A stretch of DNA of 64,000 nucleotides, from the NCBI GenBank assembly GCA_020073485.1, contig JAIQFB010000001.1, forward strand, positions 186,001 to 250,000. Reading direction: 5' to 3'. Source of the stretch: Terriglobia bacterium. GTDB taxonomy: Bacteria; Acidobacteriota; Terriglobia; Acidiferrales; UBA7541. Below the pieces are notes generated by a model. That model was not told the DNA's origin. It did not search any database and saw only the letters and a program-made list of their open reading frames with translations. This document shows positions 1 to 64,000 of this stretch, one piece after another (position 1 is the first letter of the stretch; each line of letters starts with the position of its first letter). The translations under genes were made by a program, and so were the position numbers.

Positions 1-982
1 TGCTGGTCACGCTGCTCACGCTGTTGGTAACCGTGACGGTGAACGAAGCGCCGTTATCGGCAGCAGTCGTGGCAGGCGTGGTATACGACGCGGAAGTGGC
101 GCCGCTGATGGCCGCGCCGTTTTTCTTCCATTGATAAGAGAGCGTTGCGGTGCCGGCCGCGGTGACGTTGAACGTCGCCGTTTGTCCCGCGGTGACGGTC
201 TGGCTGGCTGGCTGCTGCGAAATCGATGGAGCAACGGGAGCGGCGGTGACGGTGAGCATCGCGGAGGTGCTGGTCACGTTGCTCGTGCCGCTGGAAATGG
301 TGACGTTGAAGATCGCGCCGTTATTTGCAGCCACCGTCGCCGGAGTCGTGTAAGACGCGGAAGTCGCGCCGGGGATGGCGACGCCATTCTTAAACCAAAG
401 ATAGGTCAGTGTTCCTGGTCCGGTTGCGGCAACGCTGAAGGTTGCCGTTTGTCCCGCGGTGACGGTTTGGTTCGCCGGCTGTGTGTTGATCGCGAGAGCC
501 GTCATGGCCGTTCCCGAGAGAGCAACGGAAAGCGTGGGATCGCTTGCATTGCTGGTCACCGAGACGCTGCCGGTTGCGCTGCCCGCCGCGTGCGGGGCGA
601 ACTGGACTTGAAACGCGTGGCTCTGCCCGGCCGGCACGGAAATGCCCGCCGCGCTGCCCACGAGGCTGAATTCCGCGCCAGTAACGGTCGCCTGGGAAAT
701 CATGACGTCGGCAGTGCCGCTGTTGGTCAGGGTCAGGGTCTGTGCGACGGCCGTGCCGACGTTGACGCTTCCGAACGTGACGCTGGTCGCGCTGGCCGCG
801 AGCGTACCCGCGGCCGAGGAAGTGCTAGCGGCGGCGGGAGCGCCCGCGCCGGTCAGGCCCACGCAGCCCGAAAGAGACAAGGCGGCGATGACGGCAAGGA
901 AAATGGTCAGGAGTCGGAACGTTGGCGCATTCTGGACTCGTTGGAGTGGCGTGCGATTGTTCGCTTGTGTGTTGAGTTTCAT
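1..982 (-). CDS. Ig-like/choice-of-anchor-D repeat lipoprotein, C-terminus beyond window
   Basis: The frame stays open from an ATG at 982 to the window edge, so only the first ~327 residues are seen. The N-terminus has basic residues, a hydrophobic stretch and a lipobox LSGC at about residues 39-42, so it is predicted to be a lipoprotein. An Ala/Ser-rich linker leads to a choice-of-anchor-D-like domain (residues ~65-150, with FGSVNVGT and TLTLTNSG). Tandem Ig-like modules follow, each beginning near QPANQTVTAGQTATF and containing a Y-x-W core. This is a typical surface-exposed beta-sandwich array. Binding partner and function are unknown. The near-identical modules make this a region prone to recombination and assembly error. 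Confidence 0.85.
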   Translation of the reverse strand, partial: MKLNTQANNRTPLQRVQNAPTFRLLTIFLAVIAALSLSGCVGLTGAGAPAAASTSSAAGTLAASATSVTFGSVNVGTAVAQTLTLTNSGTADVMISQATVTGAEFSLVGSAAGISVPAGQSHAFQVQFAPHAAGSATGSVSVTSNASDPTLSVALSGTAMTALAINTQPANQTVTAGQTATFSVAATGPGTLTYLWFKNGVAIPGATSASYTTPATVAANNGAIFNVTISSGTSNVTSTSAMLTVTAAPVAPSISQQPASQTVTAGQTATFNVTAAGTATLSYQWKKNGAAISGATSASYTTPATTAADNGASFTVTVTNSVSSVTS

Positions 983-1364
983 TACTCTTGCAGTTTAGAA
1001 ATCGCACCGAAAACTCCTCTACTGGTCGTTGGATCAAACAAAGGACAGGGAATGCTACTGGCCGCACGAACAATGGCCTGGTGTACTCGGCGAATAGTGG
1101 TTTTGAATAAGAATTTGTGAGCGGGAAAATTGCAGGAGGGAAATTAGCCGCAATTCATCGCTGCGAACCGGGGAATGGCACGGGCGGGTGCGAAATTTTA
1201 CGAAGGGAGAGCGGTGTCGTGGGGCCAGCGCCTCGCCGGCGGCTTTCTGGTGCGCAGCACTTGCGAAATATCGCCGGTTCCTCTTGCATCGGGGCAAGCG
1301 GGACGCCGGCGCCACCCAAACCAGTCCTCTTCTCTTTGCTGACCAGCGCGATTTGTTTCGCGGA
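983..1364. other. Intergenic region, nothing recognised
   Basis: No ORF with protein-like composition, tRNA or convincing terminator was seen here. It contains the unassigned promoter of the minus-strand lipoprotein gene and the 3' side of the neighbouring minus-strand gene. Confidence 0.5.
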
Positions 1365-1739
1365 CTACTTGCGGCGTTTCCGTTTGCCGGCTCCGGGCTT
1401 TACGCCGATGCGCGGATCGTTCTTCAGAGCCTGCTGCGCGAGCTGCTGGGCGGTTTCTTCAAACGCGTCGCAGGATTGCGCCAGGTAAAGCCACTTGGGC
1501 AACACCGGATGAGGTTGCAAGGCGGGGTAATCGCGGATAAGCACGGAATGAAATTCGCGGGACGTGCACACCAGCAGGCCGTTCCAGGGTTCCTCCTGCG
1601 CGGCCAGCACCAGGACCAGCCTTCCATGCAGATAGGCCGCCTGGCACCCGAACATATGCTTCTGGAAAAAAGACGGCTCCGCTTCCACCGGCTCCAGGAT
1701 CCATTGCAGAGGATGCGGGTGTTTGACTTTCGATTTCAT
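1365..1739 (-). CDS. Conserved small protein, possibly TfoX/YjbR-like fold
   Basis: A 124-residue protein starting MKSKVKHPHP. Longer upstream starts in this frame would run through tRNA-Cys, so the ATG at 1739 is preferred. There is no signal peptide or membrane segment. The core reads HMFGCQAAYLHGRL, then EEPWNGLLVCTSREFHS, then PHPVLPKWLYL and NDPRIGV, ending in a very basic tail (GAGKRKRRK). The 'metal-less FG...A.Y..G..' pattern recalls TfoX-N/YjbR-type small alpha/beta proteins, but I do not recognise a characterised orthologue and assign no function. It lies 12 bp downstream of tRNA-Cys on the same strand. Confidence 0.6.
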   Translation of the reverse strand: MKSKVKHPHPLQWILEPVEAEPSFFQKHMFGCQAAYLHGRLVLVLAAQEEPWNGLLVCTSREFHSVLIRDYPALQPHPVLPKWLYLAQSCDAFEETAQQLAQQALKNDPRIGVKPGAGKRKRRK

Positions 1740-1751
1740 GGCTTGAAATTT

Positions 1752-1825
1752 TGGAGGCGCGGGGCGGGATCGAACCGCCGATAAAGGTTTTGCAGACCTT
1801 TGCCTTACCACTTGGCGACCGCGCC
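1752..1825 (-). tRNA. tRNA-Cys (GCA)
   Basis: Read on the minus strand, the 7-bp acceptor GGCGCGG (1825-1819) pairs with CCGCGCC (1762-1756). The anticodon stem AAGGT/ACCTT encloses the loop CTGCAAA with anticodon GCA. The T-loop GGTTCGATCC is present, and the discriminator is U73, typical of tRNA-Cys. The 3' CCA is encoded (1754-1752). Confidence 0.95.
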
Positions 1826-1831
1826 TCGGGT

Positions 1832-1914
1832 GCGGGCTCTGCATGGAGCCCGCCTTAAAAATTGTGCGGGCTTTACTTTTACGCTGAACGCTTCAAGTGA
1901 AGCGTGGAGCCCGC
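1832..1914. repeat. Two GCGGGCTC palindromic units (REP-like)
   Basis: GCGGGCTC (1832-1839) pairs with GAGCCCGC (1846-1853). A second unit has arms GCGGGCT (1866-1872) and AGCCCGC (1908-1914). The same palindrome recurs at 28857-28878, so it is a dispersed family. It sits immediately upstream of the tRNA-Cys gene. Confidence 0.6.
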
Positions 1915-2037
1915 CCAATGACTATCGCAAACTTCATTCTACCAGAGAGCAGCCCCGGCACCGCCTCTCATCCGACGATCGGCAATGCCGGGCCCCGGCC
2001 TAAGGGAAACTCGATTCCGCGGAAAATAAAACCACGG

Positions 2038-5000
2038 CTACCATAGCAGTTTCAACCCAAATTGAATTTGCCGCGACGTTGTCGTTGTCGAGGTGATGAC
2101 CCCCGCCGTCGGCGATGGTCCCGAAGTTGCCGATGTAAACACGACGGGGTTCGGATTGTTCAGATTTGTGCGATTGAAAATGTTGAAAAACTCGCTGCGG
2201 AACTGCAGGCTCAACCGTTCGGTAAGCAGGAATTTCTTCGCCACGGAAAAATCGGTTTCGGCAAGCCCCGGGCCCACCAGGAAATTGCGCGGCGCATTGC
2301 CATAGGTATTGGGCAGCGGCGCGACGAACGCGTTCGGATTGAAATACCGGCCCGGGCCGCCCAGGATGATAGGCCCGGTGAACGCCGGGTTCAACGACGG
2401 GCGAACCGGATTGCGGCTGTCGCCGTCATTGGCGGGGTTGTAGGAAAGCTGAGGCGTAAACGGCAAACCGGAAAGCAGGGTCTCGATGCCGCTGATTTGC
2501 CAATTGCCAGCCAGCGCATTCACCCAATTGTTTTGCCCGGACGCGCTCTTGCGCCCAAAGGGCAGATCGTACGTCGCGTTGATGACGGCCGCATGGCGGA
2601 TGTCAAACGAAGCGCGGCCGTAGTCCGCCTGTTTGGGATTTAGCGGATTGGAAGCGAACGCGGGCGAGTTGGTCGCCACGCTGGTGTTCATGCTGTCTCC
2701 GTCGTCGAGCGCTTTTGAGAACGTGTAGACACCGCGGAATTGCAGCCCGTGGCTCAAAGTGTGATTCACGTCCACTTCGAGGCCGTTGTAGGAGCTGACG
2801 CCTTCGGAAACCCAATGCGTGGTGTTGGCCACGTTGGGATTGGCCAGCGCGGGAGTTCCGGTGAACGGTGCGGCTGCGCTGGCGAAATAAAAATATGCCC
2901 CGGCGGGATAATTCGACGGGCAGGGCGAAGCCGGGCAGATCGCGACATTGCCCGGCACGTTGGCGTCGATCGAAAGAATTTCGTGGTAGCCGTGCGAGCC
3001 GATGTAGCCGACGCTCAGTATTGTATTCGACAGGATTTGCCGCTCAATTTTGAAATCGTAGGAAAATACCGTGGGCGTCTGCAGATTCGGCTGCACGCCG
3101 CTTGGAATTACTTTTGCCCCCGCGATTGGCGTGACGGGATTCGTCGTGGCGTTGTTCAAAATCGTCGAGACCGCGACGTTTTTCGCGGCGTACACCGCGT
3201 TGAAGGGGCCGTTCTGGTCGAGGCGGTAACTGAGATTGTCGACCAGGGCGTAGTAGACACCCGCGCCCGCGCGAATCACGGTTTTCTTCGCCCCGAACGG
3301 CGACCACGCAATTCCCGCTCTCGGCGCTGGCAGGAATCGCGCGTTGTTCACCGAAAATGCGGAGTTGCCAATAAGTGTGGGAAACCCCGTGCCGGTTTGC
3401 GACTGGATAACGTTGGTCGTGGGATCAAACGTGTAGTTTGCCGCCCGCCCGTAGGCTTCGTTCCAGCCGTTCGTGAATTCTCCGCGGAAACCGAGGCGCA
3501 GCTCGAAACTGGGCCGCAGCTTGATGGCGTCCTCCACGAAGAAGGCTCCTTCGAGCGAGCGCCAGGACAACGGCGTCGCGGAGGGCGCGTACGTGTAGGT
3601 GCTGATCGTCCCTTGCAGGAAAGTTTGCAGGTTCGTGAACGACGCCTGCGCGTATTGGTCCTGAATCAGGCTGTCGTTCGATTGCAGCCGCTCGAACCAT
3701 GCGCCGAAATTGAGCAGGTGAATGCCGTGCGTGATGCTGACCTGGTCGGTGGCCGTGAAAAGATTCCGGACCGCGTGGAGGTTGCTACCGGCGTTGGTCC
3801 CGCCATTGGTGAGTTGCGACGCGCCGTTCAGCGTTGTGCCGCCGCCGATCACCACGGCGCCCGGAACGGGAGCCAGCGTCGTGTTGAGCCAGGCCGTCGG
3901 CGTGGACAGTGCGGCGCCGGCGACACCGCTATTGAAATAGAACGCCCCGCGGGAGAATCCGAACGTCACCTTATTCAATATGGACGGCGAAAAAAGATGT
4001 GTTTCGCTCAGGCTGGCGACCTGCTCCCGCAGGGCAACATCGACCGTGCTGAACGGATTGATGGTCGGTGAAAGCGATTGGCTGTCATCCACGGTGTAGA
4101 CCCCGGCGAACGAGTCCTTCTCCGAAAAAATCTGATCGAACCGAGCCGTTCCGAAATCCTCGCGGATATTTTGTTGCGGGTTGCTGAAGTTTTCGGCGAT
4201 CCCACTCGGGAGTCCGGTAAATGTCAAAAGCTCCGGGCCGTTTGCGACCGGCCACAAGTTCAGCAAACTGGAGATGCCGCTTGCGAGGCCCACGTTTTTG
4301 AGGGGCGTGGCCGCATTGCAATTGCTGGGCACCGTGCTCAACGCGCTGCACGGCAAGTATCCTGCGCGCGCGCCTCCCGTGGCCGCGCTCGTCGAGCCGT
4401 CGCCGTCCGGCACCAGCGCGACATCGCTGAGGCCAAGCACCTGCCGGAAGCCTTCGTAGTTCCCGAATAGAAATGACTTGTCTCTTTTTATCGGGCCGCT
4501 CAGCGAGCCGCCGAACACGTTGCGCTCAAAATTTGGAATATGCGGCGAGTCAAACGGGTTTCTCGCGTCCAGCACACTGTTGCGCAGAAACTCATACGCA
4601 TTGCCGTGAAGCTGGTTGCCGCCGGAAGCGGTCACGATATTGACTTGCGCGCCGGGGCGCTTGCCGTACTCGGCGCCGAAGGCGTCCTTGATTACGGAAA
4701 ACTCGCGCACCGCGTCCACGCCCAGCAGTTGCCCGCTGGTTCCGCCCGGCGTGTTATTGACTTCCGACGCGCTGGTGAATTCCACGCCGTTGAGAATGTA
4801 GAGATTTTCCTGCGGCCTGCGTCCCGACGCCGAAAACATGTTGCCGACCACGGAATTGGACGTGCCGGTGCCGCCGGAGCGCTGGGAAGTGTAGTTGACG
4901 ATTCCCGGATTGAGCGTGAGCAGCTGGTCGTAGCTGCGCCCGTTGAGCGGCAAGTTTTTCACTTGCGTCTCGCCGACCAGTCCGGAAAATTCCGCGGTGG

Positions 5001-5409
5001 TCACCGCCAGTTCCAGGGCCGTGTCCTCCACGTTGATGGATTGCTGGATTCCCCCCAGCGCCAGCTTGAGGTTCACTTCCGCGCGCTGTCCGATCACGAG
5101 CGTGATACCGGTTCTGGCCTCGGCGCGAAAGCCGTCGCGTTCGGCATCCACTTCGTATGCTCCGACGGCGAGCGCGGGCGCGTCATAGCGCCCGGCGTTG
5201 TCGGTCGAGAGCGTGCGCACCGCCCCGGTCTCCACGTTCTTCACTTTCACCGTCGCGCCGGCGATTACGGCGCCGGTTTCATCGGTCACTGTGCCGTTGA
5301 TCGAAGCGTCTCCCTGCGCCCAAGCCATACCCTGGGGCAGCAAAAACAGAACCAGGTAAAAACTGAGTGTCGCTTTCCATACTCGATTGCCGATATCCCG
5401 CCGGGTCAT
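2038..5409 (-). CDS. Oar-type TonB-dependent receptor with carboxypeptidase-regulatory domain
   Basis: A 1,123-residue predicted outer-membrane protein. It has a signal peptide (residues 1-32, ending MAWAQG), a carboxypeptidase-regulatory-like Ig domain (~35-115, start INGTVTDETGAVIAGATV), a plug-like region (~125-260, NLPLNGRSYDQLL) and a long beta-barrel ending RQIQFGLKLLW with the terminal aromatic residue of outer-membrane barrels. The family is greatly expanded in Acidobacteriota; substrates are mostly unknown. The start at 5409 has an upstream AGGAGAGAG ribosome site. A cysteine-rich leader ORF and an intrinsic terminator lie 70-235 bp upstream on the same strand, suggesting attenuation control and a possible link to sulfur or cysteine supply. 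No partner SusD-like gene is present. Confidence 0.85.
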   Translation of the reverse strand: MTRRDIGNRVWKATLSFYLVLFLLPQGMAWAQGDASINGTVTDETGAVIAGATVKVKNVETGAVRTLSTDNAGRYDAPALAVGAYEVDAERDGFRAEARTGITLVIGQRAEVNLKLALGGIQQSINVEDTALELAVTTAEFSGLVGETQVKNLPLNGRSYDQLLTLNPGIVNYTSQRSGGTGTSNSVVGNMFSASGRRPQENLYILNGVEFTSASEVNNTPGGTSGQLLGVDAVREFSVIKDAFGAEYGKRPGAQVNIVTASGGNQLHGNAYEFLRNSVLDARNPFDSPHIPNFERNVFGGSLSGPIKRDKSFLFGNYEGFRQVLGLSDVALVPDGDGSTSAATGGARAGYLPCSALSTVPSNCNAATPLKNVGLASGISSLLNLWPVANGPELLTFTGLPSGIAENFSNPQQNIREDFGTARFDQIFSEKDSFAGVYTVDDSQSLSPTINPFSTVDVALREQVASLSETHLFSPSILNKVTFGFSRGAFYFNSGVAGAALSTPTAWLNTTLAPVPGAVVIGGGTTLNGASQLTNGGTNAGSNLHAVRNLFTATDQVSITHGIHLLNFGAWFERLQSNDSLIQDQYAQASFTNLQTFLQGTISTYTYAPSATPLSWRSLEGAFFVEDAIKLRPSFELRLGFRGEFTNGWNEAYGRAANYTFDPTTNVIQSQTGTGFPTLIGNSAFSVNNARFLPAPRAGIAWSPFGAKKTVIRAGAGVYYALVDNLSYRLDQNGPFNAVYAAKNVAVSTILNNATTNPVTPIAGAKVIPSGVQPNLQTPTVFSYDFKIERQILSNTILSVGYIGSHGYHEILSIDANVPGNVAICPASPCPSNYPAGAYFYFASAAAPFTGTPALANPNVANTTHWVSEGVSSYNGLEVDVNHTLSHGLQFRGVYTFSKALDDGDSMNTSVATNSPAFASNPLNPKQADYGRASFDIRHAAVINATYDLPFGRKSASGQNNWVNALAGNWQISGIETLLSGLPFTPQLSYNPANDGDSRNPVRPSLNPAFTGPIILGGPGRYFNPNAFVAPLPNTYGNAPRNFLVGPGLAETDFSVAKKFLLTERLSLQFRSEFFNIFNRTNLNNPNPVVFTSATSGPSPTAGVITSTTTTSRQIQFGLKLLW

Positions 5410-5478
5410 TGAATCTCTCTCCTGTGTTGTTTCCGCGCGTTCTCATCGCGCCTTGACTCGAATCCAAAAAATGTTCCC

Positions 5479-5522
5479 AAAAAGAAAAATCCCACCGCCA
5501 GATACGGTCTGGCGGTGGGATT
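5479..5522 (-). terminator. Intrinsic terminator/attenuator upstream of the Oar receptor
   Basis: On the minus strand the arm AATCCCACCGCCAGA (5522-5508), loop CCGTA and arm TCTGGCGGTGGGATT (5502-5488) form a perfect 15-bp stem, followed by the U-tract TTTCTTTTT (to 5479). It lies between the cysteine-rich leader ORF and the receptor start at 5409, the position of a transcription attenuator. Confidence 0.8.
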
Positions 5523-5551
5523 CTAGAATTGCTCGGCTTATGATCCGATTC

Positions 5552-5644
5552 CTAGAAGGTCAGCCTCCCGGCGCCAGAAGACACACACATACAGCAGGAA
5601 CAACACAGACAACCCTGCATGGTCTTCCGGACGTCGCGATTCAT
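5552..5644 (-). CDS. Cysteine-rich 30-codon leader peptide (putative attenuator uORF)
   Basis: A 30-residue ORF with ATG at 5644 and TAG at 5554-5552. Its residues 12-20 read CLCCSCCMC, six cysteines in nine positions. A TTGACA hexamer at 5682-5677 and TACCTT at 5659-5654 are spaced 17 bp, putting the transcript start only a few bases before the ATG, so the message would be near-leaderless. Codons 23-27 contain TCTGGCGCCGGGAGG (5578-5564), which can pair 7+4 bp with the 5' arm of the downstream terminator. This matches leader-peptide attenuation and resembles the leaderless polycysteine uORFs known from mycobacteria. Alternatively it could be a small metal-binding peptide. Confidence 0.6.
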   Translation of the reverse strand: MNRDVRKTMQGCLCCSCCMCVSSGAGRLTF

Positions 5645-5653
5645 AATTTGAAG

Positions 5654-5682
5654 AAGGTACAGGGACAATTTCCGAATGTCAA
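5654..5682 (-). promoter_or_regulatory. Promoter of the cysteine-rich leader ORF
   Basis: A perfect -35 TTGACA (5682-5677), a 17-bp spacer and TACCTT (5659-5654) as -10. The predicted start of transcription is near 5648, four bases from the leader ATG. Confidence 0.55.
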
Positions 5683-5720
5683 CTTTGTTTGGTCTTCGGT
5701 AGTGGGTCAATTTGCTTGGG

Positions 5721-5790
5721 AGGACAGGCACTCTTGCCTGTCCCTTGCAACTCGGCAGGGTCAACGCGGGCAGGCAAGAGTGCCTGTCCT
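5721..5790. repeat. Perfect 20-bp inverted repeat, GACAGGC family
   Basis: AGGACAGGCACTCTTGCCTG (5721-5740) and its exact reverse complement (5771-5790) are separated by 30 bp. Each arm is itself partly palindromic. It lies 8 bp past the histidine-kinase stop and may stabilise or end that transcript. A related element is at 15004-15078. Confidence 0.75.
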
Positions 5791-5798
5791 ACAAAAAA

Positions 5799-7190
5799 CT
5801 ACCCGCCATTCTTGCTTATCGGCAGGCGAACCTGAAACGTCGAGCCTTGCCCGGGAGCGCTCTCCACTTCAATAGTGCCGGCGTGTGCCTCGGCGATCCA
5901 TTTGCCGATGGAAAGCCCGAGGCCCGTGCCGCCAGTCTCCCGGGAGCGGGCTTTATCGGCGCGATAAAAACGCTCAAAGATATTGGGCAGGTCGGCGGCG
6001 GCGACGCCGATTCCGGTGTCGCGGATTTGCCCGATGGCGGTGCCGTTTTGCTCCATGATCGAAACTTCCACCGTTCCTTCGGATGGCGTGTACTTCACCG
6101 CGTTATCAATCAGAATCAGGAACAGCCTGCGAAGCAAATGCTCGTCGCCCTGAACCCACACCGGATGCCCCGGCAAGTTTTCGCGAAAGGATACATGCTT
6201 GCCTTCCGCCAGGGCGCTGCCTTGCGTGTCCACTTCGTGAACGATTTTCGACAGGTCCACGCGCGCAAACGGAATGGATTCCGCACCCGAATCGGTGCGC
6301 GCCAGGAACATCAGCTTCTCGATGAGTTCCGTCGTTCTTTCCAGTTCGGAGTGAATCTGCGCGACGGTATCCCGGTAGTCTTCCACCGAGCGGGCGCGGC
6401 GCAGCGAAAGTTCCGCCCGCGTGCGCATCACCGCCACGGGCGTGCGCAATTCGTGCGAAGCGTCGGCGGTAAACTGCGTGATTTTCTTGAAGGCCGTTTC
6501 CAGGCGCTCCAGCATGCCGTTGAGCGTTTCTGAAAGGCGCTGCAGTTCGTCTCCCGTGCGTGGCACCTCCAGCCGGCTCGACAAATTCTGCACGCTGATA
6601 TTTTTCGCCGTGCGGATAATCTGATCGACGGGATCGAGCGCGTGGCGGCTCATCCAATAACCGCCGAACGCCGCGCACAGCAGGAAAACCGGAATCGACA
6701 CCAGCAGCAATATCCGGATGCGATACAGGGCCGCGTTGTAATCGTCCATTTCGGTGGCCACCTGCACCAGATACGAATGATTTCCGGCGGTGACCACGCG
6801 GTCCAGCACGCGCAGGGGATCGTCTTTATACGGCAGGCCGTAGGCTTTCGCAGCAGGAGATTGCGGCCGCGGAACGTCCAGTTGGCTCATTTGCTCGGAA
6901 CGGTACAGCCAGTGGCCCTGCGCGTCCGACACCTGCAACAACTCGCCGCCAGTGCGCAGGTCGGAATGTTCGCGAAGGCTGTCTTCCAGATTCTCGGTGT
7001 AATCCACGCGGAAAGCGCGCTCGATGAGATGCTGGACGCCTTCGGAACGCGCCTGCAACTCTTCGTCCACGGTGATGTGAATACTCCGGCGCATGGCGAA
7101 ATAGGAGCTCACTCCAAAAAGAGTAAGAGCGAGCGCCAGCATCACCGAATACCAGAACGCCAGCCGGAGCCGCATGGAAATCGTTTTCAT
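5799..7190 (-). CDS. CusS-like sensor histidine kinase
   Basis: A 463-residue inner-membrane kinase with TM1 (~10-32), a periplasmic sensor loop (~33-157), TM2 (~158-180), a HAMP domain (~181-235), HisKA with FTADASHELRTPVAVMRT (His246), and an HATPase with N box DNAVKYTP, DTGIGV and GGTGLGLSIGKW. It overlaps the preceding response regulator by 4 bp (7187-7190), so the two form one transcription unit. The architecture matches the CusS/heavy-metal-type branch, but the sensor loop has no obvious Met/His metal cluster, so the ligand is unknown. Conserved operators near this locus (7898, 9472, 9537) suggest it controls the adjacent YncE-like and Oar genes. Confidence 0.9.
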   Translation of the reverse strand: MKTISMRLRLAFWYSVMLALALTLFGVSSYFAMRRSIHITVDEELQARSEGVQHLIERAFRVDYTENLEDSLREHSDLRTGGELLQVSDAQGHWLYRSEQMSQLDVPRPQSPAAKAYGLPYKDDPLRVLDRVVTAGNHSYLVQVATEMDDYNAALYRIRILLLVSIPVFLLCAAFGGYWMSRHALDPVDQIIRTAKNISVQNLSSRLEVPRTGDELQRLSETLNGMLERLETAFKKITQFTADASHELRTPVAVMRTRAELSLRRARSVEDYRDTVAQIHSELERTTELIEKLMFLARTDSGAESIPFARVDLSKIVHEVDTQGSALAEGKHVSFRENLPGHPVWVQGDEHLLRRLFLILIDNAVKYTPSEGTVEVSIMEQNGTAIGQIRDTGIGVAAADLPNIFERFYRADKARSRETGGTGLGLSIGKWIAEAHAGTIEVESAPGQGSTFQVRLPISKNGG

Positions 7191-7876
7191 GTCTTCGAGC
7201 TTTCGCGGATGGTGTAGCCCATTCCCCTCACGGTCTGAATCAGTTTTTCGCGCTGGTCCCGGTCGATCTTGCTGCGCAGCAGGCTGATAAAGGCGTCGAG
7301 CGTGTTTTCCTCCACGTCGTCGTCAAAATTCCAGATGGCCTGCACGATGGTGTTGCGGGATACGACGCGTCCCGCGCGGCGCATCAGAAATTCCAGCAGC
7401 CGGAATTCGGTGGGGCTGAGGTGAATCTCCTCTCCCGCGCGGGTGACCACGTGCGTCGCCGGATCCAGCACCAGATCCGCCACGGTCAGCAGCGTGGGAC
7501 GCGACGCCGAGCCCCGCCGCGAAATCGAGCGAAGCCGGGCCAGGAATTCCTCGAACGAAAACGGCTTGGTCAGATAGTCGTCGGCCCCGGCGTCGAGTCC
7601 CTTCACGATGTCAGGCACGGCGTCGCGCGCGGTGAGCATCAGGATCGGCGTTTCGTTCCGGCCCTTTCTCAGCCTGCGGGCCACTTCGTAGCCGTCCATA
7701 TCCGGCAGCATCAGGTCCAGGACGATGGCATCAAATTCGTAGTCCTGCGCGATCTCCAGCCCCGTGCGGCCGTCGTGGGCCACGCTCACCGAATGGTTTT
7801 CCTCTTCCAGCCCCTTTTTGAGTAGTGCTGCCATTTTCTTTTCGTCTTCCACGATCAGGACGCGCATCAGTCTCAA
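7187..7876 (-). CDS. OmpR/CusR-family response regulator
   Basis: A 229-residue DNA-binding regulator. The receiver domain (~4-120) has acidic pocket residues EDE, phosphoacceptor Asp54 (VLDLMLPDMDG) and Lys in LTKPF. The winged-helix Trans_Reg_C domain (~130-225) ends TVRGMGYTIR. An internal ATG at 7867 (MRVLIVEDE) is an equally plausible start. It is translationally coupled to the kinase through a 4-bp overlap. Its promoter region carries TTTCAG-N5-ATTCAGG, the direct-repeat format bound by OmpR-family dimers, implying autoregulation. Confidence 0.92.
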   Translation of the reverse strand: MRLMRVLIVEDEKKMAALLKKGLEEENHSVSVAHDGRTGLEIAQDYEFDAIVLDLMLPDMDGYEVARRLRKGRNETPILMLTARDAVPDIVKGLDAGADDYLTKPFSFEEFLARLRSISRRGSASRPTLLTVADLVLDPATHVVTRAGEEIHLSPTEFRLLEFLMRRAGRVVSRNTIVQAIWNFDDDVEENTLDAFISLLRSKIDRDQREKLIQTVRGMGYTIRESSKT

Positions 7877-7882
7877 CCTCTA

Positions 7883-7915
7883 ATTCAACCATTAAAACCT
7901 GAATATTGACTGAAA
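7883..7915 (-). promoter_or_regulatory. Operator A plus -10 of the response-regulator operon
   Basis: On the minus strand, TTTCAGTCAATATTCAGG (7915-7898) contains two TTCAG half-sites with an 11-bp period. Nine bases further lies TTGAAT (7888-7883), a -10-like hexamer. The element is shared with 9489-9472 and 9537-9554 and is the probable binding site of the adjacent OmpR-family regulator. Confidence 0.65.
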
Positions 7916-8202
7916 TCACCACGAAAAACTCCGTTGCACGGTTCTTCTAAGTGTTTTCCATGTTGCTGGTTTATCCGGCTGGCCAAGGCCAAAGCGCAGA
8001 GGCGGGAATCATTATAGCGCGGGACAAACGGCGCGAAGACCAATGAGGGTTGGCGCGAACAGGCGGGCGAGGAGCTGTGTGAAGCTCCGCCGATCATCTC
8101 CCGCTTACGCTTTCGTGATGCATTCAAATTCAGGAAGGATTGCCCCTATAAACCGGAACGGAAAAGTGAGCAGCAAGCGCCTGGGAATTTTGAAACCCAG
8201 GA
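7916..8202. other. Intergenic region, no gene
   Basis: Between the response regulator and the YncE-like gene, both on the minus strand. There is a weak hairpin (CCTGGG...CCCAGG, about 8181-8202) just past the YncE stop without a clear U-tract. No further feature was recognised. Confidence 0.45.
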
Positions 8203-9237
8203 TCAATCCCGCGTTTCGTAAAACCACAGCTCCGCGGGTCTGCCGGCGCGCGCCGGAACCGCTAAGTACAAGGTGTTGTGTTTTCCCACCTGGCCGAAGT
8301 ACGCACTGGTGCGCGCGCCGATTTCGGTGGGAATCTTGGCGATGCGTTCGTACTTGTCCGGATCGATTTGCTGATAAACAAAAATGAAACCTTCGCCGCT
8401 GGGGACGTAGATGCGCTTGCGGTCGGCGTCGTACCACATGTCATCCGTGTCGGCCGCGCCCGGAAGGCTGGCAACCGTTTTTCCCGTGTCCATATCCAGC
8501 ACCAGCAGGCGCGCCGGCCTGCGCGCTGCGACGAACAAGCGGCGATGCGCCTCGTCGAGAGCCATGGGGAAGTTTGTCCCCGCCTCCTCGAGCTTCCATT
8601 TTTCGATTTTATGTGTGTTCCGGTCAATCACGGCGATCTGATTGATGGAGGCCAGATTGACGAAGATTTTCGGGCCTTTTTCCTCCAATTGAAACGATTC
8701 CGGGTGCGCGCCGACCACGAAATCGCCGGGGATTCGCTTGTTGGTGGTTGCGTCGAACACGCCGATGGCGCCTTCGGCATCGTCTCCGTACCCGACGTAT
8801 ACCCGTTTCGTGGCGGGGTCGTAACGAAGCTGATCCGCATCCTCCGTATACTTGACGCTATCGAGCAGTTTGTAGGTGTCGGCGTCGAAGATTTTGCACG
8901 ACCCATCGATTTCATTCGAGACCACAATCCGGTTGGAATCGGGAAGGTAAAGCGCCATTTGCGGCCTCCCGAATCCGGGATCCTTCATGATTTGGATTCG
9001 CTTGCCTCTCTGCACATCCAGGACTTGCACGGAGTCGTCTCCGTAGACGGCGGCAAATACCCGGCCACTGCGGTTGTCCACCGCCATGTGGTCAAACCGG
9101 CCCTCAACGCCGGGCATCGGGACGATCCGCGCCAGGAACAGCGGCGCGAATTCGTCATTGGACGGAGGTTGCTGTGCGGCGACGCTTACAGCGATTGCCA
9201 GGCCCACGACCAAAAATGAGATGTGACGTTTCCTCAT
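8203..9237 (-). CDS. YncE-like/YVTN beta-propeller protein, exported
   Basis: A 344-residue protein with a signal peptide (~1-21, ending AVSVAAQQ). The rest is repeated propeller blades with patterns such as VLDVQRGKR, IFDADTYKLLD, GVFDATTNKRIPG and VLDMDTGKTVASLPG. This is the YncE/surface-layer propeller superfamily, usually periplasmic or surface-associated; no catalytic residues can be assigned. The long leader (~210 nt) starts at a minus-strand promoter carrying operator B. It is divergent from the second Oar receptor, which has operator C, so the pair is likely co-regulated by the two-component system next door. Confidence 0.8.
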   Translation of the reverse strand: MRKRHISFLVVGLAIAVSVAAQQPPSNDEFAPLFLARIVPMPGVEGRFDHMAVDNRSGRVFAAVYGDDSVQVLDVQRGKRIQIMKDPGFGRPQMALYLPDSNRIVVSNEIDGSCKIFDADTYKLLDSVKYTEDADQLRYDPATKRVYVGYGDDAEGAIGVFDATTNKRIPGDFVVGAHPESFQLEEKGPKIFVNLASINQIAVIDRNTHKIEKWKLEEAGTNFPMALDEAHRRLFVAARRPARLLVLDMDTGKTVASLPGAADTDDMWYDADRKRIYVPSGEGFIFVYQQIDPDKYERIAKIPTEIGARTSAYFGQVGKHNTLYLAVPARAGRPAELWFYETRD

Positions 9238-9456
9238 GTTGCCTCCGAAGCTGAATTCCTAGCGGCTCGCGCTGGCGAAGGTTACCAGAGAGTTTGCCAG
9301 CGGGCCAGGGCGGGCCGTCGAGCGCCCCATCGAGTTTGGGCTCGTGATCCTACGGCGTAGCCTGCGCTGCGCCATTTGGCACCTGTAGGGACGGGGCAAA
9401 AAACAGCGATTCAAACGCAACTCGACTGGCCGGCGAACTTGCCGCTCAGCGTCTCG

Positions 9457-9489
9457 ATTGGAGCACTTGAACCTGAATGTTAACTGAAA
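9457..9489 (-). promoter_or_regulatory. Operator B plus -10 for the YncE-like gene
   Basis: Minus strand TTTCAGTTAACATTCAGG (9489-9472), two TTCAG half-sites 11 bp apart, then 9 bp, then TCCAAT (9462-9457). Same element and spacing as operators A and C. Confidence 0.6.
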
Positions 9490-9536
9490 TCGCAGCCCCG
9501 AATTGAGTTTTAGAAAATCGGAAACATTGGTGAAAC

Positions 9537-9569
9537 TTTCAGACTTCATTCAGGTTGGATTCGTATACT
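9537..9569 (+). promoter_or_regulatory. Operator C plus -10 for the second Oar receptor
   Basis: TTTCAGACTTCATTCAGG (9537-9554) is followed after 9 bp by a strong -10, TATACT (9564-9569). The downstream half-site takes the place of a -35 element, as at PhoB/OmpR-activated promoters. The resulting leader is ~240 nt. Confidence 0.65.
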
Positions 9570-9815
9570 CCTCCAAACGGATTTGCCATTGAGTTGCCGC
9601 CGGAGACAGGCATCACTCGCCAGCGCAAAGCCTTCCGCTCTTGCCCACCGTCGCAATTCTTGACGCTGGTTCAAGAGCAGCGCTGATTCACCGGAGTTTT
9701 AGGGCGTGAGCCATTCGAGAAAATACGAATGCACCTTGCGGAACTTGCCTTTCCGTCGCCATAATCCCGGCATTGCGTCGGGGGCTTTCTTAGCAACCAG
9801 GATCTGGGAGGGGAC

Positions 9816-12800
9816 ATGGGGAGTGTAACCGGGCGGTCGGAACCAGGCAGCCTTGTCGTGAGTCGGGCCTGTGACGACTGGAGCCGCGCGAGGCTCCCCC
9901 GGCTGGGTTCAAATGGAATGCCTATTTTCGCTGCGCTGTTGGCTCTTTTGGTGTGGTTCGCGACGCCGCGCCCGGTCAACGCGCAAGTTGCCGGGGGATC
10001 GATCACCGGCACGGTACGAGGAGAATCCGGCGCCGCCATCCCGGACGTCCGAGTATCGATCGCGGACGTGACTTCCAATGTGACCAGAACCGTCACCACG
10101 GACACGAGCGGCTTTTATAACGCGCCCGCCCTGCCTCCAGGAAACTACGAGATGACGGTTTCGTCCCCCGGATTTGTCACTCAGGTAATTACATCGATTA
10201 CTGTTGCGGTAGGCAGCGAACGCGTACTCAACGTCGTCATGCAGGTGGGCAAGCCGGAAACCATCGTGCGCACAGCAGCCCCTGTCGCGCCAATAAGTCA
10301 GGCATCTTCCTGCTGCGGTGGAAGCGCCAGCGCCTCCACCGTGCGCGACACGCCTCTGAACGGACGAGACTGGGCCCAACTGGCAACCTTGCAGGCCGGT
10401 GTCACGGGGGTTCAGTCCACCGGAGGCAATACCGACCGCGGCTTTGGGGCGGCCATCAGCATTTCCGGATCGCGGCCTGACCAGAACAGCTATCGCCTGG
10501 ATGGAATCAGCATCAATGACTATGCAAATGGCGCCCCTGGGAGCGTGCTGGGCGATAACCTGGGAATTGACGCCGTGGAACAAGTATCCGTGTTGGGAAG
10601 CAACTACCCAGCCGAGTATGGACGCACTTCCGGCGGGGTAATCAACGCGGTTACCCGGTCCGGGAAGAACGCCTTCCACGGCACGGCATATGAATTTCTC
10701 CGCAACAGCGCTCTGGATGCCCGAAATTTCTTCGATGGCCCGATCATTCCTGCCTTCAAGCGCAACCAATTCGGGGGTTCGGCGGGGGCGCCGATCCGCA
10801 AGGATCGCACGTTCATCTTCGGAGACTATGAAGGGTTGCGCCAATCGCTGGGTGTGACCACCGTGGATACCGTGCCTTCGGTGGCAGCCCGCAGCGGCCA
10901 GCTTTCCACGGGAACAGTGAGCGTGGACCCCGCGGTAGCCAGGTTTCTCGCGGCTTTCTATCCTTTACCGAATGGATCGTCGCTTGGCGCGGGCGACACT
11001 GGAATCTATAACTTCGCCGCGCAGCAAGTGACCACGGAAAATTATTTCACGATTCGCCTGGATCAAAAATTGTCGGATAAAGACGCCTTCTCCGGCACGT
11101 ACATGCGCGACAAGTCACAGACCGTGCAGCCGGGCACGTTCGGCGAACTCTTTTCCACCGTGCAATCGGCGCGTGAAGTGGCCACTCTGCACGAGCAGCA
11201 TATTTTCGGCCCCACTTTGCTGAATGCCGCCGGCTTCGGCTTCAGCCGCGCCGTTGCGGTAATAGGAAAAGTTGCGCGTGTCACAAACCCTCTGATGAAC
11301 GACAGCTCTTATGCATTCGAACCTGGAGGGTTTGCAGGGTCGGTGGAGGGTGTACCCGGACTCACAAACTTTCTAGGCGCTCCACTGCCCAATGGTTTTA
11401 TCCCATCCAGCAAATCCGTCGCCTGGAACTCATTTCAGGGAAGCGACGACGTCTATTTGACCCGCGGAATCCACGCCCTGAAGTTCGGAGCGATGGTCGA
11501 ACGGATGCAGGACAACCAGTTGACCAGCAGCAACGCCAATGGATCGTACCGTTTCAATTCCTTACAGAGTTTTCTGACCAACGTGCCGCAATCCTTCGCG
11601 GGCAATGCCTCGGTCTCTTCACCCGATTATGGGATGCGTCAGACACTATTCGGCGCCTATGTTCAGGATGACATCCGGCTGCATAAAGACCTGACATTCA
11701 ACGCCGGGTTGCGCTATGAAATGGTGACGGTGCCGACCGAGGCGCATAATCTGCTTCCCAATCTGCGCAATCTTTCCGACGCGACGGCCGTTATCGGGCC
11801 GCCCTTATTCAAGAACCCGACGCTCCGGAATTTCGAGCCGCGCGTCGGGTTTGCCTGGAATCCACGCGGAGGCAAGACTCTTTTGCGCGGGGGATTTGGA
11901 GTTTTTGATGTCTTGCCGCTTCCCTACGAATTCACGATCACCATCCAGCACTCGCAACCGTTTGTAAACGAGATTTTTGCGAATGTTCTTTCCCCGGGCG
12001 ATTTTCAATTGTGCGGATCCCAGACCGGCGGCTGCCAAACCAGCGCATTCGAAAAAGCGAAGGGCGTGCCGGGCTTTTCACGCTCCAACTACGTTCAGTA
12101 CGATCCCAAGCGCAATTACGTGATGCAATGGAATCTGAGCGTGGCACAGCAGCTGTCTTCGACGCTGGCCGTCACGCTCGGCTACGTCGGCTCGCGGGGG
12201 GTTCACCAGCCCTACCGCGTCGACAACATTGACATGGTCCTTCCGACCCTTACCGCGGCAGGGTACATGTGGCCTTGCGGGCCGAATGGCACCCCCGGTA
12301 CCACATGCGCGATCGGATTTTTGCCGCAGGGCACACAGGCCAATCCCAGGCCCAGCGTCACGCTCAACCCCAACTACGGCCGAATCACCGGGTCTTTCTG
12401 GCAAGCGGATTCTTTTTACGATGCATTGCAGGCGAATATTACAAAACGCGTCAGCCATGGCTTTCAGTTCAGCGGGGCTTACACCTGGGGGAAGAGTATC
12501 GATACGCTTTCCTCCACGGAAGCAAACGATGCTTTTCCCAACGGGCTTTTCAACCAACTCTATTTCGACCAGCGAACTACCCGGGGGCTTTCGGATTTCA
12601 ACGTGGCGCAGACGTTTGTTCTAAACGTGACTTGGGAGATACCCGGTCCGAAGGCCGGCTCCGCTCTTCCAGCGCTCCCGAAAATGGTTTTGAGCGGGTG
12701 GCAGTTGGTTGGGCTTTACAAGGCCAGTACCGGGCAGCCTTTCACACCGATATTTGGCGGCGACCCTCGGGGAATGAAACTGGAAGAGACTGGCGAGATG

Positions 12801-13259
12801 CCGAGCCGTATTACTGGTCCTGGTTGCGATACGCTAACCAATCCCGGAAACCCCAACCATTACATCAAGACGCAATGCCTGACTCTTCCCACGGCGCCGA
12901 GTTCTTTCGCGGCCCAGTGCGCGCCCTTTCCCGGGGCCGTAGGGCCTCTGCCGGCCGGCACGGTGTATTGCGCGAACCTGGCGGGCAACCTCGGCCGGAA
13001 TACCTTGATCGGTCCGGGACTGTCGAAACTGGATTTCTCCGTATTCAAAAATAACTATGTGAAGCGCGTCTCGGAAAGCTTTAACGCCCAGTTCCGGGCG
13101 GAATTTTTCAATATCCTGAACCGCGCGAACTTTGCTTCGCCGACGGACAACTTGGCGGCATTTGACCAAAGCGGCGAGGCCATTTCCAGCGTGGGCCTGA
13201 TCACCACCACGCAGACAACGTCGCGCCAGATTCAATTTGCGCTGAAGATTATTTGGTAG
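9816..13259 (+). CDS. Oar-type TonB-dependent receptor with carboxypeptidase-regulatory domain
   Basis: 1,147 residues from 9816, or 1,113 from an internal ATG at 9918 that begins directly at a signal peptide (MPIFAALLALLVWF, cleavage near VNAQ). The GGGAGGGGAC ribosome site favours 9816; signal-peptide placement favours 9918. The carboxypeptidase-regulatory domain follows (start ITGTVRGESGAAIPDV), then a plug-like region (NGRDWAQLATLQAGV, with a CCGG motif just before) and a long barrel ending RQIQFALKIIW. It is predicted to be an outer-membrane receptor; substrate unknown. Operator C upstream links it to the CusRS-like pair. A nine-haem cytochrome follows 101 bp downstream on the same strand, so the two may share a transcript. 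Confidence 0.85.
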   Translation: MGSVTGRSEPGSLVVSRACDDWSRARLPRLGSNGMPIFAALLALLVWFATPRPVNAQVAGGSITGTVRGESGAAIPDVRVSIADVTSNVTRTVTTDTSGFYNAPALPPGNYEMTVSSPGFVTQVITSITVAVGSERVLNVVMQVGKPETIVRTAAPVAPISQASSCCGGSASASTVRDTPLNGRDWAQLATLQAGVTGVQSTGGNTDRGFGAAISISGSRPDQNSYRLDGISINDYANGAPGSVLGDNLGIDAVEQVSVLGSNYPAEYGRTSGGVINAVTRSGKNAFHGTAYEFLRNSALDARNFFDGPIIPAFKRNQFGGSAGAPIRKDRTFIFGDYEGLRQSLGVTTVDTVPSVAARSGQLSTGTVSVDPAVARFLAAFYPLPNGSSLGAGDTGIYNFAAQQVTTENYFTIRLDQKLSDKDAFSGTYMRDKSQTVQPGTFGELFSTVQSAREVATLHEQHIFGPTLLNAAGFGFSRAVAVIGKVARVTNPLMNDSSYAFEPGGFAGSVEGVPGLTNFLGAPLPNGFIPSSKSVAWNSFQGSDDVYLTRGIHALKFGAMVERMQDNQLTSSNANGSYRFNSLQSFLTNVPQSFAGNASVSSPDYGMRQTLFGAYVQDDIRLHKDLTFNAGLRYEMVTVPTEAHNLLPNLRNLSDATAVIGPPLFKNPTLRNFEPRVGFAWNPRGGKTLLRGGFGVFDVLPLPYEFTITIQHSQPFVNEIFANVLSPGDFQLCGSQTGGCQTSAFEKAKGVPGFSRSNYVQYDPKRNYVMQWNLSVAQQLSSTLAVTLGYVGSRGVHQPYRVDNIDMVLPTLTAAGYMWPCGPNGTPGTTCAIGFLPQGTQANPRPSVTLNPNYGRITGSFWQADSFYDALQANITKRVSHGFQFSGAYTWGKSIDTLSSTEANDAFPNGLFNQLYFDQRTTRGLSDFNVAQTFVLNVTWEIPGPKAGSALPALPKMVLSGWQLVGLYKASTGQPFTPIFGGDPRGMKLEETGEMPSRITGPGCDTLTNPGNPNHYIKTQCLTLPTAPSSFAAQCAPFPGAVGPLPAGTVYCANLAGNLGRNTLIGPGLSKLDFSVFKNNYVKRVSESFNAQFRAEFFNILNRANFASPTDNLAAFDQSGEAISSVGLITTTQTTSRQIQFALKIIW

Positions 13260-13360
13260 CCGCTGCGCTCGCTGCAACTTTTCCTAACCTGTTGCGCGAT
13301 GGAAACAGGCCCGGATAGAGACAAGGTTTACCGCGGATTTGCGAGAAGCCGGAGGGGAAT

Positions 13361-15007
13361 ATGAACAAGTGGAAAGCGCTGGTTCTATTGTTCATCGCTG
13401 TCGTCATTCTCTCTGCGCTCTACGGAGCCGCCGTGATCCGGCGCGGATTCAGCGCTGTCGACCAGCCGTCTTCGCTGGAGAAAGCCGTGGCGCGAGCCGT
13501 CCGGGATCTGGGAATCCCGGGCACCGCGCGAGACGCGAAGAATCCGTGGCCCCCCGCTCCTGAAACGTTGCAGCAAGCGCGCGAGGATTTCACGAATCAC
13601 TGCGCGGGCTGCCACGGCAAGGATGGCGACGGCCAAACAGGAATCGCCCGGAACCTTTATCCCAAGGCGCCTGACTTGCGCTTGCCGGCGACGCAGAATC
13701 TCACCGACGGTGAAATTCATTACATTATTACAAACGGCGTGCGCCTCACGGGGATGCCCGCGCTCGGCAATCCGCACATGTCCGAGGACGACAACACCGC
13801 GTGGAAGCTGGTCCTGTTCATTCGCTCAATTTCCGGGACTTCGCCGCAGGAAAAAGCGGAACAAACGGCCGCGATTGGCGCGGCGCACTATGTGGGCTCG
13901 GCCGCCTGCCAGAAATGCCACACGCAGCTTTACGACAACTGGAAGAAAACGCCCATGGCCAATGTGGTGCGCGACCCGCGCGAGCATCCCGATGCCATCA
14001 TTCCGGATCTGGCTACGAACAACGTCAGCAAGAAATTCACCAAGGACGATGTTGCGTTTATCTACGGGAGCATCTGGAAGCAGCGCTATTTCACCAAGGT
14101 CGGCGACGACTATTTTCCGCAGTCCGCGCAATGGGACGTGGTCCACAAGAAGTGGCTTCCTTATATGGCGGCGAACGGCGCGGACTGGTGGGTGCCGTTT
14201 TATCCTCCCGATAATTTCAAACGGCCCACCGGACCCACGTGTGATGGCTGCCACTCGGTCGACTACAACATTCAGACCAAGCAGGTTGCCGAGTGGAACG
14301 TCGGCTGCGAGGCCTGCCACGGACCGGGCAGCGCGCACGTGGAGCACGGCGTGCGCGGCAACATTCTAAATCCCGCGCGCATGGATCCAGTCAGCGCCAA
14401 CGACACCTGCATTCGATGCCATTCGCAGGGCCGGCCGCTCACCAGTCCCATCCAGGGACAATATTACGATTGGCCGGTCGGCTACCGCGTGGGGCTGAAC
14501 CTGAGGGATTATTGGCAGCTGGAAGATCACAAGCTGGGCGAGCTGAGCTTCACGCATTTTCCGGACGGCACCGCGCACAAAAACCGCATGCAGGGTAACG
14601 ATTTCGCGCAGAGCCTGATGTACCGCCGCGGCGTCATGTGTTCCGACTGCCACGATGTGCACGGCACGGGCAATTACGCGCAGCTCCGCAAGCCCGCCAA
14701 TCAGATTTGCCTGGATTGCCACGGGCCCGGCTCTCGAAACGGCCCGCGCGGCGCGACTCTCGCCGAGCACACCCATCACAAGGACGGCTCGGCGGGCAGC
14801 GAGTGCGTGGCCTGCCATATGCCGAAAATCGAGGCGGAGATTCCCGGCGTGTTTGTGAGCGCGCACACGTTCGGGTTCATCCCCCCGTCCATGACCGACA
14901 AGTACAAGATTCCGAATCCGTGCACGTCGTGCCACACGGACAAGACCACCGCCTGGGCCGCCGATGCCATGCGGCATTGGCCCGATCAATCGCCCTGGCG
15001 GCAGTAG
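13361..15007 (+). CDS. Membrane-anchored nine-haem c-type cytochrome
   Basis: 548 residues. An N-terminal anchor (~5-25) is followed by a mono-haem cytochrome c domain (CAGCH at 81-85, axial Met likely in LTGMPALG). A multihaem module comes next with eight more CXXCH sites: CQKCH, CDGCH, CEACH, CIRCH, CSDCH, CLDCH, CVACH and CTSCH. The fold resembles the cytochrome c554/doubled-CXXCH group, which transfers electrons in the periplasm or at the cell surface. The start at 13361 has GGAGGGGAAT upstream. The stop codon lies inside the repeat at 15004-15078. Its position behind the operator-controlled Oar receptor suggests a link between uptake and redox. Electron donor and acceptor cannot be read from sequence. 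Confidence 0.85.
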   Translation: MNKWKALVLLFIAVVILSALYGAAVIRRGFSAVDQPSSLEKAVARAVRDLGIPGTARDAKNPWPPAPETLQQAREDFTNHCAGCHGKDGDGQTGIARNLYPKAPDLRLPATQNLTDGEIHYIITNGVRLTGMPALGNPHMSEDDNTAWKLVLFIRSISGTSPQEKAEQTAAIGAAHYVGSAACQKCHTQLYDNWKKTPMANVVRDPREHPDAIIPDLATNNVSKKFTKDDVAFIYGSIWKQRYFTKVGDDYFPQSAQWDVVHKKWLPYMAANGADWWVPFYPPDNFKRPTGPTCDGCHSVDYNIQTKQVAEWNVGCEACHGPGSAHVEHGVRGNILNPARMDPVSANDTCIRCHSQGRPLTSPIQGQYYDWPVGYRVGLNLRDYWQLEDHKLGELSFTHFPDGTAHKNRMQGNDFAQSLMYRRGVMCSDCHDVHGTGNYAQLRKPANQICLDCHGPGSRNGPRGATLAEHTHHKDGSAGSECVACHMPKIEAEIPGVFVSAHTFGFIPPSMTDKYKIPNPCTSCHTDKTTAWAADAMRHWPDQSPWRQ

Positions 15008-15078
15008 GACAGGCTTCAGCCTGTCGCTTTTGATTTTCGTGTGCGAATAAAGACCCGACAGGCTGAAGCCTGTCCTAC
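15004..15078. repeat. Perfect 23-bp inverted repeat overlapping a stop codon
   Basis: The arm at 15004-15026 (starting GTAGGACAGGCTTCAGCC) is exactly complementary to 15056-15078, with a 29-bp spacer. It is related to the element at 5721-5790 by the GACAGGC core. The TAG stop of the multihaem cytochrome gene (15005-15007) lies within the left arm. Confidence 0.75.
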
Positions 15079-15167
15079 TGGGCCGTTCCAAACTTTTCAA
15101 AACTGCAGCGCTGTTTGCCGTTACGAAAAACATCCACCTTCCGCCAGCATGATTTCGCGCGACAAGA

Positions 15168-15173
15168 TATAAT
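15168..15173 (+). promoter_or_regulatory. -10 element of the SulP gene
   Basis: A perfect TATAAT 11 bp before the TTG at 15185. No good -35 was seen at the usual distance. Confidence 0.45.
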
Positions 15174-15184
15174 AGAAATCGCTG

Positions 15185-16927
15185 TTGGATGGAAAGGACA
15201 CCTCGGACACTGCCGCAATGGAATTTCCTGCTATGCAAGACTGGCTGCCAAGATCGATATTGTGTCTCAAGGATTATAACGGGCGGAAATTTGCCGCCGA
15301 CCTGCTCGCGGGAATCACCGTGGGCCTGGTGGCGCTCCCGCTGGCGATGGCCTTTGCGATCGCCTCGGGCGTCACGCCGCAATCGGGATTGTATTGCGCC
15401 ATCGTCGCCGGATTCCTGATCTCGGCGCTGGGCGGCTCGACCACGCAAATCGGCGGGCCCACCGGCGCGTTCGTCGTGGTCGTGTACGGCATCGTTCAGC
15501 GTTACGGCCTGGACGGCTTGTTCATGTGCACGCTCATGGCGGGCGTGCTGCTCGTGATTCTGGGAGTGACGGGTTTGGGCATGGCGGTGAAGTTCATCCC
15601 GCGCCCCGTGGTCGTGGGCTTTACCAATGGCATTGCCGTCATCATCGCCAGCACACAGATCAAGGATTTCTTCGGCCTGCAGGTGGATAAAGTCCCCGGA
15701 GAATTTCTGGCCCGCATCGAAGTTCTCGCCGGCGCGTATCGCACGTTCTCGCCCCTGGCAACGGGCCTCGCCGTTTCCGCGCTGCTGTTGATCCTGATCT
15801 TCATGCGCTATGTGAAGCGCGTGCCGGGATACATCGTGGCCTTGTTTGTGGGCACCGCGGCGGTGATCCTATTCAAGTTGCCCGTGGAAACGATTGGCAC
15901 GCGTTTCGGCGGCATCCCTTCGGGCTTCCCGGGAATCAAGATTCCGCAATTTCGCGCCGACCTTCTGCGCCCGCTGATTTCGCCGGCCATCACCGTGGCC
16001 ATGCTCGGCGCCATTGAGTCGCTGATGTCCGCGGTGGTTTCCGACCGCATGAGCGGAACCAAGCACAATCCGAACGTCGAGCTGGTTGGCCAGGGCGTCG
16101 CCAATATCATGTCTCCGCTGTTCGGCGGGCTTCCCGCCACCGGAGCGATCGCGCGCACGGCCACCAATATCCGCTCCGGCGCCAAGACGCCCGTTTCCGG
16201 AATGATTCACGCGCTGACGCTGCTGTGCATCATTCTGTTTGCCGCGCCGCTGGCCAGATTCATTCCGCTCTCGGTCCTGGCGGCGATCCTGTTCGTCGTT
16301 TCCTACAACATGGGGGAATGGGGAGAAATTCCAGAACTCCTGAAGCTTTCCCCGCTGGATATCGGCGTGTGGCTCATCACGTTTGCGTTGACCGTGTTTG
16401 CGGATTTGACGGTGGCCGTCGAGGCCGGAATGATCCTTGCGGCCCTGGTCTACATTCGGAAGGTCACGAGCACGACAACGGTAGCGCAAGTCACCGACGA
16501 ATATCTGCGCGAAGGCCACGTGCACATCCTGCAGCACAAGGAAATTCCGTCCTACGTGACCATTTTCCGCATCCACGGCCCATTTCTCTTTGGGGCCACG
16601 GATAAAATCGATGAAGTGATCGAGCGCATCCCCGAACTGCCTGCCATCGTCGTTCTCCGCCTTCGCAACATGACCGCGATCGACGCCACCGGTTTGCAGG
16701 CCCTGGAAAATCTGGCCGACGCCGTGCACGCCTCCGGCCGCGGACTCATCCTGTGCGGCGCGCGCGAACAACCTGCCAAACTGATGCACCAGGCCGAATT
16801 CGAGGAGCACGTCGGCGCCGGAAACATCAGTCCGAGCATCGCCGCGGCCCTGGAACGCGCCAAGGTCTTGTATCAGGAGATCGAGCAGCGGAATTTGCAC
16901 GCGGTGGGCGAAGGCGCGAAGAGTTAG
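15185..16927 (+). CDS. SulP-family anion transporter with STAS domain
   Basis: 580 residues as drawn from a TTG at 15185; ATG codons at 15218 or 15233 would remove 11-16 residues. The N-terminal two-thirds is the SulP transmembrane core (~25-430; motifs GLYCAIVAGFLISALGGS and FIPRPVVVGFTNGIAVII). It is followed by a cytoplasmic STAS domain (~455-560, AIDATGLQALENLADAV). The family moves sulfate, bicarbonate or other anions across the inner membrane. Substrate cannot be fixed here, and no carbonic anhydrase or sulfur-assimilation genes are adjacent. A TATAAT sits 11 bp before the TTG, giving a very short leader. Confidence 0.9.
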   Translation: MDGKDTSDTAAMEFPAMQDWLPRSILCLKDYNGRKFAADLLAGITVGLVALPLAMAFAIASGVTPQSGLYCAIVAGFLISALGGSTTQIGGPTGAFVVVVYGIVQRYGLDGLFMCTLMAGVLLVILGVTGLGMAVKFIPRPVVVGFTNGIAVIIASTQIKDFFGLQVDKVPGEFLARIEVLAGAYRTFSPLATGLAVSALLLILIFMRYVKRVPGYIVALFVGTAAVILFKLPVETIGTRFGGIPSGFPGIKIPQFRADLLRPLISPAITVAMLGAIESLMSAVVSDRMSGTKHNPNVELVGQGVANIMSPLFGGLPATGAIARTATNIRSGAKTPVSGMIHALTLLCIILFAAPLARFIPLSVLAAILFVVSYNMGEWGEIPELLKLSPLDIGVWLITFALTVFADLTVAVEAGMILAALVYIRKVTSTTTVAQVTDEYLREGHVHILQHKEIPSYVTIFRIHGPFLFGATDKIDEVIERIPELPAIVVLRLRNMTAIDATGLQALENLADAVHASGRGLILCGAREQPAKLMHQAEFEEHVGAGNISPSIAAALERAKVLYQEIEQRNLHAVGEGAKS

Positions 16928-16982
16928 AAGAAACTCCGTAACGACTCGGTCTCGCGAACTTCTTGCTCCCGAGATTTCCTCC

Positions 16983-17198
16983 GTGACGGCACAATTCAAT
17001 GTAATCCGACAGTTTGAGGCGACAGAACCCATTTCCGGTCGAGTGCGTCGATTCGAAGCTGGCGACATGGTCACGTGCGATTCGAATTAATTTGGCCCAA
17101 ATTTTACCATCGAAGCGGACATGAGATTATATGTGGTAGACCGTTCGACCTTTGAAGGTTGTTGCAAATTCAAGAACGAACCTGGCTCCGCCTTCTAA
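16983..17198 (+). pseudogene. Small ORF interrupted by one in-frame TAA
   Basis: From a GTG at 16983 the frame reads 35 codons (VTAQFNVIRQFEATEP...FEAGDMVTCDSN), meets TAA at 17088-17090 and continues in the same frame for 35 more codons (FGPNFTIEADMRLYVVDRST...FEGCCKFKN) to TAA at 17196. Both halves have protein-like composition, so this looks like a ~71-residue protein broken by a single nonsense codon (CAA to TAA would explain it), or a sequencing error. Family not recognised. No ribosome site is evident. Confidence 0.35.
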
Positions 17199-17259
17199 GT
17201 CTCACCTTAATTGAGCAGTCTGTTTTTTCGGGAATTTTGAACTCTCAAGCACGACGCAT

Positions 17260-19107
17260 CTAAGGCTGAGCCGCCAATTTCAATTTCTCATCCAACTGCG
17301 TGAGCGATGGCTGGCCCGGCTCAGGCGGCTGATTCACATACACCGTCTTGCCTCCGGTTTCCGCGAAGACCCACATGGAATTCCCCGGGAGTTTCTTGCG
17401 GATTTCTTCGGTGTGTTCCATCGGGACTACCAAAAACACGCGGCCGGTGCCTTCCCACAGCTTGGGAAATTCTTCATCGTTGAAAAATCGCTTTGGCGCG
17501 TCCGGATAGTGAGAACCGAATTCCAGATTGCTTCCGGTGGCGTCGTAGAGGAGGACGTTGCGGTGCGAGTAGAACGCGATTCCGGGGGCCACGCGAATGT
17601 CTCCGAAGAGCGCGATCTGGTCGTCCGGCTTCAGGTCCTTCTTGATTTCGAGCGCGAGCGTGCGCGAGGAGAGCGTCGGGTTCATCACGTCGTGCGCGAT
17701 GTGCGCGGCGAGAATGAATCCGACCATGCCAACGGCCATGGCGATCGTCGGCAGCCATTGGATTTTACGCTCGCGCAGAATCCAAGCCGCGACGAACGTG
17801 ACCAGCACGGAAATGGAAGAAAGCAGGATAGGGATGCGCAGATCGGCCACTGATTCCGGTGTCAGGTCGAGCAGATGGACCATCCCGGTCAGGTAATTTT
17901 CGGGGCTGCGCAGTTCGAGATGGTTCGCGATATCGCCCGCCGCGGAAATGTGCATCGTGCCCACCAGAAAATAGCCCGCCACAGCGGCCAGCACCACCGA
18001 CAATCCCGCCAGGATACGTTGCGCCGGGCGCAGCCATTTTTGGTCCGTCTCTTCGGCGCGTGAGATACCCAACCCTAGCAACAGGCACATCGCCGGCCAC
18101 GCGCTGAAGCTGTAATATTCCAGGCGCGAGCCGCTTTCCACGGTGAAAAACAACAGGATCACTCCGGCCCAGGCCAGCAGCATCAGGCGGCCTTGCGAAG
18201 CGAGGTCCGTATCCTTACCCCAGCGGCTCGGGGAAAACGGCAACTCGCGCAGCGCGAGCGGAAAAAAGAAACCCCACGGAAACAGCCACACTAGGTGAGC
18301 GCTCCACCACGCCCACAGCGGCACGGCGCCGTAATCATGCGGCAGGCGACGGCCCAGCGCGCGGTTGATGTGCTCGTTGATGAAGAAAGCCCAGACAAAA
18401 CCCGGAGTGCGCATCGCCGCCAGAATGTGCCACGGCGCGGCCAGGGCTAGGAAAACCGCCGAGCTGGAAAACAGGCGCAACTCGCGCCACCGCCGCCAGC
18501 CGCGCGACATCGTGATGAACGCAAAAATCGCGCCAGCGGGAAATACCAGGCCGATCAATGCCCGCGTCATGACCGCTGCCGCGCACAATGCCGCCGCGCC
18601 CCAGTAACCGATGCGCGTATCGAGGCTCCCGGTCCACGACCGCAGAAATAAATAGAAAATTCCCTCGAAGGCCAGCGTGTAGAGCGCCTCGGGAATCATG
18701 TTGCGCGTGTAGATGAACATCCCCACGCTGGTGGCAATCGCCAATGCCCCATAGAATCCGGTGCGGCTGTCAAAAAACCGGCGGCCAAACTCAAACGTCA
18801 GTAAGACAATGCCGACCACAGCGAGTGCCAGGGGAAGCCGGGTAGCAAATTCGCTCTCGCCCAGCAGCTTGTAGCTGGCGGCTACCAGCCAAAAATGCAC
18901 CGGGGGGCGAATCAGGTAGCGCAGGCCGTCCATGTAGGGAACCACGAAGTCGTGCCGCTGCAGCATTTCCTGCGACACCATGGCATGCGCGGCGTCCACG
19001 TCTTCGTCGTCCAGCGCGGGCTTTGCGGCCGTGCCGATATAGAGCCCGGCGGAGAGAACGAGCAGGCACAGCACCATCCATCGCGCGCTGAGAGTGACGT
19101 TTCGCAT
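17260..19107 (-). CDS. ArnT/PMT-like glycosyltransferase, family 39 type
   Basis: 615 residues from the ATG at 19107; one TTG codon lies just upstream. It is a polytopic inner-membrane protein with about 11-12 hydrophobic segments in residues 10-500. The first periplasmic loop has the acidic motif LDDEDVDAAHAM typical of GT-C enzymes, followed by YLIRPPVHFWL as in ArnT-like proteins. A soluble C-terminal domain (~490-615) follows. Such enzymes transfer a sugar from a polyprenyl-phosphate donor to lipid A or other acceptors. Donor and acceptor are unknown and there are no LPS genes nearby. Confidence 0.85.
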   Translation of the reverse strand: MRNVTLSARWMVLCLLVLSAGLYIGTAAKPALDDEDVDAAHAMVSQEMLQRHDFVVPYMDGLRYLIRPPVHFWLVAASYKLLGESEFATRLPLALAVVGIVLLTFEFGRRFFDSRTGFYGALAIATSVGMFIYTRNMIPEALYTLAFEGIFYLFLRSWTGSLDTRIGYWGAAALCAAAVMTRALIGLVFPAGAIFAFITMSRGWRRWRELRLFSSSAVFLALAAPWHILAAMRTPGFVWAFFINEHINRALGRRLPHDYGAVPLWAWWSAHLVWLFPWGFFFPLALRELPFSPSRWGKDTDLASQGRLMLLAWAGVILLFFTVESGSRLEYYSFSAWPAMCLLLGLGISRAEETDQKWLRPAQRILAGLSVVLAAVAGYFLVGTMHISAAGDIANHLELRSPENYLTGMVHLLDLTPESVADLRIPILLSSISVLVTFVAAWILRERKIQWLPTIAMAVGMVGFILAAHIAHDVMNPTLSSRTLALEIKKDLKPDDQIALFGDIRVAPGIAFYSHRNVLLYDATGSNLEFGSHYPDAPKRFFNDEEFPKLWEGTGRVFLVVPMEHTEEIRKKLPGNSMWVFAETGGKTVYVNQPPEPGQPSLTQLDEKLKLAAQP

Positions 19108-19430
19108 CAAAATCCCGTAAATCGTGCGGGAATCAATGATTGTAGCACAGTGGAATCGGCCTCTCTGCCGGGGCTGCCCGCATGAAAACTCAATCCTGAC
19201 AGGTTTGTGTAGCGTCCGACCACCTAGGCGGGCTCCATACCGGCTCCCTAGCCCGTGGGTATCACTGAACCGATTCTGTACTCTTGACCAGTGGGATTCG
19301 AGGCTCCCCGAACTTAACCTTCTTCCTAAGGTTCTCTTGGGATGTTGCGGAAAAGTTACGCAATTTGGACCGAAGATTGCATTCAGTGACCCAGTCTTGA
19401 TTTTGCGGGTTGTAATCGGAGGGCAGTGTC
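19108..19430. other. Divergent intergenic region
   Basis: This separates the minus-strand glycosyltransferase from the plus-strand TPR gene. It holds a single GCGGGCTCCA-like half-repeat (~19229) and a short hairpin (AACCTT...AAGGTT, ~19316-19333). No RNA gene or clear promoter pair could be assigned. Confidence 0.4.
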
Positions 19431-19892
19431 ATGATCCAGATTGAAGCATTCCAGGAATTTCGGGCCGGCCTCACGTTCCTACGCGGAGGCGATGCGAGCA
19501 AGGCTTTGCCGCATCTGCGTTCCGCTTTGGATCAGGAGCCGGACAATCCCTACTATATTTCGTACATGGGCGTAGCCGTTGCCGCGGCGGAGCAGAAGTG
19601 GGCGGAAGCCGAGAAGCTCTGCCACTCGGCCATGCGCATGAACCGCCGCCAGGCTCAACTCTATTTGAATCTTGCGGAAGTCTACGTGGCCGCCGATCGC
19701 AAGCAGGACGCGGCCGATATTCTCGCTCGAGGCCTGCATTATGCCCCGCACGATTTGCGCCTGAAAATGGCGCTGGACCGGCTGGCCATGCGCCGTCCTC
19801 CCATTTTCCGGTTTCTTCCACGGACTCACGTGCTGAACCGCAATCTGGGAAAGATCCGGCACCACGCGCTGCAAGTTCTCGCTTCTCTATAA
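19431..19892 (+). CDS. Small TPR-repeat protein
   Basis: 153 residues with three tetratricopeptide-like helix pairs at about 10-40 (AGLTFLRGGDASKALPHLR), 44-77 and 78-112 (ADRKQDAADILARGLHYAP). There is no signal peptide or membrane segment. A GGAGGGCAG ribosome site precedes the ATG. TPR proteins are protein-interaction scaffolds; no partner is evident. The C-terminus is basic (RFLPRTHVLNRNLGKIRHHA). Confidence 0.7.
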   Translation: MIQIEAFQEFRAGLTFLRGGDASKALPHLRSALDQEPDNPYYISYMGVAVAAAEQKWAEAEKLCHSAMRMNRRQAQLYLNLAEVYVAADRKQDAADILARGLHYAPHDLRLKMALDRLAMRRPPIFRFLPRTHVLNRNLGKIRHHALQVLASL

Positions 19893-19972
19893 AAATGGGA
19901 AGTGCAACTTCAGTTACTAAAGTAAGCCCGGCGATTGCGTCCGGGTCCGTCCGGCGGTATCATCCCTCCCCA

Positions 19973-20188
19973 ATGAAACGCGTCCTTGGAGTGTTTGCGT
20001 ACACCGCGGATAGGAATTGTCCCCTCTGCGGGAGCGACCACGTGCATCGCACCAAGCGCGGACGCCTGCTGGAGTTCTGGGTCCTGATCTTCCTGCCCTA
20101 TCGCCCGTATCGTTGCGGCAAGTGCCGCCAGCGCTTCTATGGCCCAAAAAATATGCCCAAGAGGGAAGGCTTGGACGAGTTGGAATAA
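19973..20188 (+). CDS. Small zinc-ribbon-like protein
   Basis: 71 residues, MKRVLGVFAYTADRNCPLCG onward. Two Cys pairs, CPLCG and CGKCRQRFYG, flank a hydrophobic aromatic stretch (LLEFWVLIFLPYRPY), a zinc-ribbon arrangement. A TATCAT hexamer (~19957) lies close before the ATG, suggesting a short leader. The larger frame beginning at 19598 is antisense-like overlap with the TPR gene and was not used. Function unknown. Confidence 0.6.
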   Translation: MKRVLGVFAYTADRNCPLCGSDHVHRTKRGRLLEFWVLIFLPYRPYRCGKCRQRFYGPKNMPKREGLDELE

Positions 20189-20344
20189 TTCGCAGTTTCC
20201 ACCAAAGATTTAACCTGCGTTTCTCGCCGCACAAGTATTCCAAGAGCTTTTCTTTCCGGATTGAAACAGAAGAACTGTATGGGATGGATTCTAGTGGTGC
20301 AGGTTGAAGCCAGCGCCACCTAGGACTTGCGTACGCTCAGCCTG

Positions 20345-20350
20345 TATACT
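20345..20350 (+). promoter_or_regulatory. -10 of a probably leaderless LMF transcript
   Basis: TATACT lies 8 bp before the ATG at 20359, leaving room for at most a few untranslated bases. No Shine-Dalgarno sequence is present. Confidence 0.5.
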
Positions 20351-20358
20351 GGCCGCCA

Positions 20359-21951
20359 ATGGACATCGATTTCAGGACAATTCCGGAGCGCCTGTTCGGC
20401 CCTGATTTCACTCCTCCGGGGTTTCTGGCCGCTCGCTGGATGTTTCTGCGCTCGCTCGGACTGATCTTTTTCTCGGCATTCTATTCACTCGCATTTCAGA
20501 TTCGCGGGCTGATCGGCCCGCAGGGCCTTCTTCCCGCGCAGGAGTATCTCGCGCAGGTGGCGCGCGTTCTGGGAAGCGGGCGTTTCTGGTACGCCCCCAC
20601 GTTATTTTGGTGGTCGGCTAGCGACCGGACGCTGCTTGCGGTCTGCATCATTGGCATGATCGCGTCCGTGTTCTTAGCTCTGAATTTGTTCCCGCGGGAC
20701 GCGCTGGCCGTCTGCCTGATTGCCTTTCTCTCCTTCATTGGCGCCGCGCAGGATTTCGCCAGTTACCAGTCGGACGGCATGCTGCTCGAAGCGGGTTTCC
20801 TCAGCCTGTTCTTTGCGCCGGCTGGATGGCGCCCGCGCTGGGGACGTTCCAATCCGCCTTCGAGGGCCAGCCGTTTCATGCTGGTCTGGCTGATGTTCCG
20901 GATTTATTTCGAGTCGGGCATCGCGAAAATGCTGAGCCACGATCCGGAGTGGCGCAATTTCACGGCCATGGACGAGTATTATCAGAACGGCCCACTGCCC
21001 ACGTGGATGGCCTGGTACGCGCATCACCTGCCGCACACATTTCACGCGGCCACAGCTTTTTTGACGCTGGCTCTGGAGCTGGTGCTGATCTTTGCCGTGT
21101 TTCTGCCGCGGCGCTCGCGCATTATTTTGTTCTGCGTGATCACGCCCTGGCAGATTGGCATCATCCTCACCAGCAATTACGCCTTCCTGAACTATCTGGT
21201 TCTGATCCTTGGCTTCCTGTTGCTGGACGATCAATTCCTGGCGCACTTTTTTCCACGCGTTTTGCATTTCCCTGCGCCCGCTATGATTTCCGAAGCCGCT
21301 CCGAACGTCGCGCCAACTGCCGGGCCTGCCTGGCATGCCAATATTCGCCTGTGGGTGCAGGCGTTCTTCCTCACCTGGATTTTCTACGCCACCTCGGCGC
21401 TCCTGATTTTCATGATCGCCCCCGAAGCCCCGCTGCCCCATGCTCCCATCGTTAAGCTTGAACCTTTTCGCATCGCCAACGAATTCGGCCTGTTCGCCGT
21501 GATGACCCGCGAGCGCTACGAAATCGAATTCCAGGGTTCGATGGACGGCAAGACATGGACGGCCTACCCGTTTCGCTACAAACCCCAGGACGTCCACGCC
21601 CCTCCCCGCGTTTATGCCCCTTACCAACCTCGCTTTGACTGGAACCTCTGGTTTGCCTCACTCGGCGGCTGGCGCCGCAACCCATTTGTATTGCATGTCG
21701 AGCAGCGTCTATTAGATGGCCAGCCGGACGTGCTGGCGTTATTCGTTGGGAACCCGTTTCCGGATAAGCCTCCCGCGCAAATTCGAGCCGTGCTGTGGCA
21801 ATACTGGTTTTCGGATGGGAAAGAGAAGCGCGAGCAGGGTATCTGGTGGCGCCGCGAACAGATCGGACTCTATGCCCCCAGCCTGCAGCGCAATGCGGAC
21901 GGCAAGATTGAAATCCTGGAGTGGCCGGATACGCCCGAGACGAATCCATAA
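20359..21951 (+). CDS. Lipase maturation factor family protein
   Basis: 530 residues. A polytopic N-terminal half (hydrophobic segments between ~35 and 345) carries the family landmarks ARWMFLRSLGLIFFSAFYS, IGPQGLLPAQEYL, MLLEAGFLSLFFAP and FRIYFESGIAKM. A soluble C-terminal domain (~365-530) has NEFGLFAVMTRERYEIEFQG and YAPYQPRFDWNLWFA. It is homologous to vertebrate LMF1, which assists lipase folding; the bacterial role is not well defined, and no lipase gene is adjacent. The message appears leaderless, with TATACT 8 bp before the ATG. Confidence 0.88.
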   Translation: MDIDFRTIPERLFGPDFTPPGFLAARWMFLRSLGLIFFSAFYSLAFQIRGLIGPQGLLPAQEYLAQVARVLGSGRFWYAPTLFWWSASDRTLLAVCIIGMIASVFLALNLFPRDALAVCLIAFLSFIGAAQDFASYQSDGMLLEAGFLSLFFAPAGWRPRWGRSNPPSRASRFMLVWLMFRIYFESGIAKMLSHDPEWRNFTAMDEYYQNGPLPTWMAWYAHHLPHTFHAATAFLTLALELVLIFAVFLPRRSRIILFCVITPWQIGIILTSNYAFLNYLVLILGFLLLDDQFLAHFFPRVLHFPAPAMISEAAPNVAPTAGPAWHANIRLWVQAFFLTWIFYATSALLIFMIAPEAPLPHAPIVKLEPFRIANEFGLFAVMTRERYEIEFQGSMDGKTWTAYPFRYKPQDVHAPPRVYAPYQPRFDWNLWFASLGGWRRNPFVLHVEQRLLDGQPDVLALFVGNPFPDKPPAQIRAVLWQYWFSDGKEKREQGIWWRREQIGLYAPSLQRNADGKIEILEWPDTPETNP

Positions 21952-22198
21952 CCTATTTTGATTCATAAATTTACAGGCTTGCCAAAACCGCTCCTCTTCC
22001 TCACCCGCCGCCCGTTCTTCTCGTTTTCTTCTCCCCCAAAAAGTCCTAGAACTTTCGTTCCAATCGCCCATGAACCTCGGTTCCAGAGGTTTCGGGACTA
22101 CCGGACCATAGGCCCGCCCGCCCCTGAATCCTAACCTTGGTCTCACGTTACAGGAATTCAGCCCAGCCGAAATCCTGCAACGTACTGAGGTGAGTGCA

Positions 22199-22819
22199 AT
22201 GATCTTGGCTATCGCCGTTCTTATGATTCACCCGCAGCTGGCTCCGCCACGTTCCTTCTCCGCAGAGAAGGCCGCTTTGGTACAGCTGGCCAGCGCCGAA
22301 TCTTCCAGCAACCCCGAGGGCACTGAGAACTCCTTGCCCACCGCATCGGCAACTCTTGCTGTTCCGGATCAGCCCGCAGCGGATCCGAGTACGGCTTCGC
22401 TGCCCGATGCTCCCGTTCCGGCCCCGGCGGTCAATTCTCCCGCGCCCCTGGCTTACTTGAAGAAGGGAAGGCCGGGGACCGTATCCATCAGCGAATTGCG
22501 CGAGGAAGATCGCCAGAACCAGATCCTGTGGCGTGGGCTTGTCATAATGTCGCACGGCGCGGCTACTTTTGACGCTTGGTCCACGCGGCGCGCCATCACC
22601 AGAACCGGAGCGCAGGAGCTGAATCCCATGCTGCGGCCCTTTGCCGGAAACGCTTCCCTGTATGCCGCCATTCAGGTGGCGCCGCTCCTGATGGATTACG
22701 CCGGCAAGAAGATGATGTACAGCCGGCACGGCTTCCTGCGCCGCACGTGGTGGGTCCCGCAGAGCGCGAGCTTCGTCAGTTCTATCTTCTGCGGCACGCA
22801 CAACGTGGCTTTTCACTAG
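22199..22819 (+). CDS. Hypothetical exported or membrane-associated protein
   Basis: 206 residues from ATG 22199, which has GAGGTGAG just upstream; a GTG at 22190 is the alternative. A short hydrophobic N-terminus (MILAIAVLMI) is followed by an Ala/Pro/Ser-rich low-complexity stretch (~25-90). The conserved-looking C-terminal part (~105-206) has LVIMSHGAATFDAWSTRRAI, ELNPMLRPF, and a weakly hydrophobic helix around AAIQVAPLLMDYAGKKMMY. The latter recalls small DUF5658-like membrane modules, but I cannot assign a family. A strong intrinsic terminator follows at 22874. Confidence 0.55.
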   Translation: MILAIAVLMIHPQLAPPRSFSAEKAALVQLASAESSSNPEGTENSLPTASATLAVPDQPAADPSTASLPDAPVPAPAVNSPAPLAYLKKGRPGTVSISELREEDRQNQILWRGLVIMSHGAATFDAWSTRRAITRTGAQELNPMLRPFAGNASLYAAIQVAPLLMDYAGKKMMYSRHGFLRRTWWVPQSASFVSSIFCGTHNVAFH

Positions 22820-22873
22820 ACGCGCGCGGCGCGCTTGAAAAGCGCAAAAGTTTCTTCCCTCTAAGAAAAGAGT

Positions 22874-22905
22874 GGCCGGGATCCCCCTCCCGGCCATTCT
22901 TTTTT
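22874..22905 (+). terminator. Intrinsic terminator
   Basis: Stem GGCCGGGA (22874-22881)/TCCCGGCC (22888-22895), 6-nt loop, then ATTCTTTTTT. It ends the hypothetical gene at 22199-22819, so the downstream gene needs its own promoter. Confidence 0.8.
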
Positions 22906-22956
22906 GCGTCGCACTCCCGCCGCAATCCCGACGTTGCGGCAATCCCCCGGCTGCTG

Positions 22957-22977
22957 TACTATCCCCGCCAGCGGAGG
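22957..22977 (+). promoter_or_regulatory. -10 and ribosome site of the DUF5009/HGSNAT-like gene
   Basis: TACTAT (22957-22962) is a -10-like hexamer. GGAGG at 22973-22977 is an ideal ribosome site whose spacing (6 nt) points to ATC at 22984, not to any ATG, GTG or TTG. Confidence 0.45.
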
Positions 22978-22983
22978 AACCTC

Positions 22984-24204
22984 ATCATCGCCACCGCGGA
23001 GACTATCGCGGCGCCCGCGTCTAGCGCGCCGGCGGCTACCCTTACAGGACGGCCTGCGCGGCTGGTTTCGCTCGACGTTTTTCGCGGAATCACCATTGCC
23101 GCCATGATCCTGGTCAACGATCCCGGCTCGTGGAGCCACATCTATCCGCCGCTGGAGCACGCGGACTGGAATGGCTGGACGCCGACCGACCTGATTTTTC
23201 CCGCATTTCTATTCATGGTTGGCGTATCCATGACTTTATCGTTTGCCTCGCGCGTGTCGCGCGGCGTGGCGCGAGGTGCGCTGGCGATTCACGTGGTGCG
23301 GCGCAGCGCACTGATTTTCGCGATTGGCTTGTTCCTGAACGGGTTTCCGTCTTTCGATTTTGCCTCAATCCGGATCATGGGCGTATTGCAGCGCATCGCG
23401 GTGTGCTACCTGGTCGCGGGGCTCTTGTACTTGCTGCTTTCGCGCGGCAAGCGCGCCGCGGATGCGAGCGCGCAAGCTCGGTCTAACTCCGCGGTGATCG
23501 CGGGCATCGCGCTAGTCCTGCTGGTGGGCTACTGGGCGCTGATGAAATTTGTGCCCGTGCCGGGCTACGGCGCCGGTCACCTGGGCAAAGAGGACAATCT
23601 CGGCGCCTACATCGACCGCGCTCTGATGAACGGGCACTTGTGGTCCGAGTCTGTGACCTGGGATCCGGAGGGACTTCTTTCCACGCTTCCCGCCATCGCC
23701 ACGTTGCTCATCGGAATTCTTGCCGGCGAGTGGCTGCGGTCAGATCGCGAGGGAACGCGCAAGGCCGCGGGCCTGGCGGTGGCCGGAATTGTTTTGATGG
23801 CCGCCGGGCGGTTGCTGCATCCCTTTTTTCCGATCAATAAAAACTTGTGGACCAGCACATTTGTGTTATTCACCGGAGGCTTCTCGATGCTGGCGCTGGC
23901 CGCGTGCTATTGGGCGGTGGATTTGCGCGCCTGGCGCAAGTGGGCGGCGCCGTGGCTCGTATTCGGGATGAACGCGATTCTGGCGTACGCCCTTGCCGCG
24001 ATCGTCTCGGAGATCAGCACCGATTTTGAGTTCAGCAATGCGCAAGGCCGCGACACGACCTTGCACGGCTGGTTGTACCAGGGATATTTCACGCCGCACG
24101 CTAGCCCGGTGAACGCTTCGCTGGCCTTTGCGATCTTTTTTGTATTTGTGATTTTCTTGCTGCTGTGGCCGCTGTACCGGTGGAAGATATTCGTGCGCAT
24201 CTGA
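22984..24204 (+). CDS. HGSNAT/DUF5009-like membrane acyltransferase, unusual start
   Basis: About 406 residues from 22984. The family N-terminal motif RLVSLDVFRGITIAAMILVN (~24-43) is followed by WNGWTPTDLIFPAFLFMVG and ten or so hydrophobic helices to the end (LLLWPLYRWKIF). The family is related to heparan-alpha-glucosaminide N-acetyltransferase, which transmits acetyl groups across a membrane; bacterial substrates are unknown. No ATG, GTG or TTG lies between the upstream terminator and the conserved motif. GGAGG at 22973-22977 points to an ATC codon at 22984 (or CTC/CTG nearby). The next ATG (at MILVN) would cut into the conserved helix. Confidence 0.75.
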   Translation: MIATAETIAAPASSAPAATLTGRPARLVSLDVFRGITIAAMILVNDPGSWSHIYPPLEHADWNGWTPTDLIFPAFLFMVGVSMTLSFASRVSRGVARGALAIHVVRRSALIFAIGLFLNGFPSFDFASIRIMGVLQRIAVCYLVAGLLYLLLSRGKRAADASAQARSNSAVIAGIALVLLVGYWALMKFVPVPGYGAGHLGKEDNLGAYIDRALMNGHLWSESVTWDPEGLLSTLPAIATLLIGILAGEWLRSDREGTRKAAGLAVAGIVLMAAGRLLHPFFPINKNLWTSTFVLFTGGFSMLALAACYWAVDLRAWRKWAAPWLVFGMNAILAYALAAIVSEISTDFEFSNAQGRDTTLHGWLYQGYFTPHASPVNASLAFAIFFVFVIFLLLWPLYRWKIFVRI

Positions 24205-24330
24205 GAAGGGAAACCCGCAGGCGGGTGGCCCGCAGCATGAAGAAACGACAGCTTTTCCGGCGTTGCCCGACGGCCGGGCCGCGTGCGGGAGATTGGCGGA
24301 AACTAATGAGGCCCTTGTTCCGCGGGACTT

Positions 24331-24348
24331 TTTAACCTGTTCGTAACA
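24331..24348 (+). promoter_or_regulatory. Putative PHO box before phoB
   Basis: TTTAACC (24331-24337) and CGTAACA (24342-24348) are 7-bp direct repeats with an 11-bp period, the geometry bound by PhoB dimers. It implies autoregulation of phoBR. Confidence 0.5.
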
Positions 24349-24428
24349 TTGGGTTCGGTTGCAACCATGTAAAATAAAGTGCTTGGGGTTGTGAAGCCTT
24401 GGTGCGATAACCACACGAAAGAGCTGCG

Positions 24429-25139
24429 ATGAAACGAGTTTTGCTGATCGAAGACGACCGCGACATTGTCGAGCTGGTCCGCTACAACCTGGAACGTGAA
24501 GGGTTCCAGGTCGCCGCAGCCAGTGACGGCGCAACCGGGCTGGCGCAAATCCGCAAGACGCCTCCCGATATTCTGCTGCTCGACCTGATGCTGCCGAAAT
24601 TATCCGGCCTGGATATCTGCAAGGAAATCCGTCGCGATCAATCGCTCAATCGCCTGCCCATCCTGATGCTCACGGCGCGCGGCGAGGAAGCCGACCGCGT
24701 CGTGGGCCTCGAAATGGGGGCCGATGATTACGTCACCAAGCCGTTCAGCCCGCGCGAATTGGGCGCCCGGGTAAAAGCCCTTCTGCGCCGCACCGAGCCC
24801 GCCGGGGAAGCGCCCCGCGTGATCGAATCGCGAGGCTTGACCATCGATCCTTCCTCCTACCGCGTCACGCATGACGGCCAACCGGTGACGCTGTCGACGC
24901 TGGAGTTCCGCCTGCTCTATTACCTGGCGACTCGCCCGAATCGCGTGTTCACCCGCGACCAGTTGCTGGACGCCGTCTGGGGCACTGAGCGATTTGTGAC
25001 GCCGCGCAGCGTGGACGTTTACATCCGCCGTCTGCGCGAAAAAGTGGAAACCGACGCGGACCATCCTTCTTTTTTGAAAACGGTGCGCGGCGCGGGATAC
25101 ATGTTTGAAAGCGCGGCGCAGATGGTGAGACAGGAGTGA
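24429..25139 (+). CDS. phoB: PhoB-type phosphate response regulator
   Basis: 236 residues of the OmpR/PhoB family. The receiver domain (~1-120) has acidic pocket IEDD, phosphoacceptor Asp52 (LLLDLMLPKLSG) and Lys in VTKPF. The winged-helix domain (~133-230) has STLEFRLLYYLA and TVRGAGYMF. The histidine kinase starts 8 bp after the stop, and phoU-pstSCAB lie 3 kb downstream, so the phosphate role is well supported. 7-bp direct repeats at 24331-24348 suggest it binds its own promoter. Confidence 0.93.
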   Translation: MKRVLLIEDDRDIVELVRYNLEREGFQVAAASDGATGLAQIRKTPPDILLLDLMLPKLSGLDICKEIRRDQSLNRLPILMLTARGEEADRVVGLEMGADDYVTKPFSPRELGARVKALLRRTEPAGEAPRVIESRGLTIDPSSYRVTHDGQPVTLSTLEFRLLYYLATRPNRVFTRDQLLDAVWGTERFVTPRSVDVYIRRLREKVETDADHPSFLKTVRGAGYMFESAAQMVRQE

Positions 25140-25146
25140 ACCCTTC

Positions 25147-26511
25147 GTGCCCGTAAGCCCATTCCGGCGGCTGGGGATGCTCTACCTGGCGCTGGTTGCG
25201 GCCATTTTGATCGCCGTGGAAGTGGCCGCGCCGGGTACCCTTGCCCGGATTTTTCCGGCCCTGCTGGTGATTCTCCTGGTTTCTGGATTTCTATCCATTC
25301 TGTTTCTGCGCTCGGTCGCCGCGCGCATTCGCCGTCTGAAACAATTCGCGGACCGCGCCGCTGCCGGCGATTTCACACCGCTCGAAAAAGATCATGGCCG
25401 CGATGAACTGGCGGACCTGGCGCAGGCGCTGGGCGGCACCGTGGCACAGCTCGGGCAATCCATTCACACGCTGACCGAGGAACGCAACCGCTCGGCGGCC
25501 ATCCTGGGCAGCATGGTCGAGGGCGTGGCCGTGGTGGCCGGGGACGAAAGAATTTTGTATTGCAATCACGCTTTCGAGCAAATCCTGGAACTGCCGGAGG
25601 GAAGCTCGCAAGGGAAAAAATTAGTGGAGGCCCTGCGACAAGTGGAGCTGGTGGCCGCCGTGCGACAGGTGCTTCCCGGGGGCGAGGAAGTTACCGGCGA
25701 AGTCGAGGTCGGCACAGTGCGCCCGCGCAGCTTCGCCGTCACCGCAGCCCCGGTGCAGGCCACGGGAGTCAAGAGCGCGGTGCTCGTGCTTCACGACATT
25801 ACGGAATTGCGGCGCCTGGAGCGTGTGCGGCGCGATTTCGTGGCCAACGTATCGCACGAATTCAAGACGCCCCTGACGGCCATTCAGGGATTTGCCGAAA
25901 CCCTGCTCGGTGGCGCGCTTGAGGACAAGGCTAACCGCGCGCATTTTGTGGAAATTATCCGCGATCACGCCCGCCGCCTGGCGCGCCTCACCGACGATCT
26001 GTTGAAGCTTTCACGAATTGAAGCCGGACGCCTCGAACTGGAGTTGCGCCCAGTGCGCGTGGCGGCGCTGGTGAACGGCTGCGTCGAGACGGCGCGCCTG
26101 AAGGCCGAGGCCAAGGGCTTGCGCATCCACGTGCAATTGCCGGATGGCCTCCCGCCGGTTCGCGCCGATGGCGCGCAATTGGGAGAGGTGCTGCAGAACC
26201 TGCTCGACAACGCAACGCAGTACACGCCGCCCGGCGGGCAAATCGACGTGACCGCCACGTCGAATGGAGACGGAGTCACTTTCACCGTCGCCGACACAGG
26301 AATCGGCATTCCGGAATCCGACCTGGAGCGCATCTTTGAGCGCTTCTACCGCGTCGATGCCGCCCGGTCCCGCGAAGCCGGCGGTACCGGCCTCGGCCTG
26401 GCCATCGCCCGCCACATCGTGGACGCCCACGGCGGCCGCATCTGGGTGGAAAGCGCCGTCGGGCAGGGCTCCCGGTTTCATTTCCGCATCCCTTCCGCCG
26501 CGCCTTTATAG
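25147..26511 (+). CDS. phoR: PhoR-type phosphate sensor histidine kinase
   Basis: 454 residues, GTG start 8 bp after phoB. Two N-terminal membrane helices (~10-28, ~35-55) with almost no periplasmic loop match PhoR, which senses through the Pst complex and PhoU. HAMP-like linker (~56-108), PAS domain (~113-220), HisKA with FVANVSHEFKTPLTAIQGFA (His237), HATPase with DNATQYTPPGGQ, DTGIGIPESD and GGTGLGLAIARH. The last 6 bp overlap the convergent DUF6152 gene. Confidence 0.93.
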   Translation: MPVSPFRRLGMLYLALVAAILIAVEVAAPGTLARIFPALLVILLVSGFLSILFLRSVAARIRRLKQFADRAAAGDFTPLEKDHGRDELADLAQALGGTVAQLGQSIHTLTEERNRSAAILGSMVEGVAVVAGDERILYCNHAFEQILELPEGSSQGKKLVEALRQVELVAAVRQVLPGGEEVTGEVEVGTVRPRSFAVTAAPVQATGVKSAVLVLHDITELRRLERVRRDFVANVSHEFKTPLTAIQGFAETLLGGALEDKANRAHFVEIIRDHARRLARLTDDLLKLSRIEAGRLELELRPVRVAALVNGCVETARLKAEAKGLRIHVQLPDGLPPVRADGAQLGEVLQNLLDNATQYTPPGGQIDVTATSNGDGVTFTVADTGIGIPESDLERIFERFYRVDAARSREAGGTGLGLAIARHIVDAHGGRIWVESAVGQGSRFHFRIPSAAPL

Positions 26512-26883
26512 ATCAGGTAGTTCCTTGCCGTCCGCCTTCACGATTTTTTGCAGGCGCATGAAGAACGTTCCGTTCTTGGTTCGATGACCGTAGAACGTGA
26601 TCACGTCGCCGACCTTGATCGTGTTCCTGTCCCATCCGCCGTATCTGGACAACATGGAAGGGCTTCTGGCTTCGCCCATCCAGGTTTCGATTTCGCCCTT
26701 GTCATTTTTCACGCTCAGCGTGATTTGCACGTGAGGATTGACGAACTCGAATTGCGTCACGGTTCCCTTGATGGAGACGGTTTTCTCCGTATCGTAATTG
26801 GCCTCTCCATGATGCGCCGACAGCGTGGCGGGATTAAAAACAAAGCAAACTATCGTGGCCAAAAAGAGCGCAAATTTCTTCAT
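26506..26883 (-). CDS. DUF6152-family exported small protein
   Basis: 125 residues with a signal peptide (~1-23, ending TLSAHHG). The mature part is a predicted small beta barrel: KTVSIKGTVTQFEFVNPHVQ, then LTLSVKNDKG-like strands, RYGGWDRNTIKVGDVITFYG, and FFMRLQKIVKADGK. An AGGAGG ribosome site precedes the ATG. It commonly neighbours the following type of exported protein in Acidobacteriota (general recollection, not checked). Function unknown. Its 3' end overlaps the convergent phoR by 6 bp. Confidence 0.75.
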   Translation of the reverse strand: MKKFALFLATIVCFVFNPATLSAHHGEANYDTEKTVSIKGTVTQFEFVNPHVQITLSVKNDKGEIETWMGEARSPSMLSRYGGWDRNTIKVGDVITFYGHRTKNGTFFMRLQKIVKADGKELPDL

Positions 26884-27033
26884 TCCGAACCTCCTGAAAG
26901 CGCCAATCAGACGTAGAGGCTTGATGATTACAAGGGCCGTGCCGCGCCAGGAAAGCGGGTTACCAAAAATATCTACTCCGATCCAAGCTATGTCAATGCC
27001 GAAATCGGCGCCAACGCGCGATGACAGCCGCTC

Positions 27034-27813
27034 CTACTTCTCCGGTGACGCTTCCTTTTTTTCGAGCCCCAGGAAGGTCTCGCCATCCTCACAAAACTGT
27101 TCCGTCAGTTTCCAGGGCCTCAATTTGAATTCCAGGCGCGCCGTCCAGGGTCTCGTGTACGCCTTGGGATCCTCGACGGTGATGTCGTCCACCAGGTGAT
27201 CGTGGGCCGTCCGCCGGAATCGCTCGATCAAGTGCAGTTGGTCGCTGTGCGGGTGGCCGACACGGTCCAGCCAGGTCTTATCATTGAAATTCACGGTGTC
27301 GACCACCAGTGTGTCGCCCTCCCAGTGCCCGATCGAATCTCCCATCCACAAGGGAACCAGACTTTCATCATGCGGTTTCCCATCGGTGTAAATCTCGCGC
27401 CGCAGGGAATCGACCTCGAAGAGCATCACGACTTCACCGCGCGTTTGAATAAATTGAAAGGGGAAGGGATGCATGTAAACGCGCGGCACGCCAGGCGGAA
27501 AACAGCCGCGCAATACGGGATCGTTCGTTTCCTCGAGCGGATACATATGAGCACCAAAGGAGGACTTGGCCGCTTTGAATTGCGCCTCGCCCCAGGCCGT
27601 CATGGGCGGTTCCTCTTGATTGAGCTCATAAATCCAGTACTGCATTGCGTTCGCAGGAGGAGCGTCGCGCATCCATACACCCGACAAGTCGCCTGTTTTG
27701 CTTGCGCTTGCGGGCTTTGCCGGCGCGGCCGGCTTTGAGGATTGCGCGGAGGCGCTCGCGGAACAACCCCATGCGATCACGAGTCCAAGAAAAACGCCCA
27801 GCAAACGATTTCG
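27034..27813 (-). CDS. Exported hypothetical protein
   Basis: 259 residues starting at MRNRLLGVFLGLV (ATG 27813, preceded by GGGGGG); a further upstream ATG at 27891 would put 26 residues before the signal peptide and is disfavoured. The signal peptide ends near SASASAQ and an Ala/Pro/Lys linker follows. The conserved body has DLSGVWMRDAPP, GCFPPGVPRVYMHPFPFQF, MGDSIGHWEGDTLVVDTVNF, SDQLHLIERFRRTAHDHL and DPKAYTRPWTARL. I recognise this pattern from unnamed acidobacterial families co-located with DUF6152 genes, but no activity is known. The Gly/Trp/Glu/Asp-rich core suggests a beta fold. Confidence 0.65.
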   Translation of the reverse strand, partial: RNRLLGVFLGLVIAWGCSASASAQSSKPAAPAKPASASKTGDLSGVWMRDAPPANAMQYWIYELNQEEPPMTAWGEAQFKAAKSSFGAHMYPLEETNDPVLRGCFPPGVPRVYMHPFPFQFIQTRGEVVMLFEVDSLRREIYTDGKPHDESLVPLWMGDSIGHWEGDTLVVDTVNFNDKTWLDRVGHPHSDQLHLIERFRRTAHDHLVDDITVEDPKAYTRPWTARLEFKLRPWKLTEQFCEDGETFLGLEKKEASPEK

Positions 27814-28033
27814 CATTTGCGACCCCCCAATCTTCAGACGTGCCTTTTCAGAGGTGACTTTAGCGGGGATTATACACTGCCGATTCCGCAAGAAGATCAG
27901 AGGAAAATCTCAATCAGTGAGCCAAATTGCTTTCTTAGTATAGCCATGTTGGCTGCTCGTTCGGGCTTCTCGGCGCGACGGGTCGGGGCCTCCAATTTCC
28001 GAATCCAGGCTTGAATCAACTAAGTCGCCGGAT

Positions 28034-28062
28034 ATTCACCCCCGTTTCACACCGTTTTCACA
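28034..28062 (+). promoter_or_regulatory. Putative triple PHO box before phoU
   Basis: ATTCACC (28034-28040), TTTCACA (28045-28051) and TTTCACA (28056-28062) have an exact 11-bp period (7 + 4 spacing), as in PHO boxes. Located 52 bp before the phoU start. Confidence 0.6.
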
Positions 28063-28113
28063 TACCGAACGTAACCTCGATGGCGCACGGGAGTCCCGGC
28101 CCAAGGCGGAGAC

Positions 28114-28836
28114 ATGGCGACCTCGGTATCCAAGGTACAAACGATTTATCAGGATGTGCTGGCCAACTATTTAATTTCCATGGCCCGCACGGTCGAGAAC
28201 AGCGTGGAGATTGCCCTCGACGCGCTGCTACGGCCCAATCTGGACGCGGCGAATGCGCTGTCCAGCAAGGTGTTTCTGGTGGAGCCGCGCATCAATGAGA
28301 TGGAAATTCTGATCGACGACCATGCCGTGCGCATGCTGCGCACCGGCCTTCTGGATGACGAGGAAATCCGCCGCGTCGTGGCCACTCAGAAAATCGCCAA
28401 CGACCTGGAGCGCATCGGCGATCTGGCGGTGAACATCTCGGAACGCGTGATTTCATTGGCTGGAATGAAAGTGGCCGAAATGCCGCGGGACCTCGAACCC
28501 ATGACCGGCGCGGTTCGCGGAATGCTCGGCCGCAGCCTGGGTGCGCTGATTTTCCGCAATGTGGTGCTGGCCAGCGAAGTTCTCGAATCCGACGACGTCG
28601 TGGACCGCTATCGCGACCAGATCTTCGAACACTTGCTCGCGGGGATGACCGCGGAGCCCTCGCAGGTCGCGCCGCACATGCAGTTTGTGCTGGCTACGCG
28701 TTACCTGGAACGCATCGCGGATCACGCCACAAATATCGCCGAAGACATTATTTTCTGGGTGCGTGGTTTGGACGTGCGGCACGGACGCGCGCGGCTCAAC
28801 GTGGATGAAGTCAATTATCCGGAAAAAAGAGCCTGA
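28114..28836 (+). CDS. phoU: PhoU-family phosphate regulator (first copy)
   Basis: 240 residues, all-helical, with the duplicated PhoU metal-binding signatures: ATQKIANDLERIGDLAVNISE (~90-110) and ATRYLERIADHATNIAEDI (~195-215). PhoU bridges the Pst transporter and PhoR to silence the Pho response when phosphate is plentiful. GGCGGAGAC precedes the ATG. It sits upstream of pstS rather than after pstB, and a second phoU occupies the usual position. Confidence 0.92.
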   Translation: MATSVSKVQTIYQDVLANYLISMARTVENSVEIALDALLRPNLDAANALSSKVFLVEPRINEMEILIDDHAVRMLRTGLLDDEEIRRVVATQKIANDLERIGDLAVNISERVISLAGMKVAEMPRDLEPMTGAVRGMLGRSLGALIFRNVVLASEVLESDDVVDRYRDQIFEHLLAGMTAEPSQVAPHMQFVLATRYLERIADHATNIAEDIIFWVRGLDVRHGRARLNVDEVNYPEKRA

Positions 28837-28856
28837 ACCGCGCTGCCGATATCTCT

Positions 28857-28878
28857 GCGGGCTCCAAGTAGAGCCCGC
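28857..28878. repeat. GCGGGCTC palindromic unit
   Basis: GCGGGCTC (28857-28864)/GAGCCCGC (28871-28878), 6-nt loop, 21 bp after the phoU stop. Same family as 1832-1914. No U-tract, so its role as a terminator is doubtful. Confidence 0.55.
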
Positions 28879-29019
28879 ACCTGATTTCGCGCCGAACGAC
28901 GACCTTCGTGTTGCAACCCCACCCCGGGCCGATGCTCCCCTGGCATCGGCCCATCCTCTTTTTTGCGGCAACATGCAGAAACTAAGGCAGTTGCAGCGAA
29001 ATGCCGGCTTTTACGCCCG

Positions 29020-29048
29020 GATCACCACCTTGTAACATGGCTGTAACA
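29020..29048 (+). promoter_or_regulatory. Putative PHO box before pstS
   Basis: Identical 7-mers TGTAACA at 29031-29037 and 29042-29048 (11-bp period), with GATCACC at 29020-29026 in the same phase. 40 bp upstream of the pstS ATG. Confidence 0.65.
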
Positions 29049-29087
29049 ATTAAGAGTCAGAATCCACCTGCGAATCTAGGAGAGAAC

Positions 29088-30113
29088 ATGCGAATTGCAA
29101 AAGTACTTGCCGTTTTTGCTGTCCTGCTTGCGCTGGGAACGGTGACTGTTGCAGAAGGCGGACAAGTTCTGCTGAACGCCGCCGGCGCGACCTTCCCGTA
29201 CCCCATGTACTCCAAGTGGTTTGACGTTTATCGTCAGGCTCATCCCAATATTCAGATTAATTATCAGTCGATCGGATCGGGTGGCGGCATTCGCCAATTG
29301 CTCGATAAGACCGTGGATTTCGGCGCCTCTGATGGCCCGATGAACGACGATCAACTCAAGCAGGCCAGCGTGCCGATTCTGCATTTTCCCACGGTCATGG
29401 GCGCCGATGTGCCCAGCTATAACGTGCCCGGCGTCAGCGCCGAGTTGAATTTTACTCCGGAGGCGCTGGCCGGAATTTTTCTCGGCAAAATCACGAAATG
29501 GAATGATCCCGCGATTGTTTCGGCGAATTCGGGAGTGAAGTTGCCGGCCGATGACATTGTCGTTGTCCACCGATCCGATGGCAGCGGGACGACCTACATC
29601 TGGACCGACTACCTTTCTAAGATCAGCCCGGAATGGCAGACGAAGGTTGGCAAGGCCACGTCGGTGAATTGGCCGGTGGGTTTGGGAGGTAAAGGGAATG
29701 AAGGCGTGGCGGGGCTGATCCAGCAGACGCCTGATTCACTCGGCTACATCGAGTTGATCTATGCCATCCAGAACAAGATCGCCTACGGGCGCGTGAAGAA
29801 TTCCTCGGGTGCATTCGTCAAGGCCGATCTGGCGAGCGTTTCGGCGGCAGCGGCAGCCACGGCGAAGTTCATGCCCGACGATTTCCGCGTCTCCATTACC
29901 AACCCGGAAGGCAAGGCCGCCTATCCAATCGCAAGCTTCACCTGGCTGCTGATCCCGTCGAAATTCAGCGACACCGCGAAGCGCGATGCCGTGAAGGATT
30001 TCCTGAAGTGGATGATGACCGACGGACAGCAATACTGCGAAGGTTTGGCGTACGCCAAGTTGCCGAAGGAAGTCGTCGTAAAGGAAATGAAAGCGGTCGG
30101 GAAGATCGAGTAA
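29088..30113 (+). CDS. pstS: Phosphate ABC transporter substrate-binding protein
   Basis: 341 residues from ATG 29088, with CTAGGAGAGAAC upstream; the in-frame ATG at 29001 lies before the PHO box and is rejected. Signal peptide ~1-22. The phosphate-binding motifs are present: LNAAGATFPYPMYSKWFDVY near the mature N-terminus, SIGSGGGIRQLLDKTVDFGASD, and VVHRSDGSGTTYIWTDYL. It binds phosphate in the periplasm and delivers it to PstCAB. It heads the pstSCAB-phoU run. Confidence 0.95.
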   Translation: MRIAKVLAVFAVLLALGTVTVAEGGQVLLNAAGATFPYPMYSKWFDVYRQAHPNIQINYQSIGSGGGIRQLLDKTVDFGASDGPMNDDQLKQASVPILHFPTVMGADVPSYNVPGVSAELNFTPEALAGIFLGKITKWNDPAIVSANSGVKLPADDIVVVHRSDGSGTTYIWTDYLSKISPEWQTKVGKATSVNWPVGLGGKGNEGVAGLIQQTPDSLGYIELIYAIQNKIAYGRVKNSSGAFVKADLASVSAAAAATAKFMPDDFRVSITNPEGKAAYPIASFTWLLIPSKFSDTAKRDAVKDFLKWMMTDGQQYCEGLAYAKLPKEVVVKEMKAVGKIE

Positions 30114-30147
30114 CGCTTCGCAACCGGCCAGAGCCGGATCCTACGAA

Positions 30148-31137
30148 ATGGCCACTACACCGAATGCGACAACGCCTGCGGAACTCGGTTGGAGTCCGCA
30201 GGCGTTGCTGCGCCGTATGCGCGGCGCCGATGAGATCGCGCATCTGATTACGTTCATTGCGGCAGCAACCCTGCTTTTGATCACCGTGCTGCTGGTGTTT
30301 CAACTGTGGGTCCATTCGGCCGAGGCGAGAGCCAAATTCGGTTGGACCTTTTTCGTTACCAGAACGTGGGATCCCGTCGCGGGCGATTTCGGCGCGCTCC
30401 CCTTTATCTACGGCACTCTAGTGACCTCCGCGGTTGCCCTGGTGATCGCGGTTCCTCTCGGTGTTGGGGCCGCCATCTTTCTTGCGGAGCTTGCCCCGCC
30501 AAAGCTTTCCTCCTCTCTGACCTTTGTCAGCGACCTGCTGGCCGCCGTGCCCAGCGTGATCTATGGCTTGCTGGGCGTGTTTCTCTTGGTGCCATTGATG
30601 CGAAAAACGGTCCAGCCTGCTTTGAAAAGCACGCTAGGTTTTTTGCCGCTCTTCAAGGGGCCCACGTACGGTATCGGGTTCCTGACGGCGGGCATCGTTC
30701 TGGCCATCATGGTCGTACCGTTCGTGCTTTCGGTGTCCCGCGAAGTTTTGCTGGCCGTGCCGCGCGATCAGCGCGAGGCTGCTCTGGCGCTGGGCGCTAC
30801 CAAATGGGAATCCACCTGGAAAGTGGTGGTGCCCGCGGCACGAATCGGAATCTTTGGCTCCGTCTTTCTGGCCCTCGCCCGGGCACTGGGCGAAACGATG
30901 GCCGTCACCATGGTGGTCGGCAATAACCCCATGATTTCCGCCTCCCTGTTTTCCCCCGGCTACTCCATCGCCGCGGTCCTGGCCAATGAATTTTCCGAGG
31001 CCACCGGCAATCTGTATCTGAGCGCTCTGATCGAGCTGGGCCTGGTGCTATTCCTGCTGACGTTTGTGCTCAATGGCTTGGCGCGCCTGCTGATTTTAGT
31101 CACCACGGCGCGGGGCAGCGGGGTGCTCCCGTCATGA
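30148..31137 (+). CDS. pstC: Phosphate ABC transporter permease PstC
   Basis: 329 residues with six transmembrane helices and the permease loop EAALALGATKWESTWKVVVP for contact with PstB. N-terminal cytoplasmic leader ~1-30, TM1 ~33-55. FGALPFIYGTLVTSAVALVI and ARALGETMAVTMVVGNNPM are typical PstC motifs. 34 bp after pstS; the end overlaps pstA by 4 bp (ATGA). Confidence 0.95.
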   Translation: MATTPNATTPAELGWSPQALLRRMRGADEIAHLITFIAAATLLLITVLLVFQLWVHSAEARAKFGWTFFVTRTWDPVAGDFGALPFIYGTLVTSAVALVIAVPLGVGAAIFLAELAPPKLSSSLTFVSDLLAAVPSVIYGLLGVFLLVPLMRKTVQPALKSTLGFLPLFKGPTYGIGFLTAGIVLAIMVVPFVLSVSREVLLAVPRDQREAALALGATKWESTWKVVVPAARIGIFGSVFLALARALGETMAVTMVVGNNPMISASLFSPGYSIAAVLANEFSEATGNLYLSALIELGLVLFLLTFVLNGLARLLILVTTARGSGVLPS

Positions 31138-31985
31138 GCGTGCGGCTGATTTGGAGGAAGTCGCTAAACGCATTCATGCTCTCGCTCACGGGGCTGTGCG
31201 CGCTGCTCACGGTTTCCGCGCTGTTTTTCATTCTCGGCTACCTGGTGTGGAACGGCGGGAAAGATCTATCATGGAATTTCTTCACGCACCTGCCGGCTCC
31301 GGTGGGCGAACCCGGTGGCGGAATGGCCAACGCGATTCTGGGGACGTTGAAACTCCTGCTGCTCGCGGCTTTGGTCGGTGTTCCCATCGGTTTGCTGGGC
31401 GGCGTGTACCTGGCCGAGTTTGGCGGACGCACCATGCCGTTTTTGGTCCGTTACACGGCCGACCTGCTGAACGGCGTGCCATCGATCGTGATCGGCATTT
31501 TTGCGTATGCCCTGGTGGTGATACCCATGCATCACTTCTCGACGCTGGCGGGCGGATTTGCGCTCGGAATCATGGTGATTCCCACTGTGCTGCGCAATAC
31601 GGAAAGTTTTCTGCGCGACGTTCCGCCCGCCCTGCGCGAGGGCTCGTTTGCATTGGGCGCCAATAAATGGAAAATGATCGCGACCGTGGTGCTCCCAGCG
31701 GCTTCGCGCGGCATCCTGACCGGCGTCCTGCTGGCTCTGGCCCGCGTCGCGGGAGAGACCGCGCCGCTGCTGTTTACCGCGTTCGGCAACCGCTACTGGA
31801 GCCCAGGCTGGAATCAGCCGACATCGTCGCTTCCGGTGGTGATCTACACGTACGCTACGGGCCCGTATGAAGACTGGCACCAGCAGGCGTGGGCTGCGGG
31901 ACTGGTTCTGCTTGGGTTGGTGCTGTTGACCAATATTACGGTTCGCGCGTTTTTGTCGCGCGGGTCATCGTATGAGAGGATCTGA
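31134..31985 (+). CDS. pstA: Phosphate ABC transporter permease PstA
   Basis: 283 residues, six predicted helices. The coupling loop is [20 protein letters not shown] (~165-185). [25 protein letters not shown] and [17 protein letters not shown] match PstA. It pairs with PstC to form the channel and is translationally coupled to it by overlap. Confidence 0.95.
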
Positions 31986-31987
31986 CG

Positions 31988-32833
31988 ATGGACTCTGCCT
32001 TTCCACTCATGGCGAATTCAGGGGCCGCGGCTGCCTCTTCTTCGGCTAAGATTGCGGCTCATACTCCTGCCATGACCACACCCGGCGCCAGCACGCTGCG
32101 CATGAAAGTCACCAAGCTCAATTTCTATTACGGCAAGAATCACGCCCTGCACAATGTGTCCATGGACGTGGCCACCAATCGCGTGACGGCGATGATCGGT
32201 CCCTCGGGTTGCGGCAAGTCCACGTTGCTGCGGACGCTGAACCGCATGCACGAAACCCTTCGCCACACGCGCCTGGAGGGCGAAATCACGCTGGACGGCG
32301 TGAATATCCTCACCCTCGATGTGACCAGGCTGCGCCGCATGGTGGGCATGGTATTTCAGAAGCCTAATCCGTTTCCCAAGTCGATTTATGAAAACGTGGC
32401 CTATGGTTTGCGGATTAACGGGCATAAAGGGCGCCTGGATGACGCCGTGGAAAAAAGCCTGCGGCGCGCCGCCCTTTGGGACGAGGTGAAAGACAAGCTG
32501 CATAAGTCCGCCTACGCGCTTTCCGGCGGGCAGCAGCAGCGACTGTGCATCGCGCGCGCTCTGGCTGTCGATCCCGAGGTGCTGCTGCTCGATGAGCCTT
32601 GCTCGGCCCTCGATCCGGTGAACACGGCAAAGATCGAGGAGTTGCTGTTTGAATTGAAACCCTCGTGCACCCTGGTGATTGTTACGCACAACATGCAGCA
32701 GGCGGCGCGCGTCAGCGACTCCACCGCGTTTATGCTGAATGGCGAACTGATCGAGTTTTCGCCGACCGGAACCATGTTTACCACGCCCAGCGATCCGCGC
32801 ACCGAGGCGTATATCACCGGCCGGTTCGGATGA
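31988..32833 (+). CDS. pstB: Phosphate ABC transporter ATPase PstB
   Basis: 281 residues. An unusual ~35-residue Ala/Ser-rich N-terminal extension precedes the canonical domain, which begins [20 protein letters not shown]. Walker [11 protein letters not shown]-loop [20 protein letters not shown], signature [15 protein letters not shown], Walker [14 protein letters not shown], His in VIVTHNMQQ. It drives phosphate import. An internal ATG at 32072 or 32101 would remove most of the extension. Confidence 0.95.
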
Positions 32834-32994
32834 TCCGTTCAGGCAGCCGCATGACTTGCGAAAGCTGCCTATAGATTTTTTGCATGGCGCTTTTAGCGGG
32901 AAGCGCGTCATACTAGAACGTAGCGCGGTCAGGCCGGGAATCACATTTTTTCCAGGGGACGCCCAGGAATTGTTCGTCGAGAGGGTTTAACGAA

Positions 32995-33666
32995 ATGGAA
33001 CGCCATTTTGAACGCGACCTTGAGGAACTAAAGGAGCGGCTGCTCTGGATGGGCAGCCTTGCCGAGCGCGCCGTGCATCAGGCCGTGCACGCCGTGCTGG
33101 ATGCCGATGAAGCGCTCGCGCAGACTGTCCTAAGGGAAGAAAACACCATCAACGAACTGCAGATCGAGATTGACGACCGCGTGGTGCAGCTGCTGGCCCT
33201 GCAACAACTGATGGCCGCCGATCTGCGGTTCGTGCTGGCCATCGCGCGCATCAACAACGATCTGGAGCGCATCGGCGACCAGGCCGTGAACATCGCGCAT
33301 TCAGCCACGCGCATCGTGCGTCACCCGCGCGTCAAGCCCTATGTCGATCTGCCGCGCATGGGTGAACTCGCCGAAAAAATGATGCGTGACAGCCTCGATT
33401 CCCTGGTTCGCCGCGATATCGAGTTGGCTCGCTCCGTTCTTTCCCGAGACGATCAGGTCGACCAGCTCCGCGACCAGATTTTTCGCGAACTGCTCAGCTA
33501 CATGATGGGCGACTCCTCGGTCGTGTTTCCCGCGTTCGAGCTGATCCTGGTCGCCAAGAACCTCGAACGCATCGCCGATCACGCCACCAACGTCGCCGAA
33601 GACGTCATCTACATGGTGGCCGGAAGCGACGTCCGCCATCCCGCCGTCGACCGCAATACGGCGTAA
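32995..33666 (+). CDS. phoU: PhoU-family phosphate regulator (second copy)
   Basis: 223 residues with both PhoU signatures: AIARINNDLERIGDQAVNIAH (~81-101) and LVAKNLERIADHATNVAEDV. It starts MERHFERDLEELKERLLWMG as in typical PhoU. GAGAGGGTTT lies upstream of the ATG. It occupies the standard place after pstB and is a paralogue, not a duplicate, of the PhoU at 28114. Confidence 0.92.
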   Translation: MERHFERDLEELKERLLWMGSLAERAVHQAVHAVLDADEALAQTVLREENTINELQIEIDDRVVQLLALQQLMAADLRFVLAIARINNDLERIGDQAVNIAHSATRIVRHPRVKPYVDLPRMGELAEKMMRDSLDSLVRRDIELARSVLSRDDQVDQLRDQIFRELLSYMMGDSSVVFPAFELILVAKNLERIADHATNVAEDVIYMVAGSDVRHPAVDRNTA

Positions 33667-33712
33667 TCGCATTGCTCCGAAAAAATAAGAAATTTTTTTG
33701 ATGCAAGGGCCG

Positions 33713-33805
33713 ACGCTCTCTCTGTGTCCTCTGCGATCTCTGTGTTGAAAGGTTTTCGGAAAAGGCTTTAACACAGAGGGCACGGAGTGAGGACACGGAG
33801 AGCGT
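33713..33805. repeat. Inverted repeat, CTCTGTGTCCTCTG family
   Basis: The left arm (33713-33750, containing TCTGTGTCCTCTGCGATC and CTCTGTGTTGAAA) is imperfectly complementary to the right arm (33767-33805, TTTAACACAGAGGGCACGG and ending GACACGGAGAGCGT). Sequences like this are scattered in many unrelated bacterial genomes by general recollection; origin obscure. Confidence 0.65.
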
Positions 33806-33828
33806 CTGCGCGGATTTTCCGTATGCGA

Positions 33829-34557
33829 TTACGGCAGATCGAGCAGGAGAAAGTCCGCCGCTTTAGCGGCAGGACCCTGCGCCGCCGAGAGCTGCAATTC
33901 GCGTTCACTTATCACGCGCGCCTGGTCTCCCGGCTCGAGCGTTTTTCCATTGAGTTGCAGACTCCCACCGATCACGAAAATGTAGGCACGGCGCGCGTCA
34001 CCAAGCTTGTGCATGGCGGACTGGCCGGGCGCGAGCAGGGAAGTATAAATTGTGGCGTCCTGATGGATTTGCACGGCGCTCGCGGCGCTGTCTCCGTTCT
34101 TGCCCGCGGGCACGGCAATCGGCAGCAGCTTGCCCGAGCGATCGGCGAGCGAAAAACTTTTCTGCTCCCACGAAGGCTCGAGACGATTCACCGTAGGCGT
34201 AATCCAGAGCTGCACCAGGTGGACCGGATCTTTTTTGGAATGGTTGTATTCGGAGTGGCGCACGCCGGTTCCGGCGCTCATGCGCTGAATTTCCCCGGGC
34301 CGGATGATGCCGGTATTGCCCAAATCGTCGTGGTGCTCGAGAGCGCCGTCGATGAGGTAGGTGATGATTTCCATTTCCCTGTGGCCGTGCAAGGGAAAGC
34401 CGCTGGCCGGTGCGAATGTATCGTCGTTGAACACGCGCAGCGGGCCGAAATTCATATTTGCGGGATCGTGATAGTCGTCAAAAGAGAAGTGCCAGTAAGT
34501 GTTAAGCCAGCCCGAATCAAGGTGATAGCGGTCTTTCGAGCGAATAGTTTGGATCAT
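33829..34557 (-). CDS. Pirin-family protein
   Basis: 242 residues of bicupin fold. N-terminal cupin with the metal-binding set FGPLRVFNDDTFAPASGFPLH, HGHREMEIITYLIDGALEH (His and Glu ligands) and MSAGTGVRHSEYNHS. C-terminal cupin more degenerate. Some pirins have quercetin dioxygenase activity, others act as redox or transcription cofactors; no choice can be made here. GGAGG lies 7 bp before the ATG. Monocistronic as far as visible. Confidence 0.92.
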   Translation of the reverse strand: MIQTIRSKDRYHLDSGWLNTYWHFSFDDYHDPANMNFGPLRVFNDDTFAPASGFPLHGHREMEIITYLIDGALEHHDDLGNTGIIRPGEIQRMSAGTGVRHSEYNHSKKDPVHLVQLWITPTVNRLEPSWEQKSFSLADRSGKLLPIAVPAGKNGDSAASAVQIHQDATIYTSLLAPGQSAMHKLGDARRAYIFVIGGSLQLNGKTLEPGDQARVISERELQLSAAQGPAAKAADFLLLDLP

Positions 34558-34660
34558 GGAAATGCCTCCGGAACGGGCCGGGTTACGCCGTTCGTTATCG
34601 GTTCGTGCAATATTTTAGATGCAACTGGGCCGAAAACGACGCAGCAGGGGAGACGAGGAA

Positions 34661-34697
34661 CGCCCGGCTCCCCTGAAAGCAATGGAAGAGCCGGGCG
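34661..34697. other. Strong hairpin between pirin and OM-barrel genes
   Basis: CGCCCGGCTC (34661-34670) and GAGCCGGGCG (34688-34697) form a 10-bp stem with a 17-nt loop. No U-tract on either side, so a rho-independent terminator is not proven; it may be another palindromic repeat. Confidence 0.45.
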
Positions 34698-34767
34698 CTC
34701 GGAACATTGAATCAATGATTTCTCGCTTACTTACATTGGCGGATACTTCAGCCGCTTTGCGCCCCGC

Positions 34768-35430
34768 TTACCGGCCGAACGTGTAGCCGATCGAAATGGT
34801 GTATTGCGGCACAAAGTTGCTGCTGTATTGCTGGTTCAGGTTGGGCACATAGTGGAAATCGATCTGCGGCTTGAGGAACATGTTCGACCTGACGTAGAGC
34901 TTCACGCCAACGGCCCCGTGCACTTGAAAGTGATTGGTGCTGAACAGGAACTGACTCTGATTAAGTAATGAACCCACCTGCTGGGACGAATAAAACGATA
35001 ATTTGGCGCCGCCAATTCCTCCTTCCAGTACAGGGACAATGTGGGAGTCACCTAAGGTCGGCTGATATATGGCGTTAAAGTCGTAAAAGGCGGGACGAAC
35101 GTTTAACCCCTCGATGGGCAAAAAGGGGGCTTGAGCAAAACGGAACGAATATTCGGCATTGACCCCGAGGTGCGGGTTGATCATAAAGTCGGCACCAAAG
35201 ATGCCGAAGGCCCCACCCATTGTCGGCGCGGGCACGCAGGAAGTTGGCGGGCCAGAAGGGTTGAAGGGATCGTCGATTTGTTTCGGCGAGCACCCCGGGC
35301 TTGTGGTTGCCCCGTCGGTTGCGCTGCCGGCGCCAAAATAAGCGCTAATCTGCTGCGCGCTGGCCGGGTAAACACCTGCAACCAAGAGAAGGAACAGGAG
35401 CGGAAGCATGCGTAGTATGAGTTTTGACAA
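34768..35430 (-). CDS. Outer-membrane beta-barrel protein
   Basis: 220 residues from a TTG at 35430, placed 7 bp after GGAGA; the ATG at 35409 would shorten the signal peptide by seven residues. Signal peptide ending YPASAQQ. The mature part alternates hydrophobic and polar residues in strands (HLGVNAEYSFRFAQ, LNVRPAFYDFNAIYQ, QVHGAVGVKLYV) and ends YTISIGYTFGR. A small 8-stranded OmpA/OMP_b-brl-like barrel is likely. Two Cys (PGCSPK, TSCVPA) may form a disulfide. Function unknown. Confidence 0.75.
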   Translation of the reverse strand: MSKLILRMLPLLFLLLVAGVYPASAQQISAYFGAGSATDGATTSPGCSPKQIDDPFNPSGPPTSCVPAPTMGGAFGIFGADFMINPHLGVNAEYSFRFAQAPFLPIEGLNVRPAFYDFNAIYQPTLGDSHIVPVLEGGIGGAKLSFYSSQQVGSLLNQSQFLFSTNHFQVHGAVGVKLYVRSNMFLKPQIDFHYVPNLNQQYSSNFVPQYTISIGYTFGR

Positions 35431-35705
35431 TGATCGTCTCCTTTGCCCTAAGATCGTGCGGATGTGCGCATTTGCCCTTTAAATAGATGGCGGCGGACAC
35501 CCAAGGGTTGTTTTCCTGGGGGTGGGCCGCCGTTTGCCGGGGTGTGCCGCGCGCGGACCCGCAAAAGCTGGAAATCGGCGCGATACCTCTCCCGCAAAAT
35601 CGAAACTTGGTGTAAATTCCTATAGGCCCGCTGGCTGCAAACGCGGACGTACTCATAAATCCAATCCAACCTGAATTGCAGGTTGCCACTGAAGGGATCA
35701 CCCGC

Positions 35706-36995
35706 ATGAGCCGGGACACTTTATCTGTCACTGATAACCGCACGGGGAAGTCCTACGAGCTTCCCATTAAAGACGACACCATCCGTGCCATCGACCTGCG
35801 CCAGATCAAAGTCAAAGCCGATGATTTCGGGATGATGAGCTATGACCCGGCCTTCAGCAACACGGCCCTATGTCACAGCAAGATCACTTACATCGACGGC
35901 GACAAAGGCATCCTGCGATACCGCGGCTATTCTATCGAGGAACTGGCAGAGAAGAGCACTTATCTCGAAACCGCATACCTGATTCTGCACGGCGAGCTGC
36001 CCACCCGCCCGCAGCTGGATGACTGGACCTACAACATCACGCACCACACGTTCATCCACGAATCGGTGAAAAAATTCCTGGACGGGTTCCACTACGACGC
36101 GCACCCGATGGGCATGATGATCTCGGCCATCGCCGCGCTTTCCACGTTCTATCCCGAGGCCAAGGATATCTTCAATAAGGACTCGCGCCGCAAGCAGACC
36201 TACCGTCTGATCGGAAAAATGCCGACGCTGGCCGCGTTTTCCTACCGCCACAGCCTGGGCATGCCGTTCGCGTATCCGGACAATGAATTGAGCTACTCCG
36301 GGAATTTCCTGAACATGCTGTTCAAGACCTCCGAACTGAAGTACCGGCCCAACCCGACGCTCGAGCGCGCGCTGGATATCCTCTTCATTCTTCATGCAGA
36401 CCACGAGCAGAATTGCTCGGCCAACGCCATGCGCTGCGTCGGCAGCTCGCACGTGGATCCGTTCTCGGCGACCGCCGCGGCCACCGCAGCGCTCTACGGC
36501 CCGCTGCACGGCGGCGCGAACGAGGAAGTGCTGCGCATGCTGCTCGAGATCGGCTCGCTTGCCAACGTGCCCTCCTATATCAAGCGCGTGAAGGCCGGGG
36601 AAGTGAAGCTGATGGGATTCGGACATCGTGTGTACAAAAATTACGACCCGCGCGCTCGCATCATCAAGCACGTGGCCGACGGCGTCTTCGAAATCATGGG
36701 AAAAAATCCGCTGCTGAACATCGCCCTGGAGGTCGAACGCATCGCCCTCGAGGACGATTACTTCGTCTCCCGCAAGCTCTATCCCAACGTCGATTTTTAT
36801 ACCGGCTTGATTTACCAGTCGATGGGCTTCCCGGTCACCATGTTCCCTGTGCTGTTCGCGATCCCACGCACCAGCGGCTGGATCGCCCAGTGGGAAGAAA
36901 TGCTGAACGATCCCGAGCAGAAAATCGCGCGGCCGCGGCAGGTTTTCCTGGGCCACGATTTGCGGCCGTACACTCCGATGGACAAGCGCAGTTAG
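35706..36995 (+). CDS. gltA: Citrate synthase
   Basis: 429 residues from the ATG at 35706; GAAGGGATC sits upstream. Condenses oxaloacetate and acetyl-CoA in the TCA cycle. Catalytic residues are recognisable: His in PLHGGANEEVL, His in MGFGHRVYKNYDPRA, Asp in YPNVDFYTGLIY. The N-terminal domain (~1-60) with DTLSVTDNRTGKSYELPI is like type II hexameric, NADH-regulated enzymes, though allosteric residues cannot be judged by eye. A stem without U-run follows the stop (GGGGTGTC...GACATCCCC). Confidence 0.95.
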   Translation: MSRDTLSVTDNRTGKSYELPIKDDTIRAIDLRQIKVKADDFGMMSYDPAFSNTALCHSKITYIDGDKGILRYRGYSIEELAEKSTYLETAYLILHGELPTRPQLDDWTYNITHHTFIHESVKKFLDGFHYDAHPMGMMISAIAALSTFYPEAKDIFNKDSRRKQTYRLIGKMPTLAAFSYRHSLGMPFAYPDNELSYSGNFLNMLFKTSELKYRPNPTLERALDILFILHADHEQNCSANAMRCVGSSHVDPFSATAAATAALYGPLHGGANEEVLRMLLEIGSLANVPSYIKRVKAGEVKLMGFGHRVYKNYDPRARIIKHVADGVFEIMGKNPLLNIALEVERIALEDDYFVSRKLYPNVDFYTGLIYQSMGFPVTMFPVLFAIPRTSGWIAQWEEMLNDPEQKIARPRQVFLGHDLRPYTPMDKRS

Positions 36996-37222
36996 ATAGC
37001 ATCGAACCATTCGCGTGATGGTTCCGTGCGGGGGTGTCATTGATACGACATCCCCGGCGACTTTCCTTGACAACGTTTTGCCGAGGTACAACACTATAGT
37101 TACCCCTTCCAGAAAGTGGATTCCCTGGTTCGCTTGGCTGCCCGGCACGAGTGCGGCTTGTACTCGATCGTGTTGAGGCCCGGCTTCACTCAAGCTGACG
37201 CTGCAGGGAATCACGAGGCTGT

Positions 37223-38152
37223 GTGCTACCCACGAGCGGAGATGTAATTCGCGTTCTTTTCGTCGGCGCATTTCTGGAAGCCCGCGGAATTTGCGAGTTG
37301 CTTGAGTCGACCGGCCCAGCCGTGTTCCAAATCACTCAGGTATCAGGTCTCGATCTTGCCGCCGAACGGATTTCCGGCGGCGAGGCGGACATTTTGTTGC
37401 TCGACCTGGGAACGAAACATGGCCAGGGACGCGCCCTGGTGGAAGCCGCGCGAGCCGCCGCCCCGGACCTTCCGCTGGTCATTCTTTCGGATTTTGCAGA
37501 CGAAACTTTGGCGGTGGAATCGCTGCAGCAAGGCGCGCAGGATTTTCTGATCAAGGGACAACTGAATTGCGCCGCGCTGGCCCGGTCGTTGCGCTACTCC
37601 CTCGAACGCCATCGCCTGCAGAAGGAACTGCAAAGCCTCTCCCTGATTGACGATTTGACCGGCCTGCACAATCGCCGCGGATTTTTTGCGCTGGCCGGGC
37701 AGCACTTGCGCGTGGTTCTGCGCAAGGGCGCCGGCATGCTGGTTTATCTGGACCTGGATAATTTGAAGTCCATCAACGACACCTTTGGCCATCTGGAAGG
37801 CAACCGCGCCCTGGTGGTGGCTTCCAATTTACTGCGAAACAGTTTCCGGCAGTCCGACATCCTGGCCCGCATGGGCGGCGATGAATTTTGCGTCCTGATG
37901 ACCGATGCCGGCAAGGATTCCGAGCAGCAAGTTCGCAGGCGCCTGCAGCAGCGCGTGGATTTCACCAACGAGCTTTCTTCCTGGCACTTTTGCGTCTCCT
38001 TCAGCATGGGGTTTGCCAGCGTGCCATCCATTCGTCAGCCTTCGCTGGACGAACTGCTGCGCATCGCCGACGAGCGCGTGTACCAGGAAAAACGGAACAA
38101 ACAGCTGGGCGGCACATTTGTGCCCGCCGTGAAGCAAACCAGCGTCGCCTAG
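37223..38152 (+). CDS. Diguanylate cyclase with N-terminal receiver domain
   Basis: 309 residues, GTG start. The receiver-like domain (~8-125) has a phosphoacceptor-type Asp in ILLLDLGTKHG and a Lys in FLIKGQ, but the acidic pocket after VLFVG is replaced by AFLEA, so phosphorylation may be impaired. The GGDEF domain (~140-300) has the intact signature MGGDEFCVL and an RxxD inhibitory site (RQSD) five residues before it, so it should make c-di-GMP with product inhibition. It precedes the ethylene-receptor-like kinase by ~150 bp on the same strand. Confidence 0.88.
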   Translation: MLPTSGDVIRVLFVGAFLEARGICELLESTGPAVFQITQVSGLDLAAERISGGEADILLLDLGTKHGQGRALVEAARAAAPDLPLVILSDFADETLAVESLQQGAQDFLIKGQLNCAALARSLRYSLERHRLQKELQSLSLIDDLTGLHNRRGFFALAGQHLRVVLRKGAGMLVYLDLDNLKSINDTFGHLEGNRALVVASNLLRNSFRQSDILARMGGDEFCVLMTDAGKDSEQQVRRRLQQRVDFTNELSSWHFCVSFSMGFASVPSIRQPSLDELLRIADERVYQEKRNKQLGGTFVPAVKQTSVA

Positions 38153-38305
38153 CCATTGCCGCGTGAATGCCGCGGCCGTATCCATCCCGCTCAAGAAATT
38201 CCCACAAAGTGCCGATACAACCCGAGTGGAGTGTTCGCGGGGCTATGGGCGGGTTCGCGCATGGCTCTTCACCCCATGGCGGAATTTCGCGGAACGGGGG
38301 CGGCA

Positions 38306-39994
38306 ATGCAGTTCCTGAAAAGCTTGATTTTTCCGGGCGGCCTCATGCCTCACGGAACTTGCTACCTGTGGACCCCGAGCCTGATCGGGCTGAATGTCCT
38401 ATCGGACTCCTTGATCGCGCTCTCCTACCTCTCCATCCCCATTACCTTGGTGCATTTCACACGCAAGCGCCGGGACATTCCTTTCAGCTGGATGTTTCTC
38501 TGCTTCGGAGCGTTCATCGTGGCCTGCGGCGGCACGCACTTGATGGAAGTCTGGACGGTCTGGTTCCCTTCCTATTGGCTCGCTGGGGCATGGAAAGCCG
38601 TAACAGCCGGCATCTCCGTGATTACCGCGATCCTGCTGATCCGAATGGTGCCGCGGGTACTGGCTTTACCCGGCACTCAGTGGCTCCTCGAACTCAATCA
38701 GCAGCTGATCGGAGAAGTCGAACAACGCGCTCAGGCGGAGTCCAGCTTGCGCCGGGTGAGTGAAGAGCTGGAAGAGCGCGTTGCCGAACGCACGGCGGCG
38801 TTGCTGGCGACCAATCAATCGCTCCGGGAAAGTGAACTGCGCTACCGAACCCTCGTTGAGCATGCACCGGAGGCCATCGTGATGCTGGACCTGGACGTCG
38901 GCCGCTTCAGCGACACGAACGAAAATGCGGAACGGCTGTTCGGCATGAGCCGCGAGGAGTTGCTTCGCGTGGGGCCCGTGGAAGTCAGCCCCCCGTTCCA
39001 GCCGGACGGACGGCCCTCGGCGGATGCGGCGCGCGCGGAATTGGAGAAAGCCCTCCGCCACGACACGCCCCGGTTTGAGTGGATGCATCGCAGCGCCGCC
39101 GGCAAGGATATTCCCTGCGAAATCTCGCTCATTCGCCTGCCATATTCCGGTCGGAATCTGGTGCGCGCAAGCATCGTGGACATCTCCGGGCGCAAGCAGG
39201 CGGAGCAGGAAATCCGCAAGCTGAATGCGGAGTTGGAGTCACGAGTAAAAGTGCGCACGGCGCAGCTGGAGGCCGCCAACCGCGATCTGGAATCCTTTAC
39301 GTATTCGGTCTCGCATGACCTGCGCGCGCCGCTTCGCCACATGGACGGGTTTTCGAGAATTCTGGTCGAGGAGTACGGCGAACAGCTTCCCCCCGGCGCG
39401 AAGCAGCACCTGGCACGGGTGCGCTCGGCCACGCTGCACATGGGCCGGCTTGTGGATGATCTGCTGAATCTGGCGCGGGTCGGACGCGGCTCGTTGAAAA
39501 TCGCGCCCACGGATTTGAATGAACTGGTCGCCGAAACGATTCAGAGTCTCGAGGCCGAGGCGCGCGGCCGGGCCGTGGAATGGCGCGTGGGGCGCCTGTC
39601 GCGGGCGCAATGCGATCCCGGACTGATGCGGCAGGTATTTTTCAATTTACTCTCCAACTCGTTGAAATTCACGCACAGCCGGGAAAAGGCGGTCATCGAA
39701 ATCGGCGAAATCCCCGCTCAGGGAGAGACCGTGATTTTCGTTCGCGACAACGGCGTCGGGTTCGATATGAAGTACGCCGACAAACTGTTTCAGGTGTTTC
39801 AGCGCCTGCACACCGATGAGGAATTCGAGGGCACGGGAGTTGGCTTGGCAATCGTCTATCGCATCCTGCAAAAGCACGGAGGGGCCATCCGTGCCGAGGC
39901 CAGCCCGCGGAACGGCGCCACATTCTTCCTTACCCTGACGCGGCCGCTTCCCGCCGTGAAGGCTGCTTCAGAGGTTCTGGGGGGTGCCGCGTGA
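38306..39994 (+). CDS. Ethylene-receptor-like (ETR1-type sensor) PAS histidine kinase
   Basis: 562 residues from ATG 38306, behind a G-rich ribosome site; the frame is open to 38156, but 50 upstream residues look non-coding. The three-helix N-terminal domain (~25-118) contains SDSLIALSYLSIP and FGAFIVACGGTHLMEVWT. Asp34, Tyr41, Ile44, Pro45, Ile71, Cys74 and His78 match the ETR1 ethylene/Cu(I) residues Asp25, Tyr32, Ile35, Pro36, Ile62, Cys65 and His69 at a constant offset of 9 with no gaps. A coiled coil (~125-175), PAS domain (~178-300), HisKA (TYSVSHDLRAPLRHMDGF) and HATPase follow. It overlaps the next receiver gene by 4 bp. Ligand binding is inferred. Confidence 0.88.
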   Translation: MQFLKSLIFPGGLMPHGTCYLWTPSLIGLNVLSDSLIALSYLSIPITLVHFTRKRRDIPFSWMFLCFGAFIVACGGTHLMEVWTVWFPSYWLAGAWKAVTAGISVITAILLIRMVPRVLALPGTQWLLELNQQLIGEVEQRAQAESSLRRVSEELEERVAERTAALLATNQSLRESELRYRTLVEHAPEAIVMLDLDVGRFSDTNENAERLFGMSREELLRVGPVEVSPPFQPDGRPSADAARAELEKALRHDTPRFEWMHRSAAGKDIPCEISLIRLPYSGRNLVRASIVDISGRKQAEQEIRKLNAELESRVKVRTAQLEAANRDLESFTYSVSHDLRAPLRHMDGFSRILVEEYGEQLPPGAKQHLARVRSATLHMGRLVDDLLNLARVGRGSLKIAPTDLNELVAETIQSLEAEARGRAVEWRVGRLSRAQCDPGLMRQVFFNLLSNSLKFTHSREKAVIEIGEIPAQGETVIFVRDNGVGFDMKYADKLFQVFQRLHTDEEFEGTGVGLAIVYRILQKHGGAIRAEASPRNGATFFLTLTRPLPAVKAASEVLGGAA

Positions 39995-40467
39995 GCGCGG
40001 AGGGAATCGAAATCTTGCTCGTGGACGACAGTTCCGCGGACGTCGATCTGACCATCCACGCGCTGCGAGACAACACGCTCATTGACCGTATCCACGTGGT
40101 GCGGGACGGTGAGGAAGCGCTGAATTTTCTTTTTTGCCGGGAGCCTTACCTGGAACGCTCCGGACGGCCTCTGCCCAGGCTTATCCTCCTGGATTTAAAG
40201 CTGCCAAAGGTGGACGGCCTGTCCGTGCTGCGCGTGCTCAAGCAGGATTGCCGCACGCGCTCCATGCCGATCATCGTCCTTACATCTTCCCGGGAAGACA
40301 ATGACCTGACCGCCAGCTACGACCTGGGTGTGAACAGCTACATTCAGAAGCCGGTCGATTTTGACAGGTTTCGCGAAACCCTGCGCACCCTGGGGGCTTA
40401 CTGGCTCCGGGTGAATCAGGCGCCCCCGCGGCAATCCTTATCCGCGTGCACGGAGAAGGCCGGATGA
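39991..40467 (+). CDS. Single-domain response regulator (Rcp1-like receiver)
   Basis: 158 residues with a GTG start overlapping the kinase stop by 4 bp. A stand-alone receiver with acidic pocket LVDDSSADVDL, phosphoacceptor Asp in LILLDLKLPKVDGL, Ser/Thr switch VLTSSRED and Lys IQKPVDF. The insertion FLFCREPYLERSGRPLP after DGEEALN is typical of the Rcp1 receivers that pair with phytochrome-like kinases. Probably receives phosphate from the preceding kinase. It overlaps the next gene by 4 bp. Confidence 0.92.
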   Translation: MSAEGIEILLVDDSSADVDLTIHALRDNTLIDRIHVVRDGEEALNFLFCREPYLERSGRPLPRLILLDLKLPKVDGLSVLRVLKQDCRTRSMPIIVLTSSREDNDLTASYDLGVNSYIQKPVDFDRFRETLRTLGAYWLRVNQAPPRQSLSACTEKAG

Positions 40468-42830
40468 ATCAAACGATCTCCAACGATTCATTGACCAGGC
40501 TTTGGAATATGGCGGCCCCGCTGCGCGTGGTGCTGATTGAAAACTCCGTGGAGGACGCCGAACTGAATCTGCACGAACTGAAAACCGCGGGCTTTCAGTG
40601 CAAACCGAAAATTTTTGCCGCACGCGGGGAGTTTCTCGAGCACCTCGGGCATTTTCCGTTTGACGTTGTGCTCGCCGATTACCAGCTTCCCGGCTGGACC
40701 GGCATGGACGCATTTTCCGTGATGCGCCAGGCGGGGCACGACGTTCCCTTCATTCTGGTCACCGGGTTTCTCGGGGAAGAAGTAGCCGTCGAGTGCATCA
40801 AGCAGGGCGTTACGGATTTTGTCTTGAAAGATCATCTGGCCCGCCTTCCTCTGGTTGTGGCGCGCGCCCTGGAGGAAAAAGCCCTTCGGGACACACGCAA
40901 CCTGATGATCGAAACGCACCGCCAGAGCGAGGCCAACTCATTGCTTCTTTTTGCCCACAATCCGCTGCCCATGTGGGTACTGGAATGGGAGAGCTTGCAG
41001 GTTCTCCAGGTCAACGACTCGGCCATTTCCCACTACGGATATGACCGCTTGGAATTTCTCCAAATGCACGCCGGTGACTTGCATCCGGTTGAGGAGGTAC
41101 CTCAGCTTCTTGGAGCGTTCCGACAGGGGTTTCCGCCGAAGCAGCAGGCGCGCCAATGGCATCATCGCCGCAAGGATGGCTCGGTGATGGATGTGGAAAT
41201 GTTCCTGCACAAGATGGAATACTCCGGAAACCCGGCCGCGCTGGTGGTCGCCCAGGATATTACCGACCGCAAGCGCGCCGAGGACGAACGCCAAAAGTTT
41301 TTTACACTGGTGGAAAACAGCCGCGATTTCATCGCCGTAGCCGACATGGAAGACAACGTGGAATACGTGAACCCGGCGGGCCGCGGCATGCTGGGCATTG
41401 CCAGCGCCGACGAAGTGAGAGGCACGCACTCGCTCGACTACATAATTCCCGATGACCTGCCCTTAGTGTACGACACGATTTTGCCGGCGTTGAGAACGAC
41501 CGGACACTGGTCGGGGGAATTGCGGTTCCGCCACCGAATCACCGGACAGGCTCTCCCGATGGATTTCGTGGGCTTTCAGGTCAAGGACCCCCAGACGGGT
41601 CAGGCGCGTTATGTCGCAACCGTTTCGCGGGATATCACCGAGCGCCGGGTCCTGGAGCAGCAGTTGCGGCACGCCCAAAAATTTGAGGCCATCGGCCAGC
41701 TGGCCGGCGGCATCGCGCATGACTTCAACAATGTGATTGGCGCCATTCTGGGCTGGGCGGAATTGGGGAAGGAACAAGCCGCCTCCAGCGGGCCTCCCTT
41801 GCTCACCTATTTCGAGAAAATTCACGCCCAATGCGACCGCGTCACCGCGCTTGTCTGGCAACTGCTTGCCTTTTCCCGGCGGCAAATTCTCGAGCCCCGC
41901 GTTCTCAGCCTCAATCAAACGGTTCAGGAAGTATTGAATCTGCTCGACAAGGTGATTGGCAAGGACATCGAAATCAGGAACATTCTTGCCGAAGATTTGC
42001 ACGATGTCCGGGCCGATCCCACGCAAGTCGAACAAGTGTTGATGAACTTGTGCATTAATTCGCGCGATGCGATGCCGGACGGCGGGCTGCTGACCATCGA
42101 AACCCGCAACGCCGAATTCAACGAAGAGCAATGCCGCATTGCGCCGGGCCTGAAGCCGGGACGGTACGCCGAACTTCAGGTCTCCGACACCGGCATCGGC
42201 ATGGATTCGGCCGTGCGCGAGCGCATCTTCGAGCCGTTCTTCACCACCAAGGGAACCGGGAAGGGAACGGGGCTCGGCCTGGCCACGGTCTTCGGGATTG
42301 TGAAGCAGCACGGCGGATACATTCTTGTCGAAAGCGAACCGGGTTTGGGCAGCACGTTCCGTCTCTTTTTCCCGGCGGACGAGACAGGCAATAAATCCGA
42401 ATATTTCCATCCCGTGGTGGAAAACGAGCCGGTCCGCGGCGGCATGGAGACAATTCTGATTGCCGACGACCACGAAGGCATCCGCGAAATGGCGCAAGCC
42501 GCGCTCACCGCTCTCGGCTACGAGGTCCTGCTCGCGAAGGACGGCGAGGAAGCCTTAGCTATGTTCTCCGACCGCCGCAACGACATTTCCCTCATTCTAT
42601 TCGATGTCATCATGCCCCGCCTCAGTGGGCCGCAGGCCTACGCAGCCATCACCGCCATGAAGCCCGGCATTTCCGTCATTTTCGCCACCGGGTACAGCAA
42701 TGAATTGGGCGCCCTGGCGGAACTCGCCGATCGCGGAGTAACCATCTTGCGAAAACCGTACAGTCCCGCCGCCCTCTGCCGGCGAGTTCGTGAAGTCCTG
42801 GACCAAACCAAGGCCAGGTCGCTGGGTTAA
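40464..42830 (+). CDS. Hybrid histidine kinase REC-PAS-PAS-HisKA-HATPase-REC
   Basis: 788 residues from the ATG at 40464, which overlaps the previous stop (ATGA). N-terminal receiver (~20-140, Asp72 in VLADYQLPGWTG), PAS (~160-270, FAHNPLPMWVLEWESL), PAS (~285-400, TLVENSRDFIAVADME), phosphoacceptor His in AGGIAHDFNNVIGAILGW, ATPase with N-box NSRDAMPDGG and GKGTGLGLATVFGI, and a C-terminal receiver (~665-785, ILFDVIMPRLSGP). No membrane segment. The receivers at both ends suggest a phosphorelay with the upstream kinase and receiver. Confidence 0.92.
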   Translation: MNQTISNDSLTRLWNMAAPLRVVLIENSVEDAELNLHELKTAGFQCKPKIFAARGEFLEHLGHFPFDVVLADYQLPGWTGMDAFSVMRQAGHDVPFILVTGFLGEEVAVECIKQGVTDFVLKDHLARLPLVVARALEEKALRDTRNLMIETHRQSEANSLLLFAHNPLPMWVLEWESLQVLQVNDSAISHYGYDRLEFLQMHAGDLHPVEEVPQLLGAFRQGFPPKQQARQWHHRRKDGSVMDVEMFLHKMEYSGNPAALVVAQDITDRKRAEDERQKFFTLVENSRDFIAVADMEDNVEYVNPAGRGMLGIASADEVRGTHSLDYIIPDDLPLVYDTILPALRTTGHWSGELRFRHRITGQALPMDFVGFQVKDPQTGQARYVATVSRDITERRVLEQQLRHAQKFEAIGQLAGGIAHDFNNVIGAILGWAELGKEQAASSGPPLLTYFEKIHAQCDRVTALVWQLLAFSRRQILEPRVLSLNQTVQEVLNLLDKVIGKDIEIRNILAEDLHDVRADPTQVEQVLMNLCINSRDAMPDGGLLTIETRNAEFNEEQCRIAPGLKPGRYAELQVSDTGIGMDSAVRERIFEPFFTTKGTGKGTGLGLATVFGIVKQHGGYILVESEPGLGSTFRLFFPADETGNKSEYFHPVVENEPVRGGMETILIADDHEGIREMAQAALTALGYEVLLAKDGEEALAMFSDRRNDISLILFDVIMPRLSGPQAYAAITAMKPGISVIFATGYSNELGALAELADRGVTILRKPYSPAALCRRVREVLDQTKARSLG

Positions 42831-42880
42831 GAACGCAATTGCGGCACCAGGAAGCTGTCTCAAATCGTGTCATATTTCTG

Positions 42881-42909
42881 TTGACACCCTACCGTCGGCG
42901 TGTTATCTC
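42881..42909 (+). promoter_or_regulatory. Promoter of candidate sRNA
   Basis: Consensus -35 TTGACA (42881-42886), 17-bp spacer, TATCTC (42904-42909) as a weaker -10. No ORF follows before the terminator. Confidence 0.45.
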
Positions 42910-42914
42910 CTGAC

Positions 42915-43021
42915 CATATAGCAGTTGGTTGTTTTGTTTCTTGTCTTTATTGAGTTTACCCAGCAACACCCCACCCCACCCCGGGAGGTGAGGACCAACA
43001 GGTTCTCACCTCCCTTTTTTT
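42915..43021 (+). ncRNA. Candidate ~105-nt small RNA ending in an intrinsic terminator
   Basis: The segment starts a few bases after a TTGACA-N17-TATCTC promoter and ends in a strong terminator: GGGAGGTGAG (42983-42992), 12-nt loop, CTCACCTCCC (43005-43014), then seven T. The body is U-rich at first (GTTGTTTTGTTTCTTG) and then has a single-stranded-looking C-rich stretch (ACCCCACCCCACCCC, ~42968-42982) that could pair with Shine-Dalgarno-type G-rich sites. No ORF of note. It lies 51 bp after the hybrid-kinase operon, so read-through termination of that operon is the alternative explanation. No Rfam family is recognised. Confidence 0.5.
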
Positions 43022-43141
43022 GACCCCCTCTGATCCTGGCTGACGCTTCGATATTGCTCGTAACCTCATTGATTTAATTTTGGTTCCTTGGGTTTGCGCG
43101 CAGGAACTTGGGCAACGTCTTCTGGTGGACCTGGCTCGAAA

Positions 43142-43504
43142 TCAAGCCTTCTTGGCCGGGCTCAGCCGCTGCGCCGACCAATCTTCCGGGGGAAAGCTGA
43201 TGTGCCAGAAACCGGGGTTGGGATCCACGAATTCCAGAGCCACATTGAATTTTCCGGATTCCCCCGGAGTCACCAGTTTTACTTCGGACGCTATTTTTTC
43301 ACTGGTCCGAATATTGTGCAGGATCACGCGCTGACCCTGGTCCAGCGGAATGCCCAATTCCACCAGCGCACCGTGCGCATTCACAACCACAGTGTGGGCG
43401 TTTTCCGAAAATTCCGATTTGTTGGCCAGCCGCCCCTGCACCTGTACGGCGATCTGTATGAACAAGCGCTGGCTGCGCCTGCGATTAGAAATAGTTGATG
43501 TCAT
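43142..43504 (-). CDS. PilZ-domain protein
   Basis: 120 residues. The N-terminal RRRSQR gives the RxxxR c-di-GMP-binding motif, followed by the beta barrel LFIQIAVQVQGRLANKSEFS and the second motif region TVVVNAHGALVELGIPL, where the usual D/N-x-S-x-x-G reads N-A-H-G. Probably a small effector of c-di-GMP, matching the diguanylate cyclases at 37223 and 43745. There is no attached output domain. Confidence 0.75.
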   Translation of the reverse strand: MTSTISNRRRSQRLFIQIAVQVQGRLANKSEFSENAHTVVVNAHGALVELGIPLDQGQRVILHNIRTSEKIASEVKLVTPGESGKFNVALEFVDPNPGFWHISFPPEDWSAQRLSPAKKA

Positions 43505-43744
43505 GGCAAGACCCGGGGAAATGCATTCATCGCAAATCCATCTTCCATCTTTCTTCCTTAAGAAACTGCTTTTTAAACAACTGCAAAACTGAACAACCTA
43601 CCCTCATGCAAGGAACGAACACTGATCTTCGGCTTGCGTCAAGACCGGCAATTTGCATGTAACAGCACGCCGATATGCGTCAGGGGTTGGGGGGAACGCG
43701 CTCGGCAACGGCAAATCCTGCTTACGGGCAGTGGGACTGCAAGC

Positions 43745-44605
43745 TCAGTGGACCGTGGTGGTCTCCTTGACGCGCGATTTTCCAGCGCGCTTTTCCGCAT
43801 ACAGGGTGCGATCGGCGCGCGCCAGAAACTCCTCGGTGGTTTCGCCGTGCTCGTATCCCACCCAGCCCGCCGAGAAACAAATCGGGATTTTCTGATGATC
43901 GTACTCGATTTCCATCGGGCGCAATCTCGACAAAAGGTGCTCGACATGGCTGGTAGAGCACTCCGGCAACAGAACCAGGAATTCGTCGCCGCCCATGCGC
44001 GAGGCGAAGTCCGACAATCGAACCGCGGTGCCCAGACGCCTGGCAAATTCCTTCAGCACCAGGTCTCCCGCGGGATGCCCGTAGGTGTCGTTGATGTGCT
44101 TGAAATTGTCCAGATCGAAGGCCACCACCGTCAACGGGTGGCCATAGCGGCAAGAACGCGATGCTTCGGCGGCCAGGCGTTCCTCGGCCATGCGCCGGTT
44201 GCAAAGGCCGGTGAGGGGATCGAGGAGCGCCAGCTTTTCAAAATTCTCAGCGCGCATATGCAGGGTTCGCATTTCCGCCAATTGCTGGGAAAACTGGCTG
44301 CGCAATTTCTTCACCATCACCTGCTGATAAATCGTGTAGGCGTTGAACAGCAGGACCAGTCCGATCAGGCCGCGCACGGCTCGCGTCAGGCTGGCTTGAA
44401 AAAACGGGTCGTCCACCTTGATCAGATCGGGGAAGCTCAGGGAGAAAACAGCAAACGTAAGCAGAAGCATGACAATGACGGCCATGCTCCACAGCCACCA
44501 ATCGCGCCGCTCCAGTTTGCGAAGCTGATCCTCGATCTCGGAGATATTTTTTTTCCCGGCCAGTGTTTCCGGCGGCACCAGTGTCGGTTGAAGAGATATG
44601 TTCAT
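43745..44605 (-). CDS. Membrane-bound diguanylate cyclase (GGDEF)
   Basis: 286 residues. Two membrane helices (~37-57 and ~70-92) with almost no periplasmic loop, a coiled coil (~95-120) and a GGDEF domain (~122-280) with LTGLCNRRMAEERL, DLDNFKHINDTYGHPAGD and the intact signature MGGDEFLVL. The RxxD inhibitory site reads RLSD, so product inhibition is likely. Same strand as the PilZ gene 240 bp downstream. Confidence 0.9.
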   Translation of the reverse strand: MNISLQPTLVPPETLAGKKNISEIEDQLRKLERRDWWLWSMAVIVMLLLTFAVFSLSFPDLIKVDDPFFQASLTRAVRGLIGLVLLFNAYTIYQQVMVKKLRSQFSQQLAEMRTLHMRAENFEKLALLDPLTGLCNRRMAEERLAAEASRSCRYGHPLTVVAFDLDNFKHINDTYGHPAGDLVLKEFARRLGTAVRLSDFASRMGGDEFLVLLPECSTSHVEHLLSRLRPMEIEYDHQKIPICFSAGWVGYEHGETTEEFLARADRTLYAEKRAGKSRVKETTTVH

Positions 44606-44762
44606 GGCTCGTGCCGAGCGTCGGCTTCACTCGTTCAGATGATTATAAATCGTAAGAAAGACCACGGCTGGAAATAAAAATCACCGCGTGCCAAATAGTG
44701 ACACTGCACTTGGGGACAGCAGGTGGGGTGGCGCGTGGCTGTTGCGCGCCTGGAAATCCGGG

Positions 44763-45350
44763 TCAGGCGCCCTTTTTCAATTCGGCCAGGACTAGCTTGG
44801 CGACTTCCCGCAAAGTTTCAAACACACCCTGCCCGGTCACGGCCACGCCTTCCAGGACTGGCTCGCCCTTCACCTGCAGGCGCTTGGTAAGTTCGTCCAC
44901 GGGAAGAACGCCCGGGAGGTCGCGTTTGTTGAGCTGCAGGACATACGGAATGGTACCGAAGTCGAGTTTGTGTTCCTTGAGGTGCTCGCGCAGGTTGTCC
45001 AGGGTTTCGAGGTTGGCGTCGAGCCGCTCCTCCTGCGAATCGGCGACAAACACCACGCCATCGGCGCCCTTCAAAATCAGCTTGCGGCTGGCTTCGTAGA
45101 ACACCTGCCCCGGAACGGTATAGAGATGAATGCGCGTCTTGAATCCGCGGACCGTGCCCAGATCGATAGGCAGAAAATCGAAGAATAAAGTTCGGTCGGT
45201 TTCCGTTGCCAGCGAGATCATCTTGCCCTTTTGGGCCGAACCGGTGTGGTCGTAGATCCACTGCAGATTGGCGGTTTTTCCGCCCAGACCTGGCCCGTAG
45301 TAGACCAGCTTGCAGTTAATTTCGCGCGCAGGAAAATTAATAAAGGGCAC
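44763..45350 (-). CDS. mglA: MglA-family small Ras-like GTPase
   Basis: 195 residues, GTG start. P-loop [14 protein letters not shown], the MglA family form with Gly in place of the small-GTPase switch-proximal residue. Switch region [24 protein letters not shown], base recognition [10 protein letters not shown], and [19 protein letters not shown]. MglA sets cell polarity and gliding or twisting motility in Myxococcus; here no mglB neighbour is visible. A TATGCTATA-like -10 lies upstream on the minus strand. Confidence 0.9.
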
Positions 45351-45669
45351 AGTTGTCCGGACGAACCGGAACTTCTTTTATAGCATAGGCCTGTATGCTG
45401 TCCAATCCTCAAACCCGGGTGTGTTGCTCGTCAGGCAGCAGGCGACCACGCACGCGGCCATGGCATCCCACTGGGGGTCTTGCCAAAGGGGGCGAATGCG
45501 GCTACCTTTTCCGAGGCGCAGGCAGGGGCATAAGACGCATCTATGGAAGGGGTTGCGTGCCGCTGCTACGAATGCGGCTTTTAATCTCATGTCGAATATG
45601 TATTTGCCGCCCGGAAAGTGCCTGTTAGGATTACAAATCGGTGCCTATCGCGAGTAGAGGAGAAAACTA
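45351..45669. other. Divergent intergenic region, unassigned
   Basis: 319 bp between mglA (minus) and a cytochrome gene (plus). There is a weak stem-loop with short T-run (GCCGC...GCGGC, 45559-45578, then TTTT) and GC-rich short complementary segments, which might mark a structured transcript, but no known RNA family could be matched by eye. Confidence 0.35.
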
Positions 45670-46242
45670 GTGTTTAAGAGCTTTGTGATTGGTGTGTTGC
45701 TCGGCATGTTGCTCCTGGCAGGTTCGGGTTATTACTATTTTGCGTCCGGAATGGCTCCGGCGGCGGCAGGCGATCCCCCCATGCCGTTTGAGCGGAAGCT
45801 GGCGAATCGCTCGCTTGACGCGCACATTGATAAGGCCAACGTGCCGGCGCCTCCTATTCCCGCGAGCGATGAAAACCTCATTGCCGGGGCGAAACTCTAC
45901 AAGGAGAATTGCTCGGTTTGCCACGGCTTGCCCGACCAGACTCCTCCGGTCATCGCCGATAATATGTTCCCGCATGCCACATTGATGTTCAAGGGCAAGG
46001 GCGTTTCCGACGATCCCCCGCAAGAAAGTTATTGGAAAGTGGTGAATGGAATTCGCCTCACCGGTATGCCGGCCTTCAAGAGCCAGTTGAACGATACGCA
46101 GATGTGGCAGGTGGCCCTGCTGGTCGCGAGCACCGACAAACTTTCCGATGCGGTGAAAAAGGAACTGATGCCTGAACCGCCGCCGGCCGCGCCCGTGGCG
46201 CCGGCTGCCGCGCCCGCAAAGGCCCCTGCAGCAAAGAAATAG
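45670..46242 (+). CDS. Membrane-anchored mono-haem cytochrome c
   Basis: 190 residues, GTG start with GAGGAGAAAA upstream. N-terminal anchor (~3-24), haem site CSVCH in LYKENCSVCHGLPDQ, axial Met probably in GIRLTGMPAFKSQL. The C-terminal tail is an Ala/Pro-rich linker (PAAPVAPAAAPAKAPAAKK). Class I fold, likely carrying electrons in the periplasm. The haem domain resembles the N-terminal domain of the nine-haem protein at 13361 (both have NGxRLTGMPA). Confidence 0.85.
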   Translation: MFKSFVIGVLLGMLLLAGSGYYYFASGMAPAAAGDPPMPFERKLANRSLDAHIDKANVPAPPIPASDENLIAGAKLYKENCSVCHGLPDQTPPVIADNMFPHATLMFKGKGVSDDPPQESYWKVVNGIRLTGMPAFKSQLNDTQMWQVALLVASTDKLSDAVKKELMPEPPPAAPVAPAAAPAKAPAAKK

Positions 46243-46404
46243 TGGCGGATGTGCCGGGGAGAGCCGAACGCGGGTCTTTCCCCGGAAACTTCAAGATTTT
46301 GCAGCGTTTTCCAGCCGTGAGCGCGGTACAAGATTCCCGCCACTATTATGGATGTGCAGGCGTGTGCGTTGACGGCGCGGACTGCCTCTGCTAGACTGCG
46401 CAAA

Positions 46405-47037
46405 ATGGCTCCTACCCGAAAGACAAAACGAAGCGACCCACAGGGAGCAAGCGGCTCTTCCCGGAACTCTAAATCATTGAAAAGTAAAGTCGATAAGAAG
46501 ACAGCCGCGCATGCCGAAGCGGTTCGCCAGATGGTGGACCCGCAGTTCGAGCAGCAATTGAAACTGTATGAGCAGGCTGTTCAACATTTTCAGCAGCAAA
46601 AGCTTGCCAAGGCCAAGGAATTGCTCGAAAAAGCGATCGCCGGCCCCAGCAAGGAGCTTGCCGACCGCGCGCAGGTTCATCTGCGCATCACCGAACAGAG
46701 GATGGCCAAGCAGGCCGCTCCCTCGTTGCGCACACCCGAGGAACACTACCAGGCGGGCGTGGCCATGATGAATCTGGGACGCTGGGACGAAGCGCGCGAT
46801 CATCTGCTGCGCGCCCGCAAGATGGCTCCGAAAGCCGATTTTGTCTTTTACGCCATGGCCGCCTTGGATTGTCTTACCGGCGAAGCCGAATCCGCAATGG
46901 AGAATCTGAAAATCGCGATTCAGTTGCGTCCCGAAAACCGCTACCACGCGCGCAACGACGAGGATTTTGCGTTTCTGCAGGAAGATCCGCGCTTCACGGA
47001 ATTGCTCTATCCCGAACGCGAAGCCTCCGGAAGTTAG
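46405..47037 (+). CDS. TPR-like repeat protein
   Basis: 210 residues from ATG 46405; a TAGACT hexamer lies 7 bp before it, so the transcript may be leaderless. A Lys/Ser-rich N-terminus (~1-35) is followed by helix-pair repeats (~50-190) such as KLYEQAVQHFQQQKLAKAKE, AGVAMMNLGRWDEARDHLLR and YAMAALDCLTGEAESAMENL. There is no signal peptide. Probably a scaffold; partner unknown. Confidence 0.7.
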   Translation: MAPTRKTKRSDPQGASGSSRNSKSLKSKVDKKTAAHAEAVRQMVDPQFEQQLKLYEQAVQHFQQQKLAKAKELLEKAIAGPSKELADRAQVHLRITEQRMAKQAAPSLRTPEEHYQAGVAMMNLGRWDEARDHLLRARKMAPKADFVFYAMAALDCLTGEAESAMENLKIAIQLRPENRYHARNDEDFAFLQEDPRFTELLYPEREASGS

Positions 47038-47081
47038 ATCTTGCGCGGCCGCAGCCTCCCTAAGCTGGCGATGCATTCCCG

Positions 47082-48125
47082 ATGAAACACAGAACGAAGA
47101 AACGCCCTCGGGCCAATCCGGGAACACACGGAGTGCGCGTGGTGGCGATTGGCGGAGGCACGGGCCTGTCCACTCTGCTGCAGGGATTGAAGCATTACGT
47201 TGCGCGGCGGCCACGGGAAACCGACCGCCATCCAATCAGCGATCTCGCGGCAATTGTTACGGTCACCGATGACGGCGGCAGTTCCGGGCGCCTGCGGCGC
47301 GAGTACCGCGTGCTGCCGCCCGGCGATATACGCAACTGCATGGTGGCGCTTTCGCAGGATGAGGCGCTGTTGGGGCGGCTGTTTCAGTACCGCTTCGATT
47401 CGGGCCGCGGCTTGCGCGGGCACAGTTTCGGGAATTTGTTTCTAACGGCGCTCAGCCACGTGACCGGCGATTTCGCCGAGGCCGTCCGCGTGAGCGGGGA
47501 AGTCCTGGCGATTCGCGGGCGGATTTTTCCCACCACCATCGAAAATGTTTCGCTCGAAGCGGTGATGACCGACGGAACTGTGGTCTCCGGCGAAACGCGC
47601 ATAGCCAAGTGCGGCAAGAAAATCCGCCGCCTGCGTTTGCAGCCGCGCCACGCCCGCCCTCTTCCGGAGGTCCTGGAAGCGATCGCGCAAGCCAACCTGA
47701 TCCTGATCGGTCCCGGCTCGTTGTACACCAGCATTCTGCCGAACCTGCTGGTTTCCGGCGTGGCCGAAGCGATTGAAACTTCCTCAGCCACGCGAATTTA
47801 TATTGCCAATCTAATGACGCAGCCGGGGGAGAGCGAAGGGTATTCGCTTTCGGATCACGTGGGCGCGATTTATAACCACACGCGGCGCAAACTTTTCGAT
47901 TGGGTGGTCGCCAGCAACCAGCCGGTCTCGCCGGAGGTGGCCCGCCGGTACCGCGCGCGCGGCGCCGAGACGGTGCGCGTGGACGTCGGAGAGTTGCAGG
48001 ATCTGGGCGTGCGCTGCCTGCTCGATAATCTGCTCGAGGAACACGGTGTGGTGCGCCATGACCCCGCGCGGCTCTCTCAGCTTTTGGTCGAGGAATTTGT
48101 CGAGCGGCGCGCTCCCCGCCGCTGA
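47082..48125 (+). CDS. yvcK: YvcK/CofD-like family protein
   Basis: 347 residues. N-terminal nucleotide-binding motif VVAIGGGTGLSTLLQGLKHY, followed by TVTDDGGSSGRLRREYRVLPPGDIRNCMVAL (quoted across the family block, residues ~62-92), GHSFGNLFLTALSHVTGDF and LILIGPGSLYTSILPNLLV. YvcK binds UDP-GlcNAc and is needed for growth on gluconeogenic carbon and for cell shape in Bacillus. It is often beside rapZ and whiA in Gram-positives; neither is seen here. No ribosome site is obvious before the ATG. Confidence 0.88.
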   Translation: MKHRTKKRPRANPGTHGVRVVAIGGGTGLSTLLQGLKHYVARRPRETDRHPISDLAAIVTVTDDGGSSGRLRREYRVLPPGDIRNCMVALSQDEALLGRLFQYRFDSGRGLRGHSFGNLFLTALSHVTGDFAEAVRVSGEVLAIRGRIFPTTIENVSLEAVMTDGTVVSGETRIAKCGKKIRRLRLQPRHARPLPEVLEAIAQANLILIGPGSLYTSILPNLLVSGVAEAIETSSATRIYIANLMTQPGESEGYSLSDHVGAIYNHTRRKLFDWVVASNQPVSPEVARRYRARGAETVRVDVGELQDLGVRCLLDNLLEEHGVVRHDPARLSQLLVEEFVERRAPRR

Positions 48126-48172
48126 ATTTGCCGAACCGCGCGCTGCCCGCAGGCAATGATTTATTCCTTTCC

Positions 48173-48201
48173 TTGCGCCCCGTTGGCTTGGTTCGTATAC
48201 T
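48173..48201 (+). promoter_or_regulatory. Promoter of glutamate dehydrogenase gene
   Basis: TTGCGC (48173-48178), 17-bp spacer, TATACT (48196-48201). Leader of ~110 nt. Confidence 0.45.
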
Positions 48202-48315
48202 TGCCGCGCGGGGTTTTTGCCGCAGGTTTTCGGGGTTGCAATGACGGTCTAACTGCGTGGGTTTGCCTGTCCGGGAACCGCTGGGAACCGAGCTAAGTTC
48301 CGAGGAGTATTCGCC

Positions 48316-49587
<1,272 letters not shown>

Positions 49588-49687
49588 CCGGTGTAAGATG
49601 TCGCCGCCCGCTCGGTTGTTTTTCGACGGTTCGGATTGCACGCGCATTTTTAAAACTAGAGAGGAAAAAGACGCCCGCTCCTGACTC

Positions 49688-50506
49688 ATGCTAGCGGATT
49701 CCATATCACCCGGCGCGCTGAAGTCCGAAGACGAACACCGCCGCGAAATCTGCACGGCCGGCCGGTGGATTCATGGCCGCGCGTTTGTGGCCTCGACCGA
49801 CGGCAACATTTCCGTGCGCCTCGATTCCCGCCGTATCCTGACTTCGCCCACCGGCATCAGCAAAGGCCTGATGCAGCCGGACGATCTGGTCGTCACCGAC
49901 CTCAAGGGCCGGAAACTAGCCGGGCGCCGCGAGCCTTCCTCGGAACTGGCGATGCATCTTTTGATTTACTCGCGGCGGCCGGACGTGAATGCGGTGTGCC
50001 ACGCGCACCCGCCCATCGCCACGGCGCACGCCGCCTCGGGAATTCCGCTGAACAAGGCGCTCTTGAGCGAACTGGTGATCGCGCTGGGATGCATTCCCGT
50101 GGCCGAATACGGCACGCCCGGCACGCAGGAGCTATCCGATTCGCTCGAACCGCTGGTTCCGAATTTCGACGCCATCCTGATGGCCAATCACGGCGTGGTG
50201 ACCTGCGGGGCCGATCTGCTGACTGCGTTTTACCGCATGGAGACGGTCGAGCATTTTGCACAGGTATCGCTGTTCAGCGAGATGCTAGGGAAACAAGTGT
50301 TGCTTTCTGGCCGCGATGTGGAAAAATTGCTCACGGCTCGCGCCCGCTATGGCACGGTCACGGCGGCCACGGTGACTCCCGGCTGCCCGGTAACCAGCGA
50401 CACCGATGCAAACGCGTCCGGAGAACCGGAACGCATTTCGGTGACGCGTGCGGAACTCGAAGCGTTGATCGAAGAGGCCGTGAGAAAAGATCGAGCCGCG
50501 CGCTGA
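49688..50506 (+). CDS. Class II aldolase, probable microcompartment cargo
   Basis: 272 residues of the class II aldolase/adducin family. Substrate loop STDGNISVRLDSRRIL, Zn-binding His pair in AVCHAHPPIATAHA and His in ANHGVVTCGAD, catalytic Glu probably in SSELAMHLLIY. Members split L-fuculose- or L-rhamnulose-phosphate to DHAP and lactaldehyde. After the catalytic domain (~215) a flexible, Thr/Pro/Ser-rich linker leads to a C-terminal amphipathic helix (ISVTRAELEALIEEAVRKD), the form of a BMC encapsulation peptide. The shell genes follow immediately. Confidence 0.85.
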   Translation: MLADSISPGALKSEDEHRREICTAGRWIHGRAFVASTDGNISVRLDSRRILTSPTGISKGLMQPDDLVVTDLKGRKLAGRREPSSELAMHLLIYSRRPDVNAVCHAHPPIATAHAASGIPLNKALLSELVIALGCIPVAEYGTPGTQELSDSLEPLVPNFDAILMANHGVVTCGADLLTAFYRMETVEHFAQVSLFSEMLGKQVLLSGRDVEKLLTARARYGTVTAATVTPGCPVTSDTDANASGEPERISVTRAELEALIEEAVRKDRAAR

Positions 50507-50615
50507 GTTTTCGCAAGTGAATCGCACGGAAAAGTGCGCGGAAATTTGAACGTCACGTTTTGCAGACGGTGCGCTGGCCGGAAATTTTTCAACGGCCGGC
50601 CACGGAGGATGAAGC

Positions 50616-50912
50616 ATGGGCGAAGCACTGGGCATGATTGAGACCCGCGGCCTGGTCGCGATGATTGAAGCCTCGGACGCGATGGTCAAGGCGGCCAAGG
50701 TCACGCTCGTGGGCTGGGAAAAAATCGGCTCGGGCTATGTTACCGCGATGGTTCGCGGCGACGTGGCCGCGGTAAAGGCCGCCACCGATGCGGGTGCCGC
50801 CGCTGCCCGGCGCGTCGGCGAATTGATCGCCGTGCACGTCATCCCGCGGCCGCACCAGTCGCTCGAGGACGTTCTTCCCATCGGCAAGACGCCCGTCGCC
50901 GCCGGACACTAG
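50616..50912 (+). CDS. BMC-H microcompartment shell protein
   Basis: 98 residues, a single BMC domain (EutM/PduA/CcmK type). [20 protein letters not shown] at the N-terminus, [20 protein letters not shown], and a C-terminal [14 protein letters not shown]. Hexamers tile the shell facets; the pore loop reads KIGSGYV. CGGAGGATG precedes the ATG. Only one BMC-H and no BMC-T were seen in the window. Confidence 0.96.
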
Positions 50913-51065
50913 GCCTGGTAGTCTTTGCCCGACGCGCGCGCGAGCCGCGGGAAACGGCGGTGTGTCGCCCGGTGCCGATGTATTGCGCAAATGACTGTTT
51001 TTGAATTTCGTTTCAGGGCCGGCGCTTTTTGCCTTGCTTGGGTTTTTGATTTTTCCGGACACCCC

Positions 51066-51371
51066 ATGATCCTCGCGCGAATCGTCGGCACGGTCGTTTC
51101 CACGCGCAAGGACGCGCGCCTAGAAGGCAAGAAACTTCTCATTGCCAAACCCGTTTCCCCCGAGGGCGCGGACGAATCCGGTTACATGATTGCCGTCGAT
51201 ACGGTCGGTTCGGGCACAGGCGAGACCGTGCTGATCGTTACCGGCAGTTCCGCACGCAACGCTTCCGAGTGCAAGGACCGCCCGGTCGACGCCGCGATCA
51301 TCGGCATCGTCGACGAAATCAAACTCGATGCGCTGCACGAGGCCGAACTCGCCGCCGCGCGAAAAAAATAA
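51066..51371 (+). CDS. BMC-P shell vertex protein (EutN/CcmL), copy 1
   Basis: 101 residues from ATG 51066. Starts MILARIVGTVVSTRKD with LEGKKLLIAKPV, AVDTVGSGTGETVLIVTGS, and DAAIIGIVDEIKL, the pentamer-forming EutN/CcmL fold. The C-terminal KLDALHEAELAAARKK extension is longer than in the two other copies. It ends one base before copy 2. Confidence 0.95.
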   Translation: MILARIVGTVVSTRKDARLEGKKLLIAKPVSPEGADESGYMIAVDTVGSGTGETVLIVTGSSARNASECKDRPVDAAIIGIVDEIKLDALHEAELAAARKK

Positions 51372-51372
51372 C

Positions 51373-51645
51373 ATGCTGCTCGGCCGCATCATCGGCAACG
51401 TCGTCTGCACCATGAAGGACCCCGCGCTCACCGGCCAGAAGCTCCTCATCGTCCAGCCCCTCGACCGCAAAGGCCGCGACAAAGGCCGCCCCGTCGTGGC
51501 CCTCGACGCCGTCGGCGCCGGAGCCGGCGAAACCATCTACTGGTGCCGCGGCAAGGAAGCCAGCTTCCCGTTCCTCCCCGTGCAACTCCCCGCCGAAGCC
51601 ACCATCGTCGGCATCGTCGATTCCGTGAACATTCCTGGCGCGTAG
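51373..51645 (+). CDS. BMC-P shell vertex protein, copy 2
   Basis: 90 residues. MLLGRIIGNVVCTMKDPALT, QKLLIVQPLDRKG, ALDAVGAGAGETIYWCRGKE, EATIVGIVDSVNI. The GETIYWCRGKEASFPF segment replaces the LLxTxGSSAR loop seen in the others, as in the variant BMC-P proteins of PVM-like loci. Starts one base after copy 1's stop, so it is translationally coupled. Confidence 0.95.
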   Translation: MLLGRIIGNVVCTMKDPALTGQKLLIVQPLDRKGRDKGRPVVALDAVGAGAGETIYWCRGKEASFPFLPVQLPAEATIVGIVDSVNIPGA

Positions 51646-51734
51646 ATTTCCGTCCTTCTCCTCGACTTCTGGCTCATCCCAAATCCGAATTTATTTGCTT
51701 TCAACTTTCGACTCTCGACTCTACACTGCTCCCC

Positions 51735-52010
51735 ATGCTGATCGGCCGTGTCATCGGCGACGTAGTGGCAACGCAGAAAGTACCCTCGCACGAGGGCCGC
51801 AAAATCCTCGTTGTCCAGCCGATCAATCTTGACGGCACCGATCGCGGCGATCCCGTCCTCGCGCTAGACGCCGTCAGCGCAGGCATCGGCGAGCGCGTCC
51901 TGCTCACGACCGAAGGCTTTTCCGCCATGACCGCCGTCGGCCGTCCCAATTCTCCCATCGATTCCGCCGTCATCGGCGTGATCGACTCCATCGATCTGCC
52001 CGGCTTGTGA
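51735..52010 (+). CDS. BMC-P shell vertex protein, copy 3
   Basis: 91 residues. MLIGRVIGDVVATQKVPSHE, RKILVVQPINLDG, ALDAVSAGIGERVLLTTEG, DSAVIGVIDSIDLPGL. 89 bp after copy 2. No Shine-Dalgarno sequence is obvious. The three BMC-P paralogues are clearly divergent, so they may occupy distinct vertices or mix in one pentamer. Confidence 0.95.
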   Translation: MLIGRVIGDVVATQKVPSHEGRKILVVQPINLDGTDRGDPVLALDAVSAGIGERVLLTTEGFSAMTAVGRPNSPIDSAVIGVIDSIDLPGL

Positions 52011-52074
52011 TTCGGCGCGCCCGCGTTGACACTCCGCAAGCGCGCCGCCATAATCGCCAGCGGGTTCTTACCGG

Positions 52075-52698
52075 ATGATTGCACAGCTTCGCGGAACGCT
52101 CGAAGATAAGCGCCCCAACCAGGTGCTGGTGGACGTGGGCGGCGTCGGCTATTTGGTGCACGTTCCGCTTTCGACTTTTTATGCGCTGGGCGATCTTCAC
52201 TCCAACGTCACGCTGCTGATTCACACCCAGGTGCGCGAGGACGCCATCTCGCTGTACGGATTCCTGAGCTCCCGCGAAAAGCATCTGTTTGAGCTGCTGA
52301 TTTCGGCATCCGGCGTGGGGCCGGTGCTGGCGCTGAAAATTCTTTCGGGCATGAGCGTGGACGATCTGGTGCCTGCGGTGCGCAATGGCGACCTGGCGCG
52401 CCTCACGCGCATTCCCGGCGTTGGCAGAAAAACCGCCGAGCGCATGGTCGTCGAACTGCGCGACAAACTCGCAGCGATGGAAACTCCTGGGGATGCCCGC
52501 CAGCCTATTACGACTGCGGGCGCGGCCGACGACGTGGTGTCCGCGCTGCTCAATCTCGGCTATGAGCAACGCACAGCTGAGCAGGCCGTAGAACGCGCCA
52601 GGAAAGACGGCGCGAAGGAAACTTTCGAGGACTTGCTGCGCGCCACGCTGCAGCAATTGAGCGCCCCGGCGCAACAGGGCGCGCGCGCCGCGCGATGA
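52075..52698 (+). CDS. ruvA: Holliday junction branch migration protein RuvA
   Basis: 207 residues. The OB-fold domain (~1-64) starts MIAQLRGTLEDKRPNQVLVD; the helix-hairpin-helix domain contains LLISASGVGPVLALKILSG and RIPGVGRKTAERMVVELRDK; the C-terminal UBA-like domain (~150-200) contacts RuvB. A CATAAT-like hexamer precedes the ATG by ~20 bp with no ribosome site. RuvA tetramers bind four-way junctions during recombination repair. Confidence 0.95.
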   Translation: MIAQLRGTLEDKRPNQVLVDVGGVGYLVHVPLSTFYALGDLHSNVTLLIHTQVREDAISLYGFLSSREKHLFELLISASGVGPVLALKILSGMSVDDLVPAVRNGDLARLTRIPGVGRKTAERMVVELRDKLAAMETPGDARQPITTAGAADDVVSALLNLGYEQRTAEQAVERARKDGAKETFEDLLRATLQQLSAPAQQGARAAR

Positions 52699-52745
52699 TT
52701 CCCGCACTGCCGGGGAGTCGTCAACGATTTGTGTGAGGTAGGGAA

Positions 52746-53801
52746 ATGAATTCCGGCGCTGGAAGCAAACCGAGAATGGAAAAGCCTTCAGAACGCATTA
52801 TCACCGGCGCGCAGCTGGACGAAGACGCGCGCATTGACGCAAGCGTTCGTCCAAAGCGCTTCGCCGACTACATCGGCCAGTCGCGCGTGAAGGAAAATAT
52901 CGAAATCGCCATTCAGGCGGCGCGCAGCCGCGGCGAAGCGCTCGACCACGTGCTGCTGTACGGCCCGCCCGGACTGGGCAAGACGACGCTCGCACAAATC
53001 ATCGCCAGCGAACTGGGCGTTGTGATCAAAACGAGCTCCGGGCCGCTGCTGGAACGCAAAGGCGACCTGACCGCCATCCTAACTTCCCTCGAGCAGAAGG
53101 AAGTATTTTTCCTGGACGAAATTCATCGTCTTGTTCCGGCCATCGAGGAAGTCCTGTATCCCGCGATGGAAGACTATCGAATCGATCTGGTGATCGGGCA
53201 GGGCGCGGGCGCGAGGATTCACCCGTTCATCCTGAACCGCTTCACGCTGATCGGCGCCACCACGCGCGCGGGGCTGGTCACCGCGCCGCTGCGTTCGCGA
53301 TTCGGGATCGTGCACCGGCTGGAGTTTTACACGCCGGAAGACCTAGTGATCATCGTGCGGCGTTCCGCGTCGATCCTGGGGATTGCCATAGACGACGATG
53401 GCGCGTTCGAGATCGCGCGCCGCAGCCGCGGCACGCCGCGCGTCGCCAACCGCCTGCTGCGCCGCGCGCGCGATTTCGCGCAGGTCCGCGCCCAAGGACA
53501 AATCACCCTGGCCGTCGCCAACGAAGCGCTGCATATGCTCGGCGTCGACGAGCACGGCCTGGATGAAGTCGACCGCAACCTGATGCTCGCAATCCTGCAG
53601 AAATATTCCGGCGGCCCGGTGGGCCTCAGCACCATTGCCGCATCGATCAGCGAGGAAGAGGACGCGATCGAGGAGATCTACGAGCCTTACCTGATGCAAC
53701 TCGGCCTGCTCGACCGCACCCAGCGCGGCCGCGTCGCCACTGCCCTGGCCTACAAACACTTCGGCCTCGAGCCGCCGCGGCAGCAGCATGGGTTGTTTTA
53801 A
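52746..53801 (+). CDS. ruvB: Holliday junction helicase RuvB
   Basis: 351 residues. AAA+ motor: Walker [14 protein letters not shown], Walker [11 protein letters not shown], sensor [20 protein letters not shown], arginine finger region, then the winged-helix C-terminal domain ([19 protein letters not shown]). 47 bp after ruvA, with GTGAGGTAGGG upstream. RuvC is not in the window. Confidence 0.96.
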
Positions 53802-53816
53802 GCCGAAGCCCTTTGG

Positions 53817-54003
53817 AACCACGGATGGACACGGATCAACACTGATAAAAGCTTATGGACAATAAATAAAGATCCGGCTTCGCGACGCAAGAGACACAAT
53901 CTGGACTTCCGTTTTTCCCCGGAAATCATCGATTCCTTCATTCTTTTCTTTGCTTGTCCCTGGTGTTGCCTTTATCGGTGTTTATCTGTGTCCATCTGTG
54001 GTT
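53817..54003. repeat. Imperfect 33-bp terminal inverted repeat, GTGTCCATCTGTGG family
   Basis: The arm 53817-53849 (AACCACGGATGGACACGG...) matches the reverse complement of 53971-54003 with 4 mismatches in 33; the 121-bp interior has no ORF. The MITE-like layout lacks obvious target-site duplications. Similar 'GTGTCCATCCGTGG' sequences are widespread in bacterial genomes by general recollection. Confidence 0.65.
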
Positions 54004-54015
54004 TCATTTCCGTGT

Positions 54016-54504
54016 ATGCCAGACGGCACACTAATCTATCTCTCTCTCGGCTCAAACCTCGGCGACCGCGCCGCGAATCTAGAACGGGCTATCGAAGCTC
54101 TGCCCGCAGCCGGGGTGCGCGTACTGCGGCGATCGGCGCTCTATGAAACCGCGCCCGTGGATTTTCTGGAGCAGCCGTGGTTCCTGAATTGCGTCGTGGA
54201 GGCGGAGACTTTGCTGCCGTCGGAACCATTGCTTCACGCATTGCAGGGGATCGAGCGCCAGATGGGGAGCAGAAAGCTAGTCGCTCGCGGCCCCCGCATT
54301 ATGGATCTCGATATTCTTTTCTATGGCACGGCGGTGATCCATACGGAGGAAATGGAAATTCCGCACCCGCGCATGGCCGGGCGCCGATTTGTGCTTGTGC
54401 CGCTGGCGGAACTTGCGCCCGGATTCCGGCACCCCGTGCTCCATGCCACGATCGCGGAACTGCTCGCGGCCACGAATGATACGAGCGTCGTGCGGGTTTT
54501 GTAG
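54016..54504 (+). CDS. folK: 6-hydroxymethyl-7,8-dihydropterin pyrophosphokinase (FolK)
   Basis: 162 residues from ATG 54016; the in-frame ATG at 53950 lies in the repeat and is rejected. Motifs: LIYLSLGSNLGDRAANLERA, then LYETAPVDF, and the signature GPRIMDLDILFYG. Transfers pyrophosphate from ATP to 6-hydroxymethyldihydropterin for folate synthesis. No other fol genes are adjacent. Its TAG stop (54502-54504) is inside a 12-bp palindrome. Confidence 0.95.
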   Translation: MPDGTLIYLSLGSNLGDRAANLERAIEALPAAGVRVLRRSALYETAPVDFLEQPWFLNCVVEAETLLPSEPLLHALQGIERQMGSRKLVARGPRIMDLDILFYGTAVIHTEEMEIPHPRMAGRRFVLVPLAELAPGFRHPVLHATIAELLAATNDTSVVRVL

Positions 54505-54527
54505 CGCCGGCGTCCCGCCGGCGCTAC
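54501..54527. repeat. 12-bp perfect palindrome at the folK stop
   Basis: GTAGCGCCGGCG (54501-54512), 3-nt loop, CGCCGGCGCTAC (54516-54527). The arm contains the folK stop codon. No U-tract. Probably a REP-like element that inserted at or grew from the stop codon. Confidence 0.6.
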
Positions 54528-54636
54528 AAGGCTCGGTGGAATCCTGCCGCTAATCGCAATGCCACAACAGGATGAACTGTTTGTGAAAATCGCGTGCTAG
54601 GAATGAATCCGGGGAAAAGCAACGCGACCGGCGGGA

Positions 54637-55266
54637 TCAATAACGGTCGTTGAGCGGCTGCTTTTTTCTCTTTTGTTCCCGTTCTTCTTTTTCCGATTTT
54701 TCGTATTCCGCGATCTCTTCCTCGGTCATGACGTATTCATCGCGCTTGGCGAACATCCCGGTATCGCGTCTGCCCTGGCGCACGTCCGACTGGTGCCCGG
54801 CGCGGCCCTCGGCGCGCTTGCGGTCGGCGGCGCTGGCGTCAAAACGCACGCGGCGAATGGGCGTCGCCAGGGAATCGGTCTCCATCAGCAAGTCGCTCAC
54901 CTTTTCAAGCAGATCGTGAAATTGAAATGGCTTGAGCACGTAGGGCAGGCGTTCTTTTTCAAGAATGGGCTGCGCTTCCAGGGAAGAGGATTCCGGCAAC
55001 AGGAACATCACCCGCGCTCGCACTTTGCCTTCTTCCACGGCTGGGGCCAGCGCCAGTTCTTTCAAGGTAAGAAACACGGGTCCCGCAAGGCCCGTCATCG
55101 CGATATTCACGATCACCAGCGACCACGCGCCGCTGGAGAGTTCGGCTAGCGCCTGATTGACCTGCGGCACGATCCGTAGCTCCCAGCCTTCCGAATCAAG
55201 CACCTGCCGCAGTGCCGACTGGCTGGCCTCTTCGTTCTCGATGATCAGGATTCCGATCTTTTCCAT
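54637..55266 (-). CDS. Pseudo-receiver protein with charged C-terminal tail
   Basis: 209 residues from ATG 55266. The receiver-like domain (~1-130) starts MEKIGILIIENEEASQSALR. The phosphoacceptor position reads SLVIVNIAMTGL, Asn instead of Asp, and the acidic pair is EN, so phosphorylation is unlikely; the Lys in VLKPFQF is kept. The tail (~140-209) is highly charged, with EEEIAEYEKSEKEEREQKRK, probably a helix or coiled coil. An adaptor role in a signalling complex is possible. The 120 upstream residues of the frame are not protein-like. Confidence 0.7.
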   Translation of the reverse strand: MEKIGILIIENEEASQSALRQVLDSEGWELRIVPQVNQALAELSSGAWSLVIVNIAMTGLAGPVFLTLKELALAPAVEEGKVRARVMFLLPESSSLEAQPILEKERLPYVLKPFQFHDLLEKVSDLLMETDSLATPIRRVRFDASAADRKRAEGRAGHQSDVRQGRRDTGMFAKRDEYVMTEEEIAEYEKSEKEEREQKRKKQPLNDRY

Positions 55267-55372
55267 GGGCGGTCTCCCTGCGGATTTAACCAGTATAGCT
55301 CTCGCTATCGAGGCGCCGCCGCGCCGCGTGCCCTTCCGATTCCCATGCGTTACCTGTACCAATGTGGTGGCC

Positions 55373-55400
55373 TGTGGAGAACTTGTGGATAAGTGGATAA
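55373..55400 (+). promoter_or_regulatory. Cluster of three DnaA-box-like 9-mers
   Basis: TGTGGAGAA (55373-55381), TGTGGATAA (55384-55392) and AGTGGATAA (55392-55400). The middle one is the exact reverse complement of the DnaA consensus TTATCCACA. Just upstream of a -35/-10 promoter. Confidence 0.4.
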
Positions 55401-55424
55401 AGCGAACAAAAGGCGAAATTATTC

Positions 55425-55453
55425 TTGACATGGCGAATAAAAAGCGAAATACT
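55425..55453 (+). promoter_or_regulatory. Promoter of the radical SAM gene
   Basis: TTGACA (55425-55430), 17-bp spacer, AATACT (55448-55453). The start of transcription would be ~55460, 20 nt before the preferred ATG at 55479. Confidence 0.55.
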
Positions 55454-55478
55454 CCGATCGTGCTTCGCGAGACGGGTG

Positions 55479-56675
55479 ATGGCCACTGCAACCACGATTC
55501 CTGCGGCTTCTGCGGACTCTTCATTTCTGAAGAGAGTTCCGCGTGGCCGCAGGATCGACTCCACACCCACCTTATTCCCCGACGTCCCGGCCAATCGGGA
55601 CAGCGGGCCGGGAGCCCTGCCACCACCAGGGTTCGCGCCCGAACGCACCGGCATCGCCCGTCTCGCCTTCTCCTCTCCGCGCGCCGATGCCAAGCGCGGC
55701 ACGGAATATTTTCTCTTGCCGGTCCGCTCGATCCTGAATCATTGCGATTCCGAACGCGTGCCTTTTTCCTGGACGGTGAATCCCTACCGCGGCTGTGAAT
55801 TCGGCTGCCAGTATTGCTATGCGCGGTACACGCACGAATACATGGAACTGGACGGCGCTGATTTCGAGCGCAAGATTTACGTCAAGCAGGAGGCCGGGGC
55901 GATCGCCGCCCGCGACCTGGCCACCGAAAAAATTCAAGGCGAACACATCGCCATAGGAACGGCAACCGATCCTTACCAGCCGGCCGAGCGCGAATATGGC
56001 GCGACGCGCGCGATCCTCGAACAGATGGCCGTGCGCCGGGGGCTGAGCGTTTCCATCACCACAAAATCCGACCAGGTGTTGCGCGACCTCGACCTGCTAC
56101 TGCAGATCGCAGCGCATTCCAGCATTTCCGTGAACCTGAGCATCACCACGCTGCGCACGCGCCTGGCGCGAATGCTCGAGCCGCGCGCGCCGCGTCCCGA
56201 CCTGCGCATGAACGCGGTACGCGAATTGCGCCGCGCCGGAATTTCCGCAGGCGTTTTCGCCATGCCCCTGCTGCCTGGAATTACCGATCGCCAGGAGGAC
56301 CTGGACGCGCTGGCACGCGCCGCGCGCGACGCCGGCGCGCAATGGTTTGCCGCCGGCGTCATCTTCCTGATGCCTTCGGCGCAAAAACAATTTTTTCCGT
56401 TTCTGGACGCGAAATTTCCGAAGCTCGCGCGGCGCTACCGCGAATGGTTTTCCCGGTCGAACTACGCCCCGGAAACCTATCGCAAGGAAATATCGGTTCG
56501 CGTCGCCGCGCTGCGCAAGAAATACGGTCTCGGCTCGCGTCCTGTGGAAGCGGCGCGGGCGAAGGAATGCGGCCGGCAACTGAGCCTGGGACTCGAATGC
56601 GGCGTCCCCGCGCAAAGGGCGGAAAGCACAGCAAATGCATGCGCGGCGCAATCGCCGTTGCGGGTGCTTGCCTAG
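55479..56675 (+). CDS. Radical SAM protein (PA0069-like/SplB-related)
   Basis: 398 residues from ATG 55479; the ATG at 55425 coincides with the -35 and is rejected. A ~70-residue basic, Pro-rich N-terminus is followed by the radical SAM core with CEFGCQYCYARYTHEYMELD, GEHIAIGTATDPYQPAER, and SISVNLSITTLRTRLARMLE. The Cx3Cx2C binds [4Fe-4S]. The family is related to spore photoproduct lyase but is widespread in non-sporeformers; substrate unknown. The Lys/Arg-rich C-terminus could contact nucleic acid. Confidence 0.85.
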   Translation: MATATTIPAASADSSFLKRVPRGRRIDSTPTLFPDVPANRDSGPGALPPPGFAPERTGIARLAFSSPRADAKRGTEYFLLPVRSILNHCDSERVPFSWTVNPYRGCEFGCQYCYARYTHEYMELDGADFERKIYVKQEAGAIAARDLATEKIQGEHIAIGTATDPYQPAEREYGATRAILEQMAVRRGLSVSITTKSDQVLRDLDLLLQIAAHSSISVNLSITTLRTRLARMLEPRAPRPDLRMNAVRELRRAGISAGVFAMPLLPGITDRQEDLDALARAARDAGAQWFAAGVIFLMPSAQKQFFPFLDAKFPKLARRYREWFSRSNYAPETYRKEISVRVAALRKKYGLGSRPVEAARAKECGRQLSLGLECGVPAQRAESTANACAAQSPLRVLA

Positions 56676-56770
56676 CGAGCGAATATGCCATTGAAATGGA
56701 TCGCGAAAAGCCGCGTCGGAATGGTTTAGCATGGCAACCTTCACAGGTTGCGGAAATACCCTTCTTGCGT

Positions 56771-56858
56771 GTCATTCCGAGCGAAGCGAGGAATCTCTCT
56801 TCGCTTTAGAGCTGAGAAAAGAGAGATTCCTCACCCGCGGGAGCGGGTTCGGAATGAC
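56771..56858. repeat. GTCATTCCGA/GGAATCTCT inverted repeat, copy 1
   Basis: Begins GTCATTCCGAGCGAAGCG, contains GAGGAATCTCT and its complement AGAGATTCCTC, and ends GGAATGAC. Related copies at 57646-57743 and 60939-61025. Confidence 0.75.
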
Positions 56859-56898
56859 AACTTTTTAGATTCTTCGCGACATGCGAGACTTGCGCCGC

Positions 56899-57567
56899 TC
56901 ACGGCAAAATAATCCGCGGCTCTTCCTTGGTCGCGCCCGCTTCCGGTGGAAATTGCGCGCACAGAAATTCCAGGAACGCGCGCGTGCGCGGGCGTCCGTT
57001 GGACCGCAGGCGGCCAAACCGCTCGAAAAAAACGAAGAGGTGGAAGATTTCGGAGTCTTTCAGCGCGGGAAATTCCGGATGTTCCGCTTCGTGCTTCTTT
57101 TCCTCCTCGATGAATTTAGCAAGGGCGGCATAGAGTCCCGCAGCGACGACATTGTCCGGCGGTTTTTCATAGTAGATTCCAGAACCGAGCGTCCGGTAGG
57201 TCTCCGCCAGGGCGTGCCCCGCGGCCAGGATCTCGGCATCGTTCAGCGAGCGCTGCTCCCGCGCATAAGAAGCGACCGTGTAACCGATGCCAGACATCAC
57301 CGCCTGCCGGGTTCGGATCAGGTCGGCGGGAAAGGACACGTCTGGAAAAGGTACTTCGCTTTCGACCAGGGGTTTGGGATGCTCCTGCTCCCAGCGGTGC
57401 GCCGCAATCAAATAGGCACAATCCGTGGGGCAATCGATGCTCACTTCCCGCTCGGTTCCGCAGTCGATCGAGCAGATTTTTTCGCCCTTGGCAGGGCAGT
57501 ACCGCTCGCCACGGCGCTTGTTGCAGATGGGACAGATTTTTTTCTCAGCCACCCGTGTTTTCTCCAC
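56899..57567 (-). CDS. Cys-rich zinc-binding hypothetical protein
   Basis: 222 residues, GTG start. The N-terminal 50 residues hold seven Cys: CPICNKRRGERYC, ICSIDCGTEREVSIDC and TDCAYL, a likely zinc-binding double knuckle. The remainder (~55-222) is predicted helical (TVASYAREQRSLNDAEILAA, GLYAALAKFIEEEKKH, EIFHLFVFFERFGRL). No family is recognised. It is flanked on both sides by copies of the GTCATTCCGA repeat. Confidence 0.6.
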   Translation of the reverse strand: MEKTRVAEKKICPICNKRRGERYCPAKGEKICSIDCGTEREVSIDCPTDCAYLIAAHRWEQEHPKPLVESEVPFPDVSFPADLIRTRQAVMSGIGYTVASYAREQRSLNDAEILAAGHALAETYRTLGSGIYYEKPPDNVVAAGLYAALAKFIEEEKKHEAEHPEFPALKDSEIFHLFVFFERFGRLRSNGRPRTRAFLEFLCAQFPPEAGATKEEPRIILP

Positions 57568-57645
57568 AAAAAGATTTCATGAAGACTTCCTGCCGTTGCC
57601 CAATGGAAATGTGGCTGAACAGTTTGAGGAAACAATCAATACATT

Positions 57646-57743
57646 GTCATTCCGAGGCATGTCTTTTGCCGAGGAATCTCTCATTCTTTTGAGTCTAAAA
57701 CCAAGAGAGATTCCTCGGGCCGCAAACCAGCCCTCGGAATGAC
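57646..57743. repeat. GTCATTCCGA/GGAATCTCT inverted repeat, copy 2
   Basis: Begins GTCATTCCGAGGCATG and ends CCTCGGAATGAC, with GAGGAATCTCTC and GAGAGATTCCTC inside. Same family as 56771 and 60939; the internal loop differs. Confidence 0.75.
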
Positions 57744-57783
57744 ACAAAAATAGAATTTTCCCGCGACATCTGAAAGTGAAAGG

Positions 57784-58155
57784 CTACGCTGGCGCTTCCA
57801 CAAATTCGATCCGGTTTCCCCACGGGTCTTCTGTGTAGAAGCGGCGCGTGCCGGGAAGATCGTCGTCCGGGACGACGGGAATACCTCGCGATTGGAGTGT
57901 TTCGCGCAGCTTGTCCAGATCGAGAACCGCGAAGGCGGGATGCGCTTTCCTGGCCGGTTGAAAATTTCGCTCCACCCCGATATGCACCTGCTGCGAGCCG
58001 CACTGGAACCAGCAACCGCCGCGCGCGCGCAGAACAGGAGGTTTCTCAAGCTCCTTCATCCCTAGAAGAGAGCCGTAGAATTCCCTTGCCGCAGATTCGC
58101 ACCCTTCCGGCGCGGCAATCTGGATATGGTCGATGCGCGCCACGCCCGCATGCAT
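57784..58155 (-). CDS. VOC-family (glyoxalase/dioxygenase fold) protein
   Basis: 123 residues from ATG 58155. Paired beta-alpha-beta-beta-beta modules: RIDHIQIAAPEGCESAAREF, the metal-type His in ARIDHIQ, QQVHIGVERNF, and Glu near the end in YTEDPWGNRIEFVEAP. TATTCT lies 8 bp before the ATG and there is no ribosome site, so the message may be leaderless. The reaction cannot be inferred within this diverse fold. Confidence 0.85.
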   Translation of the reverse strand: MHAGVARIDHIQIAAPEGCESAAREFYGSLLGMKELEKPPVLRARGGCWFQCGSQQVHIGVERNFQPARKAHPAFAVLDLDKLRETLQSRGIPVVPDDDLPGTRRFYTEDPWGNRIEFVEAPA

Positions 58156-58251
58156 GTCCGGCAGAATAGCACGTTTCTGCGGAACCAATTTCGTGTGCCG
58201 GCGATCCGTATGGATTCCGAACGAAAACTTTCCTGCATAAAAACGACCGCT

Positions 58252-58284
58252 GGGACGCCGCGCCCCGCAAGGGCGCGGCGTCCC
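58252..58284. repeat. 14-bp perfect hairpin GGGACGCCGCGCCC
   Basis: GGGACGCCGCGCCC (58252-58265), 5-nt loop, GGGCGCGGCGTCCC (58271-58284). On the minus strand TTTTT follows ~8 nt later, so it might also end the SYLF transcript. Confidence 0.55.
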
Positions 58285-58299
58285 GGAACGGATGCGAAT

Positions 58300-59016
58300 T
58301 TATTTCAGCGATTCGGGATCGGAATGGTTCTTGGGTGATTTCTTATTGAGCAGGGCAACCAGTTTCTTGCCGGATGCCGGAACGGGCACGGCGCCGCGGC
58401 GCACGATATCTGTCGCGCCCACTTTCTTGCCGTAAATTTTCTCGTTGGCATCGCCGTCCGGGCGCAGGGTCGAACCTTCCAGCGAAATACCCGCGAATAA
58501 TCCGCGCGCCCGCGAATAGGAGAGGATTTCCGCGCGCATCGTCACATCCGTGTCGGCGGACGCAGTCCGTCCCTTGGGCCCTGCCGCTGCCGACATGTCC
58601 CCGCCAAGCTTCACTTTATTTGCCAGGATCGCCTGCGCGCCGCGAGGGTTCATGATTAGCAGGACAAAATCGGTCGCCTGGCCGCCAAGCTGCAAGCCGA
58701 AGCTTCCGCCCTCCAGCGCCGCCATCGAGGGAGCGCCCCAGGGTCCGGTGAAATGCTCTCCGCTGCGGCAAACCATCGCGCCGCGGCCATAGCTGCCTCC
58801 GAAACCGATCGCGAATTTCAGCACGGAGGGGAAGATCACGACACATTCCGCCTTGTCCAGCAAGTCCTGCGGGATGTCGTCGGGAACGTCCAGAATCTCT
58901 TTCAACACGGTGCCTGCGTTTTCCAGGCGGTCCGTTTCTTTTTCGTTATCGGGCGCGGCCAGCAGGGGAGTAGCGGCAAGAACGACAGCCATCAGGGACA
59001 TTATTATTTTTCGCAT
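58300..59016 (-). CDS. Exported SYLF (YSC84-like) lipid-binding domain protein
   Basis: 238 residues from ATG 59016 with GGAGAAACAATC upstream. Signal peptide (~1-20, ending TPLLAAP). The SYLF domain (~50-210) includes CVVIFPSVLKFAIGFGGSYG, GSFGLQLGGQATDFVLLIMN and YSRARGLFAGISLEGSTL. In eukaryotes the domain binds phosphoinositides; the bacterial role is unknown. Divergent from the PBP4 gene. Confidence 0.88.
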   Translation of the reverse strand: MRKIIMSLMAVVLAATPLLAAPDNEKETDRLENAGTVLKEILDVPDDIPQDLLDKAECVVIFPSVLKFAIGFGGSYGRGAMVCRSGEHFTGPWGAPSMAALEGGSFGLQLGGQATDFVLLIMNPRGAQAILANKVKLGGDMSAAAGPKGRTASADTDVTMRAEILSYSRARGLFAGISLEGSTLRPDGDANEKIYGKKVGATDIVRRGAVPVPASGKKLVALLNKKSPKNHSDPESLK

Positions 59017-59199
59017 GAGATTGTTTCTCCTTAAATTGGATCTGGGCATCTTCCCGGGCTGGATTCCAAAACATCATAGGGCTTCTCGGATTCCCGCGCA
59101 ACGCCGCGCCGGCGGGTTCTCTCAGGCAATGAAAGCCGGCGGGCGCAGGAGGCAATTCGGGGTTTTACATTCATTTCGAGTTCCCGCGAGCGTGTGGAC

Positions 59200-59205
59200 T
59201 ATAAT
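59200..59205 (+). promoter_or_regulatory. -10 element of the PBP4 gene
   Basis: TATAAT, 37 bp before the ATG at 59243; a GGGAGCGG ribosome site lies between. An ATG at 59222 is nearer but has no ribosome site. Confidence 0.5.
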
Positions 59206-59242
59206 CAATGTTTCCTTGCGAATGCTCCATGGGAGCGGTTGG

Positions 59243-60880
59243 ATGGCGTTACACCGAAAATTGCCCGCGCATTTATTTGGATGCGCCGTATTCTGCTGGG
59301 TTGTCTTGGCGGCCCCGGCCGATACTCGCGCGCAATCGCGGCCCATGAAAACGGCGACTTCGAGCGATGTGCCCACGAGCCGGAAAATCTCCGAGCCGTC
59401 GGATGTCGCGCAATTCCGCGCCCGTGTCGATGACGCGCTTTCCGCGCAGGGCGCGGACAAAGGGCACTGGGGCATCCTGGTGGCCGACGCCGCGACGGGC
59501 GCCGTATTATTTGCGCGCAACGCGGACAGTTTCTTCATGCCGGCGTCGGACGCAAAATTATTCACCACGGCTCTGGCGCTGGCCACACTCGGCCCGGATT
59601 TCCGCGTGAAAACGAAGATCGCCGCCTCGGGGCCGGTCGACGCGAACGGCGTGCTGAACGGCAACCTCGTATTGATCGGCGGCGGAGACGCGAATCTTTC
59701 CAACCGGAAATTTCCGTTCGCGAAAAAAGAAGAACGCGACGGCCCACCGGAAAAAGCGCTGGCGGAATTTGCCGACCAGGTGGCGTCCCGCGGCGTGAAG
59801 GAGATTACGGGCGATGTTGTCGCCGACGACAGCCTGTTTCAGCCCGAGCGCTTTCCCAGCGGCTGGGCCATCGACGACATACAGTGGTCCTATGGCGCGG
59901 CCGTTTCGGCCATCGCGGTCAATGACAATACCTTCACCGTGGAATTGTGGCCGGGCGCGCGCGAAGGGGAGCCCGCGCGCTGCGAGGCTGGCCTCGCCGC
60001 AGATTTCTATACCATCGAGAATTCCGTGCGGACCAGCGCGCCGGGCGTCGAGGAAAATCTGGCCGCTACGCGCGATCCCGGCTCCCGCTTGATTCGCCTC
60101 AGCGGCACGCTGCCCGCCGGCGCGCATCCGCGCGTGCTGACGTTCGCGGTCGAGCGCCCCGCCGAATATGCCGCAACGCTGCTCGCGCACCTTCTCGCGC
60201 AGCGGGGCGTGAAGACCGATGGCAGCGCGCGCGCCCGCCATGCCGGCGACATGTCGCCGGCCGATGCGCTGCCGCAGAATATTCTGGCCGAGCGAGTTTC
60301 GCAGACACTCTCCGACGACGTGCGCCTGACGAACAAGAACAGCGAAAACCTTCACGCGGAGCTGATGCTGCTGCTCGCAGCGCACGAAAAAAACGGCGCG
60401 GCGTCGTATGACGATGCGGTGAAATTCGCCGCCGGATTTTTCACGGCCGCCGGCATCGCCCCGGGCGATGTCTCCCTGAGCGACGGGTCCGGGCTTTCAC
60501 GCAAGGATCTGGTCACGCCGCGCGCCCTGGTGCAGATCCTGCGCTATGCCGCCGCGCAGCCGTGGGGCGAACTGTATCGCGCGTCGCTGCCCGAGGCCGG
60601 GGAAGACGGCACGCTCGCCGATCGCATGAAGGGCACACCCGCGGCCGGCCGCGTGTTCGCCAAGACCGGCACGATCGGACACACCAACGCGTTATCCGGC
60701 TACGCGACCACCGTGAAGGGCGAGCGCCTGATTTTCTCCATCGTGGGAAACAACAATACGCTACATGCGGCGGATGCGAATAAGGTCGTCGACGCCATTG
60801 TGGTCGCCATGACGGAGGAATTGGGCGAGGCGCCGGCGGTAAAAAGAAATGAAGGATGCAGAGGATGTGGACGAAATTGA
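59243..60880 (+). CDS. dacB: D-alanyl-D-alanine carboxypeptidase/endopeptidase (PBP4, DacB)
   Basis: 545 residues from ATG 59243. Signal peptide ending ADTRAQ. Class C low-molecular-weight PBP motifs: Ser-x-x-Lys in PASDAKLFTTALALATLGPD, the second motif SDGSGLSRKDLVT, and KTG in FAKTGTIGHTNALSGYA. Cleaves peptidoglycan cross-links in the periplasm. The frame upstream of the start runs antisense to the SYLF gene and is not coding. The C-terminus (~525-545) is basic and Cys-containing (NEGCRGCGRN), unusual for the family. Confidence 0.9.
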   Translation: MALHRKLPAHLFGCAVFCWVVLAAPADTRAQSRPMKTATSSDVPTSRKISEPSDVAQFRARVDDALSAQGADKGHWGILVADAATGAVLFARNADSFFMPASDAKLFTTALALATLGPDFRVKTKIAASGPVDANGVLNGNLVLIGGGDANLSNRKFPFAKKEERDGPPEKALAEFADQVASRGVKEITGDVVADDSLFQPERFPSGWAIDDIQWSYGAAVSAIAVNDNTFTVELWPGAREGEPARCEAGLAADFYTIENSVRTSAPGVEENLAATRDPGSRLIRLSGTLPAGAHPRVLTFAVERPAEYAATLLAHLLAQRGVKTDGSARARHAGDMSPADALPQNILAERVSQTLSDDVRLTNKNSENLHAELMLLLAAHEKNGAASYDDAVKFAAGFFTAAGIAPGDVSLSDGSGLSRKDLVTPRALVQILRYAAAQPWGELYRASLPEAGEDGTLADRMKGTPAAGRVFAKTGTIGHTNALSGYATTVKGERLIFSIVGNNNTLHAADANKVVDAIVVAMTEELGEAPAVKRNEGCRGCGRN

Positions 60881-60938
60881 GGAACGCAGGGGTTCCTGCC
60901 CCAATAGCTAGGCAAATTGCGGCCACCATTTTTGCGTC

Positions 60939-61025
60939 GTCAATCCGAACGAAGTGAGGAATCTCTCCGGGATTGGGAGTGAAAGAAAGAGGGATTCCTC
61001 GGCGAAAAGCACGCCTCGGAATGAC
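60939..61025. repeat. GTCATTCCGA/GGAATCTCT inverted repeat, copy 3
   Basis: Begins GTCAATCCGAACGAAGTG and ends CGCCTCGGAATGAC; GAGGAATCTCTCC and GAGGGATTCCTCGG lie inside. Same family as 56771 and 57646. Confidence 0.7.
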
Positions 61026-61126
61026 GGGGTTGCGAATTTTTCGCAGCCAGTAAGGCGCGACCTACTAATATTTCCTTGTTGAGGCACCGATATCGAAACG
61101 ACAGCCGTTGCAGCGGCGGACAAAAC

Positions 61127-61705
61127 ATGACCGAAACGAAAAAAATAATCACCGTGTTCGGAAGTTCGCGCCCGGAGGACGGGCACGCCGATTACACGGA
61201 AGCCTTTGAACTGGGCGGCGCGCTTGCGGCCGCGGGATTTGCCGTCTGCACCGGAGGCTACGGTGGCGTGATGGAAGGCGTTTCACGCGGGGCCCGCGAA
61301 TCGGGCGGGCGCGTGATTGCGGTTACGTCCGGATTTTTCCGCTCGCGCGCCAATCGCTGGGTGGAAGAGGACACGCGCGTGGCCACCTGGCAGGAGCGCT
61401 TGTTCGAACTGGTGCGCCTGGGCGATGGCTACGTCGCCTGCAAGGGCGGCACCGGCACGCTCGTCGAGCTCGCCGTGGTTTGGGAAATGCTCAACAAAAA
61501 AGCGATGGAGCACCGCCCATTCGTCGTGCTGGGAGATTTTTGGCAGCCGATCCTGGACCGCGTGCGCGAAGTCGAGCGTGGCCACACGTCGCGGTGGGGC
61601 GAATCGACCGACCCGCTGGTGCACCAGGCGCCCACTCCCGCACAAGCCGCGCAGTTTCTGTCCGCGCGATTGGCGGGCGCGCGATCCAAGCGAGAGGAAG
61701 TTTAA
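61127..61705 (+). CDS. LOG-family protein (TIGR00725-like)
   Basis: 192 residues from ATG 61127; the in-frame ATG at 61076 lacks support. Rossmann-type fold with ITVFGSSRPEDG, the family phosphate loop CTGGYGGVMEGVSRGARES and the signature CKGGTGTLVELAVVWEML. Related enzymes release cytokinin bases from nucleotides, but here the PGGxGTxxE motif reads KGGTGTLVE, so activity is uncertain. mutS2 starts 7 bp after the stop. Confidence 0.85.
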   Translation: MTETKKIITVFGSSRPEDGHADYTEAFELGGALAAAGFAVCTGGYGGVMEGVSRGARESGGRVIAVTSGFFRSRANRWVEEDTRVATWQERLFELVRLGDGYVACKGGTGTLVELAVVWEMLNKKAMEHRPFVVLGDFWQPILDRVREVERGHTSRWGESTDPLVHQAPTPAQAAQFLSARLAGARSKREEV

Positions 61706-61712
61706 GGAAAAC

Positions 61713-64000
61713 GTGTCGCGCACCGCGGAAGACATTCTGGAATTTGACCGGCTGCGCGAATTGCTGCGCCGTCAGACGACTTGCGCGCCGGGACGCCGCG
61801 CGGTCGACGCCCTCGCGTTTTCCCGTGATCGCGCGGCGCTCGACACTGTGTTTGCGTTGATCGCCGAAGCTATCGCCTGGCGGCGCGACGCCGGGGAACT
61901 AGGTTTCGGTTCGCTGGCCGACCCCGAGCAATGGCTTGCGGAGCTTGAATCGCCTGCCGCCGTGCTCGATCCGCGGAAGTTGCTCGATGCTGGAACGCTC
62001 GCCGACACCGTCGCGTGGCTGCGCGACGCTCTGCGCGACAACTTGCGCACCAGTGCCGCCAGCGGAGGGGGAAGTGCCGCGGGGAAATTCCCTCTGCTCA
62101 CGGCCCGCGCGGGCGCCATCGCCGACCTCCGGCCCCTCGCCGTGATGATTCGCCGGGCTGTGCTGCCGAACGGCGAAATCAGCGACGATGCTTCTCCCGA
62201 ACTGCGGCGCATTCGCGGCAGCGTGGCCCACACGCGCGACGCCGTGCGGAAATCGCTCGAACGCATCCTGCGCGCCCGCGGCAGCGAGGCGGGCGAGGAT
62301 TACGTCACGCTGCGCAACGACCGCTTCGTCATCCCCGTGCGTGCCGCCGACCGCCGCCAGGTGCAGGGTGTGGTGCACGCCGCCAGCGCCACAGGGCAAA
62401 CCGTGTTCGTCGAGCCGTTCGAGACCATCGAATTCAACAACCGGCTCGTGCAACTCTCCGAAGAGGAAGCTGCGGAAATTACGCGCATGCTCGCGGAGAT
62501 TTCCGACCGCCTGCGCGCAAATCTCGGCCCGCTGCGTTTTGCGGTGGAAACGATCGCCGAGCTGGATTCGGTCTTCGCGCGCGCGCGTTTCGCCCGCGAA
62601 TTCGATGGCACTTTGCCGGAGTTCACCACCCGATCAGCCGCCGGCGATTCCACCGGGCAGCCGTCGCTAGAATTAAAGGACGCGCGGCACCCCGTGCTCG
62701 CCGACACGTTGCGCGCGCACGGCCGCAGCATTGTGCCCATGTCCCTCGCACTCGGCGGCCCCTCGCCTTCGCCCGGGACGAGCGCGGAAACCGTGCTCGT
62801 CATCAGCGGCCCGAATACTGGAGGAAAAACCGTCGCCCTGAAAACTGTCGGCATGGCCGTCCTCTCGGCGCAATGCGGAATTCCCGTCGCCGCCGAGGCG
62901 GCGCGCCTGCCGCTGGTCGATCGTGTGCTCGTGGATATCGGCGATGAGCAATCGATTGCCGCCGATCTCTCCACGTTTTCCGCGCACATGCTGAATGTGC
63001 GCGCGATGCTCGAAGCGGCCACGCCCGATTCGCTCGTGTTGGTTGACGAGCTGGGCACGGGCACGGCTCCCGAAGAAGGCGCGGCCCTGGCCGTCGCCTT
63101 GCTCGATGAATTCCGCGAGCGCGGCTGCCTTACGCTAGCCACTACGCATCACGACCGCCTGAAGACCTACGCTTCGACCACGCCGGGCGTGCTCAACGCC
63201 GCCGTCGAATTTGATGAAATTAATTTGCGGCCGACCTACCGCCTGATGGTCGGCGTGCCGGGTGGTTCGAGCGGCATCGACATCGCGCGCCGCCTGGGGC
63301 TGCCCGCGCAAGTCATCGACCGCGCGCGCGCCCAGCTTTCGCCCGAAGCGCACGAAGCCGCCGCGCTGATCGCCTACCTGCATCGCAGCCGCGACGAACT
63401 CGAATCCCTGAAGCGCGAGGCCGTGCGCGCCGCGCAGGATTTCGCCGAGGAAAAAAAGCGCCTGCAGACCGAGTGGACCGACCGCCAGCGCACGCGCCTC
63501 AAGGAACTCGAGCACCAGTTCGCGCAGTTGCTCGAAAAGCACGAGAAAGAAGTGGCGCGCGCGATCGAAGCTATAAAAGAGCGCGAACTGCGCGCGCAAC
63601 TGGAAAAGCAAACGGGCCGGCGGCTCGTGAAAGCGCGCGGCGAGGCGCGCGAGGAAGCCGATGCCGCCACGGTCGCGCATCTTGCGGATTCCCAGGCCGA
63701 TCTGGGAATCGCCGCGGCGCAATCCGCAAAACCCGTCGCGGCGAGTGACCTCGTCCCCGGCGCGCGCGTCCGCGTGCGCGGCCTGCCCACTCCCGTGACG
63801 CTGCGCCGCCGCGACGACGCGAGCGCCGAAGTCGAGGCTGGGCCGCTGCGCATGAAAGTTCCCCTCACCGATATCACCGAAATCGTGGGCGCTCAGACTT
63901 CCGCGAAGGCGGGGCTGCCTCGCGGGGTTACCGTGCGCACGCAGCCGTCCGCCGAGCCCGCCGGAGAAGAAATCAATCTCATCGGCTGCACGGTTGAGGA
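61713..64000 (+). CDS. mutS2: Endonuclease MutS2, C-terminus beyond window
   Basis: Open from a GTG at 61713 to the edge, ~762 residues seen. The N-terminal clamp and lever region opens SRTAEDILEFDRLRELL and includes LRNDRFVIPVRAADR and FVEPFETIEFNNRLVQL. The MutS ATPase has Walker A GPNTGGKTVALKTVG, STFSAHMLNVRAMLE, Walker B LVLVDELGTGTAPEEG and TLATTHH. A long coiled coil (~540-680) follows. The last residues (EINLIGCTVEE) are where the C-terminal Smr nuclease domain normally begins, so that domain should lie just outside. MutS2 suppresses recombination or rescues stalled ribosomes, depending on species. Confidence 0.93.
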   Translation, partial: MSRTAEDILEFDRLRELLRRQTTCAPGRRAVDALAFSRDRAALDTVFALIAEAIAWRRDAGELGFGSLADPEQWLAELESPAAVLDPRKLLDAGTLADTVAWLRDALRDNLRTSAASGGGSAAGKFPLLTARAGAIADLRPLAVMIRRAVLPNGEISDDASPELRRIRGSVAHTRDAVRKSLERILRARGSEAGEDYVTLRNDRFVIPVRAADRRQVQGVVHAASATGQTVFVEPFETIEFNNRLVQLSEEEAAEITRMLAEISDRLRANLGPLRFAVETIAELDSVFARARFAREFDGTLPEFTTRSAAGDSTGQPSLELKDARHPVLADTLRAHGRSIVPMSLALGGPSPSPGTSAETVLVISGPNTGGKTVALKTVGMAVLSAQCGIPVAAEAARLPLVDRVLVDIGDEQSIAADLSTFSAHMLNVRAMLEAATPDSLVLVDELGTGTAPEEGAALAVALLDEFRERGCLTLATTHHDRLKTYASTTPGVLNAAVEFDEINLRPTYRLMVGVPGGSSGIDIARRLGLPAQVIDRARAQLSPEAHEAAALIAYLHRSRDELESLKREAVRAAQDFAEEKKRLQTEWTDRQRTRLKELEHQFAQLLEKHEKEVARAIEAIKERELRAQLEKQTGRRLVKARGEAREEADAATVAHLADSQADLGIAAAQSAKPVAASDLVPGARVRVRGLPTPVTLRRRDDASAEVEAGPLRMKVPLTDITEIVGAQTSAKAGLPRGVTVRTQPSAEPAGEEINLIGCTVE

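Follow-up and report, generated by a model that had tools for sequence, protein, structure and literature searches.

The element described here, on the minus strand of a 64,000-nucleotide stretch of Terriglobia bacterium DNA (hereafter the window), is very likely a transcription attenuator of the trp type, in which a ribosome senses the supply of Cys-tRNA, and stands before the gene for an outer-membrane receptor. We put the probability of this reading at roughly 0.86, and no expression, start-site or ribosome data stand behind it. What sequence and comparison establish is a short upstream open reading frame (uORF), its cysteine codons, the RNA arms and the terminator, together with their conservation, their co-variation and the sulfur genes found downstream in relatives. 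Ribosome-mediated attenuation is a classical mechanism, already known as such; what seems to be new is a probable Cys leader-peptide attenuator in the Acidobacteria. No report of a Cys-sensing attenuator in the Acidobacteria was found in the literature searched, most subscription papers being outside the reach of that search. The features of the locus are as follows.

5654 to 5682, minus strand: promoter-like TTGACA-N17-TACCTT, read directly from the sequence (TTGACA at 5682-5677, TACCTT at 5659-5654)
5552 to 5644, minus strand: uORF MNRDVRKTMQGCLCCSCCMCVSSGAGRLTF, inferred to be near-leaderless, 30 codons, ATG at 5644 and TAG at 5552
5623 to 5630, minus strand: arm 1, CCGGAAGA, whose partner is the TCTTCTGG portion of arm 2 (RNAalifold consensus and own-versus-cross pairing test)
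5585 to 5611, minus strand: putative sensor, uORF codons 12-20, with six Cys codons (five TGT, one TGC)
5564 to 5581, minus strand: arm 2, TCTTCTGGCGCCGGGAGG, with arm 1 or arm 3 as alternative partners
5523 to 5555, minus strand: linker hairpin, CTAGGAATCGG..CCGAGCAATTCTAG, which draws arms 2 and 3 close; genus-specific, and present in most of the genus relatives aligned
5508 to 5522, minus strand: arm 3, AATCCCACCGCCAGA, at once the terminator 5' arm and the antiterminator 3' arm
5524-5486, minus strand: intrinsic terminator, 17 pairs, 9 of them G-C, followed by TCTTTTT, between the uORF and the receptor gene
5481 to 5502, minus strand: arm 4, TCTGGCGGTGGG, with the U-tract, the 3' part of the terminator (folding and alignment of relatives)
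2038 to 5409, minus strand: Oar-like outer-membrane receptor with a TonB-dependent-transporter fold, 1123 aa (Pfam CarboxypepD_reg and OMP_b-brl_4)
1752 to 1825, minus strand: tRNA-Cys (GCA), 3' of the receptor gene on the same strand

The 30-aa uORF peptide carries Cys at codons 12, 14, 15, 17, 18 and 20 and ends in SSGAGRLTF. Its Cys run is the sole case of at least six Cys per nine codons in the six frames of the whole 64-kb window, and no Cys stretch of that density appeared in 30 dinucleotide shuffles. The fold of the leader has a z-score of -4.4, and in Rfam release 15 no family reached its gathering threshold for the leader, a match to the rnk leader falling far below its own. The receptor ATG (5409, minus strand) is preceded by its own SD-like CAGGAG. 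An inverted repeat, GGACAGGCACTCTTGCCTGTCC-like and present in dozens of copies in the genome, occupies window positions 5709-5797, between a kinase-like gene and the promoter.

Most of what an initial annotation, made from the sequence alone, had read in this region held when we read the sequence directly, on evidence much stronger than it had: the uORF, the terminator with its U-tract before the receptor (which it gave as 15 bp and we count as 17 pairs), and the competing segment TCTGGCGCCGGGAGG (5578-5564) in the 3' portion of the uORF, which as part of arm 2 pairs with arm 3 through TCTGGCG/CGCCAGA (7 bp) and GGGA/TCCC (4 bp). Its statement that the -10-like hexamer TACCTT ends four bases from the uORF ATG failed, the distance being nine bases; with a start point 6-8 nt past the hexamer the leader would be 1-3 nt long, and its term near-leaderless is still fair, the start site being inferred from promoter spacing. 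It also missed arm 1 (5630-5623), the part that its model lacked. It had supposed that a ribosome finishing at the stop codon would cover part of the segment; such a ribosome masks just the 3' half of arm 2, and arm 1 is needed in the model for that reason. RNAalifold, applied to 26 leaders, returned the terminator and a helix of CCAGAAGA (codons 5-8, 5' of the Cys run) with TCTTCTGG (5581-5574, 3' of the run, the portion of arm 2 that faces arm 1); this helix would supply arm 1 and make the layout trp-like, 1:2:3:4.

The alternative pairing was examined by matching arms within and between leaders. Own arm 2:arm 3 pairs reach -19.0 kcal/mol, against -16.9 kcal/mol when arm 2 is matched with the arms of other leaders (0 of 10,000 permutations), and in a set of 35 representatives (below 70% identity) the own pairing was likewise beaten in 0 of 10,000 permutations. 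The effect is absent in three controls, namely the Cys region, the linker and the 3' flank. For arm 1 with arm 2 the own-pairing z is -5 to -6, but a control on the 5' flank is itself weakly positive (z about -3).

We then asked how widely the leader occurs. A DNA search of the family gave a leader match in 37 of 89 genomes, and nearly all leaders read there have a Cys run and an SSGAGRL-like tail. A second scan, of 84,980 species, used an RNA-only pattern that consists of arms 2 and 3 without the Cys codons and so avoids selecting on cysteine. Its 31 matches all lie in named Acidobacteria or acidobacterial genera, and an in-frame Cys run is present at 30/30 of the sites with readable upstream DNA, where Cys per codon is 0.47 in frame versus 0.08 and 0.10 in the two remaining frames. 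With a covariance model, 113 of 399 genomes belonging to the class gave matches (E 1e-6). In a phylum-wide draw at 1e-5 it matched 15 of 396 genomes, few of them outside the class; a family that spans the phylum is thus not shown by model R1. These covariance-model counts refer to the leader build and not to cysteine alone, some of the weaker matches being leaders for other amino acids.

The initial annotation had named absence of the Cys run and arms from relatives as an outcome that would refute it. Both are conserved across genera, as are the promoter spacing and the terminator, and arms 2 and 3 co-vary. An intrinsic terminator with a U-tract lies between uORF and gene in 60/60 curated leaders. 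The promoter-like pair is mostly 6-9 nt 5' of the start codon (59 leaders) and only 2 of 59 have an SD-like motif; the uORFs are therefore inferred to be leaderless or nearly so, a start site inferred, again, from promoter spacing. The Cys codons of the leaders are 236 TGT to 105 TGC, and those of the downstream genes 25 TGT to 201 TGC; the genes of the window (21 TGT, 100 TGC) also show the opposite of the leader preference. It might be objected that the locus is a product of chance, that is, the terminator of the upstream kinase gene beside a random Cys-rich ORF, since short ORFs are frequent and the kinase-like gene, which shares the strand of the uORF, stops at 5799. However, the promoter sits between the kinase gene and the uORF, none of the 30 shuffles gave such a run, and the conservation across genera, the co-variation and the 30/30 Cys runs refute this reading, which can be all but dismissed.

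The mechanism that we propose is inferred at each of its steps: start site, translation, stalling, termination and response to cysteine. Transcription would begin at or just 5' of the uORF ATG, and the uORF would be translated in a (near-)leaderless manner. When charged tRNA-Cys is scarce, the ribosome would stall on codons 12-18, over or near arm 1; arm 2 could then take arm 3 as its partner, the 3:4 terminator would be blocked and transcription would go on into the receptor gene. With ample cysteine, the ribosome would reach the stop codon, arm 2 would be masked or would return to arm 1, and the 3:4 terminator would form, ending transcription before the receptor. The earlier proposal that stalling frees the segment to block the terminator is supported by the co-variation and by a ribosome-masking model, which folds the RNA before arm 4 is made and places the ribosome by its A site; stalling itself remains inferred. 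In the window model, an A site on codons 8-18 gives a probability of 2:3 pairing of 0.98 (7-bp core), which begins to fall at codon 19, is 0.02 by codon 23 and reaches 0 at the stop. Over 60 leaders modelled, this probability is 0.71 on Cys codons, 0.42 on other codons and 0.00 at the stop. A weakness of the model is that without a ribosome it keeps the 2:3 core paired at 0.72 in the window, so that arm 1 competes only partly at equilibrium. The terminator (-30 kcal/mol) exceeds the antiterminator (-27.5) in stability, and the switch can therefore work only kinetically.

Several known systems bear comparison. With trp-type attenuators the element shares a control-codon uORF, alternative 2:3/3:4 pairing, to which a less certain 1:2 pairing may be added, and an intrinsic terminator before the gene; it differs in its Cys control codons, its (near-)leaderless uORF, its acidobacterial host and the sulfur genes and receptor that it serves. 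The uORFC-8-2 motif is, similarly, a predicted Cys-codon attenuator closed by an intrinsic terminator, with two tandem Cys codons, but is found only before cysS in Rhodobacterales (PMC8632094), whereas the present leaders are acidobacterial and precede a receptor and sulfur genes. The leader peptides of Streptomyces lividans, leaderless as here, include amino-acid attenuators for trp, leu, ilv, met and thr, some with intrinsic terminators (PMC8079986); these are actinobacterial, and no cysteine leader is among those given. In mycobacteria, cysteine-responsive leaderless polycysteine sORFs lie upstream of operons (Canestrari et al. 2020, cited in PMC9094748, PMC9031893). They resemble our leaders in having a leaderless uORF with contiguous Cys codons, as far as the promoter spacing here can be trusted, and this likeness favours a different reading, that slow translation of the uORF sets downstream translation or stability and the terminator is incidental. 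We think this unlikely: a review describes attenuation at the level of translation for the mycobacterial sORFs, whereas the acidobacterial leaders have an intrinsic terminator/antiterminator pair, with a strong terminator and U-tract in all curated leaders; the uORF tail co-varies with the terminator 5' arm; and the receptor has its own SD-like CAGGAG.

The genes behind the leaders point to sulfur. The 60 curated Cys leaders were selected for a Cys-rich uORF and are biased accordingly; a sulfur gene comes next after 55 of them. The next gene encodes a rhodanese-type sulfurtransferase in 19 cases, CysD in 13, a nitrite/sulfite reductase family protein in 13, CysG in 3, TauE in 3, and TusE/DsrC, SsuA, a sulfate-binding protein and CysH in 1 each; an Oar-like receptor follows in 3, a porin in 1, and 1 is unassigned. 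The genome of the window has two more leaders, one before cysD (L116) and one before a nitrite/sulfite reductase (L125). An acidobacterial cysteine attenuator, as the initial annotation inferred, is thus supported, and the receptor held as a client, yet the leader counts show it to be a minority client of a family that mainly serves sulfur assimilation; that receptor expression changes with cysteine remains an inference. As separate observations, a second Cys leader in a genus relative stands before the small, functionally uncharacterised proteins DUF2292 and DUF6152 (L103), and a Cys-rich uORF leader with a terminator precedes a gene whose start resembles Mur ligase, although this is no more than a resemblance (L110).

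The AlphaFold model of the receptor (pTM 0.73) matches the TonB-dependent transporters FusA, YddB, PqqU and PfeA; a sequence search of solved structures gave no match. Among the many Oar paralogues of the genome, the leader precedes only this receptor. Neither receptor homologues at about 55% identity nor other Oar paralogues have a leader, and the leader-receptor link occurs in only three related species. Of the 27 homologues aligned, the leader-bearing receptor has the lowest content of Cys plus Met (0.71%), possibly a hint of sulfur sparing but no more; its tie to the cysteine pathway is inferred.

A tRNA-Cys gene adjoins a leader in 5/6 genus genomes: it lies downstream of the receptor in the window and one genus relative, and three more genomes of the genus have this tRNA-Cys immediately 5' of a leader. 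In another genus, the rhodanese gene is itself followed by a tRNA-Cys at most of the rhodanese leaders. In one locus (L048) leader and tRNA-Cys are kept on either side of a rhodanese gene of which the greater part is absent. A -10-like TAGAAT is conserved 5' of tRNA-Cys in most genomes of the genus looked at, and the tRNA therefore probably has its own promoter here. Co-transcription with the receptor is possible, but we do not claim it. The clustering suggests that sulfur uptake is tied to the very tRNA whose charging would be sensed.

The same build is also found with other sensor codons. Thr-rich uORFs precede aspartokinase (L086, L087, L114, L115, L090, L118 and L197; for example MMTTFTKRITSTKSMSTTSTTTTSTILASGAWRNS), and Val/Ile runs precede acetolactate synthase, ilvB (L135 and L137; MNTITNLSRLTLGIVVVRLVFASRPGGHH). 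Leaders of this build before aspartate-semialdehyde dehydrogenase, asd (L085, L112 and L088), have mixed Thr/Ile/Met/Cys codons. These leaders bear on a third rival, that the Cys-rich nascent peptide senses copper or another metal. In its favour, the CruR/DUF2946 uORF, with its Cys motif, likewise stands ahead of a TonB-dependent transporter gene (PMC9426467), control being only inferred in our case. In that system, unlike here, copper is sensed by the nascent protein, with RAPP arrest and Rho-dependent termination. The C-terminal RAPP arrest motif is absent from the 30-aa uORF peptide, and the terminator is intrinsic, not Rho-type. Moreover, the number and spacing of Cys differ among leaders whereas the RNA arms hold, the Thr and Val/Ile runs fit their own pathways, and sulfur-assimilation genes lie downstream of the Cys runs. 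Metal sensing is thus very improbable, and attenuation by Cys-tRNA supply remains the preferred reading. A bolder one, as likely to fail as to hold, is that a single RNA scaffold (leaderless uORF with an SGAG-like tail, arms 2-4 and terminator) has been reused across the Acidobacteria, its sensor codons (Cys, Thr, Val/Ile) swapped to match the downstream pathway, the Cys version forming a loop that takes in both tRNA-Cys and an outer-membrane receptor.

A 2010 survey linked hardly any of the attenuators predicted for Acidobacteria to a function (PMC2965389). The leader family gives these bacteria a cysteine regulon, regulation being inferred, that can be read from sequence alone. The leader predicts which of a genome's many Oar-like receptors has a role in sulfur nutrition, and the Cys, Thr and Val/Ile leaders amount to a set of sensor-codon exchanges, made by nature, on the same build. 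Across soil Acidobacteria the Cys leader sits before sulfur-assimilation genes, and the gene behind it would probably be on when cysteine is short.

Follow-up and report, generated by a model that had tools for sequence, protein, structure and literature searches.

The question raised by this locus is whether an 18-bp element, present in three copies beside a two-component regulatory operon, is the operator at which the response regulator (RR) encoded by that operon acts, and if so what else that regulator might control. The stretch of DNA analysed (referred to here as the window) is 64 kb long and forms part of a source genome of 5.05 Mb in 46 contigs (labelled G000), the whole of which was scanned. 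A reading made from the sequence alone had proposed that the three copies define a local regulon, in which the RR would activate its own operon, an exported propeller protein, a receptor and perhaps a multihaem cytochrome. The features concerned are collected in Table 1.

Table 1. Window coordinates of the operator copies, the hexamers that follow them and the genes discussed in the text.
Feature	Position	Strand	Remarks
Sensor histidine kinase (HK), CztS/SilS/CopS type	5799..7190	minus	4-bp overlap with RR gene
OmpR/PhoB-family response regulator (RR)	7187..7876	minus	ORF from TTG
-10-like hexamer TTGAAT	7883..7888	minus	9 bp past operator copy 1; weak, 4/6 to TATAAT
Operator copy 1 (RR/HK promoter)	7898..7915	minus	TTTCAGTCAATATTCAGG; 13/13 specified positions
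Exported YncE-like beta-propeller protein	8203..9237	minus	Predicted regulon member; operator copy 2
-10-like hexamer TCCAAT	9457..9462	minus	9 bp past operator copy 2; weak, 4/6 to TATAAT
Operator copy 2 (YncE-like promoter)	9472..9489	minus	TTTCAGTTAACATTCAGG; 13/13 specified positions
Operator copy 3 (second Oar-like receptor promoter)	9537..9554	plus	TTTCAGACTTCATTCAGG; 13/13 specified positions
-10-like hexamer TATACT	9564..9569	plus	9 bp past operator copy 3; 5/6 to TATAAT
Second Oar-like receptor (CarboxypepD_reg + OMP_b-brl_4)	9816..13259	plus	Predicted regulon member; operator copy 3
Nine-CXXCH multihaem cytochrome	13361..15007	plus	CXXCH count by eye; possible read-through target

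The core of the element in the window is TTTCAG-N5-ATTCAGG (18 bp), and in all three copies TT follows directly after CAGG, giving 15 positions common to them. Each copy lies at the coordinates and on the strand that the sequence-only reading had given, each has its TTCAG half-sites 11 bp apart, and each is followed after exactly 9 bp by the -10-like hexamer reported there. The genes named as lying downstream in the right orientation are likewise in place: copy 1 ends 22 nt upstream of the RR ORF (counted to its TTG start; an ATG lies 9 nt further on), copy 2 ends 235 nt upstream of the YncE-like ORF and copy 3 ends 262 nt upstream of the second Oar-like ORF.

By its domain content the RR belongs to the OmpR/PhoB family, scoring above cut-off for both PF00072 (receiver, 109 bits) and PF00486 (Trans_reg_C winged helix, 95 bits); its conserved start, MRVLIVEDE, is at the ATG, the first base of which is 7867, and its recognition helix is VEENTLDAFISLLRSKID. 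The kinase passes the cut-off of TIGR01386 (CztS/SilS/CopS heavy-metal kinase; 309.2 bits, cut-off 292.55), while the RR scores below the cut-offs both of its best NCBIfam model, TIGR01387 (CztR/SilR/CopR heavy-metal RR; 246.3 bits, cut-off 279.2), and of TIGR02154 (PhoB equivalog; 216.1 bits, cut-off 296.2). Its full-length matches in the PDB are headed by 1kgs, followed by PhoP chains (9ji3, 3r0j/5ed4) at 184.6 bits. The Asn of the helix ENTLDAFISLLRSKID is kept in every RR that has the operator upstream (18 sequences aligned), and this is the residue that we take, by our own alignment, to match Asn212 of PhoP.

Taken alone, the evidence from the 1.7-kb stretch that holds the three copies is modest. 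In dinucleotide shuffles of this 1,687-bp stretch, carried out as a post-hoc test of the repeat, three copies with 13 invariant columns arose in 7 of 700 cases (0 of 60 in a separate run), so that on window evidence the three-copy repeat is an event of about 1%; core matches with up to three mismatches are not over-represented in the 64-kb window (15 against 13.4 expected). The proposal presupposed a motif that is not common across the genome, and this is what a search of all 5.05 Mb with the 18-mer found: there are just three exact matches to TTTCAG-N5-ATTCAGG, all of them the window copies. Five further sites match the core with one mismatch (on contigs C15, C23, C40, where there are two, and C42), but these were dropped as regulon members because TANNNT at +9 is absent in all of them. 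When 61 related genomes were searched there were 14 exact core matches, as against none for a reversed control. Six of these precede members of the regulon gene set; the other eight lack TANNNT at +9, and seven of the eight have no relative of seven window proteins alongside, while the last (in genome G005, contig C7) lies about 330 nt before a weakly YncE-like stretch. These eight are best seen as chance occurrences.

It is comparative genomics that, at the level of sequence, turns this modest evidence into strong evidence. Orthologues of the RR were fetched without reference to the motif, and 34 RR loci were examined. Where the RR is at least 66% identical, a core site with no more than one mismatch lies within 250 nt upstream in six loci of eight (L009, which is the window itself, L010, L011, L012, L014 and L054); of the remaining two, L013 has a site with two mismatches and L097 has an operator before a DUF1259 gene that precedes the RR gene. 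Where the RR is at most 60.1% identical, none of 26 loci has a core site with two or fewer mismatches upstream. A longer pattern, TTTCAG-N5-WTTCAGG-TT-N7-TANNNT, was set from sites already seen; among the 61 relatives this extended site occurs with at most one mismatch in all eight genomes with a listed RR (or RR fragment) of at least 62% identity and in none of the 53 others, a count that ignores kinship, and is weakened by shared ancestry, in genomes that also hold many other RRs.

In G001, G002 (at two loci), G023, G132, G345 and G227 the operator stands before the RR gene at the place that it has in the window. The order of genes among motif-bearing RR loci differs: in G001 and G002 the cytochrome gene is divergent from the RR gene, in G023 an array of YncE-like genes follows the kinase gene, and in G011 a DUF4159-RR-HK group faces a YncE-Oar pair. 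Despite such rearrangement the sites are still found before the same kinds of gene, and the association with orthologous RR/kinase, YncE-like, Oar-like and nine-haem cytochrome genes thus extends to other genomes in which the loci are rearranged. Twelve loci (222,336 bp in total; 11 chosen by RR similarity or as the window, and one, L050, by the motif) contain 33 sites with two or fewer mismatches, 24 of which lie within 450 nt upstream of an RR, YncE-like, Oar-like or cytochrome-type gene; in 14 of these 24 the repeat is followed at offset 9 by TANNNT, and any other offset is found at most twice (leaving out the two sites of L050, the corresponding count is 12 of 22). In G005, the closest relative (98% identity in the RR), the copies at the RR gene (two mismatches, twice) and at the gene for the second Oar-like receptor (two mismatches) are degenerate, and the main YncE gene of the RR locus has no copy at two or fewer mismatches; contig C37 of the same genome carries two exact copies before YncE-like genes. 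YncE-like genes also stand in tandem, at least five to a locus and several with operators, in G005 (C37, L050), G023 (C74, L056) and G011 (C145, L174), and may represent a growing family of secreted propellers linked to the TTCAG-operator regulator.

The extended pattern was scanned in 13 genomes and then in 399 genomes of the class Terriglobia, where with at most one mismatch it gave 35 matches in 25 genomes; the reversed control, for which counts only are available, gave nine matches in three genomes, two of which belong to a single genus and account for eight of the nine. Altering the half-site spacing reduced the 35 matches found at 11 bp to one at 10 bp and six at 12 bp (two of these being simple repeats), as would be expected of an OmpR/PhoB-type operator, i.e. 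a direct repeat of 11-bp period. Together with the offset counts given above, this means that both the 11-bp period and the 9 bp to the -10 element, features first noticed in three copies, are strongly preferred.

Genes of the regulon type follow 31 of the 35 matches: RR/HK in six cases, DUF4159 in two (one being DUF4159-RR-HK), YncE-like in 12, Oar-like in six, cytochrome or DUF1259-cytochrome in two, efflux in two and DUF5916 in one. These 31 include some softer positives, namely G372 (where a 148-aa ORF without a Pfam family precedes the YncE-like gene), a propeller only 25% like that of the window (G001, contig C114) and G032 (DUF4159 with no adjoining RR). In sample (the 13 genomes) all 16 matches are of this kind; out of sample (386 genomes) there are 19 matches in 17 genomes, 15 of them before regulon-type genes (three RR/HK, five YncE-like, one of these after the 148-aa ORF, four Oar-like, two efflux and one DUF5916). 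The efflux cases are L229 (TolC and an RND pump) and L224 (HlyD, then MacB-like ORFs). The gene-context control consists solely of the seven altered-spacing matches, and by BLAST alone not one of them lies before a relative of the seven window proteins used as queries. The four matches left unassigned are in G215 (which runs off its contig), G175 and G190 (before unrelated or unknown genes) and G368 (857 nt before an HlyD gene). The description of the regulon as local is too narrow, since elsewhere its members are scattered over the genome and efflux pumps are among them.

Because the same switch recurs before the same kinds of gene in related bacteria, the element is very probably the binding site of the neighbouring regulator itself, marking a previously uncharted set of genes under common control. 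The mechanism envisaged is that two RR molecules would bind head-to-tail on the two TTCAG half-sites (each a 7-bp motif plus a 4-bp spacer, giving the 11-bp period), and that the bound dimer, with the operator occupying the -35 position and ending 9 bp before the -10 element, would recruit RNA polymerase in place of -35 recognition. Given the PhoP-like direct-repeat geometry and the position of the operator, class II-type activation of this sort is the interpretation that fits best; at the sequence level, the fixed distance to the -10 element that it implies is seen in the 14 of 24 sites with TANNNT at offset 9. The trigger would presumably be phosphorylation by the cognate kinase, and the targets in the window would be the RR/kinase operon itself, the exported YncE-like propeller and the second Oar-type receptor, with the nine-haem cytochrome reached by read-through in the window and through its own operator in relatives. 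Taken as a whole, from operator and tandem dimer to activation of regulator, propeller, receptor and cytochrome, this model is considered probable.

The cytochrome deserves separate comment. Its gene starts 101 bp past the second Oar-like receptor gene, and a direct operator was rejected as the intervening gap (13260-13360) contains no site even at three mismatches, so that in the window any control would have to come from transcripts reading through from the receptor gene. In G002 the cytochrome gene has an operator of its own, and in G023 it lies in an operator-bearing DUF1259-cytochrome operon. For the first Oar gene no operator was found in 5410-5800, where there are instead a TTGACA-like/TACCTT-like promoter, a Cys-rich leader peptide and a terminator-like hairpin. 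The short ORF concerned, encoding MNRDVRKTMQGCLCCSCCMCVSSGAGRLTF (window 5409-5640, minus strand), lies after this promoter and before the hairpin, upstream of the first Oar-like gene, and has the look of an attenuator with a Cys-rich leader peptide. The peptide is kept in G005, and each of the five other genomes of the genus that were searched has similar stretches at E ≤ 0.01. Elsewhere in the window, a tRNA gene at 1755-1825 (minus strand) is the sole Rfam match in the first 30 kb.

As regards the direction of control, it may be that the sites are real operators but that the RR represses or fine-tunes its own promoter, activating only at its target genes. In the window the RR start codon is 15 nt after the hexamer TTGAAT, so a transcript from this promoter would be nearly leaderless, and at most orthologous RR copies the hexamer is likewise not of the TANNNT form (TTTGAT, TCTGAT, TGAAAT or GAGAAT at the matching place), with the start codon 8–19 nt further on, whereas the YncE, Oar and cytochrome genes carry TAGGCT, TAAGCT or TATACT. 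With hexamers that are often poor and start codons so close, either the RR/HK mRNAs have almost no leader or the site acts differently here. Against repression or fine-tuning it can be said that the RR copies keep the 9-bp register, that those of L218 and L221 have good hexamers (TACTCT and TATTCT), and that leaderless mRNAs would in themselves resolve the promoter geometry; repression or fine-tuning at the RR promoter is regarded as unlikely, though it deserves to be taken seriously. Autoregulation through the predicted operator copy 1 could accordingly be upward or downward, given the weak -10 element, the near-leaderless geometry and the degenerate copy in G005. A different possibility is that the operator is read by another regulator, such as a paralogue from the OmpR family of RRs, of which the genome has dozens (47 RR-like matches were scored in G000), and that the RR/HK operon is merely a target. 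Related sites, ATTCAG-N5-TTTCAGG before an RND pump gene and ATTCATG-N4-ATTTCAGG, turn up repeatedly in the genus at places away from this RR, so a TTCAG-type half-site may be common to several regulators; there are two RR/HK pairs in L221, and RRs of only 56–60% identity adjoin several of the distant matches, so paralogues may share the operator. What makes this rather improbable is that the extended operator tracks this RR subclade (the 8 of 8 against 0 of 53 already described), although many other RRs are present in the same genomes.

Two further readings fare much worse. The conserved TTCAGG-TT and TANNNT blocks do look like a bipartite promoter, as for an alternative (ECF-type) sigma factor, but the hexamer lies 9 bp from the second TTCAGG and 21 bp from the first TTTCAG, neither of which fits a -35/-10 spacing, while a direct repeat with its period fixed at 11 bp is what marks the site of a tandem RR dimer; a sigma-factor promoter was rejected on this spacing and is very improbable. 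That the repeat arose by chance and has no function might be argued from the 1% of shuffles that equal it and from the exact core matches in other genomes that sit in unrelated places without a -10 element, but this is contradicted by the way in which the element is conserved across the class together with gene identity, period and -10 distance, and it is scarcely credible. A palindromic box of the CusR type was also rejected, the half-sites being direct rather than inverted; CusR and HprR boxes are inverted repeats.

Some related but differently spelled sites should be recorded here. ATTCAG-N5-TTTCAGG precedes an AcrB-type RND pump gene by about 130 nt in G000 (C20:57456-57488) and in G005 (C114:42033-42065), and a variant repeat (ATTCATGTAAATTTCAGGTT in G000) followed by a TA-rich hexamer is found in four genomes of the genus (G000, C5:126944; G005, C34; G002, C462; G001, C62), being followed in G002 by an ABC transporter gene. 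The variant of the C5 type is possibly the operator of a paralogous regulator, and the recurrence of such sites would suggest paralogous regulators with similar half-sites. As members of the present regulon the weaker sites of the source genome on C20 (before the RND pump), C5 (whose G002 counterpart precedes the ABC transporter) and C40 (before malate synthase) are suggestive only, and the last of these is an argument that weak matches lack specificity.

The Acidobacteriota, which abound in soil, encode many Oar-type receptors in each genome, and few transcription-factor regulons are known to have been mapped in them. In the literature searched, neither the operator sequence nor its regulator nor the target set was found; the architecture, that of an OmpR/PhoB-type direct-repeat regulon, is known. 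YncE and TonB genes have been reported in a conserved xoxF3 gene cluster common to Acidobacteria, the relevant part of that report mentioning no regulator (PMC10875860). A predicted operator of fixed architecture assigns targets to an orphan regulator and predicts start sites, and through it receptors and propellers whose role is unknown are connected with genes for efflux and electron transfer. One might go further and propose a Terriglobia-wide regulon in which a heavy-metal-type two-component subclade, acting through a TTCAG-N6-TTCAG operator and with a leaderless RR/kinase mRNA, would turn one signal into a joint envelope response, switching on Oar receptors, multiplied secreted YncE-like propellers, a multihaem cytochrome, DUF1259/DUF4159/DUF5916 proteins and RND/MacAB-type efflux; this wider proposal is tentative, its chances being put at slightly less than even.

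One of the known systems most like this one is PhoP of Mycobacterium tuberculosis: its operator, TCACAGC-N4-TCACAGC, is a 7-bp direct repeat with a strict 4-bp spacer, bound by a tandem dimer whose recognition helix reads TCACAGC via Asn212 among others (PMC4832192). The present element shares the 7-bp plus 4-bp direct repeat, a CAG in each half-site, a regulator of the OmpR family and the retained helix Asn, but it has TTCAG in place of CACAG, the kinase type and the targets differ, and the RR is only moderately similar. The pho box of PhoB replaces the -35 element and ends about 10 bp before the -10, and the operator described here occupies the same position, ending 9 bp before the -10. The likeness extends to the 11-bp direct repeats, of which the E. 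coli pho box has two, each with a 7-bp conserved and a 4-bp segment (PMC2648988), but not to the half-site (CTGTCAT for PhoB) or to the regulator (216 bits against the PhoB cut-off of 296), and the window has separate PhoB- and Pst-like ORFs. These lie at 24429-33666, where N-terminal sequences indicate a PhoB-like RR, a kinase and PhoU-like and Pst-like ORFs, and by that evidence the region is an ordinary phosphate region, apart from the TTCAG-operator regulon. With CusRS/CopRS/CzcRS the system shares a kinase of the TIGR01386 type (309 against 292.55 bits), an RR whose best model is TIGR01387 and, in relatives, an operator before TolC/RND efflux genes, CusR itself being known to regulate an adjoining efflux operon (PMC8249747); it is unlike them in that the RR falls under the TIGR01387 cut-off (246 against 279), the operator is a direct repeat and the main targets are YncE-like and Oar-like genes.
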